A stretch of DNA of 64,000 bases from Clostridiaceae bacterium (GTDB lineage Bacteria; Bacillota; Clostridia; Lachnospirales; Lachnospiraceae), in contig CABJBA010000012.1 of assembly GCA_902363735.1 (NCBI GenBank), forward strand, positions 62,001 to 126,000, read 5' to 3'. Of this stretch, positions 1-64,000 are shown piece after piece. A program made the position numbers and the translations under genes. The notes under the pieces were generated by a model. That model saw only the letters and a program-made list of their open reading frames with translations, was not told the origin of the DNA and did no database searches. Numbering within the stretch: position 1 is the stretch's first letter; every line of letters begins with the position of its first letter.

Positions 1-222
1 CGGGCAGCCATGAACCATAGTTCCCGGCTTTGCAAGAAAACATTCATTATCAAATCTTATCTCCGCTTCTCCCTCTAGAGGAAAAATAAAAGCTCCGTGT
101 ATGGTTTGATAGGAGGTGGGCTTGTCTGACGGATACTTCACAAATTGTATTACATTATTTACCCGAAACGGAGAAAGCCGGTAAGCCTGTTTCAATATAT
201 TCAGAGCTATCTGAGCATCCAT
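1..222 (-). CDS. AraC-family regulator, N-terminal cupin part (cut by window edge)
   Basis: Only the first 74 codons are in the window; the frame stays open to base 1. The residues look like the N-terminal cupin (AraC ligand-binding) half of an AraC/XylS regulator: an amphipathic start, then beta strands with HGAFIFPLEGEAEIRF and AKPGTMVHGCP, the usual cupin pattern. The DNA-binding part would lie outside. The ATG at 222 is preferred because AGGATGG lies about 7 bases upstream; an ATG three codons earlier (231) abuts its purine stretch. It follows the siderophore uptake genes in the same direction, and AraC regulators with such a cupin often control siderophore uptake (for example Bacillus Btr), so that role is inferred. 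Confidence 0.65.
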   Translation of the reverse strand, partial: MDAQIALNILKQAYRLSPFRVNNVIQFVKYPSDKPTSYQTIHGAFIFPLEGEAEIRFDNECFLAKPGTMVHGCP

Positions 223-254
223 TTTATCCATCCTTTCTTTTAATACAGCAACAG

Positions 255-300
255 GGAAACCACCGCATCGAAGCTGATTTCTCACTTGCGGTGTTTTCCC
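255..300. repeat. Inverted repeat between esterase and AraC regulator
   Basis: The arms GGGAAACCACCGCA (254-267) and TGCGGTGTTTTCCC (287-300) are nearly complementary around a loop of about 20 bases. There is no clear T-run on either side, so it is either a weak terminator or a hairpin/operator in front of the AraC gene. Confidence 0.4.
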
Positions 301-331
301 AAATAATGTTAAATCCGTATGTTTGTGCCTG

Positions 332-1057
332 TTATAAGAACTGCTTATCCAGGTAAGTCAATGCCTCCCATAACTTCAGAGATATGTTATCATGATGACC
401 GTATGAATTCCATTGTATTTCTACATTGCCCTGAGGCAAATGGCCTGTAAGCGCTTTATAAGTATCTTTTGTTGCCTGTGCGGCATTTTTTTTAATATCA
501 TGAGCGTCTTTTCCTTCATCTTCCCCTGAAGAAATGAATATAGAAGCCTTTCTATTAACCAGAGTACTATTTTCCAAAAACCCTGTCCAGCCCTCATACC
601 AGAAAGAGCCTGAAATAGAAACGATGTGATCAAAAATCTCTGTCTTAAACAAAGAATATATCCCAACCAGGCCGCTGAGGGAATGTCCCATTAATGCGGT
701 TTTACCAGGGGAATCCACATTGCCAAACAGCTCCTTGTTAACAGCTGGAATCAAAGTTTTTTCCAAATACTCCAGATACTCCCCTCCCCTGCCCCCAAAA
801 TCGGCAAAACGCTCATGAAGTGCTTTAGCATGCCAGGGTGTGTAGTCGTCCAGACGATTTCCGGATGGTATACCCACCAAAAGAAAACCATATGATTTCT
901 TTTCTTCCGGAATTTTTTTCAGTTCCTTAAACAAAATATCAGCATCCAGTGCATACACAACCGGACAACTGCCCATTTCCGGAGAAAAACCGGTTGGAGC
1001 CAATAGTTGTAACTCTCTCCCTGCTGCATAAATTGTCTGCATTTGTTCCACCTTCAT
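332..1057 (-). CDS. Alpha/beta-hydrolase, putative siderophore esterase
   Basis: A 241-residue cytoplasmic protein of the esterase D / Fes-IroE type (PF00756-like). The nucleophile elbow GHSLSG at 124-129 puts the catalytic serine at 126. SGEDEGKDAHD near 178-187 probably supplies the acidic residue and GHHDN near 220-224 the histidine. It is the last enzyme gene of the siderophore transport operon: its ATG shares one base with the TAA of the upstream lipoprotein gene (TAATG), implying translational coupling. Family knowledge: such esterases hydrolyse ferric tri-ester siderophores (enterobactin or bacillibactin type) after import to release iron. The exact substrate cannot be read from the sequence. 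Confidence 0.8.
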   Translation of the reverse strand: MKVEQMQTIYAAGRELQLLAPTGFSPEMGSCPVVYALDADILFKELKKIPEEKKSYGFLLVGIPSGNRLDDYTPWHAKALHERFADFGGRGGEYLEYLEKTLIPAVNKELFGNVDSPGKTALMGHSLSGLVGIYSLFKTEIFDHIVSISGSFWYEGWTGFLENSTLVNRKASIFISSGEDEGKDAHDIKKNAAQATKDTYKALTGHLPQGNVEIQWNSYGHHDNISLKLWEALTYLDKQFL

Positions 1058-2121
1058 TAATTATACAGGAAGTCTGAAAGTTTTTCCAGAGTATCAAAGT
1101 TGCGCACACCATAGTCCATAAAAGCATCATAGGGCACTTCGATAATCTTGTTATTTGCAATAGCCGGTATGGTGGCCAGTACTTCTTCATTTTTAATATT
1201 TTCAACAGCTTCTGCATCACTTTCCACATTTCGGTCCGCAGTAATATAAATAATAACATCAGGATTTGCTTCTACAAAGTTTTCCAGAGTAAGATTGGAG
1301 CCGCCCTTGTCCATAACATTTATGCAATTCAATGCAGAAAGCATTCCACTCTGCAGCTTTGCATTTGCACCGAAAACCACAAAGGTTCCTTCTTTGTAAG
1401 TTGCCATTACCAGCACTCTCTGGGTTTTATCGCCGGCAGAGGCGGCAACCTTTTCCGAAACTGCATTCAGACGCTCTGTCAGGGTTTCTGCATATGTGTT
1501 TGCTTTATCCTGAACATCGAAAATTTCACCTAAAGCGGTTACATCATCAATAATATTCTGCATAGAAACATCAGTGCTCATATCACTTGCTTTTTGAGCG
1601 TAAACATTGATTCCTAAATCATTTAATTCTGTAATGGAGCCAAAAGTGCCCTCTGCAAAAGTAGCACTGCGTCCGATAATCACATCCGGTTCGGCTGCTG
1701 CAATCACTTCTTTGCTGATGGTCATCTTATCACCCAGAACCTCCAGAGACTCATACAGTTCCTTCCAGTCCTCACCCGGTTTATTATCAATTGCAATTGT
1801 ACCCACAATACGGTCTGACAAGCCCAGGTTATAAAGCAGTTCTATAGATGACGCATTTGCCGTAACCACTCTGTCCGGAGCTTCATTATATGTCTGACCA
1901 ACAGATATAAAATCACTGCCTTTGGTATCTGCCGTAATGGGATATCCTGTACTGGCAACGTTGATCTGAGCCTCTTTTGATGAGGCAGCTGCACTGGTTT
2001 GTGAAGCTTCTGACGAAGGAGCCGGGGTCGTTTGTGTGCTGTCTGCCTTTGTGCTGCATCCGCTTAAAATCACTCCTAATATCATAGTTCCTGCTATAAA
2101 AACCATGGTTTTCTTTTTCAT
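1057..2121 (-). CDS. Iron-siderophore ABC transporter substrate-binding lipoprotein
   Basis: A 354-residue periplasmic-binding-like protein of the FepB/BtuF (TroA helical backbone) type. A signal peptide ends in the lipobox LSGC (19-22), so Cys22 is the lipidated residue and the protein is anchored outside the membrane. A Ser/Ala/Thr-rich linker (about 25-55) precedes the binding domain; RVVTANASSIELLYNLGLSDRIVG and AAEPDVIIGRS are typical of the family. It sits between the ATPase and esterase genes in the same direction. It should deliver a ferric siderophore to the FecCD-type permease encoded upstream. Confidence 0.9.
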   Translation of the reverse strand: MKKKTMVFIAGTMILGVILSGCSTKADSTQTTPAPSSEASQTSAAASSKEAQINVASTGYPITADTKGSDFISVGQTYNEAPDRVVTANASSIELLYNLGLSDRIVGTIAIDNKPGEDWKELYESLEVLGDKMTISKEVIAAAEPDVIIGRSATFAEGTFGSITELNDLGINVYAQKASDMSTDVSMQNIIDDVTALGEIFDVQDKANTYAETLTERLNAVSEKVAASAGDKTQRVLVMATYKEGTFVVFGANAKLQSGMLSALNCINVMDKGGSNLTLENFVEANPDVIIYITADRNVESDAEAVENIKNEEVLATIPAIANNKIIEVPYDAFMDYGVRNFDTLEKLSDFLYN

Positions 2122-2156
2122 TTCTTATGTTACTCCTTTTTATATTTTTTATTATA

Positions 2157-2921
2157 TCATTCAAAGGGGAAATAGCTGATTGCCATTCCTGCCTGACTGT
2201 CTTCTGTTATTTTACAATCGACATGGTAAATCCGGCGCACCATTTCGCGGTTAATAATATTCTTAGGTGATCCATAAGAATCAATGACTCCTTTATTTAA
2301 AATGTAGACAGCATCGCAATATTGTGCTGCTAAAGACAAATCATGAAGGGCTGCCAATACGTTAATACCTAAGTTTTTGATAATACTCAGAATCTGCAAT
2401 TGGTATGTAATATCCAGATGATTTGTGGGCTCGTCCAGAATAAGAAGGGACGGCTGCTGTGCCAGCGCCCGGGCCAGTACAATCCGCTGCTTTTCCCCCC
2501 CTGATAAAGTTACAAAGCTCCGTTTGGCATAATGTTCCATTCCCACCTTTTCCAATGAGTCCGCCACAAGGTCCAGGTCTTTCTGCTTTTCCCGTTCCAA
2601 TGTTCCAAGGTGGGGGGAACGTCCCAGCATAACAATTTCTTCAACTGTCAAATCAAAATTTATATTATTGAACTGTCCCACAACAGCCATTTCCCGGGCC
2701 AGCGCCTTAGGCTTGTAACTCTGCAAAGGCCTGTCATCCAGCATGACTGCACCATGGGACGCCTTTTGCATCCGATATACCGTTTTAAGCAGCGTCGACT
2801 TTCCACTGCCGTTAGGCCCTAAAACACCAATAAATTTTCCATTCTTAACCTCCAGTGAAACACCTTTTAAAATCTCATTTGCTCCTAACTGGACCTTTAA
2901 ATCTTTTACTGTCACATCCAT
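2157..2921 (-). CDS. Iron-siderophore ABC transporter ATP-binding protein
   Basis: A 254-residue FecE/FhuC-type ATPase with Walker A GPNGSGKST (35-43), signature LSGGEKQR (139-146), Walker B ILDEP followed by TNHLD, and the H-loop histidine in ALHDLS (193). It powers import of the ferric complex bound by the lipoprotein encoded next. The ATG lies 12 bases after the end of the permease gene. No key residue is missing and length is normal for the family. Confidence 0.93.
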   Translation of the reverse strand: MDVTVKDLKVQLGANEILKGVSLEVKNGKFIGVLGPNGSGKSTLLKTVYRMQKASHGAVMLDDRPLQSYKPKALAREMAVVGQFNNINFDLTVEEIVMLGRSPHLGTLEREKQKDLDLVADSLEKVGMEHYAKRSFVTLSGGEKQRIVLARALAQQPSLLILDEPTNHLDITYQLQILSIIKNLGINVLAALHDLSLAAQYCDAVYILNKGVIDSYGSPKNIINREMVRRIYHVDCKITEDSQAGMAISYFPFE

Positions 2922-2933
2922 TCTTAAACCTCA

Positions 2934-4037
2934 CTAACCAAAACGGTAATGCCGTTTTATTAAAATATAAGCGAAAAACGGGGCACCTATCATAGATGTC
3001 ACAATACCAATGGCAAGTTCACCATTTGGTATGACAACTCTTGCCAATGCATCCGTCCAGACCAGAAATATCCCACCCAGCAAAACCGTAACAGGCAGCA
3101 GACGGCGATGGTCCGCCCCTACAACAGCCCTTGCAATATGAGGAATCATCAGCCCCACAAAGCCTATTACACCGCAGGCGGAAACTAATACTCCAGTTAA
3201 AAGTGCAGCCGCTGCCATATACAGCTTTCTGTAAAAGCTGAGATTTACACCCAGAGTAGATGCCGCCTCATCACCAAGAAGCATAGTATTTAAGGTCCGG
3301 TATTGGCTGAGAAAAAACATGCAGCAGACTGCCACAACACTGCTTGGTAAAATAAGATTACTCCAGCTTCCACGGGTCAGAGAACCCATTGTCCAGAACT
3401 TTATGCTTAACATACCATTGCCATCTCCGGCTACGGATATAATGAAGTTGGAGAATGAAGTACATATGGCATTAATAATTGTACCGGAAAGAATCAGTTT
3501 TCCTGATGTGACTTGTCCTCCCACGGATGCCAGAAATAAAACCGCCCCGGTGGCTCCTACCGCTCCCAGAAAAGCAAGTATGGACACCGAAGAAATACTG
3601 CCGATAAACGGAATGGCAGTGCCAATGAAAACCGCAATAGTGGCTCCCAGAGATGCTCCGGAAGATATCCCCAGAATATACGGCTCTGCAAGGGGATTCT
3701 GTACTGTAGCCTGCATAACTGATCCGCATAATGCAAGACCGGCACCGGCGGCAACTCCCAGCAAAACTCTGGGAAAACGAATTTTCCATATGATTGAAGC
3801 ATTGGCTCCCTGTAAGACCTGGCTGGTTCCCGGAAGTTCTACACCAAATAAACGATTTATGATTATGGTATATGTATCAGTAAGGGATATGTGTACTGCT
3901 CCAAGCCCCAAAGACAGAAAAACTGACAGAATGAGAACAATGCACAAAAGAGCAACAACCAACTGGAAGGAAAATAACGTTTTACCTTTTAACTCTTCCC
4001 GGCTATGCTTGAGCTTATTGTTTGCAGAATTGAATTT
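2934..4037 (-). CDS. Iron-siderophore ABC transporter permease, FecCD family (start may be 4049)
   Basis: A FecCD-type permease with about nine or ten hydrophobic segments and the family stretch GSVMQATVQNPLAEPYILG. If read from the TTG codon at 4047-4049 the protein has 371 residues; GGAGG lies 7 bases before that TTG, so TTG is probably the true start even though the entry begins at the next safe codon of the same frame. It is the first gene of the uptake operon, followed by ATPase, binding lipoprotein and esterase. A promoter and a palindromic operator lie directly upstream (4069-4122), so iron-dependent control of the operon is likely. Confidence 0.85.
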   Translation of the reverse strand, partial: KFNSANNKLKHSREELKGKTLFSFQLVVALLCIVLILSVFLSLGLGAVHISLTDTYTIIINRLFGVELPGTSQVLQGANASIIWKIRFPRVLLGVAAGAGLALCGSVMQATVQNPLAEPYILGISSGASLGATIAVFIGTAIPFIGSISSVSILAFLGAVGATGAVLFLASVGGQVTSGKLILSGTIINAICTSFSNFIISVAGDGNGMLSIKFWTMGSLTRGSWSNLILPSSVVAVCCMFFLSQYRTLNTMLLGDEAASTLGVNLSFYRKLYMAAAALLTGVLVSACGVIGFVGLMIPHIARAVVGADHRRLLPVTVLLGGIFLVWTDALARVVIPNGELAIGIVTSMIGAPFFAYILIKRHYRFG

Positions 4038-4046
4038 TGATTTTTT

Positions 4047-4060
4047 CAAAACACGCCTCC
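4047..4060 (-). promoter_or_regulatory. Ribosome binding site and TTG start of the FecCD permease
   Basis: On the minus strand GGAGG (about 4056-4060) is followed after 7 bases by TTG (4049-4047). No ATG in this frame has a comparable Shine-Dalgarno sequence, so a TTG start is supported. Confidence 0.7.
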
Positions 4061-4068
4061 TACCTTTT

Positions 4069-4084
4069 GTTAGATGTATCTAAC
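4069..4084. promoter_or_regulatory. Palindromic operator of the siderophore operon
   Basis: GTTAGATGTATCTAAC: arms of 7 bases (GTTAGAT / ATCTAAC) around GT. It begins about 10 bases after the -10 box, so a bound repressor would cover the transcription start. The TTAG...CTAA outline resembles DtxR/IdeR-type iron-repressor sites more than the classical Fur box; this assignment is inference. Confidence 0.7.
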
Positions 4085-4093
4085 CGCCAGACT

Positions 4094-4122
4094 ATTATAC
4101 ATAATATTAATTCTTCATACAA
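4094..4122 (-). promoter_or_regulatory. Sigma-A-type promoter of the siderophore operon
   Basis: On the minus strand TTGTAT (4122-4117), 17-base spacer, TATAAT (4099-4094), immediately ahead of the dyad operator. Confidence 0.7.
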
Positions 4123-4279
4123 TAGTTAATAATTCAACAGCATGGATAATTATTAAAAAACCATACTATGTTATATATCTGGCTCTTTTTGTTTCTTCCA
4201 CCCGTTCCGTAATAGCACATTTCATTTTAAAAGCATATGAAGTATAACATCCAGGGATAACTACTGTAATTGTACCGGG

Positions 4280-5611
4280 ATGCATTGCATTTTTCCTATT
4301 ATAAACGGCTCTACCGGGCCTGCCGGACCGCAAGGACCAACTGGACCCGCTGGTGCAACCGGCGCTCAGGGACCAACTGGACCGACTGGTGCTACTGGCG
4401 CTACTGGCGCTACTGGCGCTACTGGCGCTCAGGGACCAACTGGACCGACTGGCGCTACTGGCGCTACTGGTGCTACTGGTGCTACTGGTGCTACTGGACC
4501 GACTGGTGCTACTGGTGCTACCGGTGCTACCGGTGCTACCGGTGCTCAGGGACCGACTGGACCCGCCGGCGCTACTGGCGCTCAGGGACCACAGGGACCA
4601 ACTGGACCGACTGGTGCTACTGGTGCAACCGGTGCTCAGGGACCGACTGGACCTGCCGGCGCTCAGGGACCAACTGGACCGATTGGCGCAACTGGCGCAA
4701 CTGGTGCAACCGGTGCTCAGGGACCGACTGGACCTGCCGGCGCTACCGGCGCTCAGGGACCAACTGGACCGACTGGTGCTACTGGCGCTACTGGCGCTAC
4801 TGGTGCTCAGGGACCGACCGGACCTGCCGGCGCTACTGGTGCCCAGGGACCAACTGGACCTGCCGGCGCTACTGGCGCTCAGGGACCGACTGGACCGACC
4901 GGCGCTACAGGTGCTACCGGTGCTCAGGGACCGACCGGACCGACCGGACCTGCCGGCGCTACTGGTGCTACTGGTGCTACCGGCGCTCAGGGACCAACTG
5001 GACCAACGGGTGCTACTGGTGCAACCGGTTCTCAGGGGCCGACTGGACCTCAAGGACCTACAGGCGCTACCGGCGCTACAGGCGCTCAGGGACCACAGGG
5101 ACCTATCGGACCAACCGGACCTACTGGTGCTACCGGACCTCAGGGACCGCAAGGACCTATCGGGCCTACCGGACCTCAGGGGCCACAAGGACCTCAGGGT
5201 CCTGCCGCTCAGCTAAGAGGGATTCAGATACAGCTTACAGGAGCTTCAAGCGTTGCAGACGACGGAATTGTATTATTTAACACTGTTTTAAATGATCAGA
5301 GCCTTAACATCGATTATAATCCTGCAACCGGTATCGTAACTCTCAGTGCAGAAAAGAATTACTATGTATACTGGTGGGTATCCACAGACGGAGCTGAAGC
5401 ATCCACTTATGTGGAATTTACTTTAAGAGTAAATACCAGCGGCAACATCTCGGCAAGCTCACCTATCGTTACAGGTCAGTTAAACGGAATGGCATTCCTG
5501 ACTATCGGAGCAGTTCCAGCGACCTTATCTCTGCTTAATACTACAGGATCAAACGTATTTTACGCTCAGGTTCCGGTTATTGCCAGCATGGTCATCATCG
5601 AAGCCAACTAA
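4280..5611 (+). CDS. Collagen-like GXY-repeat surface/spore protein
   Basis: A 443-residue protein. Residues 10 to about 307 are roughly 100 uninterrupted GXY triplets dominated by GAT, GPT, GAQ and GPA, with threonine at most Y positions. Residues 308-443 form a non-repetitive C-terminal domain (from QLRGIQIQL to IIEAN) rich in predicted beta strands, like the jelly-roll C-termini of BclA-type exosporium collagen-like proteins. Threonine-rich triplets in that family are O-glycosylated and the C-terminal domain trimerises. The ATG at 4280 has no convincing Shine-Dalgarno sequence; the frame is open upstream to a TGA at 4238 and reads DNYCNCTG before this Met, so the true N-terminus is uncertain. 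A strong terminator follows. Confidence 0.8.
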
Positions 5612-5640
5612 TCAACATCTGAAGGCATACAAAAGACTAA

Positions 5641-5679
5641 AAAACATGCCGGAGGCACCCGCCTCCGGCATGTTTTTTT
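5641..5679. terminator. Bidirectional terminator between collagen-like gene and cls
   Basis: Arms 5641-5656 and 5661-5676 are perfectly complementary around the loop ACCC, with a T-run on the plus side (5673-5679) and an A-run opposite. It can serve both convergent genes. Confidence 0.9.
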
Positions 5680-5691
5680 CCTTCCATCCTT

Positions 5692-7242
5692 TTACATAAG
5701 CGGCGCAAACAGCCGCAAAGCCCTTCCTGCAAGCTTTTCCTGCCATGGATAGTTTTTATAATCCTCTAAAGTAACTCTCCGGCACTGGGCCAGTGTATCT
5801 TGAAAATCTCGTTCCACATCCCGGACAGCCTCATTCCGGTATAAATAAACTCCACATTCAAAGTGAAGAAACAGACTTCGAAAATCCATATTAACAGTTC
5901 CAACCACTGCCTTGCTGTCATCGCTTGTAAAGACCTTTGCATGAACAAAACCTGGTATATACTGGTAAATCTTTACTCCCGCCCTGATCAGCTCCCCATA
6001 ATAGGACATTGCCAGAAAGAACGCATATTTCTTATCCGGTATGCGCGGCATAATAATGGCAGTTTCCACTCCCCGCTTAGCCGCAAAAGTGAGGGCCTGG
6101 GTCATTTCATAGTCCAATACCAGATAAGGGGTCATGATGTGAACATAGTTCCAGGCGGAATTGATAATATCCAGATAAACCTGTTTCCCCACCGCTTCCT
6201 GATCCAGAGGATTATCGCCATAAGGAATGGCAAATCCATCCATATTTAACTCCAGCGGATAATAATATTCCGGATCTCTTAAATACCTTCCATAATCTTC
6301 TGCTTCTTTTTCAGAAACATTCCACATCTGTAAAAACATCATGACAAAACTGGTGACAGCTTCACCCTTCAGCATAATTCCGGTATCCTTCCAGTGACCA
6401 AACCGCACTCGCCGGTTTATATATTCATCCGCCAGATTGACTCCTCCCGTAAATGCCGTGTGTCCATCTACCACCAGAATTTTTCTATGGTCCCGGTTAT
6501 TCTGATAAGTGGTAAGGAGGGGTTTTATAGGGGAAAACGCCTTCGCCTTTATGCCCTTTTCCTGTAATTCCCCAGGATAATCATAAGGAAGAAGACTTAA
6601 AGAACACATCCCGTCATACATAAACCGGACCTCCACCCCTTCTTTAGCCTTCCGCTCCAGAATTTCCAAAATCCCGTCCCACATCTCTCCCTGTTCCACA
6701 ATAAAATATTCCATGAAGATAAACCGTTTAGCACCCTCCAGCTCCCTCTTCATCTCTTCAAACATGATTTCTCCCAATGAAAAATACTTTGCATTGGTAT
6801 TTCCGTAAACAGGGTAATTTCCTGAATTTTTAAGATAGTAAGCCAGGTTGGCACTCTGCCTGCTGACTTTTGACAAATTTTCCAGGGCTTTGGGATTCTG
6901 AACCATGTAGATCTCCATATGCTCCATATTTGCTCTCAGCTTTTTATCCATCAGCTTTCCCAGAATCTGAAATTCCACAAACAGATAAAAAAGCGTTCCA
7001 AATACAGGAACTGCCGCAATGGGCACCATCCACGCCAGTTTAAAGCTGGGATTCTCCTCTTTATTCAAAATATAAATGATCACAAGCGCACTGAGAAGAG
7101 TAAAGCTTCCGTAAACGTACACCATATAGCGGCTTAAAAAGCGGTAAGCGGCCGCCAGAATCATCACCTGAACAGCAAGAGAAATGACGGCAAACATCGT
7201 CCGGCCAAAAATAATCCGCAGCACCCCTCTATTCCGTTTCAT
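5692..7242 (-). CDS. cls: Cardiolipin synthase
   Basis: A 516-residue phospholipase-D-superfamily enzyme. Hydrophobic N-terminal segments (about 9-35 and 43-60, plus 70-90) anchor it in the membrane. Two HKD motifs are intact: HRKILVVD (H252, K254, D259) and HAKVFTSD (H434, K436, D441). Family reaction: condensation of two phosphatidylglycerol molecules into cardiolipin plus glycerol. Length and domain order are normal for bacterial Cls. It is a single gene with its own promoter, convergent with the collagen-like gene. Confidence 0.92.
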   Translation of the reverse strand: MKRNRGVLRIIFGRTMFAVISLAVQVMILAAAYRFLSRYMVYVYGSFTLLSALVIIYILNKEENPSFKLAWMVPIAAVPVFGTLFYLFVEFQILGKLMDKKLRANMEHMEIYMVQNPKALENLSKVSRQSANLAYYLKNSGNYPVYGNTNAKYFSLGEIMFEEMKRELEGAKRFIFMEYFIVEQGEMWDGILEILERKAKEGVEVRFMYDGMCSLSLLPYDYPGELQEKGIKAKAFSPIKPLLTTYQNNRDHRKILVVDGHTAFTGGVNLADEYINRRVRFGHWKDTGIMLKGEAVTSFVMMFLQMWNVSEKEAEDYGRYLRDPEYYYPLELNMDGFAIPYGDNPLDQEAVGKQVYLDIINSAWNYVHIMTPYLVLDYEMTQALTFAAKRGVETAIIMPRIPDKKYAFFLAMSYYGELIRAGVKIYQYIPGFVHAKVFTSDDSKAVVGTVNMDFRSLFLHFECGVYLYRNEAVRDVERDFQDTLAQCRRVTLEDYKNYPWQEKLAGRALRLFAPLM

Positions 7243-7280
7243 CCTTTGTACCTCCCATGATTCATTTGATTTTCCTTTCC

Positions 7281-7309
7281 ATTATACAACCTGTCTCCCC
7301 TTCTGGCAA
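7281..7309 (-). promoter_or_regulatory. Promoter of cls
   Basis: Minus strand TTGCCA (7309-7304), 17-base spacer, TATAAT (7286-7281), about 38 bases before the ATG. Confidence 0.65.
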
Positions 7310-7368
7310 CACCCTGCCGACGGGACAAGTCGGTTCCTCCTTCTTTTCCACAAATAAACCGGGACTTC

Positions 7369-7397
7369 TTGAATTTCCTGATTACTTCCAGTATAAT
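7369..7397 (+). promoter_or_regulatory. Promoter of the DUF362 gene
   Basis: TTGAAT (7369-7374), 17-base spacer, TATAAT (7392-7397), then an AAGGAGAG ribosome binding site before the ATG at 7435. Confidence 0.7.
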
Positions 7398-7434
7398 AAA
7401 ACAATAATATATTTTATCAAAAGGAGAGCACTTT

Positions 7435-8541
7435 ATGGAAAAATCAAAGGTTTACTTTACAAGCTTTCGTACTACATTTCAGGAAAACCTTCCCCAAAAG
7501 CTGAAAAGGCTTATAAAAACTGCTGGTATGATGGAACAGATCGACTTTCAGAACAAGTATGCTGCCATAAAAATTCACTTTGGAGAATTGGGAAACTTAT
7601 CCTTTCTACGGCCCAACTATGCCAAAGTAGTGGTTGATCTTGTAAAGGAACAGGGAGGAAAGCCATTTTTAACAGACTGCAATACCCTGTATGTGGGAAG
7701 CCGTAAAAATGCCCTGGACCATTTGGAAACTGCTTATGAAAACGGTTTTTCCCCATTTTCCACCGGTTGCCACGTTCTCATTGCCGACGGATTAAAGGGA
7801 ACGGATGAAATTCTGGTTCCCTTTGACGGAGAATACATCAAAGAAGCCAAAATCGGACGGGCTATTATGGATGCTGATATCTTCATTTCTCTCTCTCATT
7901 TTAAAGGTCACGAAAGCACCGGCTTTGGGGGGGCATTAAAGAACATCGGAATGGGCTGCGGCTCCAGAGCCGGAAAGATGGAAATGCACAACTCCGGAAA
8001 ACCTCATGTAATCGAAAACCTCTGTATCGGCTGTCGTGCCTGCTTTAAAAACTGCGCTCACAGCGCCATTACATTCAAGGATAAAATAGCTTTTATCAAT
8101 CATGACCGCTGCGTAGGATGCGGCCGCTGCATTGGTGTCTGTCCGGTGGATGCCGTGGAATCAGACTTTGATGAAGCCAATGATATCTTAAACTACAAGA
8201 TTGCAGAATACACCCAGGCCATTTTAAAAGACCGTCCAAACTTCCACATCAGTCTTGTTATGGATGTTTCTCCTTACTGCGATTGCCATGCGGAAAACGA
8301 TATCCCCATCATCCCGGATGTAGGCATGTTTGCTTCTTTTGATCCTGTGGCTCTTGATGTGGCCTGTGCCGACGCCGCAAACAAACAGCCTGTTATGGCT
8401 GGCAGCATATTGGAAAAACACGGAAGCCACCATCATGACCATTTTAAGGACACCCATCCCGACACTAACTGGGAGTCCTCCATCGAACATGCAGTCAAAA
8501 TCGGTCTTGGCAGTTCTGAGTATGAACTGATTACTATATAA
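7435..8541 (+). CDS. DUF362 domain protein with two 4Fe-4S ferredoxin motifs
   Basis: A 368-residue soluble protein. Residues 1-180 and 250-345 carry the DUF362 fold; inserted between them is a bacterial ferredoxin module with cysteines 197, 200, 203, 207 and 226, 229, 232, 236, enough for two [4Fe-4S] clusters. A His-rich stretch (HGSHHHDHF) lies near the C-terminus. The family is widespread in anaerobes and is thought to take part in electron transfer, but no substrate is known. It is monocistronic, with its own promoter and a terminator behind it. Confidence 0.85.
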   Translation: MEKSKVYFTSFRTTFQENLPQKLKRLIKTAGMMEQIDFQNKYAAIKIHFGELGNLSFLRPNYAKVVVDLVKEQGGKPFLTDCNTLYVGSRKNALDHLETAYENGFSPFSTGCHVLIADGLKGTDEILVPFDGEYIKEAKIGRAIMDADIFISLSHFKGHESTGFGGALKNIGMGCGSRAGKMEMHNSGKPHVIENLCIGCRACFKNCAHSAITFKDKIAFINHDRCVGCGRCIGVCPVDAVESDFDEANDILNYKIAEYTQAILKDRPNFHISLVMDVSPYCDCHAENDIPIIPDVGMFASFDPVALDVACADAANKQPVMAGSILEKHGSHHHDHFKDTHPDTNWESSIEHAVKIGLGSSEYELITI

Positions 8542-8559
8542 AATATATTTCAGTTCACA

Positions 8560-8598
8560 AAAAGGAGAAGGCACATGATATCATGCCTTCTCCTTTTC
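8560..8598. terminator. Bidirectional terminator
   Basis: AAAAGGAGAAGGCA (8560-8573) pairs with TGCCTTCTCCTTTT (8584-8597) around ATGATATC. It lies between the convergent DUF362 and LTA-synthase-like genes. Confidence 0.85.
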
Positions 8599-8604
8599 TG
8601 ACCA

Positions 8605-10521
8605 TTACTCCGGTCTTTTCATAGAATATCCTTTGCTTTCTCCAAGGGGAATTTTGTCTCTCCCAATCTGCCATACGGAAATCTTTGAATCCAGTGCTTT
8701 TTTTTCCGGAACTTCTTTTGCTATGATCAGTTCCGGCCAGACAAAGATAGTGTCCAGCGCCTTGCCATCAAGGCAGATTTTTGAATAAGGAGTAAAATTC
8801 TCCCCGTAAACCAGCAGATTAGAATCATTGTATACCACCTGATCAATGGCAATAGGGTCAATTCCCATTTTCAAATCCGTTGCTTCATAGGGGTTTTCTC
8901 CTCCATATACCTGACGCCCCCCATATAATATGTCGTATTCCAGACTTTTCATATCATCCAGGTATTTATCCTTTCCTTCATTTGGATCATGAAAAAACTT
9001 CTGGTGAAACCGCATCATGGTTCCTTCATGGATACCCGCCATATCCAGAACAAGGGCTGCAATCTGATAAGCTTCCACATCCTTTTTCACCAGAGGAAGA
9101 TTCATATTGTTCCAGACCACATATTCCGTCTGAAACAGGGTGTTGTTCTCCATTTCATCCTGGGACCACTCAAATCCCGGCAAATGATCTCCGTACATTA
9201 CAAGCACTATAGGTTCTTCCCTGGTCCTTAAGGTATTTACAAGAGAACGAATAAACTGATCCATTTCTCCAATCTGCTGGCAGTAATATTCAAAATCAGG
9301 ATATTTGCCATGGCCTTGAACTGATATAGTATAAATAAAATCCGGGCCTGAGGTGGAATCCAAGGCTTTGATGATCTCTCCTGTAAGAATCTTGTCTTTG
9401 CTCCAGCCTGTGGGATTGCGCTCCACATGATTCATATATTCAATTGGAGTGAAGGTGTCAAAGCCCAGCTGGGAAAAAACTTTGTTCCGGTCGTAAAAGG
9501 TGGCCTCATTGTTATGAATGGCATGGGCCTGGTATCCTATATTTTTCAAATCAAAGGCAACACTTTCACAGGAAGTTTTTTTCAGCACTGTCTTGTATGG
9601 GTATTCGCCGGGGCCGAAAAAGTCCAGATTCATTCCCGTAATAGACTCAAATTCCGTGTTTGCTGTCCCTGCTCCCACAGAAGGCACACTTAAATAACCT
9701 CCCGGATAATTCTTCTGAAGCAAATGAAAAAACGGGATAGGGTCATAATCAACCGGATTATTTTTCCAAAGGGACGGATCAAAAAAAGATTCCAACTGTA
9801 TCATGATTACATTGGGTTTTGTATCTTCAGATAAAGCATAGGTATTTTCCGGAATCAGCTCCTCTTCACGAATGGCTTCCATGGCCTCGCTCCCATATCC
9901 CTCAGGTTTTGGAATTCCTGTATTGAACAGAGAGTTAGAAAAACAGTAAGGAAATCCATAAGTTCGGAAAGCATCCCCTATATTACCGAAATGCACTGCC
10001 ACCAGCCCTGTTTTCATGGCTCCTTGGGTCATTGCCAGCACAAGTACAGCACTGAATGCAATTACTCCTGCTCCGGCCCTGTAGCGGACTCTTTCTCCTG
10101 CCAACGGAGCCTTACGCCACAAAATAACCAGGAAAGCCACACAACCGGCAAGGGCCGCTCCCAGGAACATAATCTGTACCCAGGTAAAATAAAGTGTTGC
10201 CATGCTGACCGCATATTTTACCAGCCTCAAGTCTGCAGCTGTAAAAGGGGTTGTCCTGAAAATCAGCAAAGTTCCATTTACTAATCCCATAAAAACCCAT
10301 AGGGCTGAAACAGCAATACACGAAAAAATCTTGCGCCTGGTGACAAACACCACCGTAAAGGTCAGCAGAATAATCAGCGTATTCAGCAAAAAAACCAAGG
10401 GGCTGCCCCATATATATAAGCCCAGGCTGATTAAAGACTTCCTGGAAGCAAGTTCAATAAAAATATTCATAAGAAAAGAAAGGAAAAATATCCTTCCCAT
10501 CCATTTGATATGCGAATCCAT
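8605..10521 (-). CDS. LTA synthase family phosphoglycerol transferase-like membrane protein
   Basis: A 638-residue protein: about five transmembrane segments in residues 8-170, then an extracellular sulfatase-fold domain. Catalytic landmarks of LtaS are visible: metal ligand E244 in IQLESF, candidate nucleophile T286 in GAGTANTEF, and D445/H446 in YGDHLPG. The LtaS family transfers glycerol-phosphate from phosphatidylglycerol to a glycolipid or growing polymer. The last 100 or so residues (from about 545) are additional and look like a small beta-sandwich (VYNDSNLLVYGENFTPYSKI), which plain LtaS lacks. AAAGGAG precedes the ATG. The exact acceptor is unknown. Confidence 0.85.
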   Translation of the reverse strand: MDSHIKWMGRIFFLSFLMNIFIELASRKSLISLGLYIWGSPLVFLLNTLIILLTFTVVFVTRRKIFSCIAVSALWVFMGLVNGTLLIFRTTPFTAADLRLVKYAVSMATLYFTWVQIMFLGAALAGCVAFLVILWRKAPLAGERVRYRAGAGVIAFSAVLVLAMTQGAMKTGLVAVHFGNIGDAFRTYGFPYCFSNSLFNTGIPKPEGYGSEAMEAIREEELIPENTYALSEDTKPNVIMIQLESFFDPSLWKNNPVDYDPIPFFHLLQKNYPGGYLSVPSVGAGTANTEFESITGMNLDFFGPGEYPYKTVLKKTSCESVAFDLKNIGYQAHAIHNNEATFYDRNKVFSQLGFDTFTPIEYMNHVERNPTGWSKDKILTGEIIKALDSTSGPDFIYTISVQGHGKYPDFEYYCQQIGEMDQFIRSLVNTLRTREEPIVLVMYGDHLPGFEWSQDEMENNTLFQTEYVVWNNMNLPLVKKDVEAYQIAALVLDMAGIHEGTMMRFHQKFFHDPNEGKDKYLDDMKSLEYDILYGGRQVYGGENPYEATDLKMGIDPIAIDQVVYNDSNLLVYGENFTPYSKICLDGKALDTIFVWPELIIAKEVPEKKALDSKISVWQIGRDKIPLGESKGYSMKRPE

Positions 10522-10541
10522 GATACGCTCCTTTGGGTCTG

Positions 10542-10571
10542 AAAGACCGGCTTATTCACAAGCCGGCCTTT
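10542..10571 (-). terminator. Hairpin terminator after the zinc-ribbon gene
   Basis: AAAGACCGGCTT (10542-10553) pairs with AAGCCGGCCTTT (10560-10571) with one mismatch; only a short T-run follows, so some read-through into the LTA-synthase-like gene is possible. Confidence 0.65.
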
Positions 10572-10582
10572 CCATCAATCTT

Positions 10583-11056
10583 TTATTCTTCTGTAGATTC
10601 AAATACATCTTCACTCACCGAATTAATTCCTGATGCTGCAGTCTCTTCCTCTGTAAAAACAGCCTGCTCTGCTTCAGTCTCTTCCTCTTCCTGGCTGGCA
10701 GATGCTTCCTTAACAGGCGCACCGCACTTTCCGCAGTAAAGAGAATCCTTGGTAACCTTTGCTCCGCATTCTGCACAGAGACGAGTTCCTTCACTTTGAG
10801 TCAGTTCAATCTCAAGAGCAGCAATTCTCTCCCGGTAAGCCCTGACTGCTTCATAAGCCTTCTTATATTCTTCCTCCGGCTCCTTGTTACTTTCATAATA
10901 CAGTTTGCCAATTACTGCATAAGCTTCTTCCAGCTTGGTTTTCTCCCCGCTGATCTGAGTCTTTAGCTGTATGGTTTCCGTCAGCGCCTTTGCCTTTGTT
11001 GCAACTTCTTTGCCGGTATCACTAAGTGTCTTACCCAGCCCTTCAAAAAATGCCAT
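10583..11056 (-). CDS. Zinc-ribbon protein with N-terminal coiled coil
   Basis: A 157-residue soluble protein. Residues 1-85 are charged and helical (KTQISGEKTKLEEAYAVIGKLYYE), likely a coiled coil. CAECGAKVTKDSLYCGKCGAPV is a double CxxC zinc ribbon near residues 94-115, followed by a Glu-rich acidic tail (EEEETEAEQ). Such proteins are common in Lachnospiraceae; their function is not known. It has its own promoter and is followed by the LTA-synthase-like gene in the same direction. Confidence 0.8.
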   Translation of the reverse strand: MAFFEGLGKTLSDTGKEVATKAKALTETIQLKTQISGEKTKLEEAYAVIGKLYYESNKEPEEEYKKAYEAVRAYRERIAALEIELTQSEGTRLCAECGAKVTKDSLYCGKCGAPVKEASASQEEEETEAEQAVFTEEETAASGINSVSEDVFESTEE

Positions 11057-11088
11057 CCGTGATTCCTCCTTTGACTTATGCTCTTATC

Positions 11089-11117
11089 ATTTTAACTTCA
11101 TCAGAGGAAAAAGTCAA
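11089..11117 (-). promoter_or_regulatory. Promoter of the zinc-ribbon gene
   Basis: Minus strand TTGACT (11117-11112), 17-base spacer, TAAAAT (11094-11089). Confidence 0.6.
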
Positions 11118-11134
11118 TGAAAGACTGCTTACCC

Positions 11135-13312
11135 TTAGTTTTTTCTCCTTTCCAGTTCTTCCTTTACCTCCTCCGGCAGCACTTTAAGGGGAACGCTATA
11201 TAGAATCTCCTGGCTTCTTTCTCCGGAACCTGTAGTAACCCCAAAGAGAGCCAAGTCCTCTTTCCGGCTTTCCCAGAACGGATTCATAGACGAATACTCC
11301 TGTACAACAGCCTGGGACATTATCTGTTTGATCTTCTCTTGGTCAGTAATAGTGATATTCTCAAAACCTTCCTTGGTATAGCCATAGTCTGTGGGAGCAT
11401 AATATTGAACTCCATCAATGGCGATCTGCTTTATGTCACTCCAGTCCTTCCATTCCTCCGTATTGATTCCGAATTCCTTTAGCAGACCCAAAGTCTTATG
11501 GAAAGAAGGATAGACAGGATAGTACCCCCTTGAAGCAACATCACTGTACTTCCATGAACTCTGCATCTCCTCTCTCTTTGCCTCTGCCTCTGCCTGGAGC
11601 TTGGTCATAAATTGAATGGTGGCCATTGGATTTTCCTTTTTCATGGTTTCTGCATCCAGATTCCTCAACTCTTCCTGATATGCAAGAAGCAGTTGTTCCA
11701 TCATAGCCCTATCTGTATTATTTCTGTCACGGCTGACGATGCTGGTCTGCCCCGCCCGGTTCAATCTCACCCAGGCAGTATCCTCCATTGTCTGGGAAAG
11801 GATCGGGTATACAGTCTGAATAAAATCAGGATTTTCAAAAATATCACGGTTCTCCTGCTCTGTATCCCCCTGAGGCAGCCAGTAGGAACGGTAAACACTC
11901 TTTCCGTTCTTTAAATTGTATTTTACAGAAAACTGATATTCACTGCCGTCTGAATAACGACCGTAGAAAGTATCATTTCCATGGTTTAATTTCTGATTTC
12001 TTGCCACAGCCTTTTTTACCAGAGACATAACTGCCTCTCTGTCCCGCAGCTTCATATTGTCTAAGATATACTGCCCGGAATTCACATAATCCCAGTAATA
12101 CTCTCCCACGGAATCCTTCCTGGGTTCTCCGTAATCCACCCAGGAAAAGGAGTTATTAATATCAACAGCAACTGATTCAATGGCACTCTCTGCCGGAATA
12201 TACCGGTCATACCCAAACAGGTCATAACGGAAGCCGCAGAATATAAATGCTGCCAAAATTGCTGAAGCCACCATCTGTTTCCAATGGGAGAATAATTTTC
12301 TGAAATCAAAATGATAAATAATTTCAATGACTCCGTGTGACACCACCATTCCACAAAGCAATCCAAACAAAGACCACCCTGCACTGGAATGGAGACTCCA
12401 GAAGAACACACTTCCGCTCAAGGCTGATAAGATTACAATAGGAATCCGGATGATCGGCATACTGATCTTAAATGCCATGGCCTTTCCTGCTGCCTCCAGC
12501 CCTCTCTTTTTATAGAGTAAGAAGGAAAACAGTGTCAGGGCCACAGTCACAGCCAGAACACTAAAAATCCTGATGCCTTGGCCGCTTTGGGTTTTGCCCG
12601 GATACAACCGTCCCACATTAGTTACAAACAGAACAAAGGGGGATGTTCTATCCATCCATTTTGTCAGAAAATATCCGCCCCCTCTGTAGCTGGTATGGAA
12701 AAAGGCGTCATAGCACATTTCCAGAATCAGAATCACGCCTACAGAATAAAAGTTGAGCACCAAATTGCCCAAAATTCCCACCACCACATTTCCTGTCAGA
12801 ATCATGGAGGTTACAGTGAGGGAATACATCATGGCATAATGCAGGATAAAAAGCCCAAAGCCTCTGAAAGCTGCCCCTGATATCATCAACGGAGATATAC
12901 CGTTTACACCTGCAATTCCTATGGTAACCAACAAATTCAAGCCATACACTACTCCAGGAATCCAGATTCCCTGAAAATAGCTGATCCAGAATAAGTGCTT
13001 TCTGCTGACCGGAATTCCATGATAAAAATCCACCTTTTGTCTGGAGTGCAGATAAGAAAAACAGCTCACTCCCATAATCAGCGACATAAGTATGAGAAAA
13101 CCTGCTACCAGTCCATTTTGAAATCCCAACCAATCATTTAATGTGGACAAAACATTACCGTAATTCATCTCTCTTCTTGAATAATCGCTGAGAAGCAAAG
13201 CAATTCTCACTGGAAAGGTGAAGAAAAATAGCAGAAAAGACAAAGCGATGGACCAAAGGCGCCGTTTCCCATCTTCCCGGAACAGATTAAAATATAAGTT
13301 TTTTGATGTCAT
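11135..13312 (-). CDS. ABC transporter permease, DUF6449-like
   Basis: About 725 residues. The N-terminal half (to about 350) has an ABC-2-type arrangement of hydrophobic segments; the C-terminal half is a large soluble, probably extracellular, domain rich in charged and aromatic residues. The ATG at 13312 is chosen because GGAGG lies 9 bases upstream; an in-frame GTG at 13333 has no such site. The gene overlaps the end of the ATPase gene by 26 bases. Together with that ATPase it forms an exporter of unknown substrate, in the genetic context GntR(YtrA)-ATPase-permease typical of bacitracin/cell-envelope-stress type exporters. Confidence 0.8.
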   Translation of the reverse strand: MTSKNLYFNLFREDGKRRLWSIALSFLLFFFTFPVRIALLLSDYSRREMNYGNVLSTLNDWLGFQNGLVAGFLILMSLIMGVSCFSYLHSRQKVDFYHGIPVSRKHLFWISYFQGIWIPGVVYGLNLLVTIGIAGVNGISPLMISGAAFRGFGLFILHYAMMYSLTVTSMILTGNVVVGILGNLVLNFYSVGVILILEMCYDAFFHTSYRGGGYFLTKWMDRTSPFVLFVTNVGRLYPGKTQSGQGIRIFSVLAVTVALTLFSFLLYKKRGLEAAGKAMAFKISMPIIRIPIVILSALSGSVFFWSLHSSAGWSLFGLLCGMVVSHGVIEIIYHFDFRKLFSHWKQMVASAILAAFIFCGFRYDLFGYDRYIPAESAIESVAVDINNSFSWVDYGEPRKDSVGEYYWDYVNSGQYILDNMKLRDREAVMSLVKKAVARNQKLNHGNDTFYGRYSDGSEYQFSVKYNLKNGKSVYRSYWLPQGDTEQENRDIFENPDFIQTVYPILSQTMEDTAWVRLNRAGQTSIVSRDRNNTDRAMMEQLLLAYQEELRNLDAETMKKENPMATIQFMTKLQAEAEAKREEMQSSWKYSDVASRGYYPVYPSFHKTLGLLKEFGINTEEWKDWSDIKQIAIDGVQYYAPTDYGYTKEGFENITITDQEKIKQIMSQAVVQEYSSMNPFWESRKEDLALFGVTTGSGERSQEILYSVPLKVLPEEVKEELERRKN

Positions 13313-14186
13313 ATCCTGCCACCTCCGTCTCACTGATAAATATTTCCTCTAAAGATAATGGAATGACCTCGTAAAATACCGGTTCATACGATTCCATGAT
13401 CTGCTCCACCTCGGTCCTGCTTCCCCTTACAGTTATGGTGTAGAGCCTTCCCCTTTGCTCTGTCTTGATCTGCTGCAAAAGCCCCAGTTCCTCTGCACTC
13501 ATACCCTCCTTTAAAACACACTGGATCTTATGAATGTTAAGCTTCATGTCATCCAAATCCCTGGAAAGAAGAATTCCGCCTCTATGAAGAAGTCCTACAT
13601 GATCACAGATATCCTCCAATTCCCTTAAGTTGTGAGAAGCAATAATAGGAGTTAAATTTCGCTCCGCCATATCATTGGCAAAAATACTTTTCACCGCCTG
13701 GCGCATCACCGGATCAAGGCCGTCAAAGGTCTCATCACAGAATAAATAATCCGTATTGGCACAAATGCCGCACAGAACGGAAAGCTGCTTCTTCATGCCC
13801 TTTGAAAAAGTATGAATTTTTCTTCTTCCTTCCAGCCCGAAACTTTTTAAAAGCTTTTGAAAACGTTCCTTGTCAAATCCCTGATACACCCGGCTATAAA
13901 ATTCCATCATATCCAAAGGCGAAGCATTATTAAAATAATACTGGTCATCGGAAATATAGAAGAAACGGCTTTTTACCTTGACACTTTCAAAGACCTGTTC
14001 CCCGTCTATCACAGCACTTCCCTCATCCGGCTTTAAAATTCCGCTGATCATTCTCAAAAATGTGCTTTTCCCTGCGCCGTTAGTACCAATGAGACCAAAC
14101 ACGCTTCCATCCCGGATTTCTGCATTTACATGGTCTACTGCCACAATATCATCAAATTTCTTAGTCAGATTTTCTGTCTTTATCAT
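13287..14186 (-). CDS. ABC transporter ATP-binding protein
   Basis: A 299-residue ATPase with Walker A GTNGAGKST (about 34-42). The signature is degenerate (FSKGMKKQ instead of LSGGQ, near 133-140), and the Walker B region reads LFCDETFDGLD. Both are usual in the YtrB/bacitracin-exporter branch. A C-terminal extension of about 80 residues follows the catalytic core. Its ATG overlaps the TGA of the GntR gene (ATGA), and its own end overlaps the permease start, so the three genes are translationally coupled. Confidence 0.88.
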   Translation of the reverse strand: MIKTENLTKKFDDIVAVDHVNAEIRDGSVFGLIGTNGAGKSTFLRMISGILKPDEGSAVIDGEQVFESVKVKSRFFYISDDQYYFNNASPLDMMEFYSRVYQGFDKERFQKLLKSFGLEGRRKIHTFSKGMKKQLSVLCGICANTDYLFCDETFDGLDPVMRQAVKSIFANDMAERNLTPIIASHNLRELEDICDHVGLLHRGGILLSRDLDDMKLNIHKIQCVLKEGMSAEELGLLQQIKTEQRGRLYTITVRGSRTEVEQIMESYEPVFYEVIPLSLEEIFISETEVAGYDIKKLIF

Positions 14187-14575
14187 ATTCTATCCTCCCC
14201 TTCCGGGTTTTCCGGGCTGATCCATTCTTCTGCGATCCATGTATGGACTTTATCTTCTGTCAGCCCTGCTCTTTTAGCTTCCCGTGTCCAGCTTCTCAGT
14301 GATCGTTTCATTTCACTGCATTTTAAGGCCCTGATGGAACCGGCATCAGCAACAAAGCTTCCTCTTCCCTTGACCGAATAAATAAACCCCCGCCTTTCCA
14401 ACTCTGCATAAGCCCTCTGTATGGTATTGGGATTAATGGAAAGATCTGTAGCCAGGGTCCGGACAGAAGGAAGCTGTGCATCCTGTTCCAATACACCGCA
14501 CAGAATAAGATCTTTCATCTTTTCTATAACCTGCTCGTAAATTGGCCTGCGATCTTTGTAATCAAGCAGTATCAT
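14183..14575 (-). CDS. GntR family regulator, YtrA subfamily
   Basis: A 130-residue regulator: winged helix in residues 1-75 (YEQVIEKMKDLILCGVL, LPSVRTLATDLSINPNTIQRAY), then the short C-terminal helical tail of the YtrA subfamily rather than a FadR or UTRA domain. It is the first gene of the exporter operon, so it very probably represses its own promoter. A dyad lies between the -10 box and the ATG, see 14594-14612. Confidence 0.9.
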   Translation of the reverse strand: MILLDYKDRRPIYEQVIEKMKDLILCGVLEQDAQLPSVRTLATDLSINPNTIQRAYAELERRGFIYSVKGRGSFVADAGSIRALKCSEMKRSLRSWTREAKRAGLTEDKVHTWIAEEWISPENPEGEDRI

Positions 14576-14593
14576 ATTTCTCCTCCTACAATT

Positions 14594-14612
14594 GTATTAA
14601 CACACTTAGTAC
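14594..14612. promoter_or_regulatory. Candidate GntR (YtrA-type) operator
   Basis: GTATTAA-CACAC-TTAGTAC: 7-base arms matching at 6 positions around 5 bases. It lies just after the -10 box, over the expected start of transcription. Confidence 0.55.
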
Positions 14613-14616
14613 AGTT

Positions 14617-14645
14617 ACTATATCAAAAAACCTCCAATTTGTCAA
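14617..14645 (-). promoter_or_regulatory. Promoter of the GntR-ABC exporter operon
   Basis: Minus strand TTGACA (14645-14640), 17-base spacer, TATAGT (14622-14617). The -35 box lies in the loop of the terminator of the preceding DUF4397 gene. Confidence 0.75.
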
Positions 14646-14656
14646 TCAGAGGTTTT
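14625..14656 (-). terminator. Terminator of the DUF4397 gene
   Basis: On the minus strand AAAACCTC and GAGGTTTT pair around a 14-base loop and are followed by six T. The same bases carry the promoter of the next operon. Confidence 0.65.
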
Positions 14657-14660
14657 GATT

Positions 14661-15356
14661 CTAATTTCTTCTGTCTTCCACAATTAAAACGCGAAGGTCA
14701 TCCTGGGCATCGCTCCCGTTAAAAACATATAAGGTATAAGAAGTATTCCCCCTTATATACACATTAGAATTTAAAATGATATTAATGTAATAAACATGAC
14801 TGCTGTAAACAGAAACCATGTAATAACCGGCCAGAAGATATTCAAATCTGGTCACCTCTCTGTAGCCTACGGCCCGGAAAGTAAGAGCGGAATTTAAAGA
14901 AACATTGATTCTGCGGTTGGTTATTGATAAGTTGCATACCCGAAAGCATCCCGTATGAATGCCTCCATTACAGAATATATCCTTTATTTCCATCATATCC
15001 AGACCAAAATCCGTATTGATAAAGGCAATCGTAACAGCCTCATCTAATGGAACACATATCTGTTTCTCCAAATAGACGTAGCCCGCTTCGTCGGATATGG
15101 ACACTCTCTGCAATCCGGCAGAAACACGGCCGTAATCACTCAGCTCTCCGGATTCCAGCCCGCTTACGGCTAATTGACCACCGACAGAAATAAAAAACGG
15201 GCTGTATCCTACCGTTGTATTGAGAAACCGGACAAGACCCATTTGACTGGAGACACAGTAATAACAGGGAATAACCTCCCTGGGAGATACGGTAATAATG
15301 GAAATCATAGAATCTTCATCAGTTTCCACATTTTGCATACAAGACAGCCTGCCCAT
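14661..15356 (-). CDS. DUF4397 domain-containing protein
   Basis: A 231-residue protein without signal peptide or membrane segment. It shows two related beta-rich units: VRFLNTTVGYSPFFISVGG...YGRVSAGLQRVSISDEAG near 43-95, and a diverged second unit (VCNLSITNRRINVSLNSALTFRAVGYREVTRFEYLLAGYYMVSV) near 145-190, the pattern of DUF4397 proteins. AGAGGA precedes the ATG. Clostridial members occur in spore formers and some may be coat-associated; that is inference. It is monocistronic. Confidence 0.7.
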   Translation of the reverse strand: MGRLSCMQNVETDEDSMISIITVSPREVIPCYYCVSSQMGLVRFLNTTVGYSPFFISVGGQLAVSGLESGELSDYGRVSAGLQRVSISDEAGYVYLEKQICVPLDEAVTIAFINTDFGLDMMEIKDIFCNGGIHTGCFRVCNLSITNRRINVSLNSALTFRAVGYREVTRFEYLLAGYYMVSVYSSHVYYINIILNSNVYIRGNTSYTLYVFNGSDAQDDLRVLIVEDRRN

Positions 15357-15689
15357 ACAATTCCTCTTTATGATGGTTATATAATAAGTTTATTCCAGCA
15401 TAAATATCCAGTGCGTGTCTTGTTTTAAATGCTTCTGTTCTTCTAAAAGTTTAAATCGTTTCATAATATAAGATTATATTTGTAAGGAGAATAAAGCTAT
15501 TGTTTATTCATAAAATACAACATCAGACGAATTTATCTATTATTTTTTAAGTAATTTACAAATTTTTCCTATTTTCGCAAAATCTATAGACTTTTATTTT
15601 GAAATATGTCATACTACAGGAGTATTTGGAAGTTAAACAATTAGCTTCTTAATGAAATTTTTAATGTATATATTAGGAGGATGAAAAAG
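15357..15689. other. AT-rich divergent intergenic region
   Basis: Separates the DUF4397 gene (minus) from the zinc-ribbon membrane protein (plus). It is AT-rich, with no ORF, hairpin or strong sigma-A promoter that I could define; AGGAGG at 15675-15680 is the ribosome binding site of the plus-strand gene. Confidence 0.5.
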
Positions 15690-15968
15690 ATGTATTGTAA
15701 AAATTGTGCACAAGAAATTGACGACAAAGCAGTTGTCTGCCCTCACTGCGGTGTTTCCCAGACAGTAGATTCCGGTGGCTTTGGCTGGGGCCTTTTAGGA
15801 TGCTGTATCCCATTAGTCGGATTAATTTTATTTTTAATATGGAAAGACACAAAACCTAAATCTGCAAAATCTGCCGGAATCGGCGCCTTGGTTTCAGTGG
15901 GACTTGGAATTGTATTTTATGTGTTAATGTTTGCATTAGGTCTGGGTGCCTCTTTATCCGGAATGTGA
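15690..15968 (+). CDS. Small zinc-ribbon membrane protein
   Basis: A 92-residue protein: an N-terminal zinc ribbon (cysteines 3, 6, 17, 20: CKNC...CPHC), then two hydrophobic segments (about 36-50 and 65-85). The ATG at 15690 lies 9 bases after AGGAGG; the upstream ATG at 15681 directly touches that sequence and is unlikely to be used. Its TGA overlaps the ATG of the next gene (TGATG), so the pair is co-translated. Function unknown. Confidence 0.78.
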   Translation: MYCKNCAQEIDDKAVVCPHCGVSQTVDSGGFGWGLLGCCIPLVGLILFLIWKDTKPKSAKSAGIGALVSVGLGIVFYVLMFALGLGASLSGM

Positions 15969-16315
15969 TGAAATTTCTCTATCGATGGCTCCCTATTATC
16001 TTTGGCTGTCATTGCAGAGCGGACCGTTCCTTTTTCTTTCACGGAAAACAATATCCCGTTTGTGCAAGATGCACTGGTGAATTGGCAGGAATGGTGATCC
16101 TGGGTATTACATATGCTATTTACCGCCTTCCTATCTTATATGCTGCAGGCTTTCTCATACCAATGGCATTAGACGGGGGGATCCAATTGTTTACTGCATA
16201 TGAGAGCACTAATTTCAGAAGATTTTTTACAGGAGCTCTTTTTGGATATGGTTTTTTTTATCTTATTATTACAAGTGCAGTTGCTACATACCAATATGGA
16301 TATAACTTCTTGTAA
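15968..16315 (+). CDS. DUF2085 family membrane protein
   Basis: A 115-residue protein: FGCHCRADRSFFFHGKQYPVCARCTGELAG is the Cys/His-rich signature of DUF2085, followed by about three transmembrane helices. The family is found across Firmicutes and archaea and has no known function; the CHCR...CARCTG pattern suggests metal or redox chemistry. It overlaps the previous gene by one base and is followed by a terminator. Confidence 0.82.
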   Translation: MKFLYRWLPIIFGCHCRADRSFFFHGKQYPVCARCTGELAGMVILGITYAIYRLPILYAAGFLIPMALDGGIQLFTAYESTNFRRFFTGALFGYGFFYLIITSAVATYQYGYNFL

Positions 16316-16332
16316 AAACATTTTTTTACTTT

Positions 16333-16380
16333 AAAAGGCACCGCTCTGACAGATCTCTCAGTCAGGGTGGTGCCTTTTTT
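16333..16380 (+). terminator. Terminator of the zinc-ribbon/DUF2085 pair
   Basis: AAAAGGCACC...GCTCTGAC pairs with GTCAGGGTGGTGCCTTTT, followed by a T-run. Confidence 0.85.
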
Positions 16381-16401
16381 CAGCCCGATTTACATAATGC
16401 C

Positions 16402-16433
16402 AAAACAGCCCCGGATGGTTTCATCCGGGGCTG
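16402..16433 (-). terminator. Terminator of nifJ
   Basis: CAGCCCCGGATG (16406-16417) and CATCCGGGGCTG (16422-16433) pair perfectly around GTTT; on the minus strand four T follow. Confidence 0.85.
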
Positions 16434-16454
16434 AAGTTATTACAGAAAAATCAA

Positions 16455-19400
16455 TTAGTCATTACCATATAAAGCAACCAACTTCTGAAGATGGTCAAAT
16501 TTTTCCTTGGCATCCTTCTCGTTCTGAGCAAACAGTTCAGCAGCTCTCTCTGGATTCTTCATAGCCAGGGAAGCGTAACGAACCTCACCCTTTAAGAATT
16601 CCTGATAGCCTTCCAGCTTAGGAGCTTTGCTGTCTAAAGAGAACTTCTTCTCAGCAGCAGGATTGAAACGGAAGTTATTCCAGTAACCGCACTCAACAGC
16701 CAGTTTCTCTTCTGTCTGAGCCTTGGACATACCCTTCTTGATACCATGGCTGATACATGGAGCATAAGCAATGATCAAAGATGGGCCTGGATAAGCCTCT
16801 GCCTCAGCAATTGCCTTAACAGTCTGTGCATAGTCAGCACCCATAGCAATCTGTGCCACATACACATAACCATAACTCATAGCAATTCCTGCCAGATCCT
16901 TCTTCTTGGTATCCTTACCGCCAGCAGCAAACTGTGCAACAGCACCTGTCTTGGTAGCCTTGGAAGACTGTCCTCCGGTGTTGGAGTAAATCTCTGTATC
17001 AAATACCATAATGTTGATATCTCTGCCGCTTGCAAGAACATGGTCAAGACCACCGAAGCCGATGTCATATGCCCAGCCGTCACCGCCGAAGATCCACTGA
17101 GACTTCTTAGCCAGGAAATCTTTGTCCTTTACAATAGACTGACAGGTATCGCAGTCAGCACCTTCTAATGCTGCAACCAGCTTGTCTGTTGCAGAACCAT
17201 TATCTGCACCGATACTGAAGGTATCTAAATACTCTTTGCAGGCAGCCTTTACTTCTTCAGTAGCCTGATCAGAGTTCATAACTTCCTCAACCTTAGCCTT
17301 TAAGCCGCCTCTTAAAGAGGTCTGAGCCAGAAGCATACCGTAACCAAACTCAGCATTGTCTTCAAATAAGGAGTTGGACCATGCAGGACCCTGTCCCTTT
17401 GCATTTACGGTGTAAGGTGTGGATGGTGAGGAGTTGCCCCAGATGGAGGAACAGCCTGTCGCATTTGCGATATACATTCTGTCACCAAATAACTGGGTAA
17501 CCAACTTTGCGTAAGGGGTCTCGCCGCAGCCTGCACATGCACCTGAGAACTCAAGAAGAGGCTTCTTGAACTGGCTTCCCTTAACACTTGACTCTTTGAA
17601 TTTATCAACAACTTCCTGTTTGATCGGCAGTGTCTGACCAAAATCAAATTCTTTCTGCTTTGTAGGAGCGTTAGCTTCCATATCGACCATAACAAGAGCT
17701 TTCTCGCCCTTCTTTCCAGGACAAACGTTCGCACAGGAACCGCAGCCTGTACAGTCAAAGCCTGATACAGTGATGCTGAACTGATATCCTGGCATACCTG
17801 TCATAGCAAGTGTCTGCATTCCTTCCGGCTTTGCTGCTACTTCTTCTTCAGTCATAGCTACAGGACGGATAACTGCATGAGGACATACATAGGAACAGAA
17901 ATTACACTGGATACAGTTATCAGGATTCCAACCAGGAATGGTAACTGCAATACCGCGCTTCTCGTATGCAGCGGAACCAGATGGTGTGGAGCCGTCAACA
18001 TAATCGCTGAATGCAGATACAGGAAGTGAATCACCCTGCTGAGCGCTTATCTTTGTCTGAACGTTGTTGACAAAGTTCACTACATCGCTTCTGCCGCCGC
18101 TAACCATCATATAATCCAGACCTTCGTCTTCACAGTTCTTCCAGCTTTCCGGAACCTCAATCTTAACGATGTTCTTTGCGCCTGCGTCAATAGCAGCCCA
18201 GTTCTTCTTAACAATTTCTTCACCCTTACGTCCGTAGGTTGCCTGAGCAGCAGCCTTCATCAGTTCGTTTGCCTTTTCAGCAGGAATGATTCCGGTAAGC
18301 TCAAAGAATGCAGACTGAAGGATGGTGTTGATACGGGTAGCACCCATGCCTGTCTCAATACCGATCTTTACACCATCAATGGTGTAGAATCTGATATTGT
18401 GATCAGCAATATACTTCTTAACCTGTCCTGGAAGATGCTTTTCAAGGCTGGCTGCATCCCATGGGCAGTTAAGAAGGAAGACTCCGCCGTCAACCAGTTC
18501 CTGAACCATATCGTATTTACGGATATAAGCAGGGTTGTGGCAAGCTACAAAGTTAGCCCGGCGAATCAGGTAAGTGGACTTAATCGGCTTATGTCCGAAA
18601 CGAAGATGAGACATCGTAATACCGCCGGACTTCTTGGAGTCATAGTCAAAGTAAGCCTGAGCGTACATATCTGTGTTGTCACCGATGATCTTGATGGAGT
18701 TCTTGTTAGCACCTACGGTACCGTCTGCACCAAGTCCCCAGAACTTACAGTTTGTGGTTCCTTCAGGAGTAGTAACGATAGGATCTCCTGCATCAAGGGA
18801 AAGATGGGTTACATCATCCACAATACCGATGGTAAATGGAGATTTCTCTTCGTTTTTGTAAACTGACACGATCTGAGCAGGTGTGGTATCCTTAGATCCT
18901 AAGCCGTAACGTCCGGTTAAGATTTTCACCTGATCAAACTTGGTTCCTCTGAGAGCAGCAACTACATCCAGGTATAAAGGCTCGCCTAAGGAACCTGGCT
19001 CCTTTGTTCTGTCCAATACGGAAATGGTTTTAACTGTATCAGGAATCGCATCAATAAGAGCTTGGGCACTGAAAGGTCTGTAAAGACGAACCTTAACAAC
19101 ACCTACCTTCTGGCCTGCTGCAGTTAAATAATCGATAGTTTCATCAATAGCTTCATTGACAGAACCCATGGAAATAATCACATGGTTTGCATCAGCAGCT
19201 CCGTAATAGTTAAACAGCTTATAGTCAGTACCGATCTTTGCATTTACCTTGTCCATGTATTTCTGAACAATTGCCGGCAGAGCATCATAATAAGGGTTGC
19301 ATGCTTCTCTTGCCTGGAAGAAGATATCCGGGTTCTGAGCAGAACCTCTCTGACATGGATGGTTTGGATTTAAAGCATGGCGGCGGAATGCATCTACAGC

Positions 19401-19994
19401 GTCCATATTTACCATCTCTTTTAAATCCTCATAATCCCATGATTCAATCTTCTGGATCTCATGAGATGTACGGAAACCATCAAAGAAGTTAATAAAAGGT
19501 ACTTTTCCATCCAATGCTGCCATATGAGCAACCGGAGTCAAGTCCATAACTTCCTGTACGCTGGATTCGCAAAGCATGGCACAGCCGGTCTGGCGGCATG
19601 CATATACGTCAGAATGGTCACCAAAGATAGACAACGCATGGCTGGCAATGGCACGGGCGGATACGTTGATTACAGCTGGAAGCTGCTCGCCTGCGATCTT
19701 ATAAAGGTTTGGGATCATAAGTAACAGACCCTGAGAAGCGGTATAGGTGGTGGTCAGCGCACCAGCTGATAAGGACCCGTGTACTGCACCTGCTGCACCT
19801 GCCTCAGACTGCATTTCTGTAATTTGTACCGTCTGTCCAAAAATATTAGTTCTTCCATCTGTTGCCCACTCATCTGAGGCTTCTGCCATAGGTGAAGATG
19901 GGGTGATCGGATAAATAGCCGCTACATCAGTATATGCGTAAGACGCATGTGCTGCTGCATGGTTACCATCCATGGTTTTCATTTTTCTTGCCAT
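16455..19994 (-). CDS. nifJ: Pyruvate:ferredoxin (flavodoxin) oxidoreductase
   Basis: A 1179-residue single-chain enzyme, the normal length of PFOR. It converts pyruvate and CoA to acetyl-CoA, CO2 and reduced ferredoxin, the central energy reaction in fermentative Clostridia. Order of domains: pyruvate/CoA-binding N-terminal domains (start MKTMDGNHAAAHASYAY to about 560), two [4Fe-4S] ferredoxin motifs (CIQCNFCSYVC near 683 and CTGCGSCANVCP near 746), the proximal-cluster region GACAGCGETPY near 815, and the thiamine-diphosphate site GDGWAYDIGFGG near 970. AGGAGGAAATCAAG precedes the ATG. It is monocistronic and ends in a strong terminator. Confidence 0.97.
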   Translation of the reverse strand: MARKMKTMDGNHAAAHASYAYTDVAAIYPITPSSPMAEASDEWATDGRTNIFGQTVQITEMQSEAGAAGAVHGSLSAGALTTTYTASQGLLLMIPNLYKIAGEQLPAVINVSARAIASHALSIFGDHSDVYACRQTGCAMLCESSVQEVMDLTPVAHMAALDGKVPFINFFDGFRTSHEIQKIESWDYEDLKEMVNMDAVDAFRRHALNPNHPCQRGSAQNPDIFFQAREACNPYYDALPAIVQKYMDKVNAKIGTDYKLFNYYGAADANHVIISMGSVNEAIDETIDYLTAAGQKVGVVKVRLYRPFSAQALIDAIPDTVKTISVLDRTKEPGSLGEPLYLDVVAALRGTKFDQVKILTGRYGLGSKDTTPAQIVSVYKNEEKSPFTIGIVDDVTHLSLDAGDPIVTTPEGTTNCKFWGLGADGTVGANKNSIKIIGDNTDMYAQAYFDYDSKKSGGITMSHLRFGHKPIKSTYLIRRANFVACHNPAYIRKYDMVQELVDGGVFLLNCPWDAASLEKHLPGQVKKYIADHNIRFYTIDGVKIGIETGMGATRINTILQSAFFELTGIIPAEKANELMKAAAQATYGRKGEEIVKKNWAAIDAGAKNIVKIEVPESWKNCEDEGLDYMMVSGGRSDVVNFVNNVQTKISAQQGDSLPVSAFSDYVDGSTPSGSAAYEKRGIAVTIPGWNPDNCIQCNFCSYVCPHAVIRPVAMTEEEVAAKPEGMQTLAMTGMPGYQFSITVSGFDCTGCGSCANVCPGKKGEKALVMVDMEANAPTKQKEFDFGQTLPIKQEVVDKFKESSVKGSQFKKPLLEFSGACAGCGETPYAKLVTQLFGDRMYIANATGCSSIWGNSSPSTPYTVNAKGQGPAWSNSLFEDNAEFGYGMLLAQTSLRGGLKAKVEEVMNSDQATEEVKAACKEYLDTFSIGADNGSATDKLVAALEGADCDTCQSIVKDKDFLAKKSQWIFGGDGWAYDIGFGGLDHVLASGRDINIMVFDTEIYSNTGGQSSKATKTGAVAQFAAGGKDTKKKDLAGIAMSYGYVYVAQIAMGADYAQTVKAIAEAEAYPGPSLIIAYAPCISHGIKKGMSKAQTEEKLAVECGYWNNFRFNPAAEKKFSLDSKAPKLEGYQEFLKGEVRYASLAMKNPERAAELFAQNEKDAKEKFDHLQKLVALYGND

Positions 19995-20065
19995 TCTTGA
20001 TTTCCTCCTGCAAATGTGAATAATGTATCAATTAGTTTTCCCATTAGGGAACGTGACCTGAGATT

Positions 20066-20093
20066 ATTATAACAATTATTTAACAAAAAGCAA
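20066..20093 (-). promoter_or_regulatory. Candidate nifJ promoter
   Basis: Minus strand TTGCTT (20093-20088), 16-base spacer, TATAAT (20071-20066). The spacer contains TTGTTA twice as direct repeats. The leader to the ATG is about 65 bases. Confidence 0.5.
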
Positions 20094-20138
20094 ATAATAA
20101 AACTGGAAAATTAAGTATTATTTTCAAAACAATCGATT

Positions 20139-20174
20139 AAAAACAGGATCGGAGTCAATATTTGTCCGATCCTG
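20139..20174 (-). terminator. Terminator of the VanW gene
   Basis: CAGGATCGGA (20144-20153) and TCCGATCCTG (20165-20174) pair perfectly; five T follow on the minus strand. Confidence 0.85.
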
Positions 20175-20196
20175 TCCGATTTCACCTTATAAATGG

Positions 20197-21906
20197 CTAA
20201 AATGGGTTAGGCTGGATGATGGACGCCCCGCCCTCTTCTCCCGGTCCTTCCGGTACAGGAGAAGTTGTCCCCTGAGAGCCCTGATCCGGCTTTTCCGTCT
20301 CTTTGGGAGGAGTTGTAATGCCGCCTGTGGTCTCATTATTTCCAGGTCCCGGAGCCTGTGTCTCTGGCGGGGGATTTTCACCGCTGCTTTCAGAAGCACC
20401 TTCTGACTCGCTGGTAGCCGGTATTACCACACCAGACGTATTCCGTTTAATGGTAGCAGCTTTTCCCCGGTAAGTGCTGTTATGGAAGAATTCGTCGCTT
20501 ACCACAGCACCAGCCTTTTTGGTAACCAGATTGGTCACCCAACGGCTTCCCTTTGTTTCGGCTTTCTCTATCTTCTCCACACCAGCCTCTAAGGTTTGGT
20601 CCTCTTCGTAAACCGGTGCCGGAGCATCCAGCTCACCTGTCTTTTTTGAAGACATGGATAGAGTAACTCCATCCTCCAGAATAGGAATTCCCACAATGGA
20701 TATCTTCAGCTTCCTGTCTGCAAAACTGCTTCTGATGGCAATTGCACTGGAAGAGTTATTGACAAATTTCATATCAGGTCCGCCAAAGCTTACCATGGCA
20801 TCCTCTCCAGGCGTCACATAGGAAGGCTCATAGCTGTGGGCATGGCGTTCTGTTGTGGTCAGACCTGCAAATACTACTGCATTATACAGGGTGGATGAAA
20901 CCTGACATACACCGCCACCCGGCTCTTCAACCAAAACACCGTTTAAATATGCACCGGCAGGACGGTAGCCCTTTGCCGGAGAACGCTCTCCAGTTGCATT
21001 ATTAAAGGAAAATGTCTCTCCCGGCTGGAGAATCATTCCGTTTAAGGCATTGGAAGCCAGTTCAATGTTCTTGTTCCTGGCCTGGTTTGCTGTTGTGGTT
21101 GTGTTGTAAGTTCCGATTACCTTATACATCTCCTTGGCCTGGGCTTCACTGATCTTAGGAGCCGCTTCATTGGCAGAAGCCGGAATTACAGCGGTCAAAT
21201 TCTTCGACTTAAGCTGGGCCTGAATATCAGCAGTCAGCTTGTCCTGGTCAATAACCACTCCGTTTTTCTCTCCTGAGTAGACAAAGGATCCGTTTTCCTT
21301 ATCAAAGCCTGAGATAGAACCATTTTTCGGACTCACATCCCACTTGGCTGCAATGGCCTGCACTTCGATCTGAACCGCTTCTTCCAACCCTGTCATATCA
21401 AGGGTATAGCTTTCCTTTGCCTCCCCTGTATAAATCTCTTCAAGAAGGCTATTAACCTTGCTGTCCAGAAGATTTTTCAGTTCGTATTCTTCTTCCTTGT
21501 AGGTGACCTTCATCGCCCACTGGTATTGCTTTTCAATGGCCGCCCGGGCTTCTTCCCTGGACATTCCCGTAATGGAAATCCCATCTACCGTAACCTCTTT
21601 CTGCAACTCTGTTTCCAAAGTAGCAGATGTTCCTGCCGACCCCTCTTTGACCTTTTTTGCCTCCAGATACTTTGAGGTGGCCATAACAAAGACTATGGCG
21701 GACGCAGCAAAAAGAAGTATCCTCACCACTCTGGTAATATTGTATTCAGGACCTCTTTTTCTCTTTCTTCTTCTGTTGGGCTGAGACCCACTGCTCCGGT
21801 AGGACTGCCCCTGTCGCCGGCTTGTCCCTGACTGACTCCTTGAGCCTGATGTCCGGGAGGAGGAGGTTCTTACTGCGCTTTTTTGTCTGTCATTCACTTG
21901 ACTCAT
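20197..21906 (-). CDS. VanW family protein with peptidoglycan-binding-like domain
   Basis: A 569-residue envelope protein. Residues 1-58 are cytoplasmic, Ser/Arg-rich and basic (RRRKRKR); a single transmembrane helix spans about 59-78. A PG_binding_4-like region (about 100-260) and the VanW domain follow (LQPGETFSFNNATGERSPAKGY, EPGGGVCQVSSTLYNA, about 285-410). The C-terminal 90 residues are a Pro/Gly/Glu-rich tail, probably a wall-spanning linker. VanW proteins occur with glycopeptide resistance clusters but most, as here, stand alone with unknown function. Confidence 0.88.
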   Translation of the reverse strand: MSQVNDRQKSAVRTSSSRTSGSRSQSGTSRRQGQSYRSSGSQPNRRRKRKRGPEYNITRVVRILLFAASAIVFVMATSKYLEAKKVKEGSAGTSATLETELQKEVTVDGISITGMSREEARAAIEKQYQWAMKVTYKEEEYELKNLLDSKVNSLLEEIYTGEAKESYTLDMTGLEEAVQIEVQAIAAKWDVSPKNGSISGFDKENGSFVYSGEKNGVVIDQDKLTADIQAQLKSKNLTAVIPASANEAAPKISEAQAKEMYKVIGTYNTTTTANQARNKNIELASNALNGMILQPGETFSFNNATGERSPAKGYRPAGAYLNGVLVEEPGGGVCQVSSTLYNAVVFAGLTTTERHAHSYEPSYVTPGEDAMVSFGGPDMKFVNNSSSAIAIRSSFADRKLKISIVGIPILEDGVTLSMSSKKTGELDAPAPVYEEDQTLEAGVEKIEKAETKGSRWVTNLVTKKAGAVVSDEFFHNSTYRGKAATIKRNTSGVVIPATSESEGASESSGENPPPETQAPGPGNNETTGGITTPPKETEKPDQGSQGTTSPVPEGPGEEGGASIIQPNPF

Positions 21907-22024
21907 CTATCTTCACCTTTTTACATGATTATGTGGTATTACATGAAGTAGTATACCATATTTTGTGGAAAATTCCATTACGATTTTATGAATTTTTAAA
22001 TCTCCGCCTTTGGTTACTCTAAAT

Positions 22025-22053
22025 TTTACAAAATGTTTAAAATATGTTACTAT
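22025..22053 (+). promoter_or_regulatory. Promoter of the PHP phosphoesterase gene
   Basis: TTTACA (22025-22030), 17-base spacer, TACTAT (22048-22053), then ACAGGAGG about 7 bases before the ATG at 22122. Confidence 0.55.
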
Positions 22054-22121
22054 GTTATTATTAAAGCATTTCACAAATAAGTCTGCGGACTTATTTAACA
22101 CTTTTTCTACAGGAGGTTTTT

Positions 22122-22976
22122 ATGAAATTCATCGATCTGCACGTTCATTCAAATGCTTCAGACGGCACTTATACGCCCTCCCAGGTAGTGGCTATGGCTG
22201 TGGAAAAAGGACTTTCGGCTATGGCCTTGACTGACCATGACACCATTGCCGGTATCCCTGAGGCCCAGGCTGCCGCTGCCGGGCTCCCTATTGAAATCAT
22301 TCCGGGAATTGAGATTTCCTGTGTATATCACGGAAAAGAAATCCACATTCTGGGACTATACGTCAATCCTGCCGATCAGGAGTTTTGCGCAGCAACGGAA
22401 GGCTTAAGGAGTATCCGGGATAAGCGCAACGAAACCATGATGCTCCGTTTTCAGGAGGCAGGTATGGACTTAACCCTGGAGGAAATTCTGAAAAAAAATC
22501 CCGGAACAGTCATAACCAGAGCTCATATAGCACGGCTCCTCATGGAAAAGGGCTACGTCAAAACCATGGATCAGGCTTTTCGCAAGTACTTGGACTACGG
22601 CGGACCATACTGTCCTCCCAAGGAAGAGATCACGCCGGAATACGCTATGAAAATCCTCACCGACTCCAAGGCTTCTCCTGTCCTGGCCCACCCGTATCAA
22701 TACAAACTGGGGGATCGGAAAACGGAAGAACTGGTTTCCTGTCTGTCCTCCCTGGGTCTTCACGGCTTAGAGGTCTACCACTCATCCAACAATCAGTACG
22801 AAAGTGGAAAGTTAAAGAAGCTTGCCCTTCGGTACAGTCTATTTCCCACCGGGGGCTCAGATTTTCACGGAGAGAATAAGTCCGATATCTCCATCGGAAT
22901 AGGACGGGGAGGCCTGCGCATCACCTCATTGCTTCTTGACGACATCAAAAGGGCCCGCCAGGAAAAAGGGCTTTAA
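22122..22976 (+). CDS. PHP domain phosphoesterase (YciV/TrpH-like)
   Basis: A 284-residue cytoplasmic enzyme. The metal-binding motifs of the PHP family are visible: DLHVHSNASDGTYTP (5-19), ALTDHDTIAG (35-44), PGIEISC (64-70), a central AHP (VLAHPYQY) and GSDFHG near the C-terminus. Close relatives (E. coli YciV/RNase AM) hydrolyse 3',5'-nucleotide bisphosphates or trim RNA 5' ends. It is convergent with hemB, whose stop codon follows directly (22977). Confidence 0.85.
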   Translation: MKFIDLHVHSNASDGTYTPSQVVAMAVEKGLSAMALTDHDTIAGIPEAQAAAAGLPIEIIPGIEISCVYHGKEIHILGLYVNPADQEFCAATEGLRSIRDKRNETMMLRFQEAGMDLTLEEILKKNPGTVITRAHIARLLMEKGYVKTMDQAFRKYLDYGGPYCPPKEEITPEYAMKILTDSKASPVLAHPYQYKLGDRKTEELVSCLSSLGLHGLEVYHSSNNQYESGKLKKLALRYSLFPTGGSDFHGENKSDISIGIGRGGLRITSLLLDDIKRARQEKGL

Positions 22977-23960
22977 TCAGCCGATTTTCCCCTGCTCGAT
23001 GCACCGGGCAAGCTCCATGGCATAATAGGTGATAAGAATATCTGCACCGGCCCGGTATATGCTTACTGCAGATTCACACATAATTTTCTCTTCATCAACA
23101 TAGCCGGCTTTTGCGGCTGCTTTTATCATGGCGTATTCTCCGCTGACACTGTATGCTGCCACCGGAAGATCATGGCGGTCAGCCACCTCTCTGATAATGT
23201 CCAGATAGGAAAGAGCCGGCTTTACCATTACGATGTCAGCTCCCTCCTCTGTATCCAGCTTTACTTCCTTTAACGCCTCTCTCCGGTTGTGGCAATCCAT
23301 CTGATAGCTTTTCCGATCCCCGAAAGCAGGAGCAGATCCGGCCGCCTCCCGGAAGGGTCCGTAAAAGGCAGAGGCATACTTAGCTGAATAAGCCATAATA
23401 GGCACTGTCTCAAACCCGGCCTCGTCAAGAGCCTTCCTCATGGCGCCGATCCTTCCATCCATCATATCAGATGGAGCTACCATATTGGCACCTGCTCTCA
23501 CATGGGATAATGCAATCCGGTTTAAATATTCCAGAGTCTTATCATTGTCTACATACTCCCCAGCCAGAATTCCGCAGTGTCCATGAGAGGTGTACTCGCA
23601 CATGCATACATCAGTAATTACGTATACAGAAGGATAATGTTCCCTGATATAGCGGACTGCCCGCTGAATAATCCCATTTTCATCGTAAGACTGGCTGCCG
23701 CAGCTGTCCTTATGGGCTGGAATCCCAAACAAAAGAACCTTTTCTATACCGGCCTCCAAGAGCTGATCCATAATGAGGTTAAGCCTGTCCACACTATATC
23801 GGTACTGGCCTTCCATTGATGGGATTTCTTCCACAATCCCCTCTCCATCTATTGCAAACAGAGGATAGATCAGAGAATCCCTGGAAATCCTTGTTTCCCG
23901 AACCATTTTCCTCAAAGAATCCGTGGTTCGCAGCCTTCTGGGCCTGTTTAATAAATTCAT
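22977..23960 (-). CDS. hemB: Porphobilinogen synthase (delta-aminolevulinate dehydratase)
   Basis: A 327-residue enzyme that condenses two 5-aminolevulinate molecules into porphobilinogen, the first common step of haem, sirohaem and corrin synthesis. The Schiff-base lysines are K194 (YSAKYAS) and K247 (MVKPALSYLD). The zinc-site cysteines of the Zn-type enzyme are present (C119, C121, C129 in DVCMCEYTSHGHC). The ATG at 23960 is preferred because GGAGGG lies about 8 bases upstream; an in-frame codon at 23999 lacks a site. No other tetrapyrrole gene is in the window. Confidence 0.95.
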   Translation of the reverse strand: MNLLNRPRRLRTTDSLRKMVRETRISRDSLIYPLFAIDGEGIVEEIPSMEGQYRYSVDRLNLIMDQLLEAGIEKVLLFGIPAHKDSCGSQSYDENGIIQRAVRYIREHYPSVYVITDVCMCEYTSHGHCGILAGEYVDNDKTLEYLNRIALSHVRAGANMVAPSDMMDGRIGAMRKALDEAGFETVPIMAYSAKYASAFYGPFREAAGSAPAFGDRKSYQMDCHNRREALKEVKLDTEEGADIVMVKPALSYLDIIREVADRHDLPVAAYSVSGEYAMIKAAAKAGYVDEEKIMCESAVSIYRAGADILITYYAMELARCIEQGKIG

Positions 23961-23990
23961 GTCCAAATCCCTCCTTTTTATTCCTGTCCT

Positions 23991-24018
23991 ATTATACACC
24001 CTCTTTAATAAGATTCAA
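23991..24018 (-). promoter_or_regulatory. Promoter of hemB
   Basis: Minus strand TTGAAT (24018-24013), 16-base spacer, TATAAT (23996-23991). It lies back to back with the promoter of the divergent small gene. Confidence 0.65.
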
Positions 24019-24025
24019 GTAGTTC

Positions 24026-24054
24026 TTGCGGCATAGAAAAATATTGCTTATAAT
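24026..24054 (+). promoter_or_regulatory. Promoter of the small acidic protein gene
   Basis: TTGCGG (24026-24031), 17-base spacer, TATAAT (24049-24054). Confidence 0.65.
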
Positions 24055-24094
24055 AGTACCTGTATTTAATCAATCAGAAACGAGGTGTTGCTTT

Positions 24095-24349
24095 ATGGAA
24101 GAAATTTACCAGGCTATTGAAGAAACAATCCGGGCCGCAGGATATGAAGGTTCGGTAAAAGGAGAAACTATTTACGACGAAATCTGTGATGAAATTGAGG
24201 ACAAAGAACCTGGCGTTTATGTGTTTATGTCTAAGAAGACAGACGACACCTTCTTTGAATATAAAATCCAGATTTTTGAAGACCAGTTTAACTTAAGTTC
24301 CATTGACATTCACACCCCGGACCAGATCTTCCACGCAGATTTTGATTAA
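24095..24349 (+). CDS. Small acidic protein of unknown function
   Basis: An 84-residue, strongly acidic soluble protein (IYDEICDEIEDKEPG, DQFNLSSIDIHTPDQIFHADFD). The ATG at 24095 follows GAGGTG at a good distance; upstream codons of the same frame (from 24026) overlap the promoter and are not coding. Not recognised as a known family. It is divergent from hemB and the two promoters are only 7 bases apart. Confidence 0.7.
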   Translation: MEEIYQAIEETIRAAGYEGSVKGETIYDEICDEIEDKEPGVYVFMSKKTDDTFFEYKIQIFEDQFNLSSIDIHTPDQIFHADFD

Positions 24350-24363
24350 CAATTCCGCAGTTT

Positions 24364-24388
24364 AAAAAAGTTGGTGGTATTTCACCAA
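24364..24388 (-). terminator. Terminator of the P1 peptidase gene
   Basis: TTGGTG (24371-24376) and CACCAA (24383-24388) pair; six T follow on the minus strand (24369-24364). Confidence 0.6.
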
Positions 24389-24389
24389 A

Positions 24390-25439
24390 TTATGAATGGC
24401 TCTGCAGCTTAGAAAGCCACAAGTCCGTCAGGGAATGCTTCACCTTCCCGCTGTATCCCGTCACGGTTTTTGCCATGGCAAGAGAATTGAGAACTGCTTC
24501 CTCCGTGGCCTCTGCCGCAGCCCGAAAGGCTGTTTCCAGAGCGCTTTCCTTAAGCACCCGGAGAGTCAGCAGTTCTTTTTCCATTTTCTCCGGTATCCGG
24601 TTTGCAGTGGTAAAACCGATGACAATATCCCCACTTCCATGGCCCATAAAGGAACCTGTCCTGGAAAGTCCCACTCCGGCCCGCTTTAAAATCCGCTTTA
24701 ACTGGCGGTCAGAAACCGGCAGGTCTGTTGCCACGATGATCATAATGGAACCTCTGTCAAGGACTGCGGGCTCGGTGAGGGAGACAATTTCTTTTCCCAC
24801 CGGCATGCCGTTGATCATGAGATTTTCCGTACTTCCGAAATTGGACTGGACCAGCACTCCAAGGGTATACGTTTCTCCCCCGATTTCAAATGTTCTGGAA
24901 GCAGAGCCAATTCCTCCCTTTAGGCCGAAGCAGACCGTTCCGCATCCCGCTCCTACTGCTCCTTCTTCAAAATCCTCTTCTGCTGCCTTTACCGCTCTTT
25001 TTACTTCCTTTGTTCCTACCGGTCTGTCAATGATTTTATTTAAAACAGAATCATTACACTCTCCCACAACGGGATTTACGGAGGTAACTGCTGCTCCTTC
25101 TCTGGTACACTGTTCCAGAATCAGATCCACAAGAGCATCGTGAACCTTTCCTACATTTAAGGTATTGGTCAAAGCAATGGGCGTTTCCAAGGTTCCCAGT
25201 TCTTCAATCTGAACCAGCCCCTGACTTTTTCCAAAGCCGTTGTGAACATAGGCAGCTGCCGTCAGCTTTGTCATAAAAGGGTTGTCCCTGCATGGCAAAA
25301 TCACAGTTACTCCTGTTTTGTAATGTTCCGTGTCCAGAGTCTCATGACCCACCAAAACACCTTTTACGTCAGTAATTTTATTGAGAGGCCCCGGAGCCAT
25401 ATTTCCTATCTTAATGCCGTATTCCCGAATTCTTTTCAT
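24390..25439 (-). CDS. P1 family (DmpA-type) aminopeptidase
   Basis: A 349-residue member of the DmpA/BapA family, N-terminal-nucleophile hydrolases that self-cleave into two chains and release N-terminal amino acids, including D- or beta-amino acids in some members. ITDVKGVLVGHET (22-34), GAVGAGCGTVCFGLKGGIG (160-178) and VLVQSNFG (195-202) are conserved; the expected autocleavage is G230/S231 in RGSIMIIVATDLP. No signal peptide is seen, so it is cytoplasmic. Likely monocistronic. Confidence 0.85.
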   Translation of the reverse strand: MKRIREYGIKIGNMAPGPLNKITDVKGVLVGHETLDTEHYKTGVTVILPCRDNPFMTKLTAAAYVHNGFGKSQGLVQIEELGTLETPIALTNTLNVGKVHDALVDLILEQCTREGAAVTSVNPVVGECNDSVLNKIIDRPVGTKEVKRAVKAAEEDFEEGAVGAGCGTVCFGLKGGIGSASRTFEIGGETYTLGVLVQSNFGSTENLMINGMPVGKEIVSLTEPAVLDRGSIMIIVATDLPVSDRQLKRILKRAGVGLSRTGSFMGHGSGDIVIGFTTANRIPEKMEKELLTLRVLKESALETAFRAAAEATEEAVLNSLAMAKTVTGYSGKVKHSLTDLWLSKLQSHS

Positions 25440-25468
25440 GATGTTACCCTTTCTTTTTCTTTTTGATG

Positions 25469-25497
25469 TTGTAGGTCAGACCAAACCTTGATATAAT
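25469..25497 (+). promoter_or_regulatory. Promoter of the HPr-like gene
   Basis: TTGTAG (25469-25474), 17-base spacer, TATAAT (25492-25497); AAAGGAGG precedes the ATG. Confidence 0.55.
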
Positions 25498-25550
25498 GAA
25501 AATGTATAATATAACAGTTTTTACCGTTTTTCCAAAAGGAGGATATTGAT

Positions 25551-25787
25551 ATGAAGGTTCAAAACATTACAGATGTAGAGAAGTTCTTTAAAGTCATTGA
25601 GCAGTGCAAAGGGACCGTTGAACTGGTTTCCACCGAAGGAGACCGTATTAACTTAAAGTCCAAACTGAGCCAGTACCTTTCCATGGCAACCATTTTCTCC
25701 AACGGTATCATCAATGAGCTGGAATTGGTTGCTCATGAACCAGAAGACATGGAACGTTTGATCAAGTACATGTATCAGGGTGAATAA
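25551..25787 (+). CDS. HPr-like protein lacking the phosphorylation histidine
   Basis: A 78-residue protein whose order of elements matches an HPr fold: helix (VEKFFKVIEQC), strands (TVELVSTEGDRINLKS), short helix (KLSQYLSMATI), strand (NELELVAH) and C-terminal helix (EDMERLIKYMY). The NLKSKLSQYLSMA segment corresponds to the conserved NAKS..GVMSLG of HPr. No N-terminal segment with the active-site His is present, so it cannot be a normal phosphocarrier. Monocistronic, with promoter and terminator. Confidence 0.7.
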   Translation: MKVQNITDVEKFFKVIEQCKGTVELVSTEGDRINLKSKLSQYLSMATIFSNGIINELELVAHEPEDMERLIKYMYQGE

Positions 25788-25795
25788 TGGCAAAG

Positions 25796-25834
25796 AGGAC
25801 ATTCTGAATCAGCAGTCTGATTTCAGAATGTCCT
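25796..25834. terminator. Bidirectional terminator
   Basis: AGGACATTCTGA (25796-25807) and TCAGAATGTCCT (25823-25834) pair between the convergent HPr-like and AI-2E-type genes. Confidence 0.8.
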
Positions 25835-25840
25835 TTGTAT

Positions 25841-26992
25841 TTATGGCTGTTTGACAACTTTTTGTCTTTTCTGCTTTCTTCTGCTTTCTAATCTCTTATT
25901 CACCGCTTCCCGAAGCACCGTATACAGGACGGAGCAGAGTGGAATGAATATCAGCATACCCACAATTCCTAATGCACTGCCTCCTATGGTCACCGCTACC
26001 AAAACCCAGATGGATGGAAGGCCGACAGAATTCCCCACCACATGAGGATAAATCAAGTTTCCTTCAATCTGCTGGAGCACCAGGAATATAATAATGAATA
26101 TAAGAGCATCCAAAGGCCTTACCATCAGCATCAGAAAAGCCCCGATACCCAAACCGATAAATGCTCCGAACATGGGGATCAGCGCTGTAAATGCAATCAG
26201 CACCCCAATGAGCAGGGCATATGGAAGACGGAATATTGACAATGCCAAAAAAAACATGGTTCCAAGTATCACTGCCTCCAGACACTGGCCTGCAAGAAAA
26301 TTTGAAAAGGTGTCATTAGTCAGCTTTAAAAGCTTCAGGATCCCAGCCATGACTTCCTCCTGAAGAAAGGCTGCCATAACTTTTTTAATCTGACGGGATA
26401 AGGTTTCCTTCTGAAGAAGAATATATATAGCAAAAACAAGTCCGATTACGAAGGTAGTCATACCGCTGATAATAGACATGGCCGCAGAAACAGTAGAGGA
26501 TAAAACAGTTCCCGCACCGGTGGTCAAGAAATCCACAACCTTTTCCAGAAAGGACTTCCAGTCTACCTGGATATTATTAATATAATTACCAATCTCCGGA
26601 TTTAAGGCAAACATCTTCTCCGCTTCTTCCTTGACTCCTGCTAAAAAGGCCGGGATACTGTACTGCAGGCTTAAAACCGTATGGATAAGCTCAGGCATTA
26701 CAACAAGAGTGACCAAAAGCAGAATTCCAATAACCAGAATCAGGGTCAGACACAGACTCAGAGGCCTGCGCAGCTTACTGTCTTCCTTTAATAGAAGAAC
26801 TTTTTCTATCCATCTCATAGGAACATTTAAAATAAAAGCCATAACTCCTCCCACAAGAAAAGGAGTAATGAGGCCAATCAGTCTTACACCAAGAGCAAGC
26901 ACCCGGCTGTAATTCCAACCGATTACCACCGCTGCCACTGCAAACATAATGAGGCCCCTTATTTTTTTAATTGTACTGTCATTTAATTCCAT
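25841..26992 (-). CDS. AI-2E family transporter (PerM-type membrane protein)
   Basis: A 383-residue protein with about eight hydrophobic segments and the family core near the C-terminus (LIGVLIAFTALIPMFGAFIGLG, QQIEGNLIYPHVVG, SIWVLVAVTIGGSALGIVGML). The name comes from TqsA/YdgG; many members have unrelated or unknown cargo, including proton or sodium-coupled roles in Bacillus. The last residues (ESRRKQKRQK) are basic and cytoplasmic. Single gene with its own promoter. Confidence 0.87.
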   Translation of the reverse strand: MELNDSTIKKIRGLIMFAVAAVVIGWNYSRVLALGVRLIGLITPFLVGGVMAFILNVPMRWIEKVLLLKEDSKLRRPLSLCLTLILVIGILLLVTLVVMPELIHTVLSLQYSIPAFLAGVKEEAEKMFALNPEIGNYINNIQVDWKSFLEKVVDFLTTGAGTVLSSTVSAAMSIISGMTTFVIGLVFAIYILLQKETLSRQIKKVMAAFLQEEVMAGILKLLKLTNDTFSNFLAGQCLEAVILGTMFFLALSIFRLPYALLIGVLIAFTALIPMFGAFIGLGIGAFLMLMVRPLDALIFIIIFLVLQQIEGNLIYPHVVGNSVGLPSIWVLVAVTIGGSALGIVGMLIFIPLCSVLYTVLREAVNKRLESRRKQKRQKVVKQP

Positions 26993-27052
26993 GCCTGTCT
27001 CCTTTTATACTCCCTTACGGCAAAACCAGCCCGGTTTTACCCTTTTATCTTA

Positions 27053-27080
27053 ATTATACACAACTTATGGATAAGTTCAA
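27053..27080 (-). promoter_or_regulatory. Promoter of the AI-2E family gene
   Basis: Minus strand TTGAAC (27080-27075), 16-base spacer, TATAAT (27058-27053). Confidence 0.5.
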
Positions 27081-27134
27081 TCACATGAATTCTAAAATTT
27101 TAGAAAAATGTGGAAACAGTGGCAAGCCAATATT

Positions 27135-27142
27135 CATACACT
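27135..27142 (+). promoter_or_regulatory. CATACACT, possible mother-cell sigma -10 box
   Basis: CATACACT fits the -10 consensus CATACAnT of sigma E/K promoters and lies about 34 bases before the ATG of the Gly/Cys-rich gene. No clear -35 box was found, so this is tentative. Confidence 0.3.
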
Positions 27143-27175
27143 TACAGTGTAAACAATTTAATTGGAGGAACCAAT

Positions 27176-27445
27176 ATGAGTGATCTGGCAGCAACTAACT
27201 GTGGATGCGGATGTGACTGCAACAGTGGAGGATGCAACAACAGCGGATGCGGTGGAAATTTAATCTGGCTGATCTTGATCCTTTGCTTCTGTGGCGGCGG
27301 CAGTGGCTTTGGCGGCGGCAGTAGCTGTAACAGCGGATGCGGCGGAAATGATGGCGGTGGTTTTATTTGGATCATCATTCTTCTGTTCTGCTGCGGCGGC
27401 GGCGGCTTAGGAGGCTTAGGAGGCGGAAATAACTTCTGCTGCTAA
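27176..27445 (+). CDS. Small Gly/Cys-rich, membrane-like repeat protein
   Basis: An 89-residue protein with two copies of one unit: CNNSGCGGNLIWLILILCFCGGGSG and CNSGCGGN followed by FIWIIILLFCCGGGG. Each has a Cys/Gly/Asn-rich part and a hydrophobic stretch of about 10 residues. The N-terminus (NCGCGCDCNSGGC) is also Cys-rich. The ATG at 27176 follows TTGGAGGAACC; the longer reading from 27110 has no site. The composition resembles YjcZ-type and Cys-rich spore coat proteins; a coat or sporulation role is inferred. Confidence 0.75.
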   Translation: MSDLAATNCGCGCDCNSGGCNNSGCGGNLIWLILILCFCGGGSGFGGGSSCNSGCGGNDGGGFIWIIILLFCCGGGGLGGLGGGNNFCC

Positions 27446-27457
27446 ACAGAACATAAA

Positions 27458-27499
27458 ACAACGCCCGGTCCAATAAAAGGACCGGGCGTTGTTTTTTTC
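27458..27499 (+). terminator. Terminator of the Gly/Cys-rich gene
   Basis: ACAACGCCCGGTCC (27458-27471) pairs with GGACCGGGCGTTGT, followed by seven T. Confidence 0.9.
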
Positions 27500-27501
27500 T
27501 C

Positions 27502-27654
27502 TTATGGGGTGTGACCTTTATTCACTCCCTGCCTTCCAAGGGAACTCTGGCCATTTCCGCCTCTGGTATCCGGCTTTTTGTTCTGCTTCTTCTTCATACA
27601 TTCCTCGTCAATTTCGTATACTGCATTTCCATCTATAATTAATCGGCTTCTCAT
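27502..27654 (-). CDS. Small basic protein (50 residues) of unknown function
   Basis: An ORF of 51 codons including the stop. The product starts MRSRLIIDGNAVYEIDEECM and ends in a Lys/Gly/Asn-rich tail (KKKQNKKPDTRGGNGQSS). AGGAGAG lies about 9 bases before the ATG at 27654, and a TTGACA-17-TATTAG promoter with a perfect palindrome in its spacer lies upstream. Similar very short proteins occur in Lachnospiraceae as far as I recall, but no function is known. The downstream terminator of the Gly/Cys-rich gene can serve both. Confidence 0.7.
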   Translation of the reverse strand: MRSRLIIDGNAVYEIDEECMKKKQNKKPDTRGGNGQSSLGRQGVNKGHTP

Positions 27655-27677
27655 ATCTTAATCACTCTCCTGTAATA

Positions 27678-27706
27678 CTAATATATGCAGATGCATATAT
27701 TGTCAA
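27678..27706 (-). promoter_or_regulatory. Promoter of the 50-residue protein gene
   Basis: Minus strand TTGACA (27706-27701), 17-base spacer, TATTAG (27683-27678). The spacer is occupied by the dyad at 27680-27701. Confidence 0.65.
27680..27701. promoter_or_regulatory. Perfect 10+2+10 palindrome, candidate operator
   Basis: Arms AATATATGCA and TGCATATATT flank GA without a mismatch. It fills the spacer between the -35 and -10 boxes of the minus-strand promoter and lies 30 bases before the plus-strand gene at 27731. A dimeric regulator could control one or both divergent genes. Confidence 0.6.
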
Positions 27707-27730
27707 CAAGAAAAGTAAGGATATCATGCC

Positions 27731-28267
27731 ATGAACAATGATCAAAATCCTCAGGCAAATGACTTGGATGCCCTCATCGGTGATAATCACCTTCATATGA
27801 TGAAGGCCGCCCTGCCTTATATGAGTCTTCCCCAACAGCGCTTTTTCTCTTTTTTTATCAAATTCAACGAGCTTCGCCGCACAGTCAATTTATTTGAAGA
27901 CGGGGAAGTCGCCGCCATGGGGCTCTCATCTCCTACCGAGAGGGAACAATCTGATTTTCCTCTTGACATGCTAAATACTATCAAGCCTTTTGCAAACCCT
28001 TCAGAACAGGATTTAATTGACCTCATTATTAATTTCATGCAGGGCTTTAAACTGGCAGGCGCTTTTTCAGAATCTGTTCCAGGCACCAGCATTCCAGTCC
28101 ATGCCCAATCCGACGGACAAAGCAGGCCCCAGAACAGCCAGCGCCAAAACAACAATCCCTTTGGGCGTCTGTCCCTTGATCAGATCAAGAACTTTATGCC
28201 TCCGGAACAACAGGCCCGTTTTGAAACCATGCAGCTTATGATGTCTGCCATGCAGCAGATGAGCTAA
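27731..28267 (+). CDS. Conserved hypothetical protein, 178 residues
   Basis: Not recognised. The N-terminal part (about 15-115) is helical with NHLHMMKAALPYMSLPQQRFFSFFIKFNELRRTVNLF; a Gln/Asn/Ser-rich linker (QSDGQSRPQNSQRQNNNPF, about 127-145) follows, then a Met/Gln-rich C-terminal helix (MPPEQQARFETMQLMMSAMQQMS). No signal peptide or membrane segment. TAAGGA precedes the ATG. The next gene (28322) encodes a similarly helical small protein and the two share a terminator, so they form a two-gene operon. Confidence 0.65.
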   Translation: MNNDQNPQANDLDALIGDNHLHMMKAALPYMSLPQQRFFSFFIKFNELRRTVNLFEDGEVAAMGLSSPTEREQSDFPLDMLNTIKPFANPSEQDLIDLIINFMQGFKLAGAFSESVPGTSIPVHAQSDGQSRPQNSQRQNNNPFGRLSLDQIKNFMPPEQQARFETMQLMMSAMQQMS

Positions 28268-28321
28268 ACGCTTCACCCTTCCCCATTTACATATCCGCAG
28301 AGAAAGGAAGTATTAAAACCT

Positions 28322-28609
28322 ATGAATGTAAACTGGAAACAGGACCCTAGATTAAAAAAGATGAACCCCCAGAAAATTTCCCTTTTGACTGAATTTGCAA
28401 AACGGGTAGAATCTGCTCCCAAAGACCAGCTTCTCCCAACTCTCCTCAGCTTAAATGCCGAGGCTGGTCAAAAGGGAATCCAATTTAATGACGAAGAGAC
28501 AGACCTTCTCATGTCCATCATGAGCGCCAACATGAATGAAAATGAACGGAAACGGATGGAAACCCTCCGCCTTCTTTCCAGAAATATGTCCAGACGCGGA
28601 AACAAATAA
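28322..28609 (+). CDS. Conserved hypothetical protein, 95 residues
   Basis: A soluble, helical, basic protein (MNPQKISLLTEFAKRVES, NENERKRMETLRLLSRNMSRRGNK). Its central segment AGQKGIQFNDEETDLLMSIMS and C-terminal Met/Arg-rich helix recall the end of the preceding 178-residue protein, suggesting that they act together; this is inference. AGAAAGGAAG lies before the ATG. No known family. Confidence 0.65.
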   Translation: MNVNWKQDPRLKKMNPQKISLLTEFAKRVESAPKDQLLPTLLSLNAEAGQKGIQFNDEETDLLMSIMSANMNENERKRMETLRLLSRNMSRRGNK

Positions 28610-28660
28610 AAGCAAGGACATTATGACCGCTTTCTCCGCGGCTATAATGTCCTTGCTTTT
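28608..28660 (+). terminator. Terminator of the 27731-28609 pair
   Basis: AAAAGCAAGGACATTAT (28608-28624) pairs with ATAATGTCCTTGCTTTT (28644-28660) perfectly; it may also act on the convergent NCS2 gene. Confidence 0.85.
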
Positions 28661-28698
28661 ATTAATATGTAGCACTGGTCCAGTGCTTCTCTCTTAAA

Positions 28699-30033
28699 TT
28701 AATCTTCCTCTGCAGAATCATCCACCGGAACAACAATATTCAGAACAAAGGAGATCAGGAAAGCCAAAACTATCGGAGATTTTCCGATGATGTTCTGAAC
28801 ATCCATAGGCATAAACTGAAGTGAAGAGGATACAGTACTGATACCTACTCCAAGAGCCAGTGAAATACCAACGATCATCTTATTACGATAGTTTAAAGGC
28901 TGCTGTGTAATTAACTGAATACCGGACATTGTGATAGCTGCAAATACAGTAACAGTCGCACCTCCCAGAACCGGATAAGGAATAGTTGTCATCACAGCTC
29001 CGAATTTAGGACAGAGTCCTGCTACGATCATCAGTCCGCCTACGATTACGAATACTCTCTTTGCAACAACCTTTGTTGTTACGATAAGACCTACGTTCTG
29101 GCTGTATGGGTCAGTTGGGAGACCGCCTATAAGAGCACCCAGCATACCGCAGATACCCTGGCCTTTGATAGCTCCTCCGATTTCTGCATCAGTAGCTTCT
29201 CTGTTAAAGCCGCCGATTGCAGTAGAAGAAACGTCACCAATGGTCTGCACTGCCTGTACGATATACATAATGATCATTGCCATAATTGCTGAAGGATGGA
29301 ATTCAAGTCCCCAATGAAGAACTCTTGGAAGAGCAACCCAGCTTGCAGTTGAAACTCCCTCAAATTTTACCATTCCACCAAGCACCATGGATAAAATATA
29401 ACCTGCAGCTATTCCAATCAGCATACCGGATACTTTAATATATCCCTTTCCAAACAAATTACATGCAAGAGTGATAGCAAGAGTGATCAGAGCAACTACC
29501 CAATATTTGATTTCGCCAAAGTTTTCAGCAGAAGGAACTCCGCCTGCCATGTAGTTAATTGCTGTACCATATAAGGACAAACCAATACTAAGAACTACTG
29601 TACCGCTTACGATTGGCGGGAAGTACTTACGGATCTTACCAATACCCAGGCCGATAAAGATAGAGGCAAATGCGCCAACCAACTGAGCACCGAAGATAGC
29701 ACGTATGCCGTAATTTATGCCGATTGCTGTCAAAATAGGCATATAAGCAAATGCAACGCCCATAACGTTAGGAAGTCCCATACCAAAACCAAAAACCGGG
29801 AACAACTGTACTAATGTAGTAATACCACCAATAATCATAGCTGCTTGCATTAAAAGAATCTTCTCTTCTTCAGGAAGCTGAAGCAGCTGAGCAATTAAAA
29901 TAGGCGGAGTGATGTTTCCTACAAGCATAGCTAATACATGCTGCAGAGCCTGAGGTGTTGCCGCCCCCCATCCTGGCTTTCCGTCCAATTGAAATAGTGA
30001 TGTTTCCGCGCCCTTTACTGACTTAGCACTCAT
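28699..30033 (-). CDS. NCS2 family nucleobase (xanthine/uracil) permease
   Basis: A 444-residue integral membrane protein with about 12-14 helices. Landmarks of the uracil-xanthine permease family: GWGAATPQALQHVLAM (18-33), FPVFGFGMGLPNVMGVAFAY, IGGLPTDPYSQNVGLIVTTKV with the conserved QN..G, and a C-terminal MTTIPYPVLGGATVTVFA. It imports a purine or pyrimidine base with a proton; which one cannot be read. Single gene. No purine riboswitch aptamer was seen in its leader. Confidence 0.9.
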   Translation of the reverse strand: MSAKSVKGAETSLFQLDGKPGWGAATPQALQHVLAMLVGNITPPILIAQLLQLPEEEKILLMQAAMIIGGITTLVQLFPVFGFGMGLPNVMGVAFAYMPILTAIGINYGIRAIFGAQLVGAFASIFIGLGIGKIRKYFPPIVSGTVVLSIGLSLYGTAINYMAGGVPSAENFGEIKYWVVALITLAITLACNLFGKGYIKVSGMLIGIAAGYILSMVLGGMVKFEGVSTASWVALPRVLHWGLEFHPSAIMAMIIMYIVQAVQTIGDVSSTAIGGFNREATDAEIGGAIKGQGICGMLGALIGGLPTDPYSQNVGLIVTTKVVAKRVFVIVGGLMIVAGLCPKFGAVMTTIPYPVLGGATVTVFAAITMSGIQLITQQPLNYRNKMIVGISLALGVGISTVSSSLQFMPMDVQNIIGKSPIVLAFLISFVLNIVVPVDDSAEED

Positions 30034-30262
30034 AATTTTTCTTTCCTTTCCTGTTCTGTACTAAAATAGAATGTTGATTTGAATATAAAAATTTTTCATG
30101 CTTCAATCCTCTCGCCAATAATCATCACGTTCCTTTTGAAGACACAGGTATATAATACAACATATTTGTTAAATTGTATAGTCTTTTTTTGATTATTACA
30201 ACTGCTTTTTACATTTTTACTATATTTTTTCTTGATGCGCTCTCATTTCATTAGAACTTCCT
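30034..30262. other. Leader and spacer upstream of the NCS2 permease
   Basis: No ORF. A weak promoter candidate lies on the minus strand (TATACA 30180-30175, 17 bases, TATTAT 30157-30152), giving a leader of about 110 bases. The purine riboswitch core was looked for and not found. Confidence 0.35.
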
Positions 30263-30310
30263 ACAAAAAAAGGCACCTTAACCATGGATAAACACCCGGT
30301 TAAGGCACTC
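30263..30310 (-). terminator. Terminator of leuS
   Basis: CCTTAACC and GGTTAAGG pair around a 14-base loop, extended by GU pairs, with eight T on the minus strand. Confidence 0.85.
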
Positions 30311-30388
30311 TTTTCACATTATAATTACTATAGTTTTACATTGAATCTAAAAAATTTTTAGGTAAAAACTGGTTAAAACTGCTTCTGA

Positions 30389-32803
30389 TTATTTACAAAC
30401 AATATTGACAATTCTGCCGGGAACGTAAATTTCTTTTACAATAGTTCCTGTCATTTTATCCTGAATAAGGGCCTTTCCTGCTTCAATGGCATGTTCTTTT
30501 GAAACATCTGCCGGAAGCTTCACTACAGCCCTGGTTTTTCCATTTACCTGGACTGCGATTTCCACTTCATCATCCTTCATGGCCTCTTCATCGCATACCG
30601 GCCACTGAGCATGAAATACCGAACCGCTGCCGCCCAACTGCCGCCACAATTCCTCACCGATATGAGGTGCAAAGGGAGCCAGAAGAACCACAAAGGTCTT
30701 TAAAGTCTCCTCGTCAATGCCTCCCACCCTCTTAGACAGGTCAATCAGCTTGTTATTATACTCCATAAACCCGGAAATAACTGTATTTAAATTGAACTGA
30801 TTAAAACGCTGGTCAATATCAAAGATCAGCTTGTTGCGCAGACGGAGCATCTCTCTGTCAGGCTCTATTTTCTTTCCGCAGTTCTCTGTCGCAAGATTCC
30901 AAAAACGGCTGAGGAAACGGCTGACGCCTTCAATTCCCCTGTCATCCCACTCCGCATCAAGCTCCGGAGGTCCTACAAAAAGCTCATACATACGAAGAGA
31001 ATCACATCCATAATCACGTACCAAATCATCCGGGGAAACCACATTTCCCTTGGATTTGCTCATCTTGATTCCGTTCTTTCCGGTGATCATACCCTGGTTG
31101 AACAGTTTGGTAAAGGGCTCGTCAAAGTCCACAACGCCGATGTCATGTAAAAACTTAGTATAGAAGCGGGAGTAAAGAAGATGAAGTACCGCATGCTCTA
31201 CGCCGCCGATATACATATCCACCGGAAGGTATTTGTCAGCCTTTTCTCTTGATACCAGTTCCTTGTCATTGTGGCTGTCCACATAGCGGAGGAAATACCA
31301 GGAAGAACCGGCCCACTGAGGCATGGTGTTGGTCTCTCTCTTTGCAGCAGCGCCGCACACCGGACAGGTAGTGTTAACCCACTCTTCAATGTCTGCCAGA
31401 GGGGATTCTCCTGTGCCTGTTGGCTGGTAGCTTTCTACTTCAGGCAGAGTGAGGGGAAGCTGATCCTCCGGAACAGGAACATTTCCGCAGTGAGGACAGT
31501 GGATAATAGGAATAGGTTCACCCCAGTAACGCTGTCTGGAAAATACCCAGTCACGCAGCTTAAAGTTAACAGTCTTCTTTCCAAGGCCTCTTTCCTCAAT
31601 CATGGCAGGTGCTTCTTTTTTCAGAACAGCAGACTCCATACCATTCCATTCTCCGGAATTAATCATAATTCCGCTGGCCTCAGTATACGCCTCAGCCATA
31701 TCTTTTATTTCTATTCCATCCTTTGAAATAACCTGGACAATAGGGATATTGAATTTCTTTGCAAACTCAAAGTCCCTGTCATCGTGGGCAGGCACACACA
31801 TAATGGCTCCTGTACCGTAATCGGCAAGGACATAGTCAGAAAGCCAGATGGGAACCTTTGCCCCGTTTAAAGGATTGATTGCATAGCTTCCTGTAAATAC
31901 GCCTGTTTTTTCTTTGTCCTGAAGGCGGTCCACATTGGATTTCATGGAAGCATCGTAAATATACTGGTCGACCGCTTCCTTATTCTCCGGTGCGGCAAGA
32001 GATGCAGCGAGGGCATGTTCCGGAGCAAGAACCATAAAAGTTGCACCAAACAAGGTATCAGGCCTTGTGGTGTAAACCGTAATAGCCTCTTCTCTTCCAT
32101 CTATTTTAAAATCTACCTCTGCACCATAGGATTTTCCAATCCATTCGGACTGCATCTTTTTAACCTTTTCCGGCCAGTCCAGCTTATCAAGATCATTTAA
32201 CAAACGGTCAGCATAAGCTGTGATCTTTAACATCCACTGTCTTAAATTCTTCTTAGTGACCGCAGTTCCACAGCGTTCGCAGCTTCCACTTACCACTTCT
32301 TCATTTGCCAGCCCTGTTTTACAGGAAGGACACCAGTTGATAGGAAATTCCTTCTCATAAGCCAGACCCTTTTTGAACATCTGCACAAAAATCCACTGGG
32401 TCCATTTATAAAATCCCGGATCTGTGGTATTGACTTCCATATCCCAGTCATAAACAGCTGCAATTTCATTGATCTGACGCTTGATATTTGACACATTTTC
32501 TGCTGTAGACTTAGCCGGATGAACGCCCATCTTGATGGCATAATTTTCTGCCGGAAGTCCGAAAGCATCCCATCCCATGGGATGGACAACATAATTTCCC
32601 TTTAAAATCTGATACCGGCTCCAGACATCGGAGATAACATAGCCTCTCCAGTGTCCCACGTGAAGACCGCTTCCTGACGGATATGGGAACATATCCAGAC
32701 AGTAGTATTTTGGTTTTGTTCCGTCGTCCACATTAATGGGATTCTTTTCCCAGTTCTCACGCCATTTCTTTTCAATGGCACTGTGATTGTATGATGCTGC
32801 CAT
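30389..32803 (-). CDS. leuS: Leucyl-tRNA synthetase
   Basis: An 804-residue class I synthetase that charges tRNA-Leu. Visible: HIGH-type motif FPYPSGSGLHVGH (39-51), zinc-ribbon cysteines (CPSCKTG...CERCG, about 160-185), CP1 editing domain (about 220-390, TTRPDTLFGATFMVLAPEH), a second Cys cluster (CPHCGNVP and CPVCGAA) in the insertion, KMSKS near 579-583, and the anticodon-binding domain. Expression is controlled by the T-box leader upstream. Confidence 0.97.
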   Translation of the reverse strand: MAASYNHSAIEKKWRENWEKNPINVDDGTKPKYYCLDMFPYPSGSGLHVGHWRGYVISDVWSRYQILKGNYVVHPMGWDAFGLPAENYAIKMGVHPAKSTAENVSNIKRQINEIAAVYDWDMEVNTTDPGFYKWTQWIFVQMFKKGLAYEKEFPINWCPSCKTGLANEEVVSGSCERCGTAVTKKNLRQWMLKITAYADRLLNDLDKLDWPEKVKKMQSEWIGKSYGAEVDFKIDGREEAITVYTTRPDTLFGATFMVLAPEHALAASLAAPENKEAVDQYIYDASMKSNVDRLQDKEKTGVFTGSYAINPLNGAKVPIWLSDYVLADYGTGAIMCVPAHDDRDFEFAKKFNIPIVQVISKDGIEIKDMAEAYTEASGIMINSGEWNGMESAVLKKEAPAMIEERGLGKKTVNFKLRDWVFSRQRYWGEPIPIIHCPHCGNVPVPEDQLPLTLPEVESYQPTGTGESPLADIEEWVNTTCPVCGAAAKRETNTMPQWAGSSWYFLRYVDSHNDKELVSREKADKYLPVDMYIGGVEHAVLHLLYSRFYTKFLHDIGVVDFDEPFTKLFNQGMITGKNGIKMSKSKGNVVSPDDLVRDYGCDSLRMYELFVGPPELDAEWDDRGIEGVSRFLSRFWNLATENCGKKIEPDREMLRLRNKLIFDIDQRFNQFNLNTVISGFMEYNNKLIDLSKRVGGIDEETLKTFVVLLAPFAPHIGEELWRQLGGSGSVFHAQWPVCDEEAMKDDEVEIAVQVNGKTRAVVKLPADVSKEHAIEAGKALIQDKMTGTIVKEIYVPGRIVNIVCK

Positions 32804-32860
32804 AATAAAAATTTCCTCCTTCTGTGAAAGGGATTTCCCCCTGTTTCATATGCTGCGGAT

Positions 32861-32908
32861 AAAAAAAAAGCGCCTCAAGCCATCACTATAGGACAGCATA
32901 GAGACGCA
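32861..32908 (-). terminator. Regulated terminator of the leuS T-box
   Basis: GCGTCTC and GAGGCGC pair (one GU) on the minus strand and are followed by nine T; it should form when tRNA-Leu is charged. Confidence 0.8.
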
Positions 32909-33152
32909 GGATATACCGCGTGGTACCACTCTATTTCATACAATGTGTATGCTCTCACTGGATATGTTAAAAACAACACACCCGCCCCCTGTAACGGCCG
33001 GGACGCCGGCAATGCCTACACAGAAAGTCTTATCTCCTTCAGCACGCTACTCAAAGGCCAGTTCAGCTATCCTTCCCAACCGGCTTTCACCAACCGCCGG
33101 CTCTCTGCATGTTTCAGACTGCTTACTATTCCTCTTCAACGTATTTTTGCTA
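32861..33152 (-). ncRNA. T-box riboswitch leader of leuS (leucine, specifier CTG)
   Basis: A full T-box leader on the minus strand. Stem I contains GAAGAGGAATAGTA and AGAGAGCCGGCGG; the specifier loop reads GAA-CTG-GCC with the leucine codon CTG at 33061-33059. The antiterminator core GTGGTACCACGCGG lies at 32916-32932 and the competing terminator follows. Uncharged tRNA-Leu should allow read-through into leuS. The promoter TTGACA-17-TACATT lies at 33159-33187. Confidence 0.93.
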
Positions 33153-33158
33153 AATCCA

Positions 33159-33187
33159 AATGTAACATAATTGGCGAAAAGTGTCAA
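33159..33187 (-). promoter_or_regulatory. Promoter of the leuS transcription unit
   Basis: Minus strand TTGACA (33187-33182), 17-base spacer, TACATT (33164-33159). Confidence 0.65.
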
Positions 33188-33194
33188 CTGCATT

Positions 33195-34151
33195 TTACGA
33201 AATCTCCGAAATAAGGAACGCTGCCGCTGAAACCAGAAAAAACATCACCATACCCAGATTTAAAAACATGACACGAAAGCCATCCCAACCCCAGACTTCC
33301 CTTATACCAGGCTCCAGGCGAAGCTTTTTACGGTTGGTAATGAACAGAACCGTTCCCGCCACTGCTCCTCCCAGGATAAACCATGAATAAAGAGCTGAAA
33401 ACCATAAAGAATTCACCGCACGAAGTGCCACAAAAGACCCCATAAAATTAATTACCATATGAAATAATATAGTATAGCGAATCTTTCCTGTTCTGATGTA
33501 GATATAACCAAAAACCAGCCCAATTCCAAAGGCATAAAAGAACTGGTAAAAATTGCCGTGGCTCAATCCAAAGACAAAGCTGGACACCAGAATGGCCGCC
33601 TTATCCCCATACTGCCGGATTCTGCCCATAAGCACCTTACGGTAAAGAATTTCCTCAAACACCGGTGCCATAATCACCATGGTGATAAAAATAGACCAGT
33701 CACTCATATTTTCCAGAACCGCCGAAAGTGGATTGACCATAGGTTTGCCTGAAATGGCAGAAACCATACTCATCAGCCCAAAACTGATCAGGTTACCAAA
33801 AAACAATGCACTGATACAGATAAAAAAACCGGTTATCAGCATTTTACCCCCGGCCTTTTTTCGTTCCATAATCTGAAAAACCGGCATATCCTTTACAACA
33901 AGATAAGTTAGCCCTCCACCCAGGCAGTACACAGCCAGGGAAGATACAGGCACATACCAGTCCTTAAAGGTTATATCTATTCCAAAATGAAACAGCATTC
34001 CTGTCAATATACTCATCTGAATCTGAAGAGCAAATGTCACAAGCAAAAACATTGCGTACCCGCCTCCGATTCTTGAAAATGTCTTCCACGCTTCTCTTCT
34101 GTCATCCACGATGCAGCTACCTCCTGTTTCTGACAGTTTAGCATAATTCAT
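33195..34151 (-). CDS. CPBP family intramembrane metalloprotease
   Basis: A 318-residue protein with about eight hydrophobic segments. It has the CPBP (Abi/Rce1-type) motifs: FEEILYRKVLMGRI with the glutamate pair and arginine (about 165-178), then a histidine motif in GLSHGNFYQFFYAFGIGLVFG. Family members are membrane proteases or have roles in bacteriocin self-protection; target unknown. It follows the sugar ABC importer genes in the same direction (gap of 20 bases), so it may be the last gene of that operon. The protein may have a longer N-terminus than required. Confidence 0.85.
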   Translation of the reverse strand: MNYAKLSETGGSCIVDDRREAWKTFSRIGGGYAMFLLVTFALQIQMSILTGMLFHFGIDITFKDWYVPVSSLAVYCLGGGLTYLVVKDMPVFQIMERKKAGGKMLITGFFICISALFFGNLISFGLMSMVSAISGKPMVNPLSAVLENMSDWSIFITMVIMAPVFEEILYRKVLMGRIRQYGDKAAILVSSFVFGLSHGNFYQFFYAFGIGLVFGYIYIRTGKIRYTILFHMVINFMGSFVALRAVNSLWFSALYSWFILGGAVAGTVLFITNRKKLRLEPGIREVWGWDGFRVMFLNLGMVMFFLVSAAAFLISEIS

Positions 34152-34171
34152 TTAAAAGCGCAATTCCTCTG

Positions 34172-34993
34172 TCAACCCTTGACTGCTCCGCTGGTAAGAC
34201 CCCTTACAAACTGTCTGGACATGCAGATGAATAAAATAATCAATGGCAGCGAGGCAATGACAAGCCCTGCCAAAGTGGTTGTGTAGTCAATTTTTAAATC
34301 CCCTTTAAATGTCATCAGGCCGATTGGAATGGTCTGAATCTTTTTGTTATTTAAAAACACATTGGCAAATAGAAATTCATTCCATACAAAATTGAGGTTT
34401 ACAATGGCACAGGACGCAAATATAGGCTTGCTGATGGGCATAATAATTTTCGTAAATATCTGAAGGCTGTTGTACCCATCCACTACGGCCGCCTCCTCCA
34501 GCTCCACGGGAATGGATATAAAATACGCTCTCATGAGAAAAACCGTAAAAGGAATACGAAAGGCAATATACGGAAGAATTACCGCAGCATATGTATTGTA
34601 AATCTTCAATGCCTTAAGTATTTTATACAGAGGCACCAGAGCGATCTGCTCTGACAGGGCCATTCCTCCTAATACAATAATAAAGATAATACTGCTTCCC
34701 TTAGCCTTAAACCGGGTCAGTCCATAAGCCAGAAATGAAGATACAGAAAGAATCCCCATCAGTGATACGCTGCTGACTAAGAGGGAATTTCCAAAATACC
34801 GGTAAAGCCCCATTTTCCACGCTTTTATGTAATTCTCAAACTTCCATATTCCCGGCAGAGCCAGGGAATTTTTAAAAAGTTCCTGGTTTGTCTTCAGGGA
34901 GTTTAAGATAATCCACCCAAGAGGCGCAACAATTATGATGCACATGACAATGCACAGCAGATTTAAAACCACCTTTGTAACAGTCTTTTTCAT
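34172..34993 (-). CDS. Carbohydrate ABC transporter permease (MalG type)
   Basis: A 273-residue permease with six hydrophobic segments and the EAA loop ELEEAAVVDGYNSLQIFTKIIMPISKP (about 160-187). It ends in the family tail RQFVRGLTSGAVKG. It works with the MalF-type permease and binding lipoprotein encoded just upstream. No ATPase gene is in the cluster, so a shared MsmX/MalK-like ATPase elsewhere must energise it, as is usual in Firmicutes. Confidence 0.9.
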   Translation of the reverse strand: MKKTVTKVVLNLLCIVMCIIIVAPLGWIILNSLKTNQELFKNSLALPGIWKFENYIKAWKMGLYRYFGNSLLVSSVSLMGILSVSSFLAYGLTRFKAKGSSIIFIIVLGGMALSEQIALVPLYKILKALKIYNTYAAVILPYIAFRIPFTVFLMRAYFISIPVELEEAAVVDGYNSLQIFTKIIMPISKPIFASCAIVNLNFVWNEFLFANVFLNNKKIQTIPIGLMTFKGDLKIDYTTTLAGLVIASLPLIILFICMSRQFVRGLTSGAVKG

Positions 34994-35003
34994 AGTCCAC
35001 CTC

Positions 35004-35897
35004 CTAATCTTTACCGGAATTGGTCAGCTTGATCTGAATGACTGAAAGAGTTACGGTTATAACGAAAATAAAAACACCTGTCACTGCTGCCATTCCCAGA
35101 TCATCATGCAAAAATGCCTGCTGGTATAAAAACAGGCCCAATACCTGGGTACTGTTTCCCGGTCCGCCGCTGGTGGTGGCATATACCTCCGTATAAAGCT
35201 TAAATGCGCCGATGATGGTGATAATGGTGCATACCAGAAGCTGTTCCCTGGCCTGGGGTATCATAATGCTGACTGCCCGTTTAAAGGGCCCTGCCCCGTC
35301 AATGGAAGCGGCCTCTATGTACTCCTGAGGAACGTTCTGGAAGGCAACCACCGTGAGAAGGGTGATGTATCCTGTAAACTGCCATTGACTCATGGCTATA
35401 ATACAGTAAATTGCCAGCTTGGAGTCCCCAAGCCAGCCCCTTGCAGGAAGGCTGACCGCCTTGAACAGGTTGTTGATAAAGCCTATATTGGGTTCATAGA
35501 TAAATGTGAACATCAGGCCGACAGCAGTCAAAGAAATCAGGGCCGGAATATAATATACATTGCGGAAAAAGTTCTTCGCCCTGCCTCCAATTGCATTGCT
35601 TTCCAATATCAGAGCCATTATGGTTCCAAAACCCACCTGGACAATCAGGGAAATCAGGCAGTAGACAATGTTATTTTTAAGCATAATGGGAAAAACCTGA
35701 TCCGCAAAAAACCTCTTATAATTGTTCAGCCCCACAAAAGTCTGTCCCGCAGAATAAGAGGACAGCCTGAACAAACTGTATAAAATATTTATTATAACCG
35801 GAATATAAACAAAAAACAGAACCAGTGAAACTCCTGGCAGCATATACAAATACGGTGTACGTTTCTTTGTTCTCATACCTTCACCATCTTTCTTCAA
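35004..35897 (-). CDS. Carbohydrate ABC transporter permease (MalF/UgpA type)
   Basis: A 297-residue permease with six hydrophobic segments and the EAA loop QEYIEAASIDGAGPFKRAVSIMIPQAR (about 200-226). The start codon could be the Met at residue 8 of the reading (MRTKKRTPYLYMLPG); the preferred ATG has a GAAAGATGG-type site only. It pairs with the MalG-type permease encoded after a 10-base gap. Located in the Amadori-product cluster, so an Amadori compound is the likely cargo. Confidence 0.88.
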   Translation of the reverse strand: MKKDGEGMRTKKRTPYLYMLPGVSLVLFFVYIPVIINILYSLFRLSSYSAGQTFVGLNNYKRFFADQVFPIMLKNNIVYCLISLIVQVGFGTIMALILESNAIGGRAKNFFRNVYYIPALISLTAVGLMFTFIYEPNIGFINNLFKAVSLPARGWLGDSKLAIYCIIAMSQWQFTGYITLLTVVAFQNVPQEYIEAASIDGAGPFKRAVSIMIPQAREQLLVCTIITIIGAFKLYTEVYATTSGGPGNSTQVLGLFLYQQAFLHDDLGMAAVTGVFIFVITVTLSVIQIKLTNSGKD

Positions 35898-35903
35898 ATA
35901 TAG

Positions 35904-35930
35904 GCAGGCTTTTAAAAATCAAAAGCCTGC
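35904..35930 (-). repeat. Intercistronic hairpin after the binding-protein gene
   Basis: GCAGGCTTTT and AAAAGCCTGC pair around 7 bases without a T-run. Such hairpins stabilise the 5' mRNA part so that the binding protein is made in excess over the permeases. Confidence 0.7.
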
Positions 35931-35961
35931 CTGCCAAACCGTCACTCTGAACGTATCCCTG

Positions 35962-37308
35962 TTATTTCCCGGTACCTACAAGCGTCTGTGCTTCTTTTGC
36001 TTTCACCTGGATCTTTGCCATTGCCTCTTCCGGAGTAATGTCTCCGTTTGTCAAATCGGATACAGTTGTCAGATATTCGTCACAAACCGTTGAATACAGT
36101 GCGTTATCCAGCCATGCACTCATGGCCTTTGCATCCATAACCGCCTTATATCCATCTAATAATGCGGTATCTGTCAGACCTTCTGTCGTTCCTTTAGCAG
36201 CGTTAAACCAGCCGATTTCCTGGCACTGCTGGGTTCCCACTTCTTTGCCAAGGAACCATTTTAAGAACTCCACGCACTCGTCTGGATACTGGGTCCTGGA
36301 GGATACTACAAAGCCTTCCGGAACTCCTGTAAGAATATCCTGATTTCCTTTTGCATCTTCCACCCTGGGGAAGTTAAACATACCGAAATTCATATCCGGA
36401 TTATCTTGTTTGATATATGGAATTTCAATCAGTTCGGCGTAATACATAGCCGCCATTTCCATAACAAAATTGGTTCTTCCCATATCCGGCTTCACACCGT
36501 TTGGATTTTCCGTCATATAAGGGAGAAGGTTCTGATAATGCTTCAATGCTTCCACATAGCCCGGGTCGGTAAACTCCCCGCTGGCAGGATCATAGTCTTT
36601 GGCTCTCACGTCATCGGGAACGAATATCTGATTCAAGGTTCCGATGTAGTGAGAAGCTGACCACGGCTCCTGGTTGCCAAATGCAATAGGAGTAATGCCT
36701 GCTGTTTTCAGTGTTTCGCAGGCAGCCATAAACTCTTCCCATGTCTTCGGCACCTCAATATTATTTTCTTCAAAAATCCTGCTGTTATAGAAAAAAAGCT
36801 TACAGTCAAGGCGGAAAGGAATTCCATAAAGCATTCCGTCTTTATTTATGTACTGTTCAATCTGGGATTCAATGAAAGAATCCTTCCACTCCTGGTCCGC
36901 TTCCATATAGGGGGTCAGATCCAGAATCAAATCTTCGCGGATAAACCGTTCTGTAAAATCTCCCACCCAGCTAAAGAAAATATCAGGGGTATCGTCTCCC
37001 CCAACTACGATTTTAATCTTTTCCTTATATTCCTGGTTCTGGGCACTGGTGATTTCAAACTTGATTTCCGGATGGATGGCTTCGTATTCATAAAGCTTTG
37101 ACTCGATGAAACTGTTATAGGGTTCATCAGGAAAACGGTGCATAAACTTAATCACCTTCTGCTCACCGGAGGCCTTTGCCTCAGTGGTTTTTTCTTCGTT
37201 TGATTTGACAGCTATTGTTCCGGTCCCTCCCCCGCATGCTGCCATGGAGAATGCCATTACTGTGGCCAATCCCCCGCATAAAGCCCTTTTTAATACTCCT
37301 CTTTTCAT
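35962..37308 (-). CDS. Sugar ABC transporter substrate-binding lipoprotein
   Basis: A 448-residue cluster B (MalE/UgpB-type) binding protein. The signal peptide ends in SMAACGGG, a lipobox with Cys25. The mature part shows LTPYMEADQEWKDSF, GIPFRLDCKLFFYNSRIFEENNIEVPKTWEEF and a C-terminal hinge typical of extracellular solute-binding family 1. It is first of the three transporter genes, after the FrlD kinase gene. Substrate probably a fructosyl-amine (Amadori) compound, from context only. Confidence 0.9.
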   Translation of the reverse strand: MKRGVLKRALCGGLATVMAFSMAACGGGTGTIAVKSNEEKTTEAKASGEQKVIKFMHRFPDEPYNSFIESKLYEYEAIHPEIKFEITSAQNQEYKEKIKIVVGGDDTPDIFFSWVGDFTERFIREDLILDLTPYMEADQEWKDSFIESQIEQYINKDGMLYGIPFRLDCKLFFYNSRIFEENNIEVPKTWEEFMAACETLKTAGITPIAFGNQEPWSASHYIGTLNQIFVPDDVRAKDYDPASGEFTDPGYVEALKHYQNLLPYMTENPNGVKPDMGRTNFVMEMAAMYYAELIEIPYIKQDNPDMNFGMFNFPRVEDAKGNQDILTGVPEGFVVSSRTQYPDECVEFLKWFLGKEVGTQQCQEIGWFNAAKGTTEGLTDTALLDGYKAVMDAKAMSAWLDNALYSTVCDEYLTTVSDLTNGDITPEEAMAKIQVKAKEAQTLVGTGK

Positions 37309-37348
37309 AATTCTCTCCTTTCCCCAGGCCCTGCTCTTGCCTGACCCG

Positions 37349-38275
37349 TTACATATTCATTACCTTCAGATCTTCCTCCGTCAGTTTGATTTCCTTTCCA
37401 AATCCAAAGGATCCGTGGCGTTGGCACTGTTTAGATGAAAATACCGCTGCACGGTAAAGACTGATCTGAATTAACATATCCTTATACTCCTCTGCTGTAA
37501 CGATTCCCCTGCTGCCTGACTGAGGAGAAAAATCCTCCGCTGATTTTATTCCTTCCAAATAATGTATTAGAAAACAAGCGATAAAGGAATCTCCCGCCCC
37601 CATGGTATCTCGGGTCTTAACCAGACAAGGAGATTGTTCAAATATTTTTCCATCTGCCATCACAATTGCCCCCCTGGAGCCTCTTGTGGCGATTACCATA
37701 TGCCTGCAGCCAAATTCCATAATCTGATTCATGGTTTTTTGAATTTCTTCTATTTCCATATCGCCGCAGGAAATCTCAGCGCAGTCAATATGGGGGCAGC
37801 ATAATTCTAAATATGCCTGGTCATACCGGTCGGAAAAATCCATGGAAACAAAGCCGGCTGCCCGTCTGATTTTCAAAAGCTCCAGTTCCATAAAGCCATG
37901 GATGCCGGTATGAACCAAATCAAAACCTGATATGTACTGTTCGTCCATTAACGTGAGAACAGGAGGCTTGATTCTGGAAATTCCGCCCCTGTTTCCTTTA
38001 AGGAATACTCTGTCTCCATTCACCAGCATAACTCTGGCACATCCGTTTTCCCCTTCTTCCATTCTGCAATGGGATATGTCAATTTCCAGTCCCTTTACAA
38101 CGGAATAAACATGCTGCCCCACTTCATCATCACCGAAGGTTCCCAAATATGCGGCCTGAGTACCGAATAATTTTCCGAAAACCGCAACATTCAAAGCGTT
38201 TCCACCTGGATAAATTGTTTTTGTATGGAGATATTTATCGCATACATTATCTCCAATTCCTAATACTTTGATCAT
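37349..38275 (-). CDS. frlD: PfkB family kinase, fructoselysine 6-kinase-like
   Basis: A 308-residue ribokinase-fold kinase. GGNALNVAVFGKLFG (24-38), DRVFLKGNRGGIS (88-100), SMDFSDRYD (144-152) and the catalytic DTMGAGDSF (223-231, base D229) match the pattern of FrlD, including the DFSD signature. FrlD phosphorylates fructoselysine at O6, making the substrate of the FrlB deglycase. The last 25 residues are extra. It is first in a second transcription unit with the ABC importer, behind a promoter that carries three TATATTGT motifs. Confidence 0.82.
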   Translation of the reverse strand: MIKVLGIGDNVCDKYLHTKTIYPGGNALNVAVFGKLFGTQAAYLGTFGDDEVGQHVYSVVKGLEIDISHCRMEEGENGCARVMLVNGDRVFLKGNRGGISRIKPPVLTLMDEQYISGFDLVHTGIHGFMELELLKIRRAAGFVSMDFSDRYDQAYLELCCPHIDCAEISCGDMEIEEIQKTMNQIMEFGCRHMVIATRGSRGAIVMADGKIFEQSPCLVKTRDTMGAGDSFIACFLIHYLEGIKSAEDFSPQSGSRGIVTAEEYKDMLIQISLYRAAVFSSKQCQRHGSFGFGKEIKLTEEDLKVMNM

Positions 38276-38292
38276 AAATCCCCCGTATTTAT

Positions 38293-38331
38293 ATATATTG
38301 TTATTTTATATTGTCCTATATTGTTATATCA
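38293..38331. promoter_or_regulatory. Three TATATTGT motifs, candidate operators of the frlD-ABC unit
   Basis: TATATTGT occurs at about 38294-38301, 38307-38314 and 38318-38325, spaced 11-13 bases, overlapping and following the -10 box. The same octamer is at the two other promoter regions of the cluster. Confidence 0.6.
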
Positions 38332-38351
38332 CATTTTGAACAATAAATCAA
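38323..38351 (-). promoter_or_regulatory. Promoter of the frlD-ABC unit
   Basis: Minus strand TTGATT (38351-38346), 17-base spacer, TATAAC (38328-38323). Confidence 0.6.
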
Positions 38352-38407
38352 CCCTTGTATTGATTTATTTCATTGTTTTTACATAAATATACTCTGCAAT
38401 TTTATAT

Positions 38408-38440
38408 TAAAAAAGCTGCCGCACCAGTCAGTGCAGCAGC
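38408..38440 (-). terminator. Terminator after the frlC remnant
   Basis: GCTGCTGCAC and GTGCGGCAGC pair on the minus strand with one mismatch, followed by six T. Confidence 0.8.
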
Positions 38441-38456
38441 CATGATATAACATTCT

Positions 38457-39289
38457 CTATAATACAGAATACAAACGGCGGATACTCTGTTCCACCGATT
38501 TGGAAGGGTTCATAAAATATCTTCCGTCTGTAATTTCCAGAGACAAATATCCCTGGTATCCTAAATCATCAAACTCCGTTAAATACTGTTCCATGTCCAG
38601 GACTCCATCTCCCCAGGCCAAATGCCCCCGAGGCTCTCCGTCAATAAAATGGACATGAACCAGCTTTTCTCCCAGGGCTTCTAAATACTGGGCAGGACAC
38701 TCTCCTGCAAGGGCCATGGGGATGGTATCAATCATTCCTCCTATGGAGCCGTGATTCAATTCCTTAAGCATGTTCTTCAACGTGGTAAATCATACACCAG
38801 ATTGCTCTCATCATGCCTGAGCACCTCCAGCGCTAATGTCACCCCATAATGCCCGGCAAGTTCTCCTAAACCGTACAGATTCTCTGCCGACCGGTTCCAG
38901 GCATCATCATAATTGCTTCCGTCAAAGTACCCCGTACCTGACGTAACAAGGACCTTATTGCAGCCAAGCTCTCCTGCTGCCCTGATGCTGTCCTCAAAAA
39001 AACCAATGCTTCTCCTTCTTGCCGCCAAAGACGGTGCCGCCAGATTAACAGGATATACGCACTGTTCCGGTGTAAAACAGACCAGCTTCAAGTTCCTGCT
39101 TTCGATTTCCCGGCGTATTGCGGATACTTCCCCATAGGTCATATCCTCCAGGTGAAAATGGGGTTCTGCTCCCCACAACTCAATATTTTTCACACCATTT
39201 GAAACTGCATCATCCAAAAAACGGGTCAGGGGGAAATGTTTATACTGAATATTCATAATTGCAATTTGATTGCGATTAATCCGTTTCAT
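38457..39289 (-). pseudogene. frlC: Fructoselysine 3-epimerase-like gene broken by a one-base deletion
   Basis: Two overlapping frames together make one sugar-phosphate isomerase/epimerase (TIM barrel). The N-terminal part (39289-38777) ends LRHDESNLVYDLPR then a stop; the C-terminal part (38780-38457) starts with LKNMLKELNHGSIGGMIDTIPMALAGE and runs to the normal end of FrlC. At 38781-38786 the minus strand reads TTACCACGTTGAAG; one extra A (TTACCAACGTTGAAG) would restore DLPTLKNM. So a single base is missing, by mutation, assembly error or, less likely, programmed frameshifting. The ATG overlaps the regulator's TGA (ATGA). Intact FrlC interconverts fructoselysine and psicoselysine. Confidence 0.85.
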
Positions 39290-40023
39290 CTTTCCCTCAT
39301 CATATTGCTTGTCAATATTTTATACTCGTAGCGGTCCGCATTGACAATTTCCTTTCCGCTGTAAACCGGCTCTCCGGTGGAATCGTAAGCAATATCCTTG
39401 GACAAGATCAAAGCGTCATTTTCCTTTACTTCCAGATGCTTTGCCTCCTCCCTGGTAGCATGACATATCCCAATAGTCTTTGCGCCGCTGGTCAGAATAA
39501 TCCCGTGATCCGACAAAAGCTGGTGCAGTGACCCGTTTAAGTCCTCGGCCAGCAGATATGCATACTTTCTAGGAAAATGATTCTCCTCCAAAATCACCGG
39601 AGTATCATTGCAATACCTTAAGCGCCTGATGCGTATGACTTTGTCATCTTCCGTTAAATTCAAGGTTTTCACATCTGAAGGCATTGCTTTCACCAGTTCG
39701 GCTGAGAGAAATTTCGTTCCTGCTTTGTTTCCTGCCAATTCACAGCTTTGGGAAAAGCCCATAAAGCTGTTTAAGCTTCTGGACATCTTTTTATTTGAAA
39801 CAAATGTCCCTATTCTCTGTTTGCGGACCAATATTTCTTCATCCACCAGAAGCTCCAGCGCTTTCCTTATGGTTATCCTGCTCACCTGATACGAATCGCT
39901 TAATTCCAACTCCGTAGGAATCCTGGTATTTGCCTTAATTTCTTCGTTTCTGATTTTTGATTTAATATCCTCAGCAATCTGAAGATAAAGAGGCACCACT
40001 GTGTCCCTCACCACTTCTGACAT
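39286..40023 (-). CDS. GntR/HutC family (UTRA) regulator of the Amadori cluster
   Basis: A 245-residue regulator: winged helix in residues 7-75 (LYLQIAEDIKSKIRNEEI, RIPTELELSDSYQVSRITIRKAL) and a UTRA effector domain (about 90-240, NLTEDDKVIRIRRLRYCNDTPVILEENHFP). The ATG at 40023 follows AAGGAGGAAGG; the longer reading from 40059 is not supported. It lies amid the deglycase, epimerase and kinase genes, like FrlR of E. coli and B. subtilis, so it should sense an Amadori intermediate. The dyad at 40082-40096 is a candidate autoregulatory site. Confidence 0.88.
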   Translation of the reverse strand: MSEVVRDTVVPLYLQIAEDIKSKIRNEEIKANTRIPTELELSDSYQVSRITIRKALELLVDEEILVRKQRIGTFVSNKKMSRSLNSFMGFSQSCELAGNKAGTKFLSAELVKAMPSDVKTLNLTEDDKVIRIRRLRYCNDTPVILEENHFPRKYAYLLAEDLNGSLHQLLSDHGIILTSGAKTIGICHATREEAKHLEVKENDALILSKDIAYDSTGEPVYSGKEIVNADRYEYKILTSNMMRER

Positions 40024-40081
40024 ACAAACCTTCCTCCTTAAAATGGTCTCAACACCCATGGAGCATCAGATCATTTTAGAT

Positions 40082-40096
40082 TGATATATTGTATCA
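40082..40096. promoter_or_regulatory. Dyad operator upstream of the UTRA regulator
   Basis: TGATATATTGTATCA: perfect 5-base arms TGATA / TATCA around TATTG. The TATATTGT core recurs near 38300 and 42816. Confidence 0.6.
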
Positions 40097-40123
40097 TACC
40101 ACACAGAAGGTTTTTTCGCCATG

Positions 40124-40147
40124 AAAAACGTCAATTTTTTCACGTTT
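40124..40147 (-). terminator. Weak terminator after the second deglycase gene
   Basis: AAACGT and ACGTTT pair around a 10-base loop with a short T-run on the minus strand. Confidence 0.35.
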
Positions 40148-40153
40148 AAGCCA

Positions 40154-41149
40154 TCAATAATCCAGTCTTTTATAGTACCTTCTGATAGCCAGCGGATGCC
40201 TTCTGCAGTGTTCCAGATGCACATTTATCCGTTGAAAAGCGGAACGCATGACAATGGGGGCAAGAACTCCCCTGAACTCATCGCTGATGCCTTCTAAACA
40301 GAATTTTCTGGTATCAAATACAATGACTTTTGCACTGACCCGGTTGACAAACTTCTCCACCCGGTCCATCTGGGGCCTTGTCATATCTTCCCCCTTAATC
40401 AGTATAACAGGAATATCCCGTTCTATCACCTCAAGGGTTCCGTGGAAGAAGTTAGCCGCTGAAATGGGCCTTGTGCGCATCCATTGCATCTCTTCCATAA
40501 TGCACATGCCGTAGCAGACAGCCCAGTCTTCCAGATTTCCCGATCCCACCAGATAAGTAATTGGTTCATCACAGTATTTCTCCGCATAGGCTTTTGCATC
40601 CTCATCAGCGTCCTGGTACACCCGGACAATGTTATCCGGCATATGTACGATCTCTTTAAAGAACTGGTCATACTTGATGAACTGGCCTGCATTCTTCATA
40701 AACCGCAGTGTTACAGTATACCAGAAATAATATCCTCCGCCTGTGGTACTGATAAGATGGTCGCACAATTCATATAAAGGGGTTCCTTCCTTTTCCACGT
40801 AACCGATCACTCTGGCTCCTGCTGCACGTACCTTTTCCACTGATTCCACCACTTCTTTGGTATCTCCTGAAATGGATTCAATAACCACAACCGACCTGCT
40901 GTCAAAAAAGGGATTGCCCACCAGGTTAAAATCCGCTGCATTTTCAACATAAACGTGTAGCCTGGAGCCCAGCTGCTTGGCAATGTGCATCATCTGGTTT
41001 GCATATAAAACAGTTCCTCCGATGCCGATGTAAAAGATATTGGAGTACCCTTCTTCACATACCCGGTCAATGATCTTTTCTATTTTCGGAATGATATCCA
41101 CCCCATTTTGATGCTCCTGCCTTATCCTCGCCTCGTCAAAATTAAACAT
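40154..41149 (-). CDS. SIS domain protein, fructoselysine-6-phosphate deglycase-like
   Basis: A 331-residue protein with two SIS folds: first about 20-165 (IFYIGIGGTVLYANQMMHIA, SRSVVVIESISGDTKEVVESVEKV), second about 190-320 (YLVGSGNLEDWAVCYGMCIMEE, ANFFHGTLEVIERDIPVILI). It resembles FrlB/GfrE/FraB deglycases that split 6-phosphorylated Amadori products into glucose-6-phosphate and an amine or amino acid. The HGTLEV motif replaces the more common HGPLEI. Being the second such enzyme of the cluster, it may act on a different Amadori compound than its neighbour. Confidence 0.8.
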   Translation of the reverse strand: MFNFDEARIRQEHQNGVDIIPKIEKIIDRVCEEGYSNIFYIGIGGTVLYANQMMHIAKQLGSRLHVYVENAADFNLVGNPFFDSRSVVVIESISGDTKEVVESVEKVRAAGARVIGYVEKEGTPLYELCDHLISTTGGGYYFWYTVTLRFMKNAGQFIKYDQFFKEIVHMPDNIVRVYQDADEDAKAYAEKYCDEPITYLVGSGNLEDWAVCYGMCIMEEMQWMRTRPISAANFFHGTLEVIERDIPVILIKGEDMTRPQMDRVEKFVNRVSAKVIVFDTRKFCLEGISDEFRGVLAPIVMRSAFQRINVHLEHCRRHPLAIRRYYKRLDY

Positions 41150-41214
41150 ATCTTTCCTCCTGTTGATTGTTTTACCTGATTAAACTTCCAGACGTTTTTC
41201 AAAATGTCCCATAA

Positions 41215-41814
41215 TCATATCCGGAGATATGATCTGAACAAAAGCATGGAATATGCTGCTACCTCCAGATCATAGCCTATGGCTGCCATGAAATAAATGA
41301 AGGCATTTATGATAACGCTGATCTTTCCCACGCTGAAATCCGGATATTCCTTGGCACAGTACATCCCCAGTATATCTACCCCTCCGCCGGAACCTCCCGC
41401 CCTCAAGGTGAGCCCCACTCCCAGACCAGATAATCCCCCTCCGATCATGCTGTTTAACAGCTCATCACGGAATAAAGGCTTTTGGGGAGCAGGAATAAAG
41501 GTCAGCAGAATTGACTGAATACATACTGCTGCGATGGTCCTGCAAAAGAACTTTTTCCCAATGCTTTTATATCCAAGCAAAAACAGGGGAAGATTGATGC
41601 ACCAGAAAATAATTCCCGTAAGGTCTATCGCTTCCGGCACACGAACGCCTGCTATTTTGGTAATAAGCAGCTTTAAAAGCTGGGAGATTCCTGTAAATCC
41701 CCCGCTATAGAGGTTGGAAGGAAACAGAAACCACCGGTAGGCCACCGCAAAAAACACCACGCCTAAAATCGACCAGAACATGTTGGAAGTTTCTCTTTGC
41801 AGTGTTTTTCCCAT
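41215..41814 (-). CDS. YitT/DUF161 family membrane protein lacking the C-terminal domain
   Basis: A 199-residue membrane protein with about five hydrophobic segments. NLYSGGFTGISQLL, MIGGGLSGLGVGLTLRAGGSGGGVDILG and DFSVGKISVIINAFIYF are the DUF161 landmarks. YitT proteins usually have about 280 residues, with a last helix and a DUF2179 domain; here the sequence breaks off soon after YDLEVAAYS with an unrelated end (MLLFRSYLRI). A frameshift or truncation is therefore possible. It starts 3 bases after the upstream deglycase stop codon, so it is translated with it. Function unknown; a membrane role in amine or sugar export is speculation. Confidence 0.75.
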   Translation of the reverse strand: MGKTLQRETSNMFWSILGVVFFAVAYRWFLFPSNLYSGGFTGISQLLKLLITKIAGVRVPEAIDLTGIIFWCINLPLFLLGYKSIGKKFFCRTIAAVCIQSILLTFIPAPQKPLFRDELLNSMIGGGLSGLGVGLTLRAGGSGGGVDILGMYCAKEYPDFSVGKISVIINAFIYFMAAIGYDLEVAAYSMLLFRSYLRI

Positions 41815-41817
41815 AAA

Positions 41818-42786
41818 TTAATATTCCAGCTTCCACATATACCTTCTCTTTGTCAATGGGTGACTCCGGGCAATTGATAGCTGTTCCGCATAGACCCGGA
41901 GCACTGCAGTCAGCACTATGGGATTGAAATATTCTGCAACTGAGGACGGAAGCTGGGAGCCAATTCCAAAATCCTTTCCGTCTAAAACCGTTGTCTTTGC
42001 CTGGAAGCGGTTTAAAAAGTCCAGGGCTCTGGAGTCCAGGGCTCTTGTACGCCCTTCATTCATTAATAAAATAAAAGGTACATCTTTTTCCACAATTTCA
42101 AACGGTCCATGGAAAAACTCTCCCGTATGAAAGGAACCAGAGTTGATCCACTGCATTTCCATCAAAAGACAGATAGAAAAGGAATAGGCAACTTCCTGGG
42201 TCGCTCCTGAACTCATAACATAGATTATGGGTGCATCCTTATGATCTTTTGCAAATTCCTGTGCAGGAGGAAGAACAAAGGACACTGCCTTTTCAACAAG
42301 ACCGTATATCTTGCTGAATCCCTCCTGCATCTTATCATAATGGACATACCCTTCATACTGATTCAGGATTTCCACAGCCAGGCTTAATACATTGGTCATC
42401 TTCTCAAGCTTTGCAGCATAGTTCTTCTCAAAGCCATGGACAATCACATAATGAGCATGTTTTGCCAAAGGAGAACCTTCTGCATGGGTGATTGCGATTA
42501 CCCTTGCCCCCAGTTCCATGGCTTTTTTTGAAGCTGCAATGGTTTCAGGCGTATTTCCTCCCAGAGAACAGGTAATGACGATTGCCGTCTCGTCTACTGC
42601 TGCAGGAGTCGCATACAAAAACTCATTTGCAGTATAATGGCCAGTCCTGATCTCCTTTGCATTTGCCTCAAGAAAATATTTTCCCGGGTAAAGCTCTGCC
42701 TTTGATGCACCGCAGCCTACAAAATACACTGACTTTACAACCGGCATTATTTCCTTAATTGATTCAATAATCTGTTTTGGTTCCAT
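41818..42786 (-). CDS. frlB: SIS domain protein, fructoselysine-6-phosphate deglycase-like
   Basis: A 322-residue protein with two SIS folds (VYFVGCGASKAELYPGKYFLE, TAIVITCSLGGNTPETIAASKKA; IIYVMSSGATQEVAYSFSICLLMEMQW, SGSFHTGEFFHGPFEIVEKDVPFILL). EFFHGPFEIVE and the C-terminal HPLTKRRYMWKLEY match the FrlB pattern. It should cleave 6-phospho-fructoselysine (or a relative) to glucose-6-phosphate and lysine. It is first in its operon, with a promoter whose -10 box carries the TATATTGT motif. Which of the two deglycases uses which substrate is open. Confidence 0.82.
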   Translation of the reverse strand: MEPKQIIESIKEIMPVVKSVYFVGCGASKAELYPGKYFLEANAKEIRTGHYTANEFLYATPAAVDETAIVITCSLGGNTPETIAASKKAMELGARVIAITHAEGSPLAKHAHYVIVHGFEKNYAAKLEKMTNVLSLAVEILNQYEGYVHYDKMQEGFSKIYGLVEKAVSFVLPPAQEFAKDHKDAPIIYVMSSGATQEVAYSFSICLLMEMQWINSGSFHTGEFFHGPFEIVEKDVPFILLMNEGRTRALDSRALDFLNRFQAKTTVLDGKDFGIGSQLPSSVAEYFNPIVLTAVLRVYAEQLSIARSHPLTKRRYMWKLEY

Positions 42787-42813
42787 TATGGTTTACCCTC
42801 CTTCTTTTATATA

Positions 42814-42824
42814 ATACAATATAT
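42814..42824. promoter_or_regulatory. TATATTGT operator motif over the deglycase promoter
   Basis: ATACAATATAT (minus strand ATATATTGTAT) overlaps the -10 box. It shares the core with the sites at 40082 and 38293. Confidence 0.6.
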
Positions 42825-42846
42825 AACAATTATAATACATTGTCAA
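42818..42846 (-). promoter_or_regulatory. Promoter of the deglycase-YitT-deglycase unit
   Basis: Minus strand TTGACA (42846-42841), 17-base spacer, TATATT (42823-42818), then GAAGGAGGG before the ATG. Confidence 0.7.
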
Positions 42847-42895
42847 TATTATTTGTATGCCGCATCAAGAAACTTTATTATAATTCAATACATGC

Positions 42896-42933
42896 AAAAA
42901 GCCTTCCAACTGGACTTTCGCCAGTTGGAAGGC
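42896..42933 (-). terminator. Terminator of the EF-G paralogue gene
   Basis: GCCTTCCAACTGG (42901-42913) pairs perfectly with CCAGTTGGAAGGC (42921-42933); five T follow on the minus strand. Confidence 0.9.
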
Positions 42934-42954
42934 CTACCTTCACTCCTTTATTAC

Positions 42955-45057
42955 TTATACTTCGTCTCTGTCAACCTTGGATGCCCGCTCTTCGACTTCC
43001 TTCTTCTGAACATCGCCAGGAGCCAGTTCGTAGCGGCTGAATTCATATTCATAAACTCCCATACCGCCTGTCATGGATCGTAAGTCTGTATTATAGCCGA
43101 ACAACTCAGACATGGGCACATCTGCTTCAATCACCTGTTTTCCGATGTGATTGGAATTCATTCCAAGAACACGGCCTCTTCTGCGGTTCAAATCTCCCAT
43201 AATATCACCGGTAAATTTATCCGGCACCGTAACCTTCAGGGAAGCAATGGGCTCCAGCAGAACCGGATTTGCATCCATGAAGCCCTTTTTAAAGGCCATG
43301 GTAGCCGCCATCTTAAATGCCAATTCCGAAGAGTCTACCGGATGATAAGAACCGTCTGTTAAGGTAGCTTTTATACCTACCACAGGATAAGCAGCCAAAG
43401 GTCCTTTTAAAACGCACTCAGCAATTCCCTTTTCAACTGCAGGGAAATAGTTTCTTGGAACAGCTCCGCCAAAAACGCTTTCCTGAAAGACATAAGGAGT
43501 TTCTAAATCTCCTGAAGGCTCAAAGGTCATCTTTACATCACCATACTGTCCATGTCCTCCGGACTGCTTCTTATATTTTCCCTGAACCTCCACTTTCTTG
43601 CGGATGGTTTCCCGGAAAGCAAATTTAGGTTTGCTCAGTTCAATTTCTACTTTATAGCGGCTTAGCAGCTTGCTTACCACCACTTCTAACTGCTGATCGC
43701 CGATGGCATACACAAGGGACTGACGGTTTTCAGAATCATTAAAGGTCTTTAAGGTCAAATCCTCTTCCATCAGCTTGGAAAGAGCGGTGGAAACCTTGTC
43801 ATCATCACCCTTTGTCTTGGTTTTATAGCGCATATATGTGTATGGAGTTGATACTTCCGGCTTATGGTATACGATGGGAGCAGAACGCAGAGCAATGGTG
43901 TCCCCGGTCTGGGTCACACTCAGCTTGGATACAGCTCCGATGTCTCCGGCCTTTAATTCCGGAACTTCAATGACATCTTTTCCTCTCAACAGATAAACCT
44001 TTCCTATCTTCTCCTCAGTATCCTTATTCACATTATAGATAGAGGAATCGGGTTTTAAAACACCGGTACAAATCTTCAACAGGGAATACTTTCCGATAAA
44101 TGGGTCCACTACAGTCTTAAATACACGGGCAGATAAGGATACCTGATCGTTATACTTGGCAGTAAAGCGTTCTCCTGTGGAAACGTCTACGCCGATGCAC
44201 TCGAAATGGTCAGGTGCCGGAAAATAAATATCAATGGCTTGAAGTACCATCTTGGCACCCTGGGCATTGATTCCGGAACCCAGCATAACAGGAACAATAT
44301 TTCCTTCGGTTACGTGTTCTCTAAGAGCAGCAGAAACCTCTTCTACTGTAAATTCATCTCCGGAGAAATAACGCTCCATATATTCCTCACTGGTCTCTGC
44401 AACTGCTTCCATAAGAGCTTCCCGGGCAATTCCCAGGTTTTTCTGGCTGTATTCCGGGATCTCACATACTTCATAATCACTGTTTGTGGTGAAACGTCTG
44501 CCTGCCATCTTTACAACATTGACAAAGCCTACGAACTTTTCATTTTCACGAATTGGGAGGTGGAACGGCGCAATTTTTCTTCCGAATTCTTTTTCCAGCT
44601 TAAGCAGCAACTCACGGTAGCTTGCATGATCGTCGTCCATATTTGTTACAAAGAAAAGTCTGGGCAGCCTGTACTTTTCGCAAAGCTCCCATGCCTTATA
44701 AGTACCGACTTCAATTCCTGCCTTGCAGTTTACAACGATCACTGCTGCATCCGCAACACTGATGGCCTCTTCGACTTCTCCTACAAAATCAAAATATCCT
44801 GGAGTATCCAGCAGATTGATTTTAATAGGACCTTCTTCTCCTGTAAACTCCAAGGGAATCAGGGAAGTGGAGATAGAGAACTGTCTCTTGATCTCTTCTT
44901 TGTCATAATCGCTGATGGTATTGCCATCGGTAACTTTTCCCATTCTGCTGATGGCTCCGGTCACTAACGCCATAGCCTCTGCCAGGGTAGTTTTACCGGC
45001 GCCTCCGTGCCCAAGTAAGGCGACGTTACGGATTTGTTTGGTTCCATACACGTTCAT
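42955..45057 (-). CDS. Elongation factor G-like GTPase (EF-G paralogue)
   Basis: A 700-residue translation-type GTPase with all five EF-G domains. P-loop GHGGAGKT (16-23), switch II DTPG (84-87), and the G4 motif reads TNMDDDH where normal EF-G has NKMD. The insertion after the P-loop (GAISRMGKVTDGNTISDYDKEEIKRQ) is typical of the EF-G-2-like branch. The ATG at 45057 follows CAGGAGG; the extra 31 codons of the longer frame have no site. It is not next to rpsL/rpsG/tuf, so it is a second copy; its role (for example recycling or stress) is unknown. Confidence 0.88.
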   Translation of the reverse strand: MNVYGTKQIRNVALLGHGGAGKTTLAEAMALVTGAISRMGKVTDGNTISDYDKEEIKRQFSISTSLIPLEFTGEEGPIKINLLDTPGYFDFVGEVEEAISVADAAVIVVNCKAGIEVGTYKAWELCEKYRLPRLFFVTNMDDDHASYRELLLKLEKEFGRKIAPFHLPIRENEKFVGFVNVVKMAGRRFTTNSDYEVCEIPEYSQKNLGIAREALMEAVAETSEEYMERYFSGDEFTVEEVSAALREHVTEGNIVPVMLGSGINAQGAKMVLQAIDIYFPAPDHFECIGVDVSTGERFTAKYNDQVSLSARVFKTVVDPFIGKYSLLKICTGVLKPDSSIYNVNKDTEEKIGKVYLLRGKDVIEVPELKAGDIGAVSKLSVTQTGDTIALRSAPIVYHKPEVSTPYTYMRYKTKTKGDDDKVSTALSKLMEEDLTLKTFNDSENRQSLVYAIGDQQLEVVVSKLLSRYKVEIELSKPKFAFRETIRKKVEVQGKYKKQSGGHGQYGDVKMTFEPSGDLETPYVFQESVFGGAVPRNYFPAVEKGIAECVLKGPLAAYPVVGIKATLTDGSYHPVDSSELAFKMAATMAFKKGFMDANPVLLEPIASLKVTVPDKFTGDIMGDLNRRRGRVLGMNSNHIGKQVIEADVPMSELFGYNTDLRSMTGGMGVYEYEFSRYELAPGDVQKKEVEERASKVDRDEV

Positions 45058-45095
45058 AAACATTCCTCCTGTTCGGTATTTAAGTCTATAAGAAT

Positions 45096-45124
45096 ATTTT
45101 ACTAAAAATGTCTTATAATTGCAA
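45096..45124 (-). promoter_or_regulatory. Promoter of the EF-G paralogue
   Basis: Minus strand TTGCAA (45124-45119), 17-base spacer, TAAAAT (45101-45096). Confidence 0.5.
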
Positions 45125-45181
45125 GCAAAAGGTGCAATTTGCACAAACATTTTTTACTGGATTTTCTATTTCCTATCTTTT

Positions 45182-45802
45182 CTAATCCAAGTCATAAAAA
45201 TCTTCGTTCAGGGTTCCATCATCATCAAAATAGTAGTAATCATCTCCTATGATAACGTCTCCGGTAACCATATGACCGCTATGATCAAAATAATACCAGC
45301 CATCACCAATCTGCCGCCAGCCCGTTACCATACGGCCGTCCGAATCAAAATAATACCAGTCTTCAGCCACCAGCTTCCAGCCTGTTGCCATGTAGCCATC
45401 CTGGGTGAAATAATACCAGTTTCCATCTGCTGATAAAAAGCTGCCCTTTACGAAAGATCCGTCTTCATTTCCATATTTCCAGCCAATGGCCTCCTGCTGC
45501 CAGCCAGCAGTAACCTGTCTTGTCTCATTCTGAACCGGCTGACTGGCTGTTTCAGCAGGTTTTGATGCAGTGCTTCCAGAATTGCCAGACTTATAAGGAC
45601 AAACCCCATTGGGGTGAAGGTGGGCCGGATATCCGCCGCAGTGATAATGATAGCTTCCCAACCCACTTTTATTTTTATTGTCCCGATGGCCCCCGCTTGC
45701 ATCAGTCCTGCCTGAATGAGCCTCTGATATGATAGGAAGCCCTCCAAACGTAATCAGACCGCATATTCCATAAACAGCCAGCTTTTTACATAATTTTCTC
45801 AT
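45182..45802 (-). CDS. Secreted YHYH protein with cell-wall-binding repeats
   Basis: A 206-residue exported protein: signal peptide about 1-28 (cut after SEA), a His/Gly-rich YHYH module (SGGHRDNKNKSGLGSYHYH, HLHPNGVC, 36-68), a Ser/Thr/Ala linker, and four to five choline-binding-type repeats (GNWYYFTQDGYMATGW, DWYYFDSDGRMVTGW, GWYYFDHSGHMVTG, about 100-195). The repeats attach it to teichoic acid or other wall polymers. The YHYH module is of unknown function; its histidines suggest metal binding. Confidence 0.82.
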   Translation of the reverse strand: MRKLCKKLAVYGICGLITFGGLPIISEAHSGRTDASGGHRDNKNKSGLGSYHYHCGGYPAHLHPNGVCPYKSGNSGSTASKPAETASQPVQNETRQVTAGWQQEAIGWKYGNEDGSFVKGSFLSADGNWYYFTQDGYMATGWKLVAEDWYYFDSDGRMVTGWRQIGDGWYYFDHSGHMVTGDVIIGDDYYYFDDDGTLNEDFYDLD

Positions 45803-45918
45803 ACATTAACCCTCCGTTGTTTTTTTGTTTCATTATATCAAATATATGGTAAAATTACCAGTTTAAATAAATCCAGGATGCTCTGGCACAAACATTTTAA
45901 AACTATTTTTTCCATTAC

Positions 45919-45953
45919 AAAAAGAGAAGAAGGACCCGCCATCTTCTCTTTTT
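45919..45953 (-). terminator. Terminator of the kinase-ended sugar operon
   Basis: AAAAAGAGAAGA (45919-45930) pairs with TCTTCTCTTTTT (45942-45953). Confidence 0.8.
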
Positions 45954-45978
45954 ATATCTCCAAGGCTGAATTATAATA

Positions 45979-46902
45979 CTATTGCTGCGACATTGCTGCT
46001 TTAAGAGCTGTATCCAGGGCACTCATTGCCGGTATACCGGCCACAGCACCTGGCATCTCCTCTTTTGTTTTCTCTTCCACCAGCCTCCGTATTAAATCAT
46101 TTTTAACCAGAACACTGCCCCAAAGCCACATATCCAGTCCGTCTGCCGGGGAATTTTTCTTCATTTTAAATGCAGTGTCCCGAATAAGGCCCCATAAAGC
46201 TTCACTGCATTCCCGGTGAATACGGATGGCTTCCATATCTCCCTGAACCGCTGCCTCATATGCAAGGGGGGACAATCTTGCAATCTCAGACTTCTCCATA
46301 AGATTTGCATTAATAAAATCATCTATTTTTTCAAGGGTGTCAAGGCCTGTTCTCTCTAAAATAAGTGGTGTGAGAATGGGACATGTAATTCTCCCGGACA
46401 GCTCATCTCCGACTGCCTTTAGGATTTTTAATCCCATGGCAAATCCGCTTCCCTCATCGCTGATAATATGATTCCAGCCGCCGGTCCGGTGTATGGTTCC
46501 GTCTTTATCTCTGCCAAAACATACCGAGCCGGTTCCTGATATAACTACCAGCGCCGGTTCCTTTGTCATGTGCAGAAATACTTCACAGTCATTTAACACC
46601 AAAAGCTTTTCGGGGGGAAATCCCATTTCTTCAAAGCTGGATCTGCAATTGTATTCATCCGAAGGGGAATCGATCCCGCTGGCTGCTACACAAATCCCAT
46701 GGCAGCAGCCCGGTTCCAGATTTAACTGGCTCAGGGCCGGAAGTACCAATGCCCGGTACCGAAGCCGGCTTTTCTCAGCTCCATCCGTATTAAGACTGCA
46801 TCCTTGTGCCGTAAATTCTCCAAGTACAGTCCCTTGAGCATCGCAGATTTTTAGCCTCCCATTAGTTCCGCCTATATCCAATCCTGCAAAATATCCTTTC
46901 AT
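45979..46902 (-). CDS. BadF/BadG-type N-acetylglucosamine kinase-like protein
   Basis: A 307-residue ASKHA-fold kinase: phosphate-1 motif GLDIGGTNGRL (7-17), adenosine/phosphate-2 motif LVVISGTGSVCFG (about 117-129) and GGWNHIISDEGSGFAMGLK (141-159), as in human/bacterial N-acetylglucosamine kinase. It should phosphorylate an amino sugar or related hexose in the cytoplasm. It is the last gene of the second sugar locus, pointing to a sugar released by the enzyme(s) encoded upstream. Confidence 0.85.
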   Translation of the reverse strand: MKGYFAGLDIGGTNGRLKICDAQGTVLGEFTAQGCSLNTDGAEKSRLRYRALVLPALSQLNLEPGCCHGICVAASGIDSPSDEYNCRSSFEEMGFPPEKLLVLNDCEVFLHMTKEPALVVISGTGSVCFGRDKDGTIHRTGGWNHIISDEGSGFAMGLKILKAVGDELSGRITCPILTPLILERTGLDTLEKIDDFINANLMEKSEIARLSPLAYEAAVQGDMEAIRIHRECSEALWGLIRDTAFKMKKNSPADGLDMWLWGSVLVKNDLIRRLVEEKTKEEMPGAVAGIPAMSALDTALKAAMSQQ

Positions 46903-46925
46903 TTACCCTTCTCCTTATTGTTCTA

Positions 46926-47987
46926 TTACCACGGCAGGAAACCTGCCGTGGTAAACATCTCCTTACCTTCCAGAAGATGTTTTTTTAGTGAGATCTGCAG
47001 TGAAGTGCTGCATGAATAACTTTCCAGTCTTTCCATGGAACAATCAAACCCCATAACCCGTTCCAGAATCTGCGGGCATTCCGCCATAATAGGCATCTTA
47101 TAAAAACGTTCCATAAAGTTTATGATCCGGCTTCTCTCCGGTAAAATAAACTTCAGATTGGGGTCCAGAAGCCAGCTGTCGCAGACAAGAAGGCTTCCAG
47201 GGTAATATTTCTTTGCCTCCTCCAAGGAGGAATCTATTTTATCCGGAGAAAGATCCGCTCCTTGGGGAATATGGACTGCCACCGCCTTTTCTCCCGGGGC
47301 CAGACACAGTTCCCAATCAGACAGATGAAGAATCAAGGTCTTATCTATGTTAACCGCACCACGCTTAAAATCGGCCGAAAATCCCGTTACGGTTTCATTC
47401 AGGCAATTTACATAAGTTTTATATTCCCTTGTGAACACTCTTCCATTGGTTCCTGAAAAATATCCATCCTGATCCACCTTAAAGCCAGGACATGCCAATG
47501 CCCTGTATTCACTGGTATATCTGTTTTTAAAAATCAGGAAGGAGAAATCATAAGTCACCTCCTCAAACTGCAGGCTGCCGAACCGGCGCACTTTTCCGGC
47601 AACAGACCGAAAGACCCACTCAATGCGGTCAAGGCCCACCCGACCCTCATGATATTTTTGATAAACCTTGATCCAGATTTCAATATCTTTCATGGATTCA
47701 AGAAATATACGTTCCGGAATTCCCTGATTCAGGATATCCTCAATAGCCGCCGGCATCATCCAGTCTATATAAACCACCGGGAGTATACCTGCATCTAAAT
47801 TCAGCATGTTAGCATGCCGTATCCCCAGTCTTATGGCTTCTGCTGCCTTTTCCGGATTCTTTTTTATCAGCAAAAGCTCCTTGCACCATTTGTAATTGCT
47901 CATAAAAAAAGGATATCTGCGGAAAATGGCGGATGCAGAAGCAACCGCCTTTTGAGTATCTTCACTAAATATATTGTGTCTTATCAT
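46926..47987 (-). CDS. Acyltransferase-like protein (NAT_N / GNAT-like C-terminal)
   Basis: A 353-residue soluble protein. The middle and C-terminal parts (RRFGSLQFEEVTYDF about 135-149, AVAVHIPQGADLSPDKIDSSLEEAKKYYP about 235-262, LVCDSWLLDP) match the pattern I recall for acyltransferase-domain proteins of the NAT_N/GNAT_C pair. It overlaps the end of the 812-residue protein gene by 23 bases, so the two are coupled. The reaction is unknown; in this locus it might acylate a sugar. Confidence 0.65.
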   Translation of the reverse strand: MIRHNIFSEDTQKAVASASAIFRRYPFFMSNYKWCKELLLIKKNPEKAAEAIRLGIRHANMLNLDAGILPVVYIDWMMPAAIEDILNQGIPERIFLESMKDIEIWIKVYQKYHEGRVGLDRIEWVFRSVAGKVRRFGSLQFEEVTYDFSFLIFKNRYTSEYRALACPGFKVDQDGYFSGTNGRVFTREYKTYVNCLNETVTGFSADFKRGAVNIDKTLILHLSDWELCLAPGEKAVAVHIPQGADLSPDKIDSSLEEAKKYYPGSLLVCDSWLLDPNLKFILPERSRIINFMERFYKMPIMAECPQILERVMGFDCSMERLESYSCSTSLQISLKKHLLEGKEMFTTAGFLPW

Positions 47988-50403
47988 GATTTTTCATAAA
48001 CCTCACTATTAATCCGCCAGCTGTCAGGGTACGTTTCTCTTTATTAAATTCCGGCTGGAGGCTTTCTGCAAAAGCGGCGAACTCATCCAGAGATTGAAAA
48101 ACTTGGCTGCTGCCGCATACACAGAAATATGCAATATCATCTCCATAAGTCCTGTATTCACAGCCGAACAGCTGATCATCTGTGGGTTCCATGACACCGC
48201 TGCACCACAAAGCGGCATACCCCTTCTTCTGCCTGCCTATAAGCCAATGTTCCCCAATACTTGTTTCCATGAATTTAGGAGCAGGAAAATAAGCATGGGT
48301 AAAATGAATGGGATGTTCCTCAGGAATGTGATAAACGGCTCCCAAAAGATTTTCTTTTTGAACCAGAGCAGGCATCACACCGTTTCCATACCAGAACCCC
48401 GGCCGCATGGAACTGGAGTCACAGGTTCCTCCCGGATGGTTGGTGAATAAGGCTGTCTCTTTATCTAGTGCAGCATACCACATATGCTGCTGATAACCGT
48501 ATACTCCCGGTTCAAAGCAGGTAGTACCGTGGAATCTTTCATTCAGAGATTTGGTATATTCACAGGTTGAAGGGTCTGCCTCCGGGTCCAGGGTCAGATT
48601 CTTCCAACGGTTAAATCCCTGATCCAGCCTTGGGGACTGAACAGAGGTCAGACAATATTCCGAAGTCTTGTTCAGATGAATCAGAGCATTTCCCGTAGAA
48701 TAACATTCATCTGCCGGTTTTTCCATAAGCTGTGCCAATCCGGCAGGCAGCCTGTATCTGCTGCTGGCGAAAAAGCCCAGCCAGCCTTCCCCAAAGGAGT
48801 AGGGAACTTTTGGATTGATAAGATTCATCAGCGCCTGTGCTCCCTGTTCAAAGGGATGAACCACTTCCCGGTAAACACGGCCCATAGGAGCGATAACAAC
48901 TCCGTCATAGGCGTGGCGGCATAGCATTTCTAAAAGGCGGTCTGTAATTTTTTCAGCCCTCTGAGAAATCTTTGGATCAGAATAATCAATGACATTTAAA
49001 AGTGCAGCAAAGGTGACGCACATATATACGGTACTTAGGAATTCTTCAAATCCGTGTTTTTCCACATCCTCCAGCCAGCATTCTACCTTGGCTTTTCCTG
49101 CATGAAAAAGCTCCTTTCCAGTCATATCTGCACGGGGAAAATATTCATCCGGATACATTTTCCCTGCATTCATGGCACACGTATAAAACATCAGGGAATG
49201 ATTTTCGCTCCAGAAACACATTGCATCGGAGCCTTTCTGATCCATCCAGTACCTCCAGTCAAGAAGCACATTCTTAGCCCGTTCAGCCATCTCTTTATCC
49301 ACGGGATAATTTTTCAAATACCGGATCAAGCCGCAAACAAGGAAATCAGAGCAGTCATACCTGCTTTCAATCTGGTCAAGAGTCTCATAAAGTAACTCCT
49401 TATCCTTTCCATTTTCCATTCCAAGAGCTTTCCTCGCAAGAATATTGGAAATAGAAAAGCCAAACTTATCTCCTCTTGATAAGCTTTCTGCCGCTCCGAT
49501 CCTGCGAAAAATGGTATTCCTGTTTTCCTCAAAACCTGTTTCTTTTGAGTACACAGGCTTCTGGGCCTTGATATTTTCGACCATTCTGGTAAGAACGGCA
49601 TGTTCCTTCCTGACGGTTACTAAAATTACCCCAGTTTTTTCTTCGTCCAGGACCACTTGATCCCTGCCGGTGATCTCCTGCCACTCTTTCCTGCTCTCCA
49701 CCTGAGCAAAGTCAGGGCTCTGGCTGTCATAGGCAAGCCAGGTTCCACCGGGAGCCTCTCCCATATAGGACATGACAGAATCCATTATACAAAGGGAATC
49801 AAGCCAGGTTTCAGCCCGAACCAACTCATCAGTCTTTTCTTCATCCGGCAGAATGACAGCAATTTCTGACTCATGGTCCTTGATCTGAATCCCGAATAAG
49901 GTTCTGGTATCCCGGACTCCCAGGGTCTGAAGGCTGATGTAGATTTGATTGATCCCCTTTTTTAAACGGAGCTCCATAGTCTTTTTCTCAATGGGCTTAT
50001 AAACCGGCGAATCCATATGACACACCAGTTCCCCATTGCACCAGACAGCCACTGCTGCATAAGACCATACAACAGCCTTTACCGTCAGATCCCTTTCAAC
50101 CAGGATTCCCGTAACGGCATCAAGTTCCACCTTCTGAAGTGTGGAGTAAAAGGTGCTTTCATCCACAAACCAGTTACCATAGTGATAATAGTATCTCCAC
50201 GGCATGCCAAGGCGGCTGTTTTCTCCCAATACCGCTGCCTCTTCTGGAGGGGACATTGGTCTGCCTGCAACCAGGGATCTTAGATATTTCTCGTAGCGCA
50301 GCTGATTATCATCCGTTTCATGATTAATAAAATCCGTTTCTTTTGGGCCTGACACCAGATAATTAGTAAGAAACCCGGACCTGTTTAAATATTGTTTTTC
50401 CAT
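47965..50403 (-). CDS. Large protein of unknown family in a sugar operon
   Basis: An 812-residue protein with no signal peptide or membrane segment. Residues about 60-190 look like a beta-sandwich (MPWRYYYHYGNWFVDESTF, VVWSYAAVAVWCNGELVCHMDSPVYKP, GINQIYISLQTLGV). The rest is helical with many aromatic residues (DWRYWMDQKGSDAMCFWSENHSLMFYTCAMNAG, YKPH-like segments), as in alpha/alpha-toroid glycan enzymes, ending in a beta-rich part (GFWYGNGVMPALVQ...). A cytoplasmic glycosidase, lyase or phosphorylase is plausible from context, but no family is recognised. It lies between ABC importer and acyltransferase genes. Confidence 0.7.
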   Translation of the reverse strand: MEKQYLNRSGFLTNYLVSGPKETDFINHETDDNQLRYEKYLRSLVAGRPMSPPEEAAVLGENSRLGMPWRYYYHYGNWFVDESTFYSTLQKVELDAVTGILVERDLTVKAVVWSYAAVAVWCNGELVCHMDSPVYKPIEKKTMELRLKKGINQIYISLQTLGVRDTRTLFGIQIKDHESEIAVILPDEEKTDELVRAETWLDSLCIMDSVMSYMGEAPGGTWLAYDSQSPDFAQVESRKEWQEITGRDQVVLDEEKTGVILVTVRKEHAVLTRMVENIKAQKPVYSKETGFEENRNTIFRRIGAAESLSRGDKFGFSISNILARKALGMENGKDKELLYETLDQIESRYDCSDFLVCGLIRYLKNYPVDKEMAERAKNVLLDWRYWMDQKGSDAMCFWSENHSLMFYTCAMNAGKMYPDEYFPRADMTGKELFHAGKAKVECWLEDVEKHGFEEFLSTVYMCVTFAALLNVIDYSDPKISQRAEKITDRLLEMLCRHAYDGVVIAPMGRVYREVVHPFEQGAQALMNLINPKVPYSFGEGWLGFFASSRYRLPAGLAQLMEKPADECYSTGNALIHLNKTSEYCLTSVQSPRLDQGFNRWKNLTLDPEADPSTCEYTKSLNERFHGTTCFEPGVYGYQQHMWYAALDKETALFTNHPGGTCDSSSMRPGFWYGNGVMPALVQKENLLGAVYHIPEEHPIHFTHAYFPAPKFMETSIGEHWLIGRQKKGYAALWCSGVMEPTDDQLFGCEYRTYGDDIAYFCVCGSSQVFQSLDEFAAFAESLQPEFNKEKRTLTAGGLIVRFMKNHDKTQYI

Positions 50404-50407
50404 CTTT

Positions 50408-51274
50408 TTATCCCTTCACCGCACCCGCAGTCAGCCCGCTCATGAAGTAGCGGCTGGTGCACATATAAAGCACTATAATCGGTATGATTGATATAGTAGA
50501 GCCTGCAAACATCAGGTTCCATGCTGCTGTTCCGTCACCACTGTTCTTTAACATGACAACGCCCACGGTCAGGGGACGGAGTTTGTCGTTTGACATGGTG
50601 AATACCAGGGGCATGATATATTCATTCCACCCTGTACGGAAGGAAAGCAGTCCGATGGTTGCCATAACCGGTTTCAAAAGCGGCATTATTATTTTATAAT
50701 AAATTTGAAAAAAAGTACAGCCATCCAGTTTCGCCGCTTCATCAAGCTCCTTGGAAATGGTATTCATAAATCCTCTCACAAGGAAAATATAAGTTGCCTG
50801 CCCCATACCCGTGGAAATAAGGATTATGCTTAGAAGAGAAGTGTTCATTTTCACCTTCACGGCAAGCTCAAACAAAGGTCTTAAGCTTACACTTCCTACA
50901 TTAACAAACATAAAAGCTACAAAGATACTGTACAACAGTTCTTTTCCCTTAAACTTTTTTCTTGCAAACACATAACCAGCCATAGTGGTTGTCAAAATAG
51001 TTAATATCATGACCCCAAGGCTTATAATAAGGCTGTTCACAGTATAGATTGCAAAATTAGCCTTTTCCCATGCCTGCTTATAATTTTCAAAGATAAATGT
51101 CTGGGGCAGAATACTGGTTCCTCCCAAAAGCAGTTCATTATTTGCCTTAAACGATCCCATAACAATGTAAATGACCGGATAGAGGGTAATTAACGAAACA
51201 ATTAAAAGAAGCAGGAACAGAAGGCCTCGCATTGCTTTTGTTTTTTTTGAATATACGGTATGTGTCTTCTCCAT
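50408..51274 (-). CDS. Carbohydrate ABC transporter permease (MalG type)
   Basis: A 288-residue permease with six hydrophobic segments and the EAA loop KELDEAAKLDGCTFFQIYYKIIMPLLKP (about 175-202). It ends with YFMSGLTAGAVKG. The ATG at 51274 follows AAGGAGG. With its MalF-type partner it forms the channel of the second sugar importer; again no ATPase gene is present locally. Confidence 0.9.
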   Translation of the reverse strand: MEKTHTVYSKKTKAMRGLLFLLLLIVSLITLYPVIYIVMGSFKANNELLLGGTSILPQTFIFENYKQAWEKANFAIYTVNSLIISLGVMILTILTTTMAGYVFARKKFKGKELLYSIFVAFMFVNVGSVSLRPLFELAVKVKMNTSLLSIILISTGMGQATYIFLVRGFMNTISKELDEAAKLDGCTFFQIYYKIIMPLLKPVMATIGLLSFRTGWNEYIMPLVFTMSNDKLRPLTVGVVMLKNSGDGTAAWNLMFAGSTISIIPIIVLYMCTSRYFMSGLTAGAVKG

Positions 51275-51284
51275 ATCTGCCTCC

Positions 51285-52205
51285 TTAAACCACATCATCC
51301 AGTTTTCTTGCAAGGTACATGTAAATAGCCGTAATCACACCGATAATAAGCGCCGCCATAATACTGAGTACGGTTGCATAGCCGATCTGAGGTGTTGTCT
51401 GTGAACCGAATATTAGCTTATATATATAGGTGAACATTACCTCTGACCTGCTGTTTGGACCTCCATTGGTAAGCACCAAAATGGATTCATAGTCCTTTAA
51501 TGCCGTAGTAATTGCCAGCATCAAAATCACTTTTAAAACAGGACTGAGCATGGGCAGAGTGATGTAGAAAAAGGACTGTACCCCATTTGCCCCGTCCATT
51601 TTACAGCTTTCATACACTTCCTCAGAAATGCTGGAAAGGCCGGACATGAACAAAATCATATAATTACCAAAACCGCCCCATACCGCTACGATAATAATAG
51701 AAAGCATAACAATGGAGGCACTTCCCAACCAGTCGATGGGAGAATGGATCATTCCAAGCTTTTGGAGATAAGCATTTAATACCCCGTTATAAACAGCAAA
51801 GATAAAACCGAATATCAGGCTGTAAACCGCAGAGCTAATGACTGTGGGCATAAAATAAATCCCCCGGAAAATTCCGCTTCCCTTAATCTTCTGATTAAGC
51901 AAAACAGCCAGAAGCAGGGATAATGGTATGATAATTACCAGCTTCAGCACAGCATATTCAAAGGTATGAAGGACACTGCGCCAGAACACGGCATCCTGAA
52001 ACATTCTGGTAAAGTTTTTAAATCCTATATAATAAGCGGTAAATCCGTTGTAATCATAAAAAATATATCTGAAAAGCCAGCAGAAAGGATAGATGGATAT
52101 CACTACCAGCAAAAACACTGCCGGAAGCAGCATCAAAGCGGAAGTAAAATCCCCCCTGCTGCCTGCTCGTTTCATTCGTTCCGCAACGCTTAATTTTTCT
52201 TTCAT
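51285..52205 (-). CDS. Carbohydrate ABC transporter permease (LplB/UgpA type)
   Basis: A 306-residue permease with six hydrophobic segments and the EAA loop EEVYESCKMDGANGVQSFFYITLPMLSP (about 210-237; Ala replaced by Ser/Cys). The ATG at 52205 is preferred over the GTG at 52217. It lies between the binding-lipoprotein and MalG-type genes, with 10 bases to the latter. Confidence 0.88.
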   Translation of the reverse strand: MKEKLSVAERMKRAGSRGDFTSALMLLPAVFLLVVISIYPFCWLFRYIFYDYNGFTAYYIGFKNFTRMFQDAVFWRSVLHTFEYAVLKLVIIIPLSLLLAVLLNQKIKGSGIFRGIYFMPTVISSAVYSLIFGFIFAVYNGVLNAYLQKLGMIHSPIDWLGSASIVMLSIIIVAVWGGFGNYMILFMSGLSSISEEVYESCKMDGANGVQSFFYITLPMLSPVLKVILMLAITTALKDYESILVLTNGGPNSRSEVMFTYIYKLIFGSQTTPQIGYATVLSIMAALIIGVITAIYMYLARKLDDVV

Positions 52206-52231
52206 AAGCCGTATCACCTTTCTCTAAAACA

Positions 52232-52264
52232 GGAGCTGCTTTTAGTTTTTCTAAAAACAGCCCC
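52232..52264 (-). repeat. Intercistronic hairpin after the second binding-protein gene
   Basis: GGAGCTGCTTTTAG and CTAAAAACAGCCCC pair around five T with mismatches. Same position as the hairpin at 35904-35930 in the other importer. Confidence 0.65.
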
Positions 52265-52278
52265 TTTGCTTTCTTCAC

Positions 52279-53718
52279 TTATTTGTCCAAGTACTCAATG
52301 GTTCCTGCATTTGGATGCATCGGGTCAAAGTCCTTAATAACAAGTCTTTTAATCTTGCCCATGCTAACATCATTATCAAGAGCTTCGTTGTACCTCTTGT
52401 TTAAATCTGCAATGGCATCGTCAGCGCTCACATTGCCTAACATGGCATTCCAAAGCGTTGCCACATAGTCATCGCCCTGGATGGCAACAGCCGGTACTGC
52501 CGGATATACACTTTCGTAATCCTGTAATTTAAAATCTGCTAATCTGCCGGTCTTAGAAGAATCAATGACTCCGCTCATATGGCTGGAGATTGGAAGGCAA
52601 TATCCTCCCTCTAAGTAGCCCTTTAAGAAATCTTCGCTGGAAAAGAACTTAATGACTTCCCATGCAGCATCCTTGTTCTTAGAAGAAGAAAGCATCATAT
52701 ACCCCTTCTGAGGCTGAATAGTCAAAGCACCCTTTACTTCTCCGTCAAGAGTCGGCACCGTAGATACTCCCCAGTCAAACTTGGTCACCGGGAACTGGTC
52801 TGTAAACACACCTGCTTCCTGAGATGCATTGCCCCAAAGAGCAAAGGCTCCTTCTGCAAACTGTGCTCTCATTGCATCTACCCCCTGGGATACGGATCCA
52901 GGAAGGACGCTGTTATCTTTAAATAACTGGTTAGTCTTTTCAATCACTGGTTTATAACCATCAAAATTAAATTCACCTTTTTTATAATCATAACGGTAAA
53001 TGCCGCTTGTCTCACTGGTGCCTTCTATCCATCTGATGAAAGGAACACTTGAGGTAAAAGCAATGCCGTAGTTCTTTCCTCCTCCGTTGTCTGTTACTTT
53101 CTTAGCCAGTTCGATAACACCATCCAAGGTATCAGGAAACTCTGTGATGCCTGCTGCTTCCACCAAATCCTTGTTGTACTCCATTCTTACACCGCTTCTC
53201 ATACCGGTAGGGATCCAGTATACATTGCCGTTGATCATGTTAATCCCTTCGTATTGAAGCTTACTTGCCTCGGTCACCTTTTCATATTCCGAGTCTGCAA
53301 TTTTATCGTTAATAGGCTCCAGGATTGCAGCATCTGCAAACGTTTTTAAATCGAAGCCGCTCTGACCTGCACTGATACCTGCAATATCAGGTGCCGTGCC
53401 GGAGGAATATGCCATGGAAAGCATATTGGCATAATCGTCTGTTACCACAGTCATCTCAATCTTAATGCCTTTGTCATTGGACTCATTAAACTCACTGATC
53501 TTCTGATCCACATATTCAGAGTCATGCCGGTCATTGGTCCAGACCTTAATCACGGTTTCACCTGCTGAAGCAGCTTTTGTGCCCTCCTTGGATTCTCCTG
53601 CTGCTCCTGTCTGATTCTGGGCTCCGGTTGTTTCAGCTGCTCCCCCGCCGGAACACCCGGTCAGTGCTGCCGCTGCCAGGACTCCTGCTATCATGAAACT
53701 TAAAGCTCTTTTTTTCAT
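52279..53718 (-). CDS. Sugar ABC transporter substrate-binding lipoprotein
   Basis: A 479-residue extracellular solute-binding protein (family 1). Signal peptide 1-21 with lipobox LTGC at about 19-22. Ala/Gly/Thr linker then the binding domain (VIKVWTNDRHDSEYVDQKISEFNESN, GMRSGVRMEYNKDLVEAAG, QFAEGAFALWGNASQEAG). The ATG at 53718 follows AAAGGAG. First gene after the YesMN pair, last residues YLDK; sugar unknown, likely an oligosaccharide containing an amino sugar given the kinase. Confidence 0.9.
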   Translation of the reverse strand: MKKRALSFMIAGVLAAAALTGCSGGGAAETTGAQNQTGAAGESKEGTKAASAGETVIKVWTNDRHDSEYVDQKISEFNESNDKGIKIEMTVVTDDYANMLSMAYSSGTAPDIAGISAGQSGFDLKTFADAAILEPINDKIADSEYEKVTEASKLQYEGINMINGNVYWIPTGMRSGVRMEYNKDLVEAAGITEFPDTLDGVIELAKKVTDNGGGKNYGIAFTSSVPFIRWIEGTSETSGIYRYDYKKGEFNFDGYKPVIEKTNQLFKDNSVLPGSVSQGVDAMRAQFAEGAFALWGNASQEAGVFTDQFPVTKFDWGVSTVPTLDGEVKGALTIQPQKGYMMLSSSKNKDAAWEVIKFFSSEDFLKGYLEGGYCLPISSHMSGVIDSSKTGRLADFKLQDYESVYPAVPAVAIQGDDYVATLWNAMLGNVSADDAIADLNKRYNEALDNDVSMGKIKRLVIKDFDPMHPNAGTIEYLDK

Positions 53719-53861
53719 AATCTGCTCCTTTCTCATTGTTTCATAATGTATTACTTTGATGATATTATTCTAATGTTTTTCATTTAAATATGACATGGCA
53801 TTTTTCATGATTCATGTAACATTTTTTAATATTATACCTTTTCTGGCAGTAAAACATAAAA

Positions 53862-53911
53862 TAAAAAAGGTATTCCGTAAGCCATTAAACAGCATTAGGG
53901 ACACCTTTTTA
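53862..53911 (-). terminator. Terminator of the sensor kinase gene
   Basis: AAAAAGGTGTCC and GGAATACCTTTTTT pair imperfectly on the minus strand, with six T. Confidence 0.55.
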
Positions 53912-53915
53912 TCTC

Positions 53916-55721
53916 TTATTTTTCAGGAATGCGGATCACCACACTGTTTTGAAAGTATGGAATGGTCTGAAAATTCATCTCCGCCTCTCCGTAATATATT
54001 TTTAATCTGGTGAAAACATTATGAAGCCCAATGTGCTGACCGCCTGCCGGATCTTTATGATAAAGAGAATCATAGGCCTTATCAATATCAATGCCGCAGC
54101 CATTATCAATGACTTCTATATAAATCCAGCCTTCTTTCCGGTAAAACCGTACATCAATAGAAGGAATACACACCGCCTCCCCCCACCTTTCATCCTGAAA
54201 GCCATGCTTAATGGAGTTTTCTGCCAGGGGCTGCAAAATTAATTTGAGAATACGGTACTCCATAAGATCTCCCTCTACATAAGACTGAAAGGAAATGGAC
54301 TTATTTGTCCTGTGATTCATGATATTGATGTAAGCCTTCACATGAGCAATTTCATTCCTGATCATGATAAGCTCATCTCCATAATTCAGTCCGATACGCA
54401 TAAAGGTGCCCAGATTATTGATCATGGAAGAAGCTACCAGAGTGTGGTTGTTCAGTACTTCCAGGTTAATACCTTCCAGTGTATTATAGAGCAGATGCGG
54501 ATTGATCTGTTCTGCCAGAACCTGAATTTCCAGCTGATATTTCTCATGCTCATCTTCTTTGATCTGGCTGATCTGTGACTGAATGGTGCTGTACATGGAA
54601 TTAACTGCTGCATTCAGCTGACCGATTTCATCTTTATATTTTGTTTTATATGGCTCATCATAATGATTTTCCTGAATCTGCCGGATGCTCTCCATAAGCC
54701 GCTCCAGAGGCGAAGTGATGAATTTGGATAAAACAGCGGAAAATGCAACGGAAAATATCAGCCCCGCCCCGCCCATCAGAACAATGAACTGATTCATGGC
54801 AGCAATCTTTCTGTTTAATGATTCTTTTGATAAAACACTGATCAGCTGAAGGTCCGAAAAGGGAAGCATCTGGGAATAAACCGCATTGTCTGTCAAATCT
54901 GCAATCTGGCGGATCTGAGTATCCTTATGGTTGCCCCTTACTCCTTTTATAAAGCCCTTGTTTTCAAGTACCATACTCATGGAAAGGGGATTTTTAAGGC
55001 TGATGTTATTCCCCATGGAATTTACCACAAAATAAGAGCGCTCAAAGTAATTGGCATTGGATAAGGACAGCCTGCTTTGGAACTTCTGTAAATTTAACAG
55101 AACCACCAGCCTGGTAGCCACTTCTTCCCCCTTTGCGGTAATCACCACGTTATCACCGGGAATCAAGGTTGATAAGGGAATTACAATGGGAATCACGTCC
55201 TGCTGCTGTAAAAAAGGGCTCTGGCAGGCAGGAAGCCAGGTGATTTCATCAATGGTTCCGTAATCAGAAAGAAAATCAGAAAGATTTTTTTCCGGCCTTA
55301 CCCCGTAAGCATATACCGTATGACAGGTTCCATCCCGGTTGACCATAAAAACCGATTCAATCATACTGTTGCTGCTCAAAAGGTTGATGAGCTGTACCTG
55401 GACCCCTTCCGGATTTAAATAGCTGTTTTCTTCCCGACCGCTTATAACCACTCTTTGTATGGCCGGGGTGGATGCAAAGCTGTTCACATTTGTAATAAGG
55501 GTGTCGTACAAATTATTTAAGGATTCAGAAATAACATTCATGGTATCCTGCATCTGCATTTCCACTTCTTGATAATAAAGTTTGTTAAAATATCCCCGTG
55601 TAAAAATGCATATAAAAATAGTAAGCATGATATCAATGCTGAACATGCAAATCCTGATTTTGGATGCGATCTTTTTGTCTCCAATAAATTTAAAAACCGT
55701 TTCTTTTAACCGTTTTATCAT
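53916..55721 (-). CDS. YesM-type sensor histidine kinase
   Basis: A 601-residue membrane sensor: TM1 about 22-41, extracellular sensing domain about 42-310 (dCache-like), TM2 about 311-332, HAMP (LSKFITSPLERLMESIRQIQ, 331-380), a His_kinase domain with the phosphorylated histidine H409 (QINPHLLYNTLEG), then HATPase_c with DNGCGID near the end. YesM kinases sense a carbohydrate outside and activate a YesN partner. It lies 15 bases after the response regulator gene and before the ABC importer genes it probably controls. Confidence 0.92.
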   Translation of the reverse strand: MIKRLKETVFKFIGDKKIASKIRICMFSIDIMLTIFICIFTRGYFNKLYYQEVEMQMQDTMNVISESLNNLYDTLITNVNSFASTPAIQRVVISGREENSYLNPEGVQVQLINLLSSNSMIESVFMVNRDGTCHTVYAYGVRPEKNLSDFLSDYGTIDEITWLPACQSPFLQQQDVIPIVIPLSTLIPGDNVVITAKGEEVATRLVVLLNLQKFQSRLSLSNANYFERSYFVVNSMGNNISLKNPLSMSMVLENKGFIKGVRGNHKDTQIRQIADLTDNAVYSQMLPFSDLQLISVLSKESLNRKIAAMNQFIVLMGGAGLIFSVAFSAVLSKFITSPLERLMESIRQIQENHYDEPYKTKYKDEIGQLNAAVNSMYSTIQSQISQIKEDEHEKYQLEIQVLAEQINPHLLYNTLEGINLEVLNNHTLVASSMINNLGTFMRIGLNYGDELIMIRNEIAHVKAYINIMNHRTNKSISFQSYVEGDLMEYRILKLILQPLAENSIKHGFQDERWGEAVCIPSIDVRFYRKEGWIYIEVIDNGCGIDIDKAYDSLYHKDPAGGQHIGLHNVFTRLKIYYGEAEMNFQTIPYFQNSVVIRIPEK

Positions 55722-55736
55722 AACTGCCTTTCCAAA

Positions 55737-57326
55737 TCACGGTGCTTTTTCGTTGTTTCTGTTATAATCGGAAGGAGCCACACCTGTATTCTGTTTAAAT
55801 ACCCGGTAAAAAGAACGATAATCGTCGTAGCCGATTGCAGCGGCTACTTCTGCCACTGGCTTATGCGGCATCCGCTCCATCAGGCCCTTGGCATGATCTA
55901 TTTTGATCCGGATTACATAATCCCTGAAATTGACTCCCGTCTTTAGTTTAAAGTAGCTGGTAAAATAGACATCACTTAAATTGACGTGCCTTGCCACATC
56001 CTTGGCCAAAATCTTTTCTCCCATATGGGTTTTTATATAATATTCTGCAGCCTGAATGATCTGCTTTCCGGAACTGCCCCCTCCTGATTGCTGCTTTCCG
56101 GCACAATCAATAAGAAAATCCTCCATATAGGATTTTAACTCTTCAAAGGATCGTATGGTATTAACCGGAAAAATAACCTCCGCCTGAGATAATTCTTTTT
56201 GGCTGCCCAGTGCCTTCTGAATATCCGTGATCATATAAATACACATCCCCCGGATATAGTTGGGCGACGGCATTGGCACATAGAGAAGCTGAGAAAAATA
56301 TTCCCGGCATAATTCCCGTATTTTCTCAGTCTGGTTGGCAGTGATGGAATATATCAGATTATTATAATCCATCTGATTGGCAGCTGCCGGGGGCGGGGTG
56401 GTACACAGGATTCTCTCATCAAAAATCTTCTGCTCTGTCTCATAAAAGCTGTAGGACAGGCACATAAGGGCGGTCTTATAGGAGTTGGAGCAGTCCGTAA
56501 GCACGGTTCCTTCCTTACCGATTCCCACAGTTACATCCATGGTTGAATCTCTGTTCACCTGTTTTAAACACCTGGTCGCCAGAAAGCGGTAATTCACCGG
56601 CACTGATTTCGGCTGCATAGTATGGATAATAGTCAAAAGCTCGCAGGAGCTTGACACCAAAAATTCATATCTGGTTTCCTGGAGTTCTTGGCTCACAATA
56701 TCCATCAGATAATTTATCTGTTGAAATTCCTCCTCCTGTTCCCTGTCATCTTTCCCCTCAATGGAAAAAACCATGACACGGAAGGGACTGTCATTTAATT
56801 TAAGTTCCAGCCGGCCGATTTCATCACGGATCTCTTCGTAAGAATAAAACTCGTTCTTCAGCAGCTTTTTTAAAAACTTCTCTTTGGGCTCTGCTTTAAC
56901 ATTTAAATAGGAAGAATAAGAATGAATATGGTTGGATTGGAGAATCTTCTCTTTTTGCTGTCTGATTTCCGTTACCAGTTCATCAATTTTAATGGGCTTT
57001 AAAAAATAATTCTTCGCTCCAAGCTGAATGGCCTTCTGTGCATATTTAAAATCTCCATAACCGCTTAAAATAATGAAATTGGTCTGCATCCTGTCATGTC
57101 TGACACGTTCCATAAGCTCCAGTCCGTCCATGCCGGGCATACGGATATCAGTAATAACAATGTCCGGATTGCAGGACTTAATAATATCATACGCCTCCCT
57201 GCCGTCTTCTGCGGTGCCCACGATGGTTATGCCAAACTGTTCCCAGGGCACGACTGTAGAAAGCCCGTTGCGGATGGTTGCTTCATCGTCTGCTATCAAT
57301 AATGTTATATTCTTATCTGCATCCAT
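55737..57326 (-). CDS. YesN-type response regulator (REC plus AraC HTH)
   Basis: A 529-residue regulator: REC domain 6-125 (acidic pair D13/D14, phosphorylated D60 in DIVITDIRMPGMDG, K110), a long central region, and a C-terminal AraC/XylS double helix-turn-helix (ILAKDVARHVNLSDVYFTSYFKLKTGVNFRDYVIRIK, AEVAAAIGYDDYRSFYRVFKQNTGVAPSDYN). The ATG at 57326 follows GGGGAGG; the extra N-terminal codons of the longer frame have no site. It heads the operon with the YesM-type kinase and should activate the adjacent sugar importer genes. Confidence 0.92.
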   Translation of the reverse strand: MDADKNITLLIADDEATIRNGLSTVVPWEQFGITIVGTAEDGREAYDIIKSCNPDIVITDIRMPGMDGLELMERVRHDRMQTNFIILSGYGDFKYAQKAIQLGAKNYFLKPIKIDELVTEIRQQKEKILQSNHIHSYSSYLNVKAEPKEKFLKKLLKNEFYSYEEIRDEIGRLELKLNDSPFRVMVFSIEGKDDREQEEEFQQINYLMDIVSQELQETRYEFLVSSSCELLTIIHTMQPKSVPVNYRFLATRCLKQVNRDSTMDVTVGIGKEGTVLTDCSNSYKTALMCLSYSFYETEQKIFDERILCTTPPPAAANQMDYNNLIYSITANQTEKIRELCREYFSQLLYVPMPSPNYIRGMCIYMITDIQKALGSQKELSQAEVIFPVNTIRSFEELKSYMEDFLIDCAGKQQSGGGSSGKQIIQAAEYYIKTHMGEKILAKDVARHVNLSDVYFTSYFKLKTGVNFRDYVIRIKIDHAKGLMERMPHKPVAEVAAAIGYDDYRSFYRVFKQNTGVAPSDYNRNNEKAP

Positions 57327-57597
57327 TATCCCCTGTCCTCCCCAGTACATCCAAATAAATTTCCGTTTTCTCAAACCACAGATCCGCAGGCATAAGCACA
57401 TGCAATGTGCATAAGTACTTCGCAGAAGCTTGCGGTCTTATTCCTTACCATGAAGATCCCGACCGGAGATTTCTTCTGCTCATTCCTCCGGGAAAACGAT
57501 TGTTTTTGCTGTTATAATAATCATTTTATCACAGTAAATTTAAATATTCTACCGTTTTGCAGGCAACGCGGCATCTTAAGCCTTTTAACAGTAATTT

Positions 57598-57622
57598 ACG
57601 TTAAAGCGTCAAAGTTTAACGT
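57598..57622. promoter_or_regulatory. Dyad upstream of the aro promoter
   Basis: ACGTTAAA (57598-57605) and TTTAACGT (57615-57622) are perfectly inverted around 9 bases, ending 9 bases before the -35 box. Confidence 0.5.
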
Positions 57623-57631
57623 ATAAAAGCG

Positions 57632-57660
57632 TTGACAAGTAACCAACAATCTATTACAAT
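57632..57660 (+). promoter_or_regulatory. Promoter of the aroF-tyrA-aroA operon
   Basis: TTGACA (57632-57637), 17-base spacer, TACAAT (57655-57660); the leader to the ATG is only about 30 bases, leaving no room for an attenuator. Confidence 0.75.
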
Positions 57661-57695
57661 GGGGATTAAATATTTGCAAAAGAGAGGAAAAACAT

Positions 57696-58715
57696 ATGAT
57701 TATTATTATGAAACCTAAAGCTTCCAGTGAAGCTGTTAGTAAAATAAAGAACTTAATCGAATCAAACGGCCTTCAGGTCCATCTGTCAGAGGGGACTGAA
57801 GTGACCATTGTAGGTGTGGTCGGTGACAAGTCAAAGCTGCAGGGCGTAAACATGGAGCTGATGGAAGGTGTTGATAAGATTCTTCCTGTTACGGAAACCT
57901 ATAAACTGGTGAACAAAAAATTCCATCCCGATGATACTGTCATAACCATTGGAAATGCAAAAATAGGTGCCGGGCATTTGACCATGATGGCCGGCCCATG
58001 TGCCATAGAAAACCACGATATGCTTATAGAAACTGCCTATGCCGTAAAGAAAGCCGGAGCTCAGTTTCTCCGGGGTGGTGCTTACAAGCCAAGGACTTCC
58101 CCTTACGCATTTCAAGGCCTTGAGGAAGAAGGCTTAAAATTCATGAAGGAAGCCAGGGAAGCTACAGGCCTTAACATTGTATGTGAGGTTACCAGCTTAA
58201 AGTCACTTGAAACAGCCGTTAAATATGTGGACATGATCCAGATCGGTGCCCGCAACATGCAGAATTTTGAGCTTTTAAAAGAAGCAGGGAAAGCAGGAAT
58301 CCCTGTTCTCTTAAAAAGAGGTCTTTCCGCAACCATCGATGAATGGCTCAATTCAGCTGAATACATCGCCTCCGAAGGCAATACCAACATCGTTCTCTGT
58401 GAACGGGGAATCCGCACATACGAAACAGCTACCAGAAACACATTGGACATCAGCGCAGTTCCAGTTATCCGCTCCAAGAGTCATCTTCCAATAATCATCG
58501 ATCCAAGCCACGCTACCGGAGTGAGAGCTTACATTGAACCTATTTCCAAGGCTGCCATTGCAGTCGGTGCCGACGGTCTGATTGTGGAAGTCCATCCATG
58601 CCCCTCCTGTGCCTTATCTGACGGTCCTCAGTCCCTGACCTTTGATCAGTTTGAGAACCTGGTGTCAGAATTAAAGCCTTATGCCAAACTTGCCGGGAGA
58701 ACACTGAATGAATGA
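57696..58715 (+). CDS. aroF: 3-deoxy-7-phosphoheptulonate (DAHP) synthase
   Basis: A 339-residue type I-beta DAHP synthase: N-terminal ferredoxin-like regulatory domain (1-70) plus TIM barrel (from [16 protein letters not shown]). Conserved: [18 protein letters not shown] (PEP-binding), [15 protein letters not shown] and SHATGVR. It makes DAHP from phosphoenolpyruvate and erythrose-4-phosphate, the first shikimate step. The ferredoxin-like domain binds aromatic end products in relatives and gives feedback control. The next gene overlaps by 8 bases. Confidence 0.95.
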
Positions 58716-59850
58716 CAAGGTGAATTTGCCCCTAGGGCAAAGAGAAGGCCCCCTGGGCGAGGCAGTCATTGCCTTTATCGGGCTTGGTCTCATTGGAGGT
58801 TCCATTGCCAGAGGGATCAAGCGGGAAAAGCCGGATACAAAAATCATGGCCTACATGCGGAGCCGTTCCAGACTCTTAAAAGCCCGGGAAGACGGAATTG
58901 TGGATGTGATTCTGGAGGAAATCGGGGAAGAACTGAGAGAATGCGACATGATCTTTCTCTGTACTCCTGTAGAATATAATGCAAAATATCTTTCTGATAT
59001 ACAGCCCCTTTTAAAACCAGGTGCCATTATTACAGATGTAGGCAGCACAAAAACCGACATTCATGAGGAAGTCAGCCGCCTTGGTATGGAGGACTGCTTC
59101 ATAGGAGGCCATCCTATGGCAGGATCTGAAAAGACCGGATACGAAAACTCCACAGACCATCTGTTGGAGAATGCCTATTACATCATCACCCCTACCTCTG
59201 CTTCTACAGAAAAACAGGTAGACCGGCTGGTGAGGATTGCTGACATGATCGGTTCACTTCCACTTGTTCTGGATTATGAGAGTCATGATTTTGTCACAGC
59301 TGCAATCAGCCATCTTCCTCACATCGTAGCTTCCAGCCTTGTCAACCTGGTAAAGGATTCAGACAACGAGCAGGGACTGATGAAGCGTTTGGCAGCAGGA
59401 GGCTTTAAGGATATTACAAGAATTGCCTCATCCTCACCGGAAATGTGGGAACAGATATGCATGACCAACAGCAATCATCTTGCTGTGATTCTGGAGCGGT
59501 ACATCGCCTCTTTAAATCAGGTTCTGGCCGAATTAAAACAAAAGGACAACAACTATATTTACCAGCTTTTTGAAACTTCCAGAAATTACCGGGACTCTTT
59601 CTCAGAAAAGGTGGCCGGCTCTATTGCACCAGACTACTCCTTCACTGTGGTTATGGCTGATGAAGTAGGAGCCATCTCCACTCTGTCTGTTATTTTGGCT
59701 GCAAAGGGAATCAGTATTAAAAACATCGGTATCAACCACAACCGGGAACATGGGGAAGGTACTCTGCGGATCGCATTTTACGACAGGGGAACCATGGGCA
59801 AAGCATGGGAAGTGCTGGAGCGGTATCATTACGATTTAATTTCAAACTAA
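58708..59850 (+). CDS. tyrA: Prephenate dehydrogenase with ACT domain
   Basis: A 380-residue enzyme: NAD-binding motif GLGLIGGSIARG (25-36), central helical catalytic domain with GGHPMAGSEKTGY (about 130-142) and a C-terminal ACT domain (about 310-378, FTVVMADEVGAISTLSVILAAKGISIKNIGI). It oxidises prephenate to 4-hydroxyphenylpyruvate on the way to tyrosine; the ACT domain is likely for tyrosine feedback. Its start overlaps aroF by 8 bases. Confidence 0.95.
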   Translation: MNDKVNLPLGQREGPLGEAVIAFIGLGLIGGSIARGIKREKPDTKIMAYMRSRSRLLKAREDGIVDVILEEIGEELRECDMIFLCTPVEYNAKYLSDIQPLLKPGAIITDVGSTKTDIHEEVSRLGMEDCFIGGHPMAGSEKTGYENSTDHLLENAYYIITPTSASTEKQVDRLVRIADMIGSLPLVLDYESHDFVTAAISHLPHIVASSLVNLVKDSDNEQGLMKRLAAGGFKDITRIASSSPEMWEQICMTNSNHLAVILERYIASLNQVLAELKQKDNNYIYQLFETSRNYRDSFSEKVAGSIAPDYSFTVVMADEVGAISTLSVILAAKGISIKNIGINHNREHGEGTLRIAFYDRGTMGKAWEVLERYHYDLISN

Positions 59851-59862
59851 GAGAGGAACTCT

Positions 59863-61140
59863 ATGAAATTTACAAAATCCTCCCCATTAAAGGGTGAGAT
59901 AACTATACCCGGCGATAAGTCCATCTCCCACCGCAGTGTGATGTTTGGAGCCATTGCAAAGGGAACAACTGAAATCAGCCATTTTCTCCAGGGAGCTGAC
60001 TGCCTTTCCACTATCTCCTGTTTTCAGAAAATGGGAATTCAGATTGAGAATCACAACGGCACGGTCATTGTCCAAGGCAAAGGTCTCCGGGGATTAAAAA
60101 AACCCGAAACCATTTTAGACTGCGGAAACAGCGGCACAACTACCCGCCTGATTTCCGGCCTTTTAGCAGCCCAGGACTTTGACGTGACTTTAACCGGTGA
60201 CGAATCCATCCAAAAACGTCCCATGAAACGCATTATGGAGCCATTATCCATGATGGGGGCGAATATAAGGAGTTTAAAAGACAATGGCTGCGCTCCTCTC
60301 TCCATAACAGGGAAAAAGCTTCATAGCATCCATTACGCCAGCCCAGTGGCCTCAGCCCAGGTAAAGTCCTGCATTCTCTTAGCAGGATTATATTCGGAAG
60401 GGGAAACGAAAGTAACGGAGCCTTATGTGTCCAGAAACCATTCTGAAATTATGCTGAAATACTTTGGCGCCAACGTGAAAACAGAGGGAACCACAGCATG
60501 TATCACTCCTGCGCAGGAACTTTACGGAAACAGAGTTGTGGTTCCCGGAGATATCTCTTCTGCGGCTTTCTTTATTGCAGCCGGACTCATGATTCCAGGC
60601 TCTGAAATACTGATAAAGAATGTTGGCATTAACCCCACCCGAGACGGAATTATTCACGTATGCCGGGATATGGGGGCAGATATTACCTTATTAGAAGTGA
60701 ATGCAGATTCAGGAGAACCTACTGCCGACATTCTGGTAAAATCCGGTTCTCTTCACGGTATTACCATAGGCGGCGCCATTATTCCAACCCTGATTGACGA
60801 GCTTCCCATGATCGCCGCTATGGCCTGCCTGGCAGAAGGAGAAACAGTAATTAAGGACGCGGCCGAATTAAAGGTAAAGGAATCCAACAGAATTGATATC
60901 ATGGTAAGAAACTTATCTGCCATGGGAGCCGATGTTGTGGAGACAGAGGACGGTATGATTATAAGAGGCGGAAAACCGCTTCACGGTTCTGTTATTGACA
61001 GCAAGCTGGACCACCGCATTGCCATGACTTTTGCAGTGACCGGATTATGTGCTGAAGGCGAAACTGAAATCCTGGGAGCGGAATGCGTCAATGTTTCTTA
61101 TCCGGAATTTTATGAAGATTTGAAAAAACTAAGTTTATAA
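59863..61140 (+). CDS. aroA: 3-phosphoshikimate 1-carboxyvinyltransferase (EPSP synthase)
   Basis: A 425-residue enzyme that joins shikimate-3-phosphate and phosphoenolpyruvate to EPSP. Landmarks: PGDKSISHRS (16-25), DCGNSGTTTRL (86-96), the QVKSCILLAGL segment, DELPMIA, and VKESNRI. Length and order are normal. The start lies 12 bases after tyrA, with GAGAGGA as ribosome binding site. Last gene of the aromatic operon, followed by a terminator. Confidence 0.96.
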   Translation: MKFTKSSPLKGEITIPGDKSISHRSVMFGAIAKGTTEISHFLQGADCLSTISCFQKMGIQIENHNGTVIVQGKGLRGLKKPETILDCGNSGTTTRLISGLLAAQDFDVTLTGDESIQKRPMKRIMEPLSMMGANIRSLKDNGCAPLSITGKKLHSIHYASPVASAQVKSCILLAGLYSEGETKVTEPYVSRNHSEIMLKYFGANVKTEGTTACITPAQELYGNRVVVPGDISSAAFFIAAGLMIPGSEILIKNVGINPTRDGIIHVCRDMGADITLLEVNADSGEPTADILVKSGSLHGITIGGAIIPTLIDELPMIAAMACLAEGETVIKDAAELKVKESNRIDIMVRNLSAMGADVVETEDGMIIRGGKPLHGSVIDSKLDHRIAMTFAVTGLCAEGETEILGAECVNVSYPEFYEDLKKLSL

Positions 61141-61147
61141 TAAGGAG

Positions 61148-61192
61148 AGGGTGTCAAAAATGACTTTATGCATTTTATGGCACCCTTTTTAT
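61148..61192 (+). terminator. Terminator of the aro operon
   Basis: AGGGTGTCA and TGGCACCCT pair with one GU, extended by AAAATG/CATTTT, followed by five T. It directly abuts the stop codon of the convergent P-loop gene. Confidence 0.8.
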
Positions 61193-61737
61193 TATGTCAA
61201 AAGAGACTTTTTAATCAATTCCAGATTCTGAACCAGCGGATCTTCACCGTTTACAACTATCTGTCTGCACTTTAATAATGTTTGCCATTGATCATGTTTT
61301 GCTTTGCTTCTTGTATTTAGATCGCCGGTATCATAACCGGCCGCCCATTCCATAAACTCCAGATGATTCCGGTACATGTCTCCGCCGGCCTCTATGCGTG
61401 AACCGAAACATTGCCTTTCTCTTTCTTTTAACCGTTCTAAGCGGACTTTCCCGCCTATTGCTACCCGGACCGCCAATGTAAAATAAGGGATCAACTCATT
61501 TCCCCAATCCACAAGGGAGCCCGAGATAACAACCTGATCTGATTGAAAGATATCCTTCTCCATCAACAGAATGCGCTCATTTATTTCTCTTTTCTTTGTA
61601 TATTGGGGATCTGAGGGAAGCCAGTAATAATCGTCAGTATCCATAAAAGTATAGCCCATCTGCTCTGATATGTATTTACCTAGTGTAGAAGTGCCTGAAC
61701 CCGATGCTCCGTATATGTGAATCACATTTTTCTCCAT
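61192..61737 (-). CDS. P-loop adenylate-kinase-like protein
   Basis: A 181-residue soluble nucleotide-binding protein: P-loop YGASGSGTSTLG (9-20, with Thr in place of the usual Lys), DTDDYYWLPSDPQYTKKREINER (35-57) as in AAA_18/shikimate-kinase-like proteins, and a LID-like segment ERLKERERQCFGSRIEAGG. No catalytic base beyond the P-loop can be assigned. The missing P-loop lysine (GSGTST instead of GSGKST) is notable and shared by some family members. Convergent with the aro operon. Confidence 0.8.
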   Translation of the reverse strand: MEKNVIHIYGASGSGTSTLGKYISEQMGYTFMDTDDYYWLPSDPQYTKKREINERILLMEKDIFQSDQVVISGSLVDWGNELIPYFTLAVRVAIGGKVRLERLKERERQCFGSRIEAGGDMYRNHLEFMEWAAGYDTGDLNTRSKAKHDQWQTLLKCRQIVVNGEDPLVQNLELIKKSLLT

Positions 61738-61858
61738 TATTTCCTCCTCATAAATTTATATTTATTAATTTAAAAATTTCACTGGATTATATTTAACTTT
61801 ATGATAAAATGTAATAGCTGACAAATTTCGTAATCTCACCCACTATTTTAATAGAAAT

Positions 61859-61888
61859 TTGATCACAAAGCTAATACCAGAATATCAT
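61859..61888 (+). promoter_or_regulatory. Candidate promoter of the APC permease gene
   Basis: TTGATC (61859-61864), 18-base spacer, TATCAT (61883-61888). Confidence 0.35.
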
Positions 61889-61971
61889 AGAATTTAATTT
61901 GGGGAAATGATTTTATGATTGGTGAAAAACAAAAAAAGAGATTCTATTGTGCAAAGAGAAGGGGTTTAACT

Positions 61972-63315
61972 ATGGAACCGAAGTTAGAAAAAAAATACGG
62001 ACTTTTTACAGCCATCGCAATGGTGATCGGCATCGTTGTAGGCAGCGGAGTTTTCTTTAAGGCGGAAAAAATCCTTACTGCAACCGGAGGAAATTTAAAA
62101 CAGGGTATTCTTGCATGGGTCATTGGCGGAGTTATTATGATTTCCTGCGCTTATACGTTTTCTGTTATGGCTACTAAGTATCAATATGTGAACGGAGTGG
62201 TGGATTACGCAGAGGCTGCCATGGGAAAAACCTATGCCTATTATGTAGGCTGGTTTATGGCAATCATTTATTATCCTACCATTACTTCTGTACTGGCCTG
62301 GGTTTCAGCCAGATATACCTGCGTTATCTTTGGTTTTTCCATTACAGGCGGAGAATGCATGACCATTGCCTGCCTTTATCTGATTTCCAGTTTTACTATA
62401 AATGCCTTATCTCCTGTTTTAGCAGGAAAGTTTCAGGTAAGCACCACAGTCATTAAACTGATTCCCCTCTTTTTAATGGCCGTAGTTGGAACCTTTACAG
62501 GCCTAAGAAGCGGAATGACTGTATATAATTTCAGCCATTATGTTTCACAAAGCAGCTCTAACGGATTATTCACCGCCATTGTTGCCGCATGTTTTGCTTA
62601 TGAAGGCTGGATTATTGCAACCTGCATCAATGCTGAACTGAAAAATGCAAAGAAAAATCTTCCTCTGGCTTTGATCGTAGGAACCTTTATCACCATGTCC
62701 GCTTATATCCTTTATTACATCGGCTTAGCAGGAACCATTGAAAATGAGGTGATGATGGCCGGAGGTGAATCAGGTGCTAAACTGGCTTTTCAGACAGTCT
62801 TCACCTCAGTGGGAGGCTCATTGTTATTTGTATTTGTCATTATTTCATGCCTTGGAACATTAAACGGCCTGATGCTTGGCTGTACCCGCGGAATTTATTC
62901 CCTTTCTGCAAGAGGCCTTGGCCCTGCTCCCAAAGTATTTAACCAGGTAGACCCGGTAACTAATATGCCTGTTAACTCCGCAATCTTGGGATTATTTCTC
63001 TGCGGAATCTGGCTGTTTTACTTTTACGGTGCAAATTTAACTTCCGGCTGGTTTGGTTTTTTCAGTTTTGATTCTTCAGAACTTCCCATTATTACCATAT
63101 ATGCCCTTTATATCCCTATTTTTATTATGTTCATGGTAAAAAGCAAAGAACTGAATTTTTTTAACAGGATATTTATGCCCTGCCTTTCACTTGCAGGAAG
63201 CATTTTTATGGTCATTGCCGCCTGGTTTGCTCATGGCATGTCCGTTGTTGCTTATCTGTGTGTATTTTCTGTAATTATGATCTTTGGAGCCTTGGTTTTG
63301 CGAAAGACAAAATAA
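61972..63315 (+). CDS. APC superfamily amino acid permease
   Basis: A 447-residue membrane protein with about 12 helices; the first carries the substrate-binding GIVVGSGVFFKAEKI. KNLPLALIVGTFITMSAYILYY and SCLGTLNGLMLGCTRGIYSLSARGLGP are typical of the family. The ATG at 61972 follows AGAAGGGG; an alternative ATG at 61915 would add 19 basic residues (EKQKKRFYCAKRRG) that look less natural. It lies just ahead of a tryptophan T-box unit, but the T-box does not control it. Substrate unknown. Confidence 0.82.
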   Translation: MEPKLEKKYGLFTAIAMVIGIVVGSGVFFKAEKILTATGGNLKQGILAWVIGGVIMISCAYTFSVMATKYQYVNGVVDYAEAAMGKTYAYYVGWFMAIIYYPTITSVLAWVSARYTCVIFGFSITGGECMTIACLYLISSFTINALSPVLAGKFQVSTTVIKLIPLFLMAVVGTFTGLRSGMTVYNFSHYVSQSSSNGLFTAIVAACFAYEGWIIATCINAELKNAKKNLPLALIVGTFITMSAYILYYIGLAGTIENEVMMAGGESGAKLAFQTVFTSVGGSLLFVFVIISCLGTLNGLMLGCTRGIYSLSARGLGPAPKVFNQVDPVTNMPVNSAILGLFLCGIWLFYFYGANLTSGWFGFFSFDSSELPIITIYALYIPIFIMFMVKSKELNFFNRIFMPCLSLAGSIFMVIAAWFAHGMSVVAYLCVFSVIMIFGALVLRKTK

Positions 63316-63318
63316 CAG

Positions 63319-63347
63319 TTGACAAATCTGCTCAAACGTATTAATAT
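63319..63347 (+). promoter_or_regulatory. Promoter of the tryptophan T-box unit
   Basis: TTGACA (63319-63324), 17-base spacer, TAATAT (63342-63347). Confidence 0.75.
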
Positions 63348-63355
63348 ACTGTTTA

Positions 63356-63636
63356 AATGAAATAAAAATAAACCGTTGAAAAAGAAGAGTAAGCTTCCCA
63401 GCAATATTACAGAGAGCCGCCGTTGGTGCGAGTGCGGTATAAAGCAGATAGCTGAATGGACTTTTGAGGGTGGCCCTGAACTTATTTTTAGGGGCTGACG
63501 GAAACCACAACCGTTATTTGGGTGGCATATATGTTAGTATATGAAAAAGTGGGCTTTGACAAAGTCAATTTGAGTGGCACCGCGGATTGTATAATTCGTC
63601 TCAAGTACGTTTATTAACGTACTTGAGACTTTTTTA
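63356..63636 (+). ncRNA. T-box riboswitch leader (tryptophan, specifier TGG)
   Basis: A complete T-box leader: AAGAAGAGTAA and AGAGAGCCGCCGTTGGTG in stem I, specifier loop GAA-TGG-ACT with the tryptophan codon TGG at 63457-63459, antiterminator core GAGTGGCACCGCGG at 63572-63585, and a terminator behind it. Uncharged tRNA-Trp should permit transcription of the lipoprotein gene at 63716. Confidence 0.93.
63598..63636 (+). terminator. Regulated terminator of the tryptophan T-box
   Basis: GTCTCAAGTACGT (63598-63610) pairs perfectly with ACGTACTTGAGAC (63617-63629), then six T. Confidence 0.9.
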
Positions 63637-63715
63637 TTTGCGGAAACAACAAAGAAGCCAAACATACCCCCACCCTTTGTCCTGTCAACGAAAACCATTT
63701 TAGGAGGAGAATATC

Positions 63716-64000
63716 ATGAAAAAATCAATGAAAACCCTGTTACTGGCAGCCCTTGCTGCTGCCGCACTCTCCGGCTGTGCTTCTGCCCCGGCTCCGGAAA
63801 AAACTACGGAAGCTCCCTCTTCCCAGGAAGAAAGCTCCGGAAAAAGCGCTGAGAGTAAAACTGAAACTGACGGCGCAACCTATACCATAGGAATTGGCCA
63901 GTTTGCTGAGCACGGTTCCCTTGACAACTGCAGGGAAGGCTTTCTACTGGGACTTGCGGAAGAAGGAATTGAAGAAGGAAAGAATTTAACTGTTATGTAT
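63716..64000 (+). CDS. trpX: Tryptophan ABC transporter substrate-binding lipoprotein (cut by window end)
   Basis: The first 95 codons are present. A signal peptide ends in the lipobox LSGC (18-21), then a Ser/Glu/Thr linker and the start of an ABC_sub_bind (PF04392-like) domain: YTIGIGQFAEHGSLDNCREGFLLGLAEEGIEEGKNLTV. TAGGAGGAG precedes the ATG. The upstream tryptophan T-box identifies it as TrpX of the TrpXYZ importer, known from clostridia and streptococci; the permease and ATPase genes should follow outside the window. Confidence 0.85.
   Translation, partial: MKKSMKTLLLAALAAAALSGCASAPAPEKTTEAPSSQEESSGKSAESKTETDGATYTIGIGQFAEHGSLDNCREGFLLGLAEEGIEEGKNLTVMY

Follow-up and report, generated by a model that had tools for sequence, protein, structure and literature searches.

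A minus-strand operon in the window (the whole 64,000-nucleotide stretch of DNA that was analysed) encodes an 812-residue protein, ENZ, whose predicted structure makes it most likely a member of an undescribed polysaccharide-lyase family and not a glycoside hydrolase. The reading preferred here, to which a probability of roughly 0.5 is given, is that ENZ is a new cytoplasmic lyase cutting imported uronate oligosaccharides, and that its two partners, NAT and KIN, N-acylate and then phosphorylate the released amino sugar. The lyase-type fold is well supported by the model; the substrate (uronate–amino-sugar oligosaccharides) and the pathway are what we infer.

Operon layout

Every gene named in a preliminary description of this DNA was found, on the minus strand, and Pfam agreed on the named domains:

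45979-46902, minus strand, KIN, 307-aa BadF-type sugar kinase (Pfam BcrAD_BadFG 5.8e-17)
46926-47987, minus strand, NAT, 353-aa NAT_N/GNAT_C protein, predicted amino-sugar N-acyltransferase (Pfam GNAT_C 9.4e-31, NAT_N 1.5e-08)
47965-50403, minus strand, ENZ, 812-aa predicted cytoplasmic polysaccharide-lyase-fold enzyme (AlphaFold model, fold matches)
50408-51313, minus strand, ABC importer membrane protein 1 (BPD_transp_1 4.8e-12)
51285-52217, minus strand, ABC importer membrane protein 2 (BPD_transp_1 1.7e-16)
52279-53736, minus strand, importer sugar-binding lipoprotein (SBP_bac_1 3e-27)
53916-55721, minus strand, YesM-like sensor histidine kinase (Pfam His_kinase, HAMP, HATPase_c)
55737-57401, minus strand, YesN-like response regulator with AraC-type DNA-binding domain (Pfam Response_reg, HTH_18)

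The 23-base overlap reported between ENZ and NAT is exact (47965-47987) and is identical in 10 of 10 other first-scan loci having these genes. The binding-protein reading frame (52279-53736) contains an internal ATG at 53718, the coordinate used in the preliminary description, and this is probably the true start because the orthologue in locus L204 begins there. A YesMN pair and an importer had been described as preceding ENZ; the pair exists, just beyond the range then given (53916-57401), and neither pair nor importer is invariant, both being absent beside the operon in 9 of the 10 other first-scan loci. An orthologue of the binding protein (92–95% identity) was present in 6 of 17 genomes searched, or 6 of the 15 with a close full-length ENZ. 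A crude hydropathy scan, the basis for calling ENZ cytoplasmic, showed that neither ENZ nor NAT nor KIN starts with a hydrophobic segment. A pathway role for two SIS-domain genes and a GntR regulator (39286-42786) was weighed and dismissed, as two unrelated genes intervene and the same set is missing after KIN in locus L001.

Sequence searches

The earlier statement that ENZ belongs to no recognised family holds by sequence. Searches of Pfam, NCBIfam and the solved structures with the single sequence gave no match; a 49-sequence profile searched against the PDB gave a best E of 0.44, to an unrelated protein; and a Pfam match below 0.01 was obtained for at most 2 of the 49 aligned ENZ proteins (a single protein for each of two weak families). 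Profile-profile comparison with a four-sequence heparinase II/III-like alignment returned nothing. Against the named CAZy families PL8, PL12, PL15, PL17, PL21, PL35 and PL39, no significant sequence similarity was found among solved chains and Pfam/NCBIfam models; the novelty of the family was judged against Pfam, NCBIfam and solved chains.

At least 564 relatives were recovered at E≤1e-20, and among the 120 relatives listed the only readable name was 'hypothetical protein'. The family reaches Lachnospiraceae, other Clostridia, Paenibacillus and Spirochaetes. In viral contigs 11 pattern matches included no ENZ relative, a near-mode search of plasmids gave no ENZ match, and no paper on the family was found among open-licence papers, searched mostly without an organism name.

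Predicted fold of ENZ

Structure prediction and fold search, proposed earlier as a check on the 812-residue protein, gave a polysaccharide-lyase fold. The AlphaFold (AF2) model (pLDDT 91.6, pTM 0.91) was divided as follows:

49867-50382, minus strand, residues 8-179, N-terminal beta-sandwich resembling the GH2 sugar-binding domain
48724-49548, minus strand, residues 286-560, helical toroid domain (model helices; lyase structures align across it)
47968-48723, minus strand, residues 561-812, C-terminal antiparallel beta domain (model strands; aligned with the lyase beta-sandwich domain)

When the catalytic part alone was submitted to Foldseek, 9 of 9 chains at E≤0.001 were lyases, and the predicted model shows the helical toroid and antiparallel beta-sandwich of polysaccharide lyases. 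Because this is the fold of those enzymes, the chemistry of ENZ is likely to be beta-elimination at a uronic acid and not hydrolysis. It is very unlikely that ENZ is instead a glycoside hydrolase made of a helical barrel and a GH2-type accessory domain: the N-terminal domain does resemble the GH2 sugar-binding domain, and many GH2 and some GH78 enzymes are among the matches of the whole model, but the GH2 alignments are carried for the most part by residues 8-179, the catalytic part yields lyases only at the threshold above, and no glycoside hydrolase Pfam model matches ENZ. No characterised glycoside hydrolase family of known specificity was matched, and the assignment was rejected because the hydrolase-type fold matches rest mainly on the N-terminal domain.

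Candidate catalytic residues

Residues were assigned by conservation and spacing; a recount gave 88 invariant columns. The candidates are:

49198-49209, minus strand, Ser399-Glu400-Asn401-His402, predicted carboxylate-neutralising Asn motif (invariant in 49/49 relatives and 11/11 distant paralogues)
49024-49026, minus strand, Tyr460, predicted general base/acid (49/49 relatives, 11/11 paralogues)
48484-48486, minus strand, His640, candidate catalytic His of the beta domain (49/49 relatives, 10/11 paralogues)
48436-48438, minus strand, His656, candidate catalytic His (49/49 relatives, 10/11 paralogues)
48529-48531, minus strand, His625, candidate catalytic His (49/49 relatives, 0/11 paralogues)

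Asn401 and Tyr460 are 59 residues apart, compared with 53–63 in families with a catalytic Asn (a range worked out from their residue numbers), whereas His640 and His656, the two candidates that paralogues retain, have His distances of 180 and 196, against 130–166 in known families. With the toroid/beta-sandwich CAZy families named above ENZ shares a two-domain fold that spans all of the catalytic part and an Asn...Tyr pair of similar spacing; it differs from them in its extra GH2-like N-terminal domain, in showing no export signal and in a His position that is different or ambiguous.

Gene neighbourhoods and phylogeny

The ENZ tree was built from 62 rows: the 49 of alignment A1, 5 further ENZ and 8 of 14 paralogue loci. 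It was a quick tree without a mixture model, with long branches flagged. A1 omits 13 of 61 loci, namely near duplicates (L003, L004, L006, L007, L008), cut sequences (L013, L059), long ones (L016, L038, L043), fused or long ones (L019, L048) and one with no reading frame (L057). Partner genes were named by Pfam on one or two members per cluster and by clustering for the rest.

It had been asked whether the three genes occur together elsewhere. They do: of 25 genomes of one genus that were searched, 15 have a close, full-length ENZ, and NAT and KIN lie beside it in 15 of 15; the order is kept there even though NAT identity has dropped to 58%. In 0 of 49 more distant loci did NAT and KIN adjoin ENZ. 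The only genus in which the linkage was seen is this one (Lacrimispora-type), the ENZ family being far wider. A genus-independent three-gene system was rejected, as NAT and KIN each change state once on the tree. The linkage may nevertheless extend beyond one genus, because the neighbours of relatives P0003-P0027 (62–80% identical to ENZ, at least one from a Clostridium whose name does not assign it to the genus) lie outside the loci covered.

Elsewhere, ENZ relatives have GH28, KdgF-like cupin, GH38 or GH2 genes as partners. GH28 was found near ENZ in 19/60 loci and the cupin in 11/60 when six genes were allowed, and in 15/54 and 10/54 when four were, the totals differing because of these two distances. 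The cupin partners several early-branching relatives; in the 17 related genomes searched it is encoded elsewhere, away from the operon. In the distant paralogue group a GH105-like (GH88) gene is present in 11 of 14 loci, and in all eight of those in the tree.

These partners bear on whether ENZ, having a lyase fold, might be a uronyl C5-epimerase or a sugar-binding protein, which is unlikely. The lack of a visible export signal, the importer, and the KdgF-like and GH105-like partners of relatives and paralogues would together imply that an unsaturated product is made inside the cell.

The serious rival concerns the substrate. ENZ may be a lyase acting on plant uronate oligosaccharides of pectic or similar type, with NAT and KIN as captured cell-wall sugar salvage genes serving another target; this is a real possibility, though we hold it less probable than the preferred reading. 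It is favoured by the GH28 and cupin counts within six genes, by one GH28 neighbour whose nearest NCBIfam models are rhamnogalacturonidase and polygalacturonase (below cut-off), by the single state changes of NAT and KIN, and by the solved structure nearest to KIN (8zo3, 1e-33), a MurNAc/GlcNAc kinase. The order kept in all 15 close genomes and the shared 23-base overlap speak against this rival, as does a 60% identical ENZ copy in the sister clade (G323, one genome), near which, on the other strand, lies a sulfatase/GH88/heparinase-like block. Genomes G320 and G321 cut both ways: KIN is kept there without intact NAT, but both are without a close ENZ, and NAT is a remnant or gone.

Relatives of NAT and KIN

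NAT scores above the Pfam gathering thresholds for GNAT_C (107.1 bits, cut-off 22.8) and NAT_N (36.1, cut-off 27.8). It aligns with the structures of Dbv8 and Tcp24, the latter presumably the teicoplanin enzyme, at E values of only 9e-05 to 1e-03, and its Cys269 is unmatched by Cys in the alignments. The glycopeptide N-acyltransferases Tei11 and Dbv8, which N-acylate glucosamine (PMC8987122), share the NAT_N/GNAT_C architecture, with the His of the H-x-P motif aligned; by analogy NAT likely N-acylates an amino sugar, although those enzymes serve antibiotic biosynthesis and the context of NAT is catabolic. KIN matches the Pfam BadF ATPase domain (62.5 bits, cut-off 31.5) and falls below the NCBIfam NagK_SO3507 equivalog cut-off (50.9 against 370 bits); it shares its Pfam family with the MurK/NagK sugar kinases, its own substrate being predicted only. 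In Clostridium acetobutylicum, GlmA and MurK reportedly form a peptidoglycan salvage pair, in which a GlcNAc/MurNAc kinase is encoded next to an amino-sugar N-acetyltransferase; that pair is not known to include a lyase, unlike the present operon. Of the two, MurK is cited in PMC10465942. Of the glycan proposed earlier, 'acylated or amino sugar', the acylated part found no support, and the amino-sugar part is supported indirectly, through the relatives of KIN and NAT.

Proposed pathway

In the preferred reading, imported oligosaccharides would be the target of ENZ, which would break them at a uronic acid by beta-elimination: Tyr460 would remove the proton from C5 of the +1 uronate, the carboxylate of which Asn401 would neutralise, leaving a 4,5-unsaturated uronate. 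The KdgF-like cupin encoded elsewhere could open this product towards 2-keto-3-deoxygluconate metabolism. NAT would N-acetylate the released glucosamine-type sugar, and KIN would then phosphorylate it for the GlcNAc-6-phosphate route. The order first suggested (import, unknown glycan enzyme, acyl transfer, phosphorylation) had the anatomy right; what changes is that the enzyme has a lyase-type fold, that the linkage belongs to one genus and that YesMN and importer vary.

A lyase near KdgF, as in 11/60 ENZ relatives, is also found in the alginate locus of Bacteroides eggerthii (PL17 and KdgF; PMC11381880); the present operon differs in having its cupin elsewhere, an ABC importer in place of SusCD, and NAT and KIN as partners. 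In Bacteroides thetaiotaomicron, according to PMC6994673, the lyases of the heparin and chondroitin/hyaluronan loci give products among which is an amino sugar that must be phosphorylated, and the heparin locus has its own, dispensable GlcNAc kinase of ROK type. The passages on these loci mention no N-acyltransferase, in contrast to the presence of NAT here, and the window's operon, unlike them, has neither sulfatase nor GH88, for which reason a heparin/heparan utilisation locus was rejected.

More speculatively, and rather doubtfully, the operon could be a bacterial counterpart of the lysosomal logic of acetylation before degradation, in which a new lyase family opens N-unsubstituted uronate-glucosamine oligosaccharides (de-N-sulfated or naturally free-amine) within the cell and NAT restores the N-acetyl group for a GlcNAc-type kinase. 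On that view ENZ and its hundreds of relatives in Clostridia, Paenibacillus and Spirochaetes would form a new lyase family, and the NAT_N/GNAT_C fold would be put to a catabolic use that is new as well.

If ENZ is a lyase, a reaction type could be assigned to a family of at least 564 proteins, called 'hypothetical protein' wherever a listed member has a readable name, together with predicted catalytic residues and an easy spectrophotometric test. The family would then reveal uronate-glycan use in Lachnospiraceae, Paenibacillus and Spirochaetes, in bacteria whose lyases are missed by the family libraries searched here. For NAT_N/GNAT_C acyltransferases, whose characterised relatives met here belong to antibiotic biosynthesis, the operon would hint at a role in catabolism; among 299 sampled genomes of the bacterial family, 57 carry Pfam GNAT_C, and those genes would become easier to interpret.

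Operon structure

The genes lie on the minus strand where the preliminary description had placed them, and its statement that the 812-residue protein (ENZ) belongs to no recognised family was borne out, with Pfam naming every other gene of the operon.

57401-53916, minus: two-component pair (Pfam)
53736-52279, minus: binding protein (Pfam)
52217-50408, minus: two permeases (Pfam)
50403-47965, minus: ENZ, 812 aa (without Pfam name)
47987-46926, minus: NAT, NAT_N/GNAT_C protein (Pfam)
46902-45979, minus: KIN, BadF-type sugar kinase (Pfam)

Given intergenic gaps of 15, 179, 61, -29, 4, -23 and 23 bases in this order, a single transcript from the two-component pair through KIN is plausible. Downstream of KIN, the 206-aa protein encoded at 45182-45802 looks secreted and, judged by eye, has choline-binding-like repeats and a YHYH-type segment. 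The genes at 39286-42786, for a GntR regulator, two SIS-domain proteins and an intervening YitT-like membrane protein, may form a separate locus for amino sugars or Amadori products.

The ENZ sequence family

ENZ had no match in Pfam, NCBIfam or PDB sequences, and Pfam searches with 49 aligned family members returned only two weak families below 0.01, in one member each. The genome-contig scan yielded 61 ENZ loci at 40-86% identity (Lacrimispora, other Clostridia, Paenibacillus, Butyrivibrio, Spirochaetes) and the protein search, with 7994 candidates scored, at least 564 relatives at E<=1e-20. Among the 120 relatives listed of these 564, the readable names were 'hypothetical protein', and a Pfam domain was found in one, DUF3604 in the 1327-aa protein P0111. 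Of 299 genomes sampled from the bacterial family, 16 had ENZ or a distant paralogue at E<=0.001. ENZ proteins of 1327 aa are encoded at two spirochaete loci (L019:10007-13990 and L048:10007-13990), and a stand-alone DUF3604 gene adjoins ENZ at two Clostridia loci (L012:12487-13974 and L207:11180-12670); DUF3604 may share its substrate with ENZ. At L148:7037-9534 (genome G135) ENZ is broken into two frames (441 and 419 aa) and adjoins a short GH28-like gene. The distant paralogues (L072-L075, L134-L143) are mostly about 820-880 aa long, with their own importer at most loci; Pfam gave no match for the two searched, and the group is predicted to be a second lyase family.

Predicted active site

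The alignment of 49 relatives contains 88 invariant columns. Eleven paralogues, from the 14 paralogue loci fetched, were aligned with ENZ at 20-24% identity over the alignment, and 51 positions are kept in at least 47/49 relatives and at least 10/11 paralogues, among them Ser399-Glu400-Asn401-His402, Ser457, Tyr460, Arg509, Tyr511, His640, His656 and His703. Catalytic residues listed in PMC12088678 are Asn192/Tyr246/His401 (PL35), Asn240/Tyr294/His424 (PL12), Asn201/Tyr258/His413 (PL17), Asn183/Tyr242 (a PL8 enzyme) and Asn236/Tyr299 (PL23), with Asn replaced by Arg, Asp or Glu in 3 of the 12 enzymes tabulated there; PMC11848413 gives Asn238/Tyr291/His444 for PL33. The Asn-Tyr spacing computed from these published numbers is 53 to 63 residues, compared with 59 in ENZ, and His, where C-terminal to Tyr, follows 130 to 166 residues on. 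In ENZ, His625 stands 165 residues past Tyr460, at a position where the paralogues have Ser, Ala or a gap; His640 and His656 stand 180 and 196 residues past it and are kept in 10/11. From conservation and spacing, we infer Asn401 and Tyr460 as putative catalytic residues; the His is less clear, and all three are retained as candidates. Profile alignment of the family with four heparinase II/III-like sequences produced no usable alignment. The predicted lyase fold and the novelty of the family by sequence are well supported, and the probability that ENZ is a lyase is put at roughly 0.8. Fold and presumed chemistry are known already; the sequence family and the operon composition are new within the libraries searched.

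Co-occurrence of ENZ, NAT and KIN

The genus sample comprised 25 Lacrimispora-type genomes reached through L. celerecrescens, 15 of which carry full-length ENZ at 76-88%. Co-occurrence of the three genes elsewhere, which the preliminary description had made a test of its proposed system, was found in all 15 (NAT at 58-84% and KIN at 68-87%, adjacent by coordinates) but not throughout the first scan: among the 60 loci with an ORF, 10 carry NAT and KIN, one (L013) is a close copy ended by the contig edge, and the other 49 have neither within six genes. KIN is divided between two frames in G326, and in G001 its match crosses one TAG codon. G318 has ENZ pieces, and NAT pieces with KIN, on two contigs. 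KIN survives in G320, where ENZ and most of NAT are gone, and in G321, which lacks NAT and a close ENZ. Neither NAT nor KIN adjoins ENZ in genomes with only a more distant copy (44-46%), or the 60% copy of G323. The importer, described earlier as preceding the unit, adjoins it in the window and L001, but in L002-L009 and L014 it is absent beside the operon. Orthologues of the binding protein, at 92-95%, occur in 6 of 17 genomes searched, always close upstream of ENZ (by coordinates). All 17 have KdgF-like cupins (best match 50-55% identity). At L001:2086-3105, a gene with a reverse-transcriptase domain (RVT_1 4.1e-22) is the immediate upstream neighbour of the YesN-like gene. Such a gene holds this position in some relatives too, and it adjoins what is left of the operon in G320 and G321 (L202:8832-9830; L203:8830-9859), in G321 itself in two frames.

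Functions of NAT and KIN

NAT (353 aa) has the Pfam pair of Tcp24/Dbv8-type enzymes, of which Tei11/Dbv8 N-acylate the glucosamine of glycopeptide antibiotics (PMC8987122). Over 30 NAT sequences, His239 and Trp124 are conserved in 30 and Cys269 in 29; His239 aligns with the His of the Tcp24 H-x-P motif. The closest NAT sampled from beyond the genus (33%) adjoins GH123, and a related gene cluster lies within four genes of NAT at 3 of the 19 NAT loci sampled; for L166, the twentieth, the clustering contained no NAT ORF. GH123-like glycosidase genes lie within four genes of NAT_N/GNAT_C genes at L158, L160, L161 and L195 (Pfam checked for L195 only), a pairing that may shed light on what this acyltransferase family does in general. 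The closest solved relative of KIN (307 aa) is a MurNAc/GlcNAc kinase. KIN relatives in L197 and L198 (47% and 44%) adjoin a SIS-domain protein (Pfam), with a GH9 gene also present shortly ahead in L197; L198 and L200 resemble this arrangement by eye. The top models for the L197 SIS protein, GlmS and NagB-II, both fell below the cut-off. Taken together, the relatives and neighbours of NAT and KIN point indirectly to an amino sugar, one of the alternatives first proposed. As background, before lysosomes remove heparan glucosamine they acetylate it at its free amino group, and a pairing of glucosamine acetyltransferase and MurK is known from Clostridium acetobutylicum.

Partner genes and substrate

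Partners were counted within six genes at the 60 loci with an ORF (lower bounds, because several contigs stop close to ENZ): importer membrane proteins 43, histidine kinase 36, response regulator 39, GH28 19, KdgF-like cupin 11, GH2 11, GH38 10, NAT 10, KIN 10 and heparinase II/III-like protein 4. On the tree (54 ENZ rows), GH28 and cupin need 6 changes each, and NAT and KIN 1 each. For the cupins of L047 and L031, matches to solved KdgF range from 6.5e-26 to 5.9e-17; an unnamed 'Cupin' (7zyb) and 2pfw score higher, and NCBIfam gave only weak matches, to other cupins. KdgF opens 4,5-unsaturated monouronates (PMC11381880). A GH88/GH105-like gene accompanies the paralogues at 11 of 14 loci (L072-L075, L134-L138, L140, L142; absent at L139, L141 and L143); the one checked gave Glyco_hydro_88 at 1.6e-78 (Pfam), with two chains annotated GH105, and also YteR, among its nearest solved chains and beta-galactosidase BglB as an NCBIfam near miss. 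KdgF-like and GH105-like partners both fit an unsaturated product.

For much of the family, the substrate suggested by the GH28 and KdgF-like partners is pectic oligosaccharides; for the window's clade, NAT and KIN suggest a unit of uronate and amino sugar. The two readings compete. A lyase combined with a NAT/KIN pathway is given about even odds, and the whole proposed pathway is held more tentatively. The 60% ENZ copy of G323 lies close to an opposite-strand block (L207:11180-18980 and L208) encoding, by Pfam, DUF3604, an N-sulphoglucosamine-sulphohydrolase-like sulfatase (SGSH_C 1.4e-16), GH88 and two heparinase II/III-like proteins; the region resembles a cluster for sulfated glycosaminoglycans. 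By eye, no such block is present in two other members of this sister clade, L010 and L012, and the G323 block, from one genome and a separate operon, is a hint only. Beyond the block, more sulfatase-like proteins and an importer were seen by eye.
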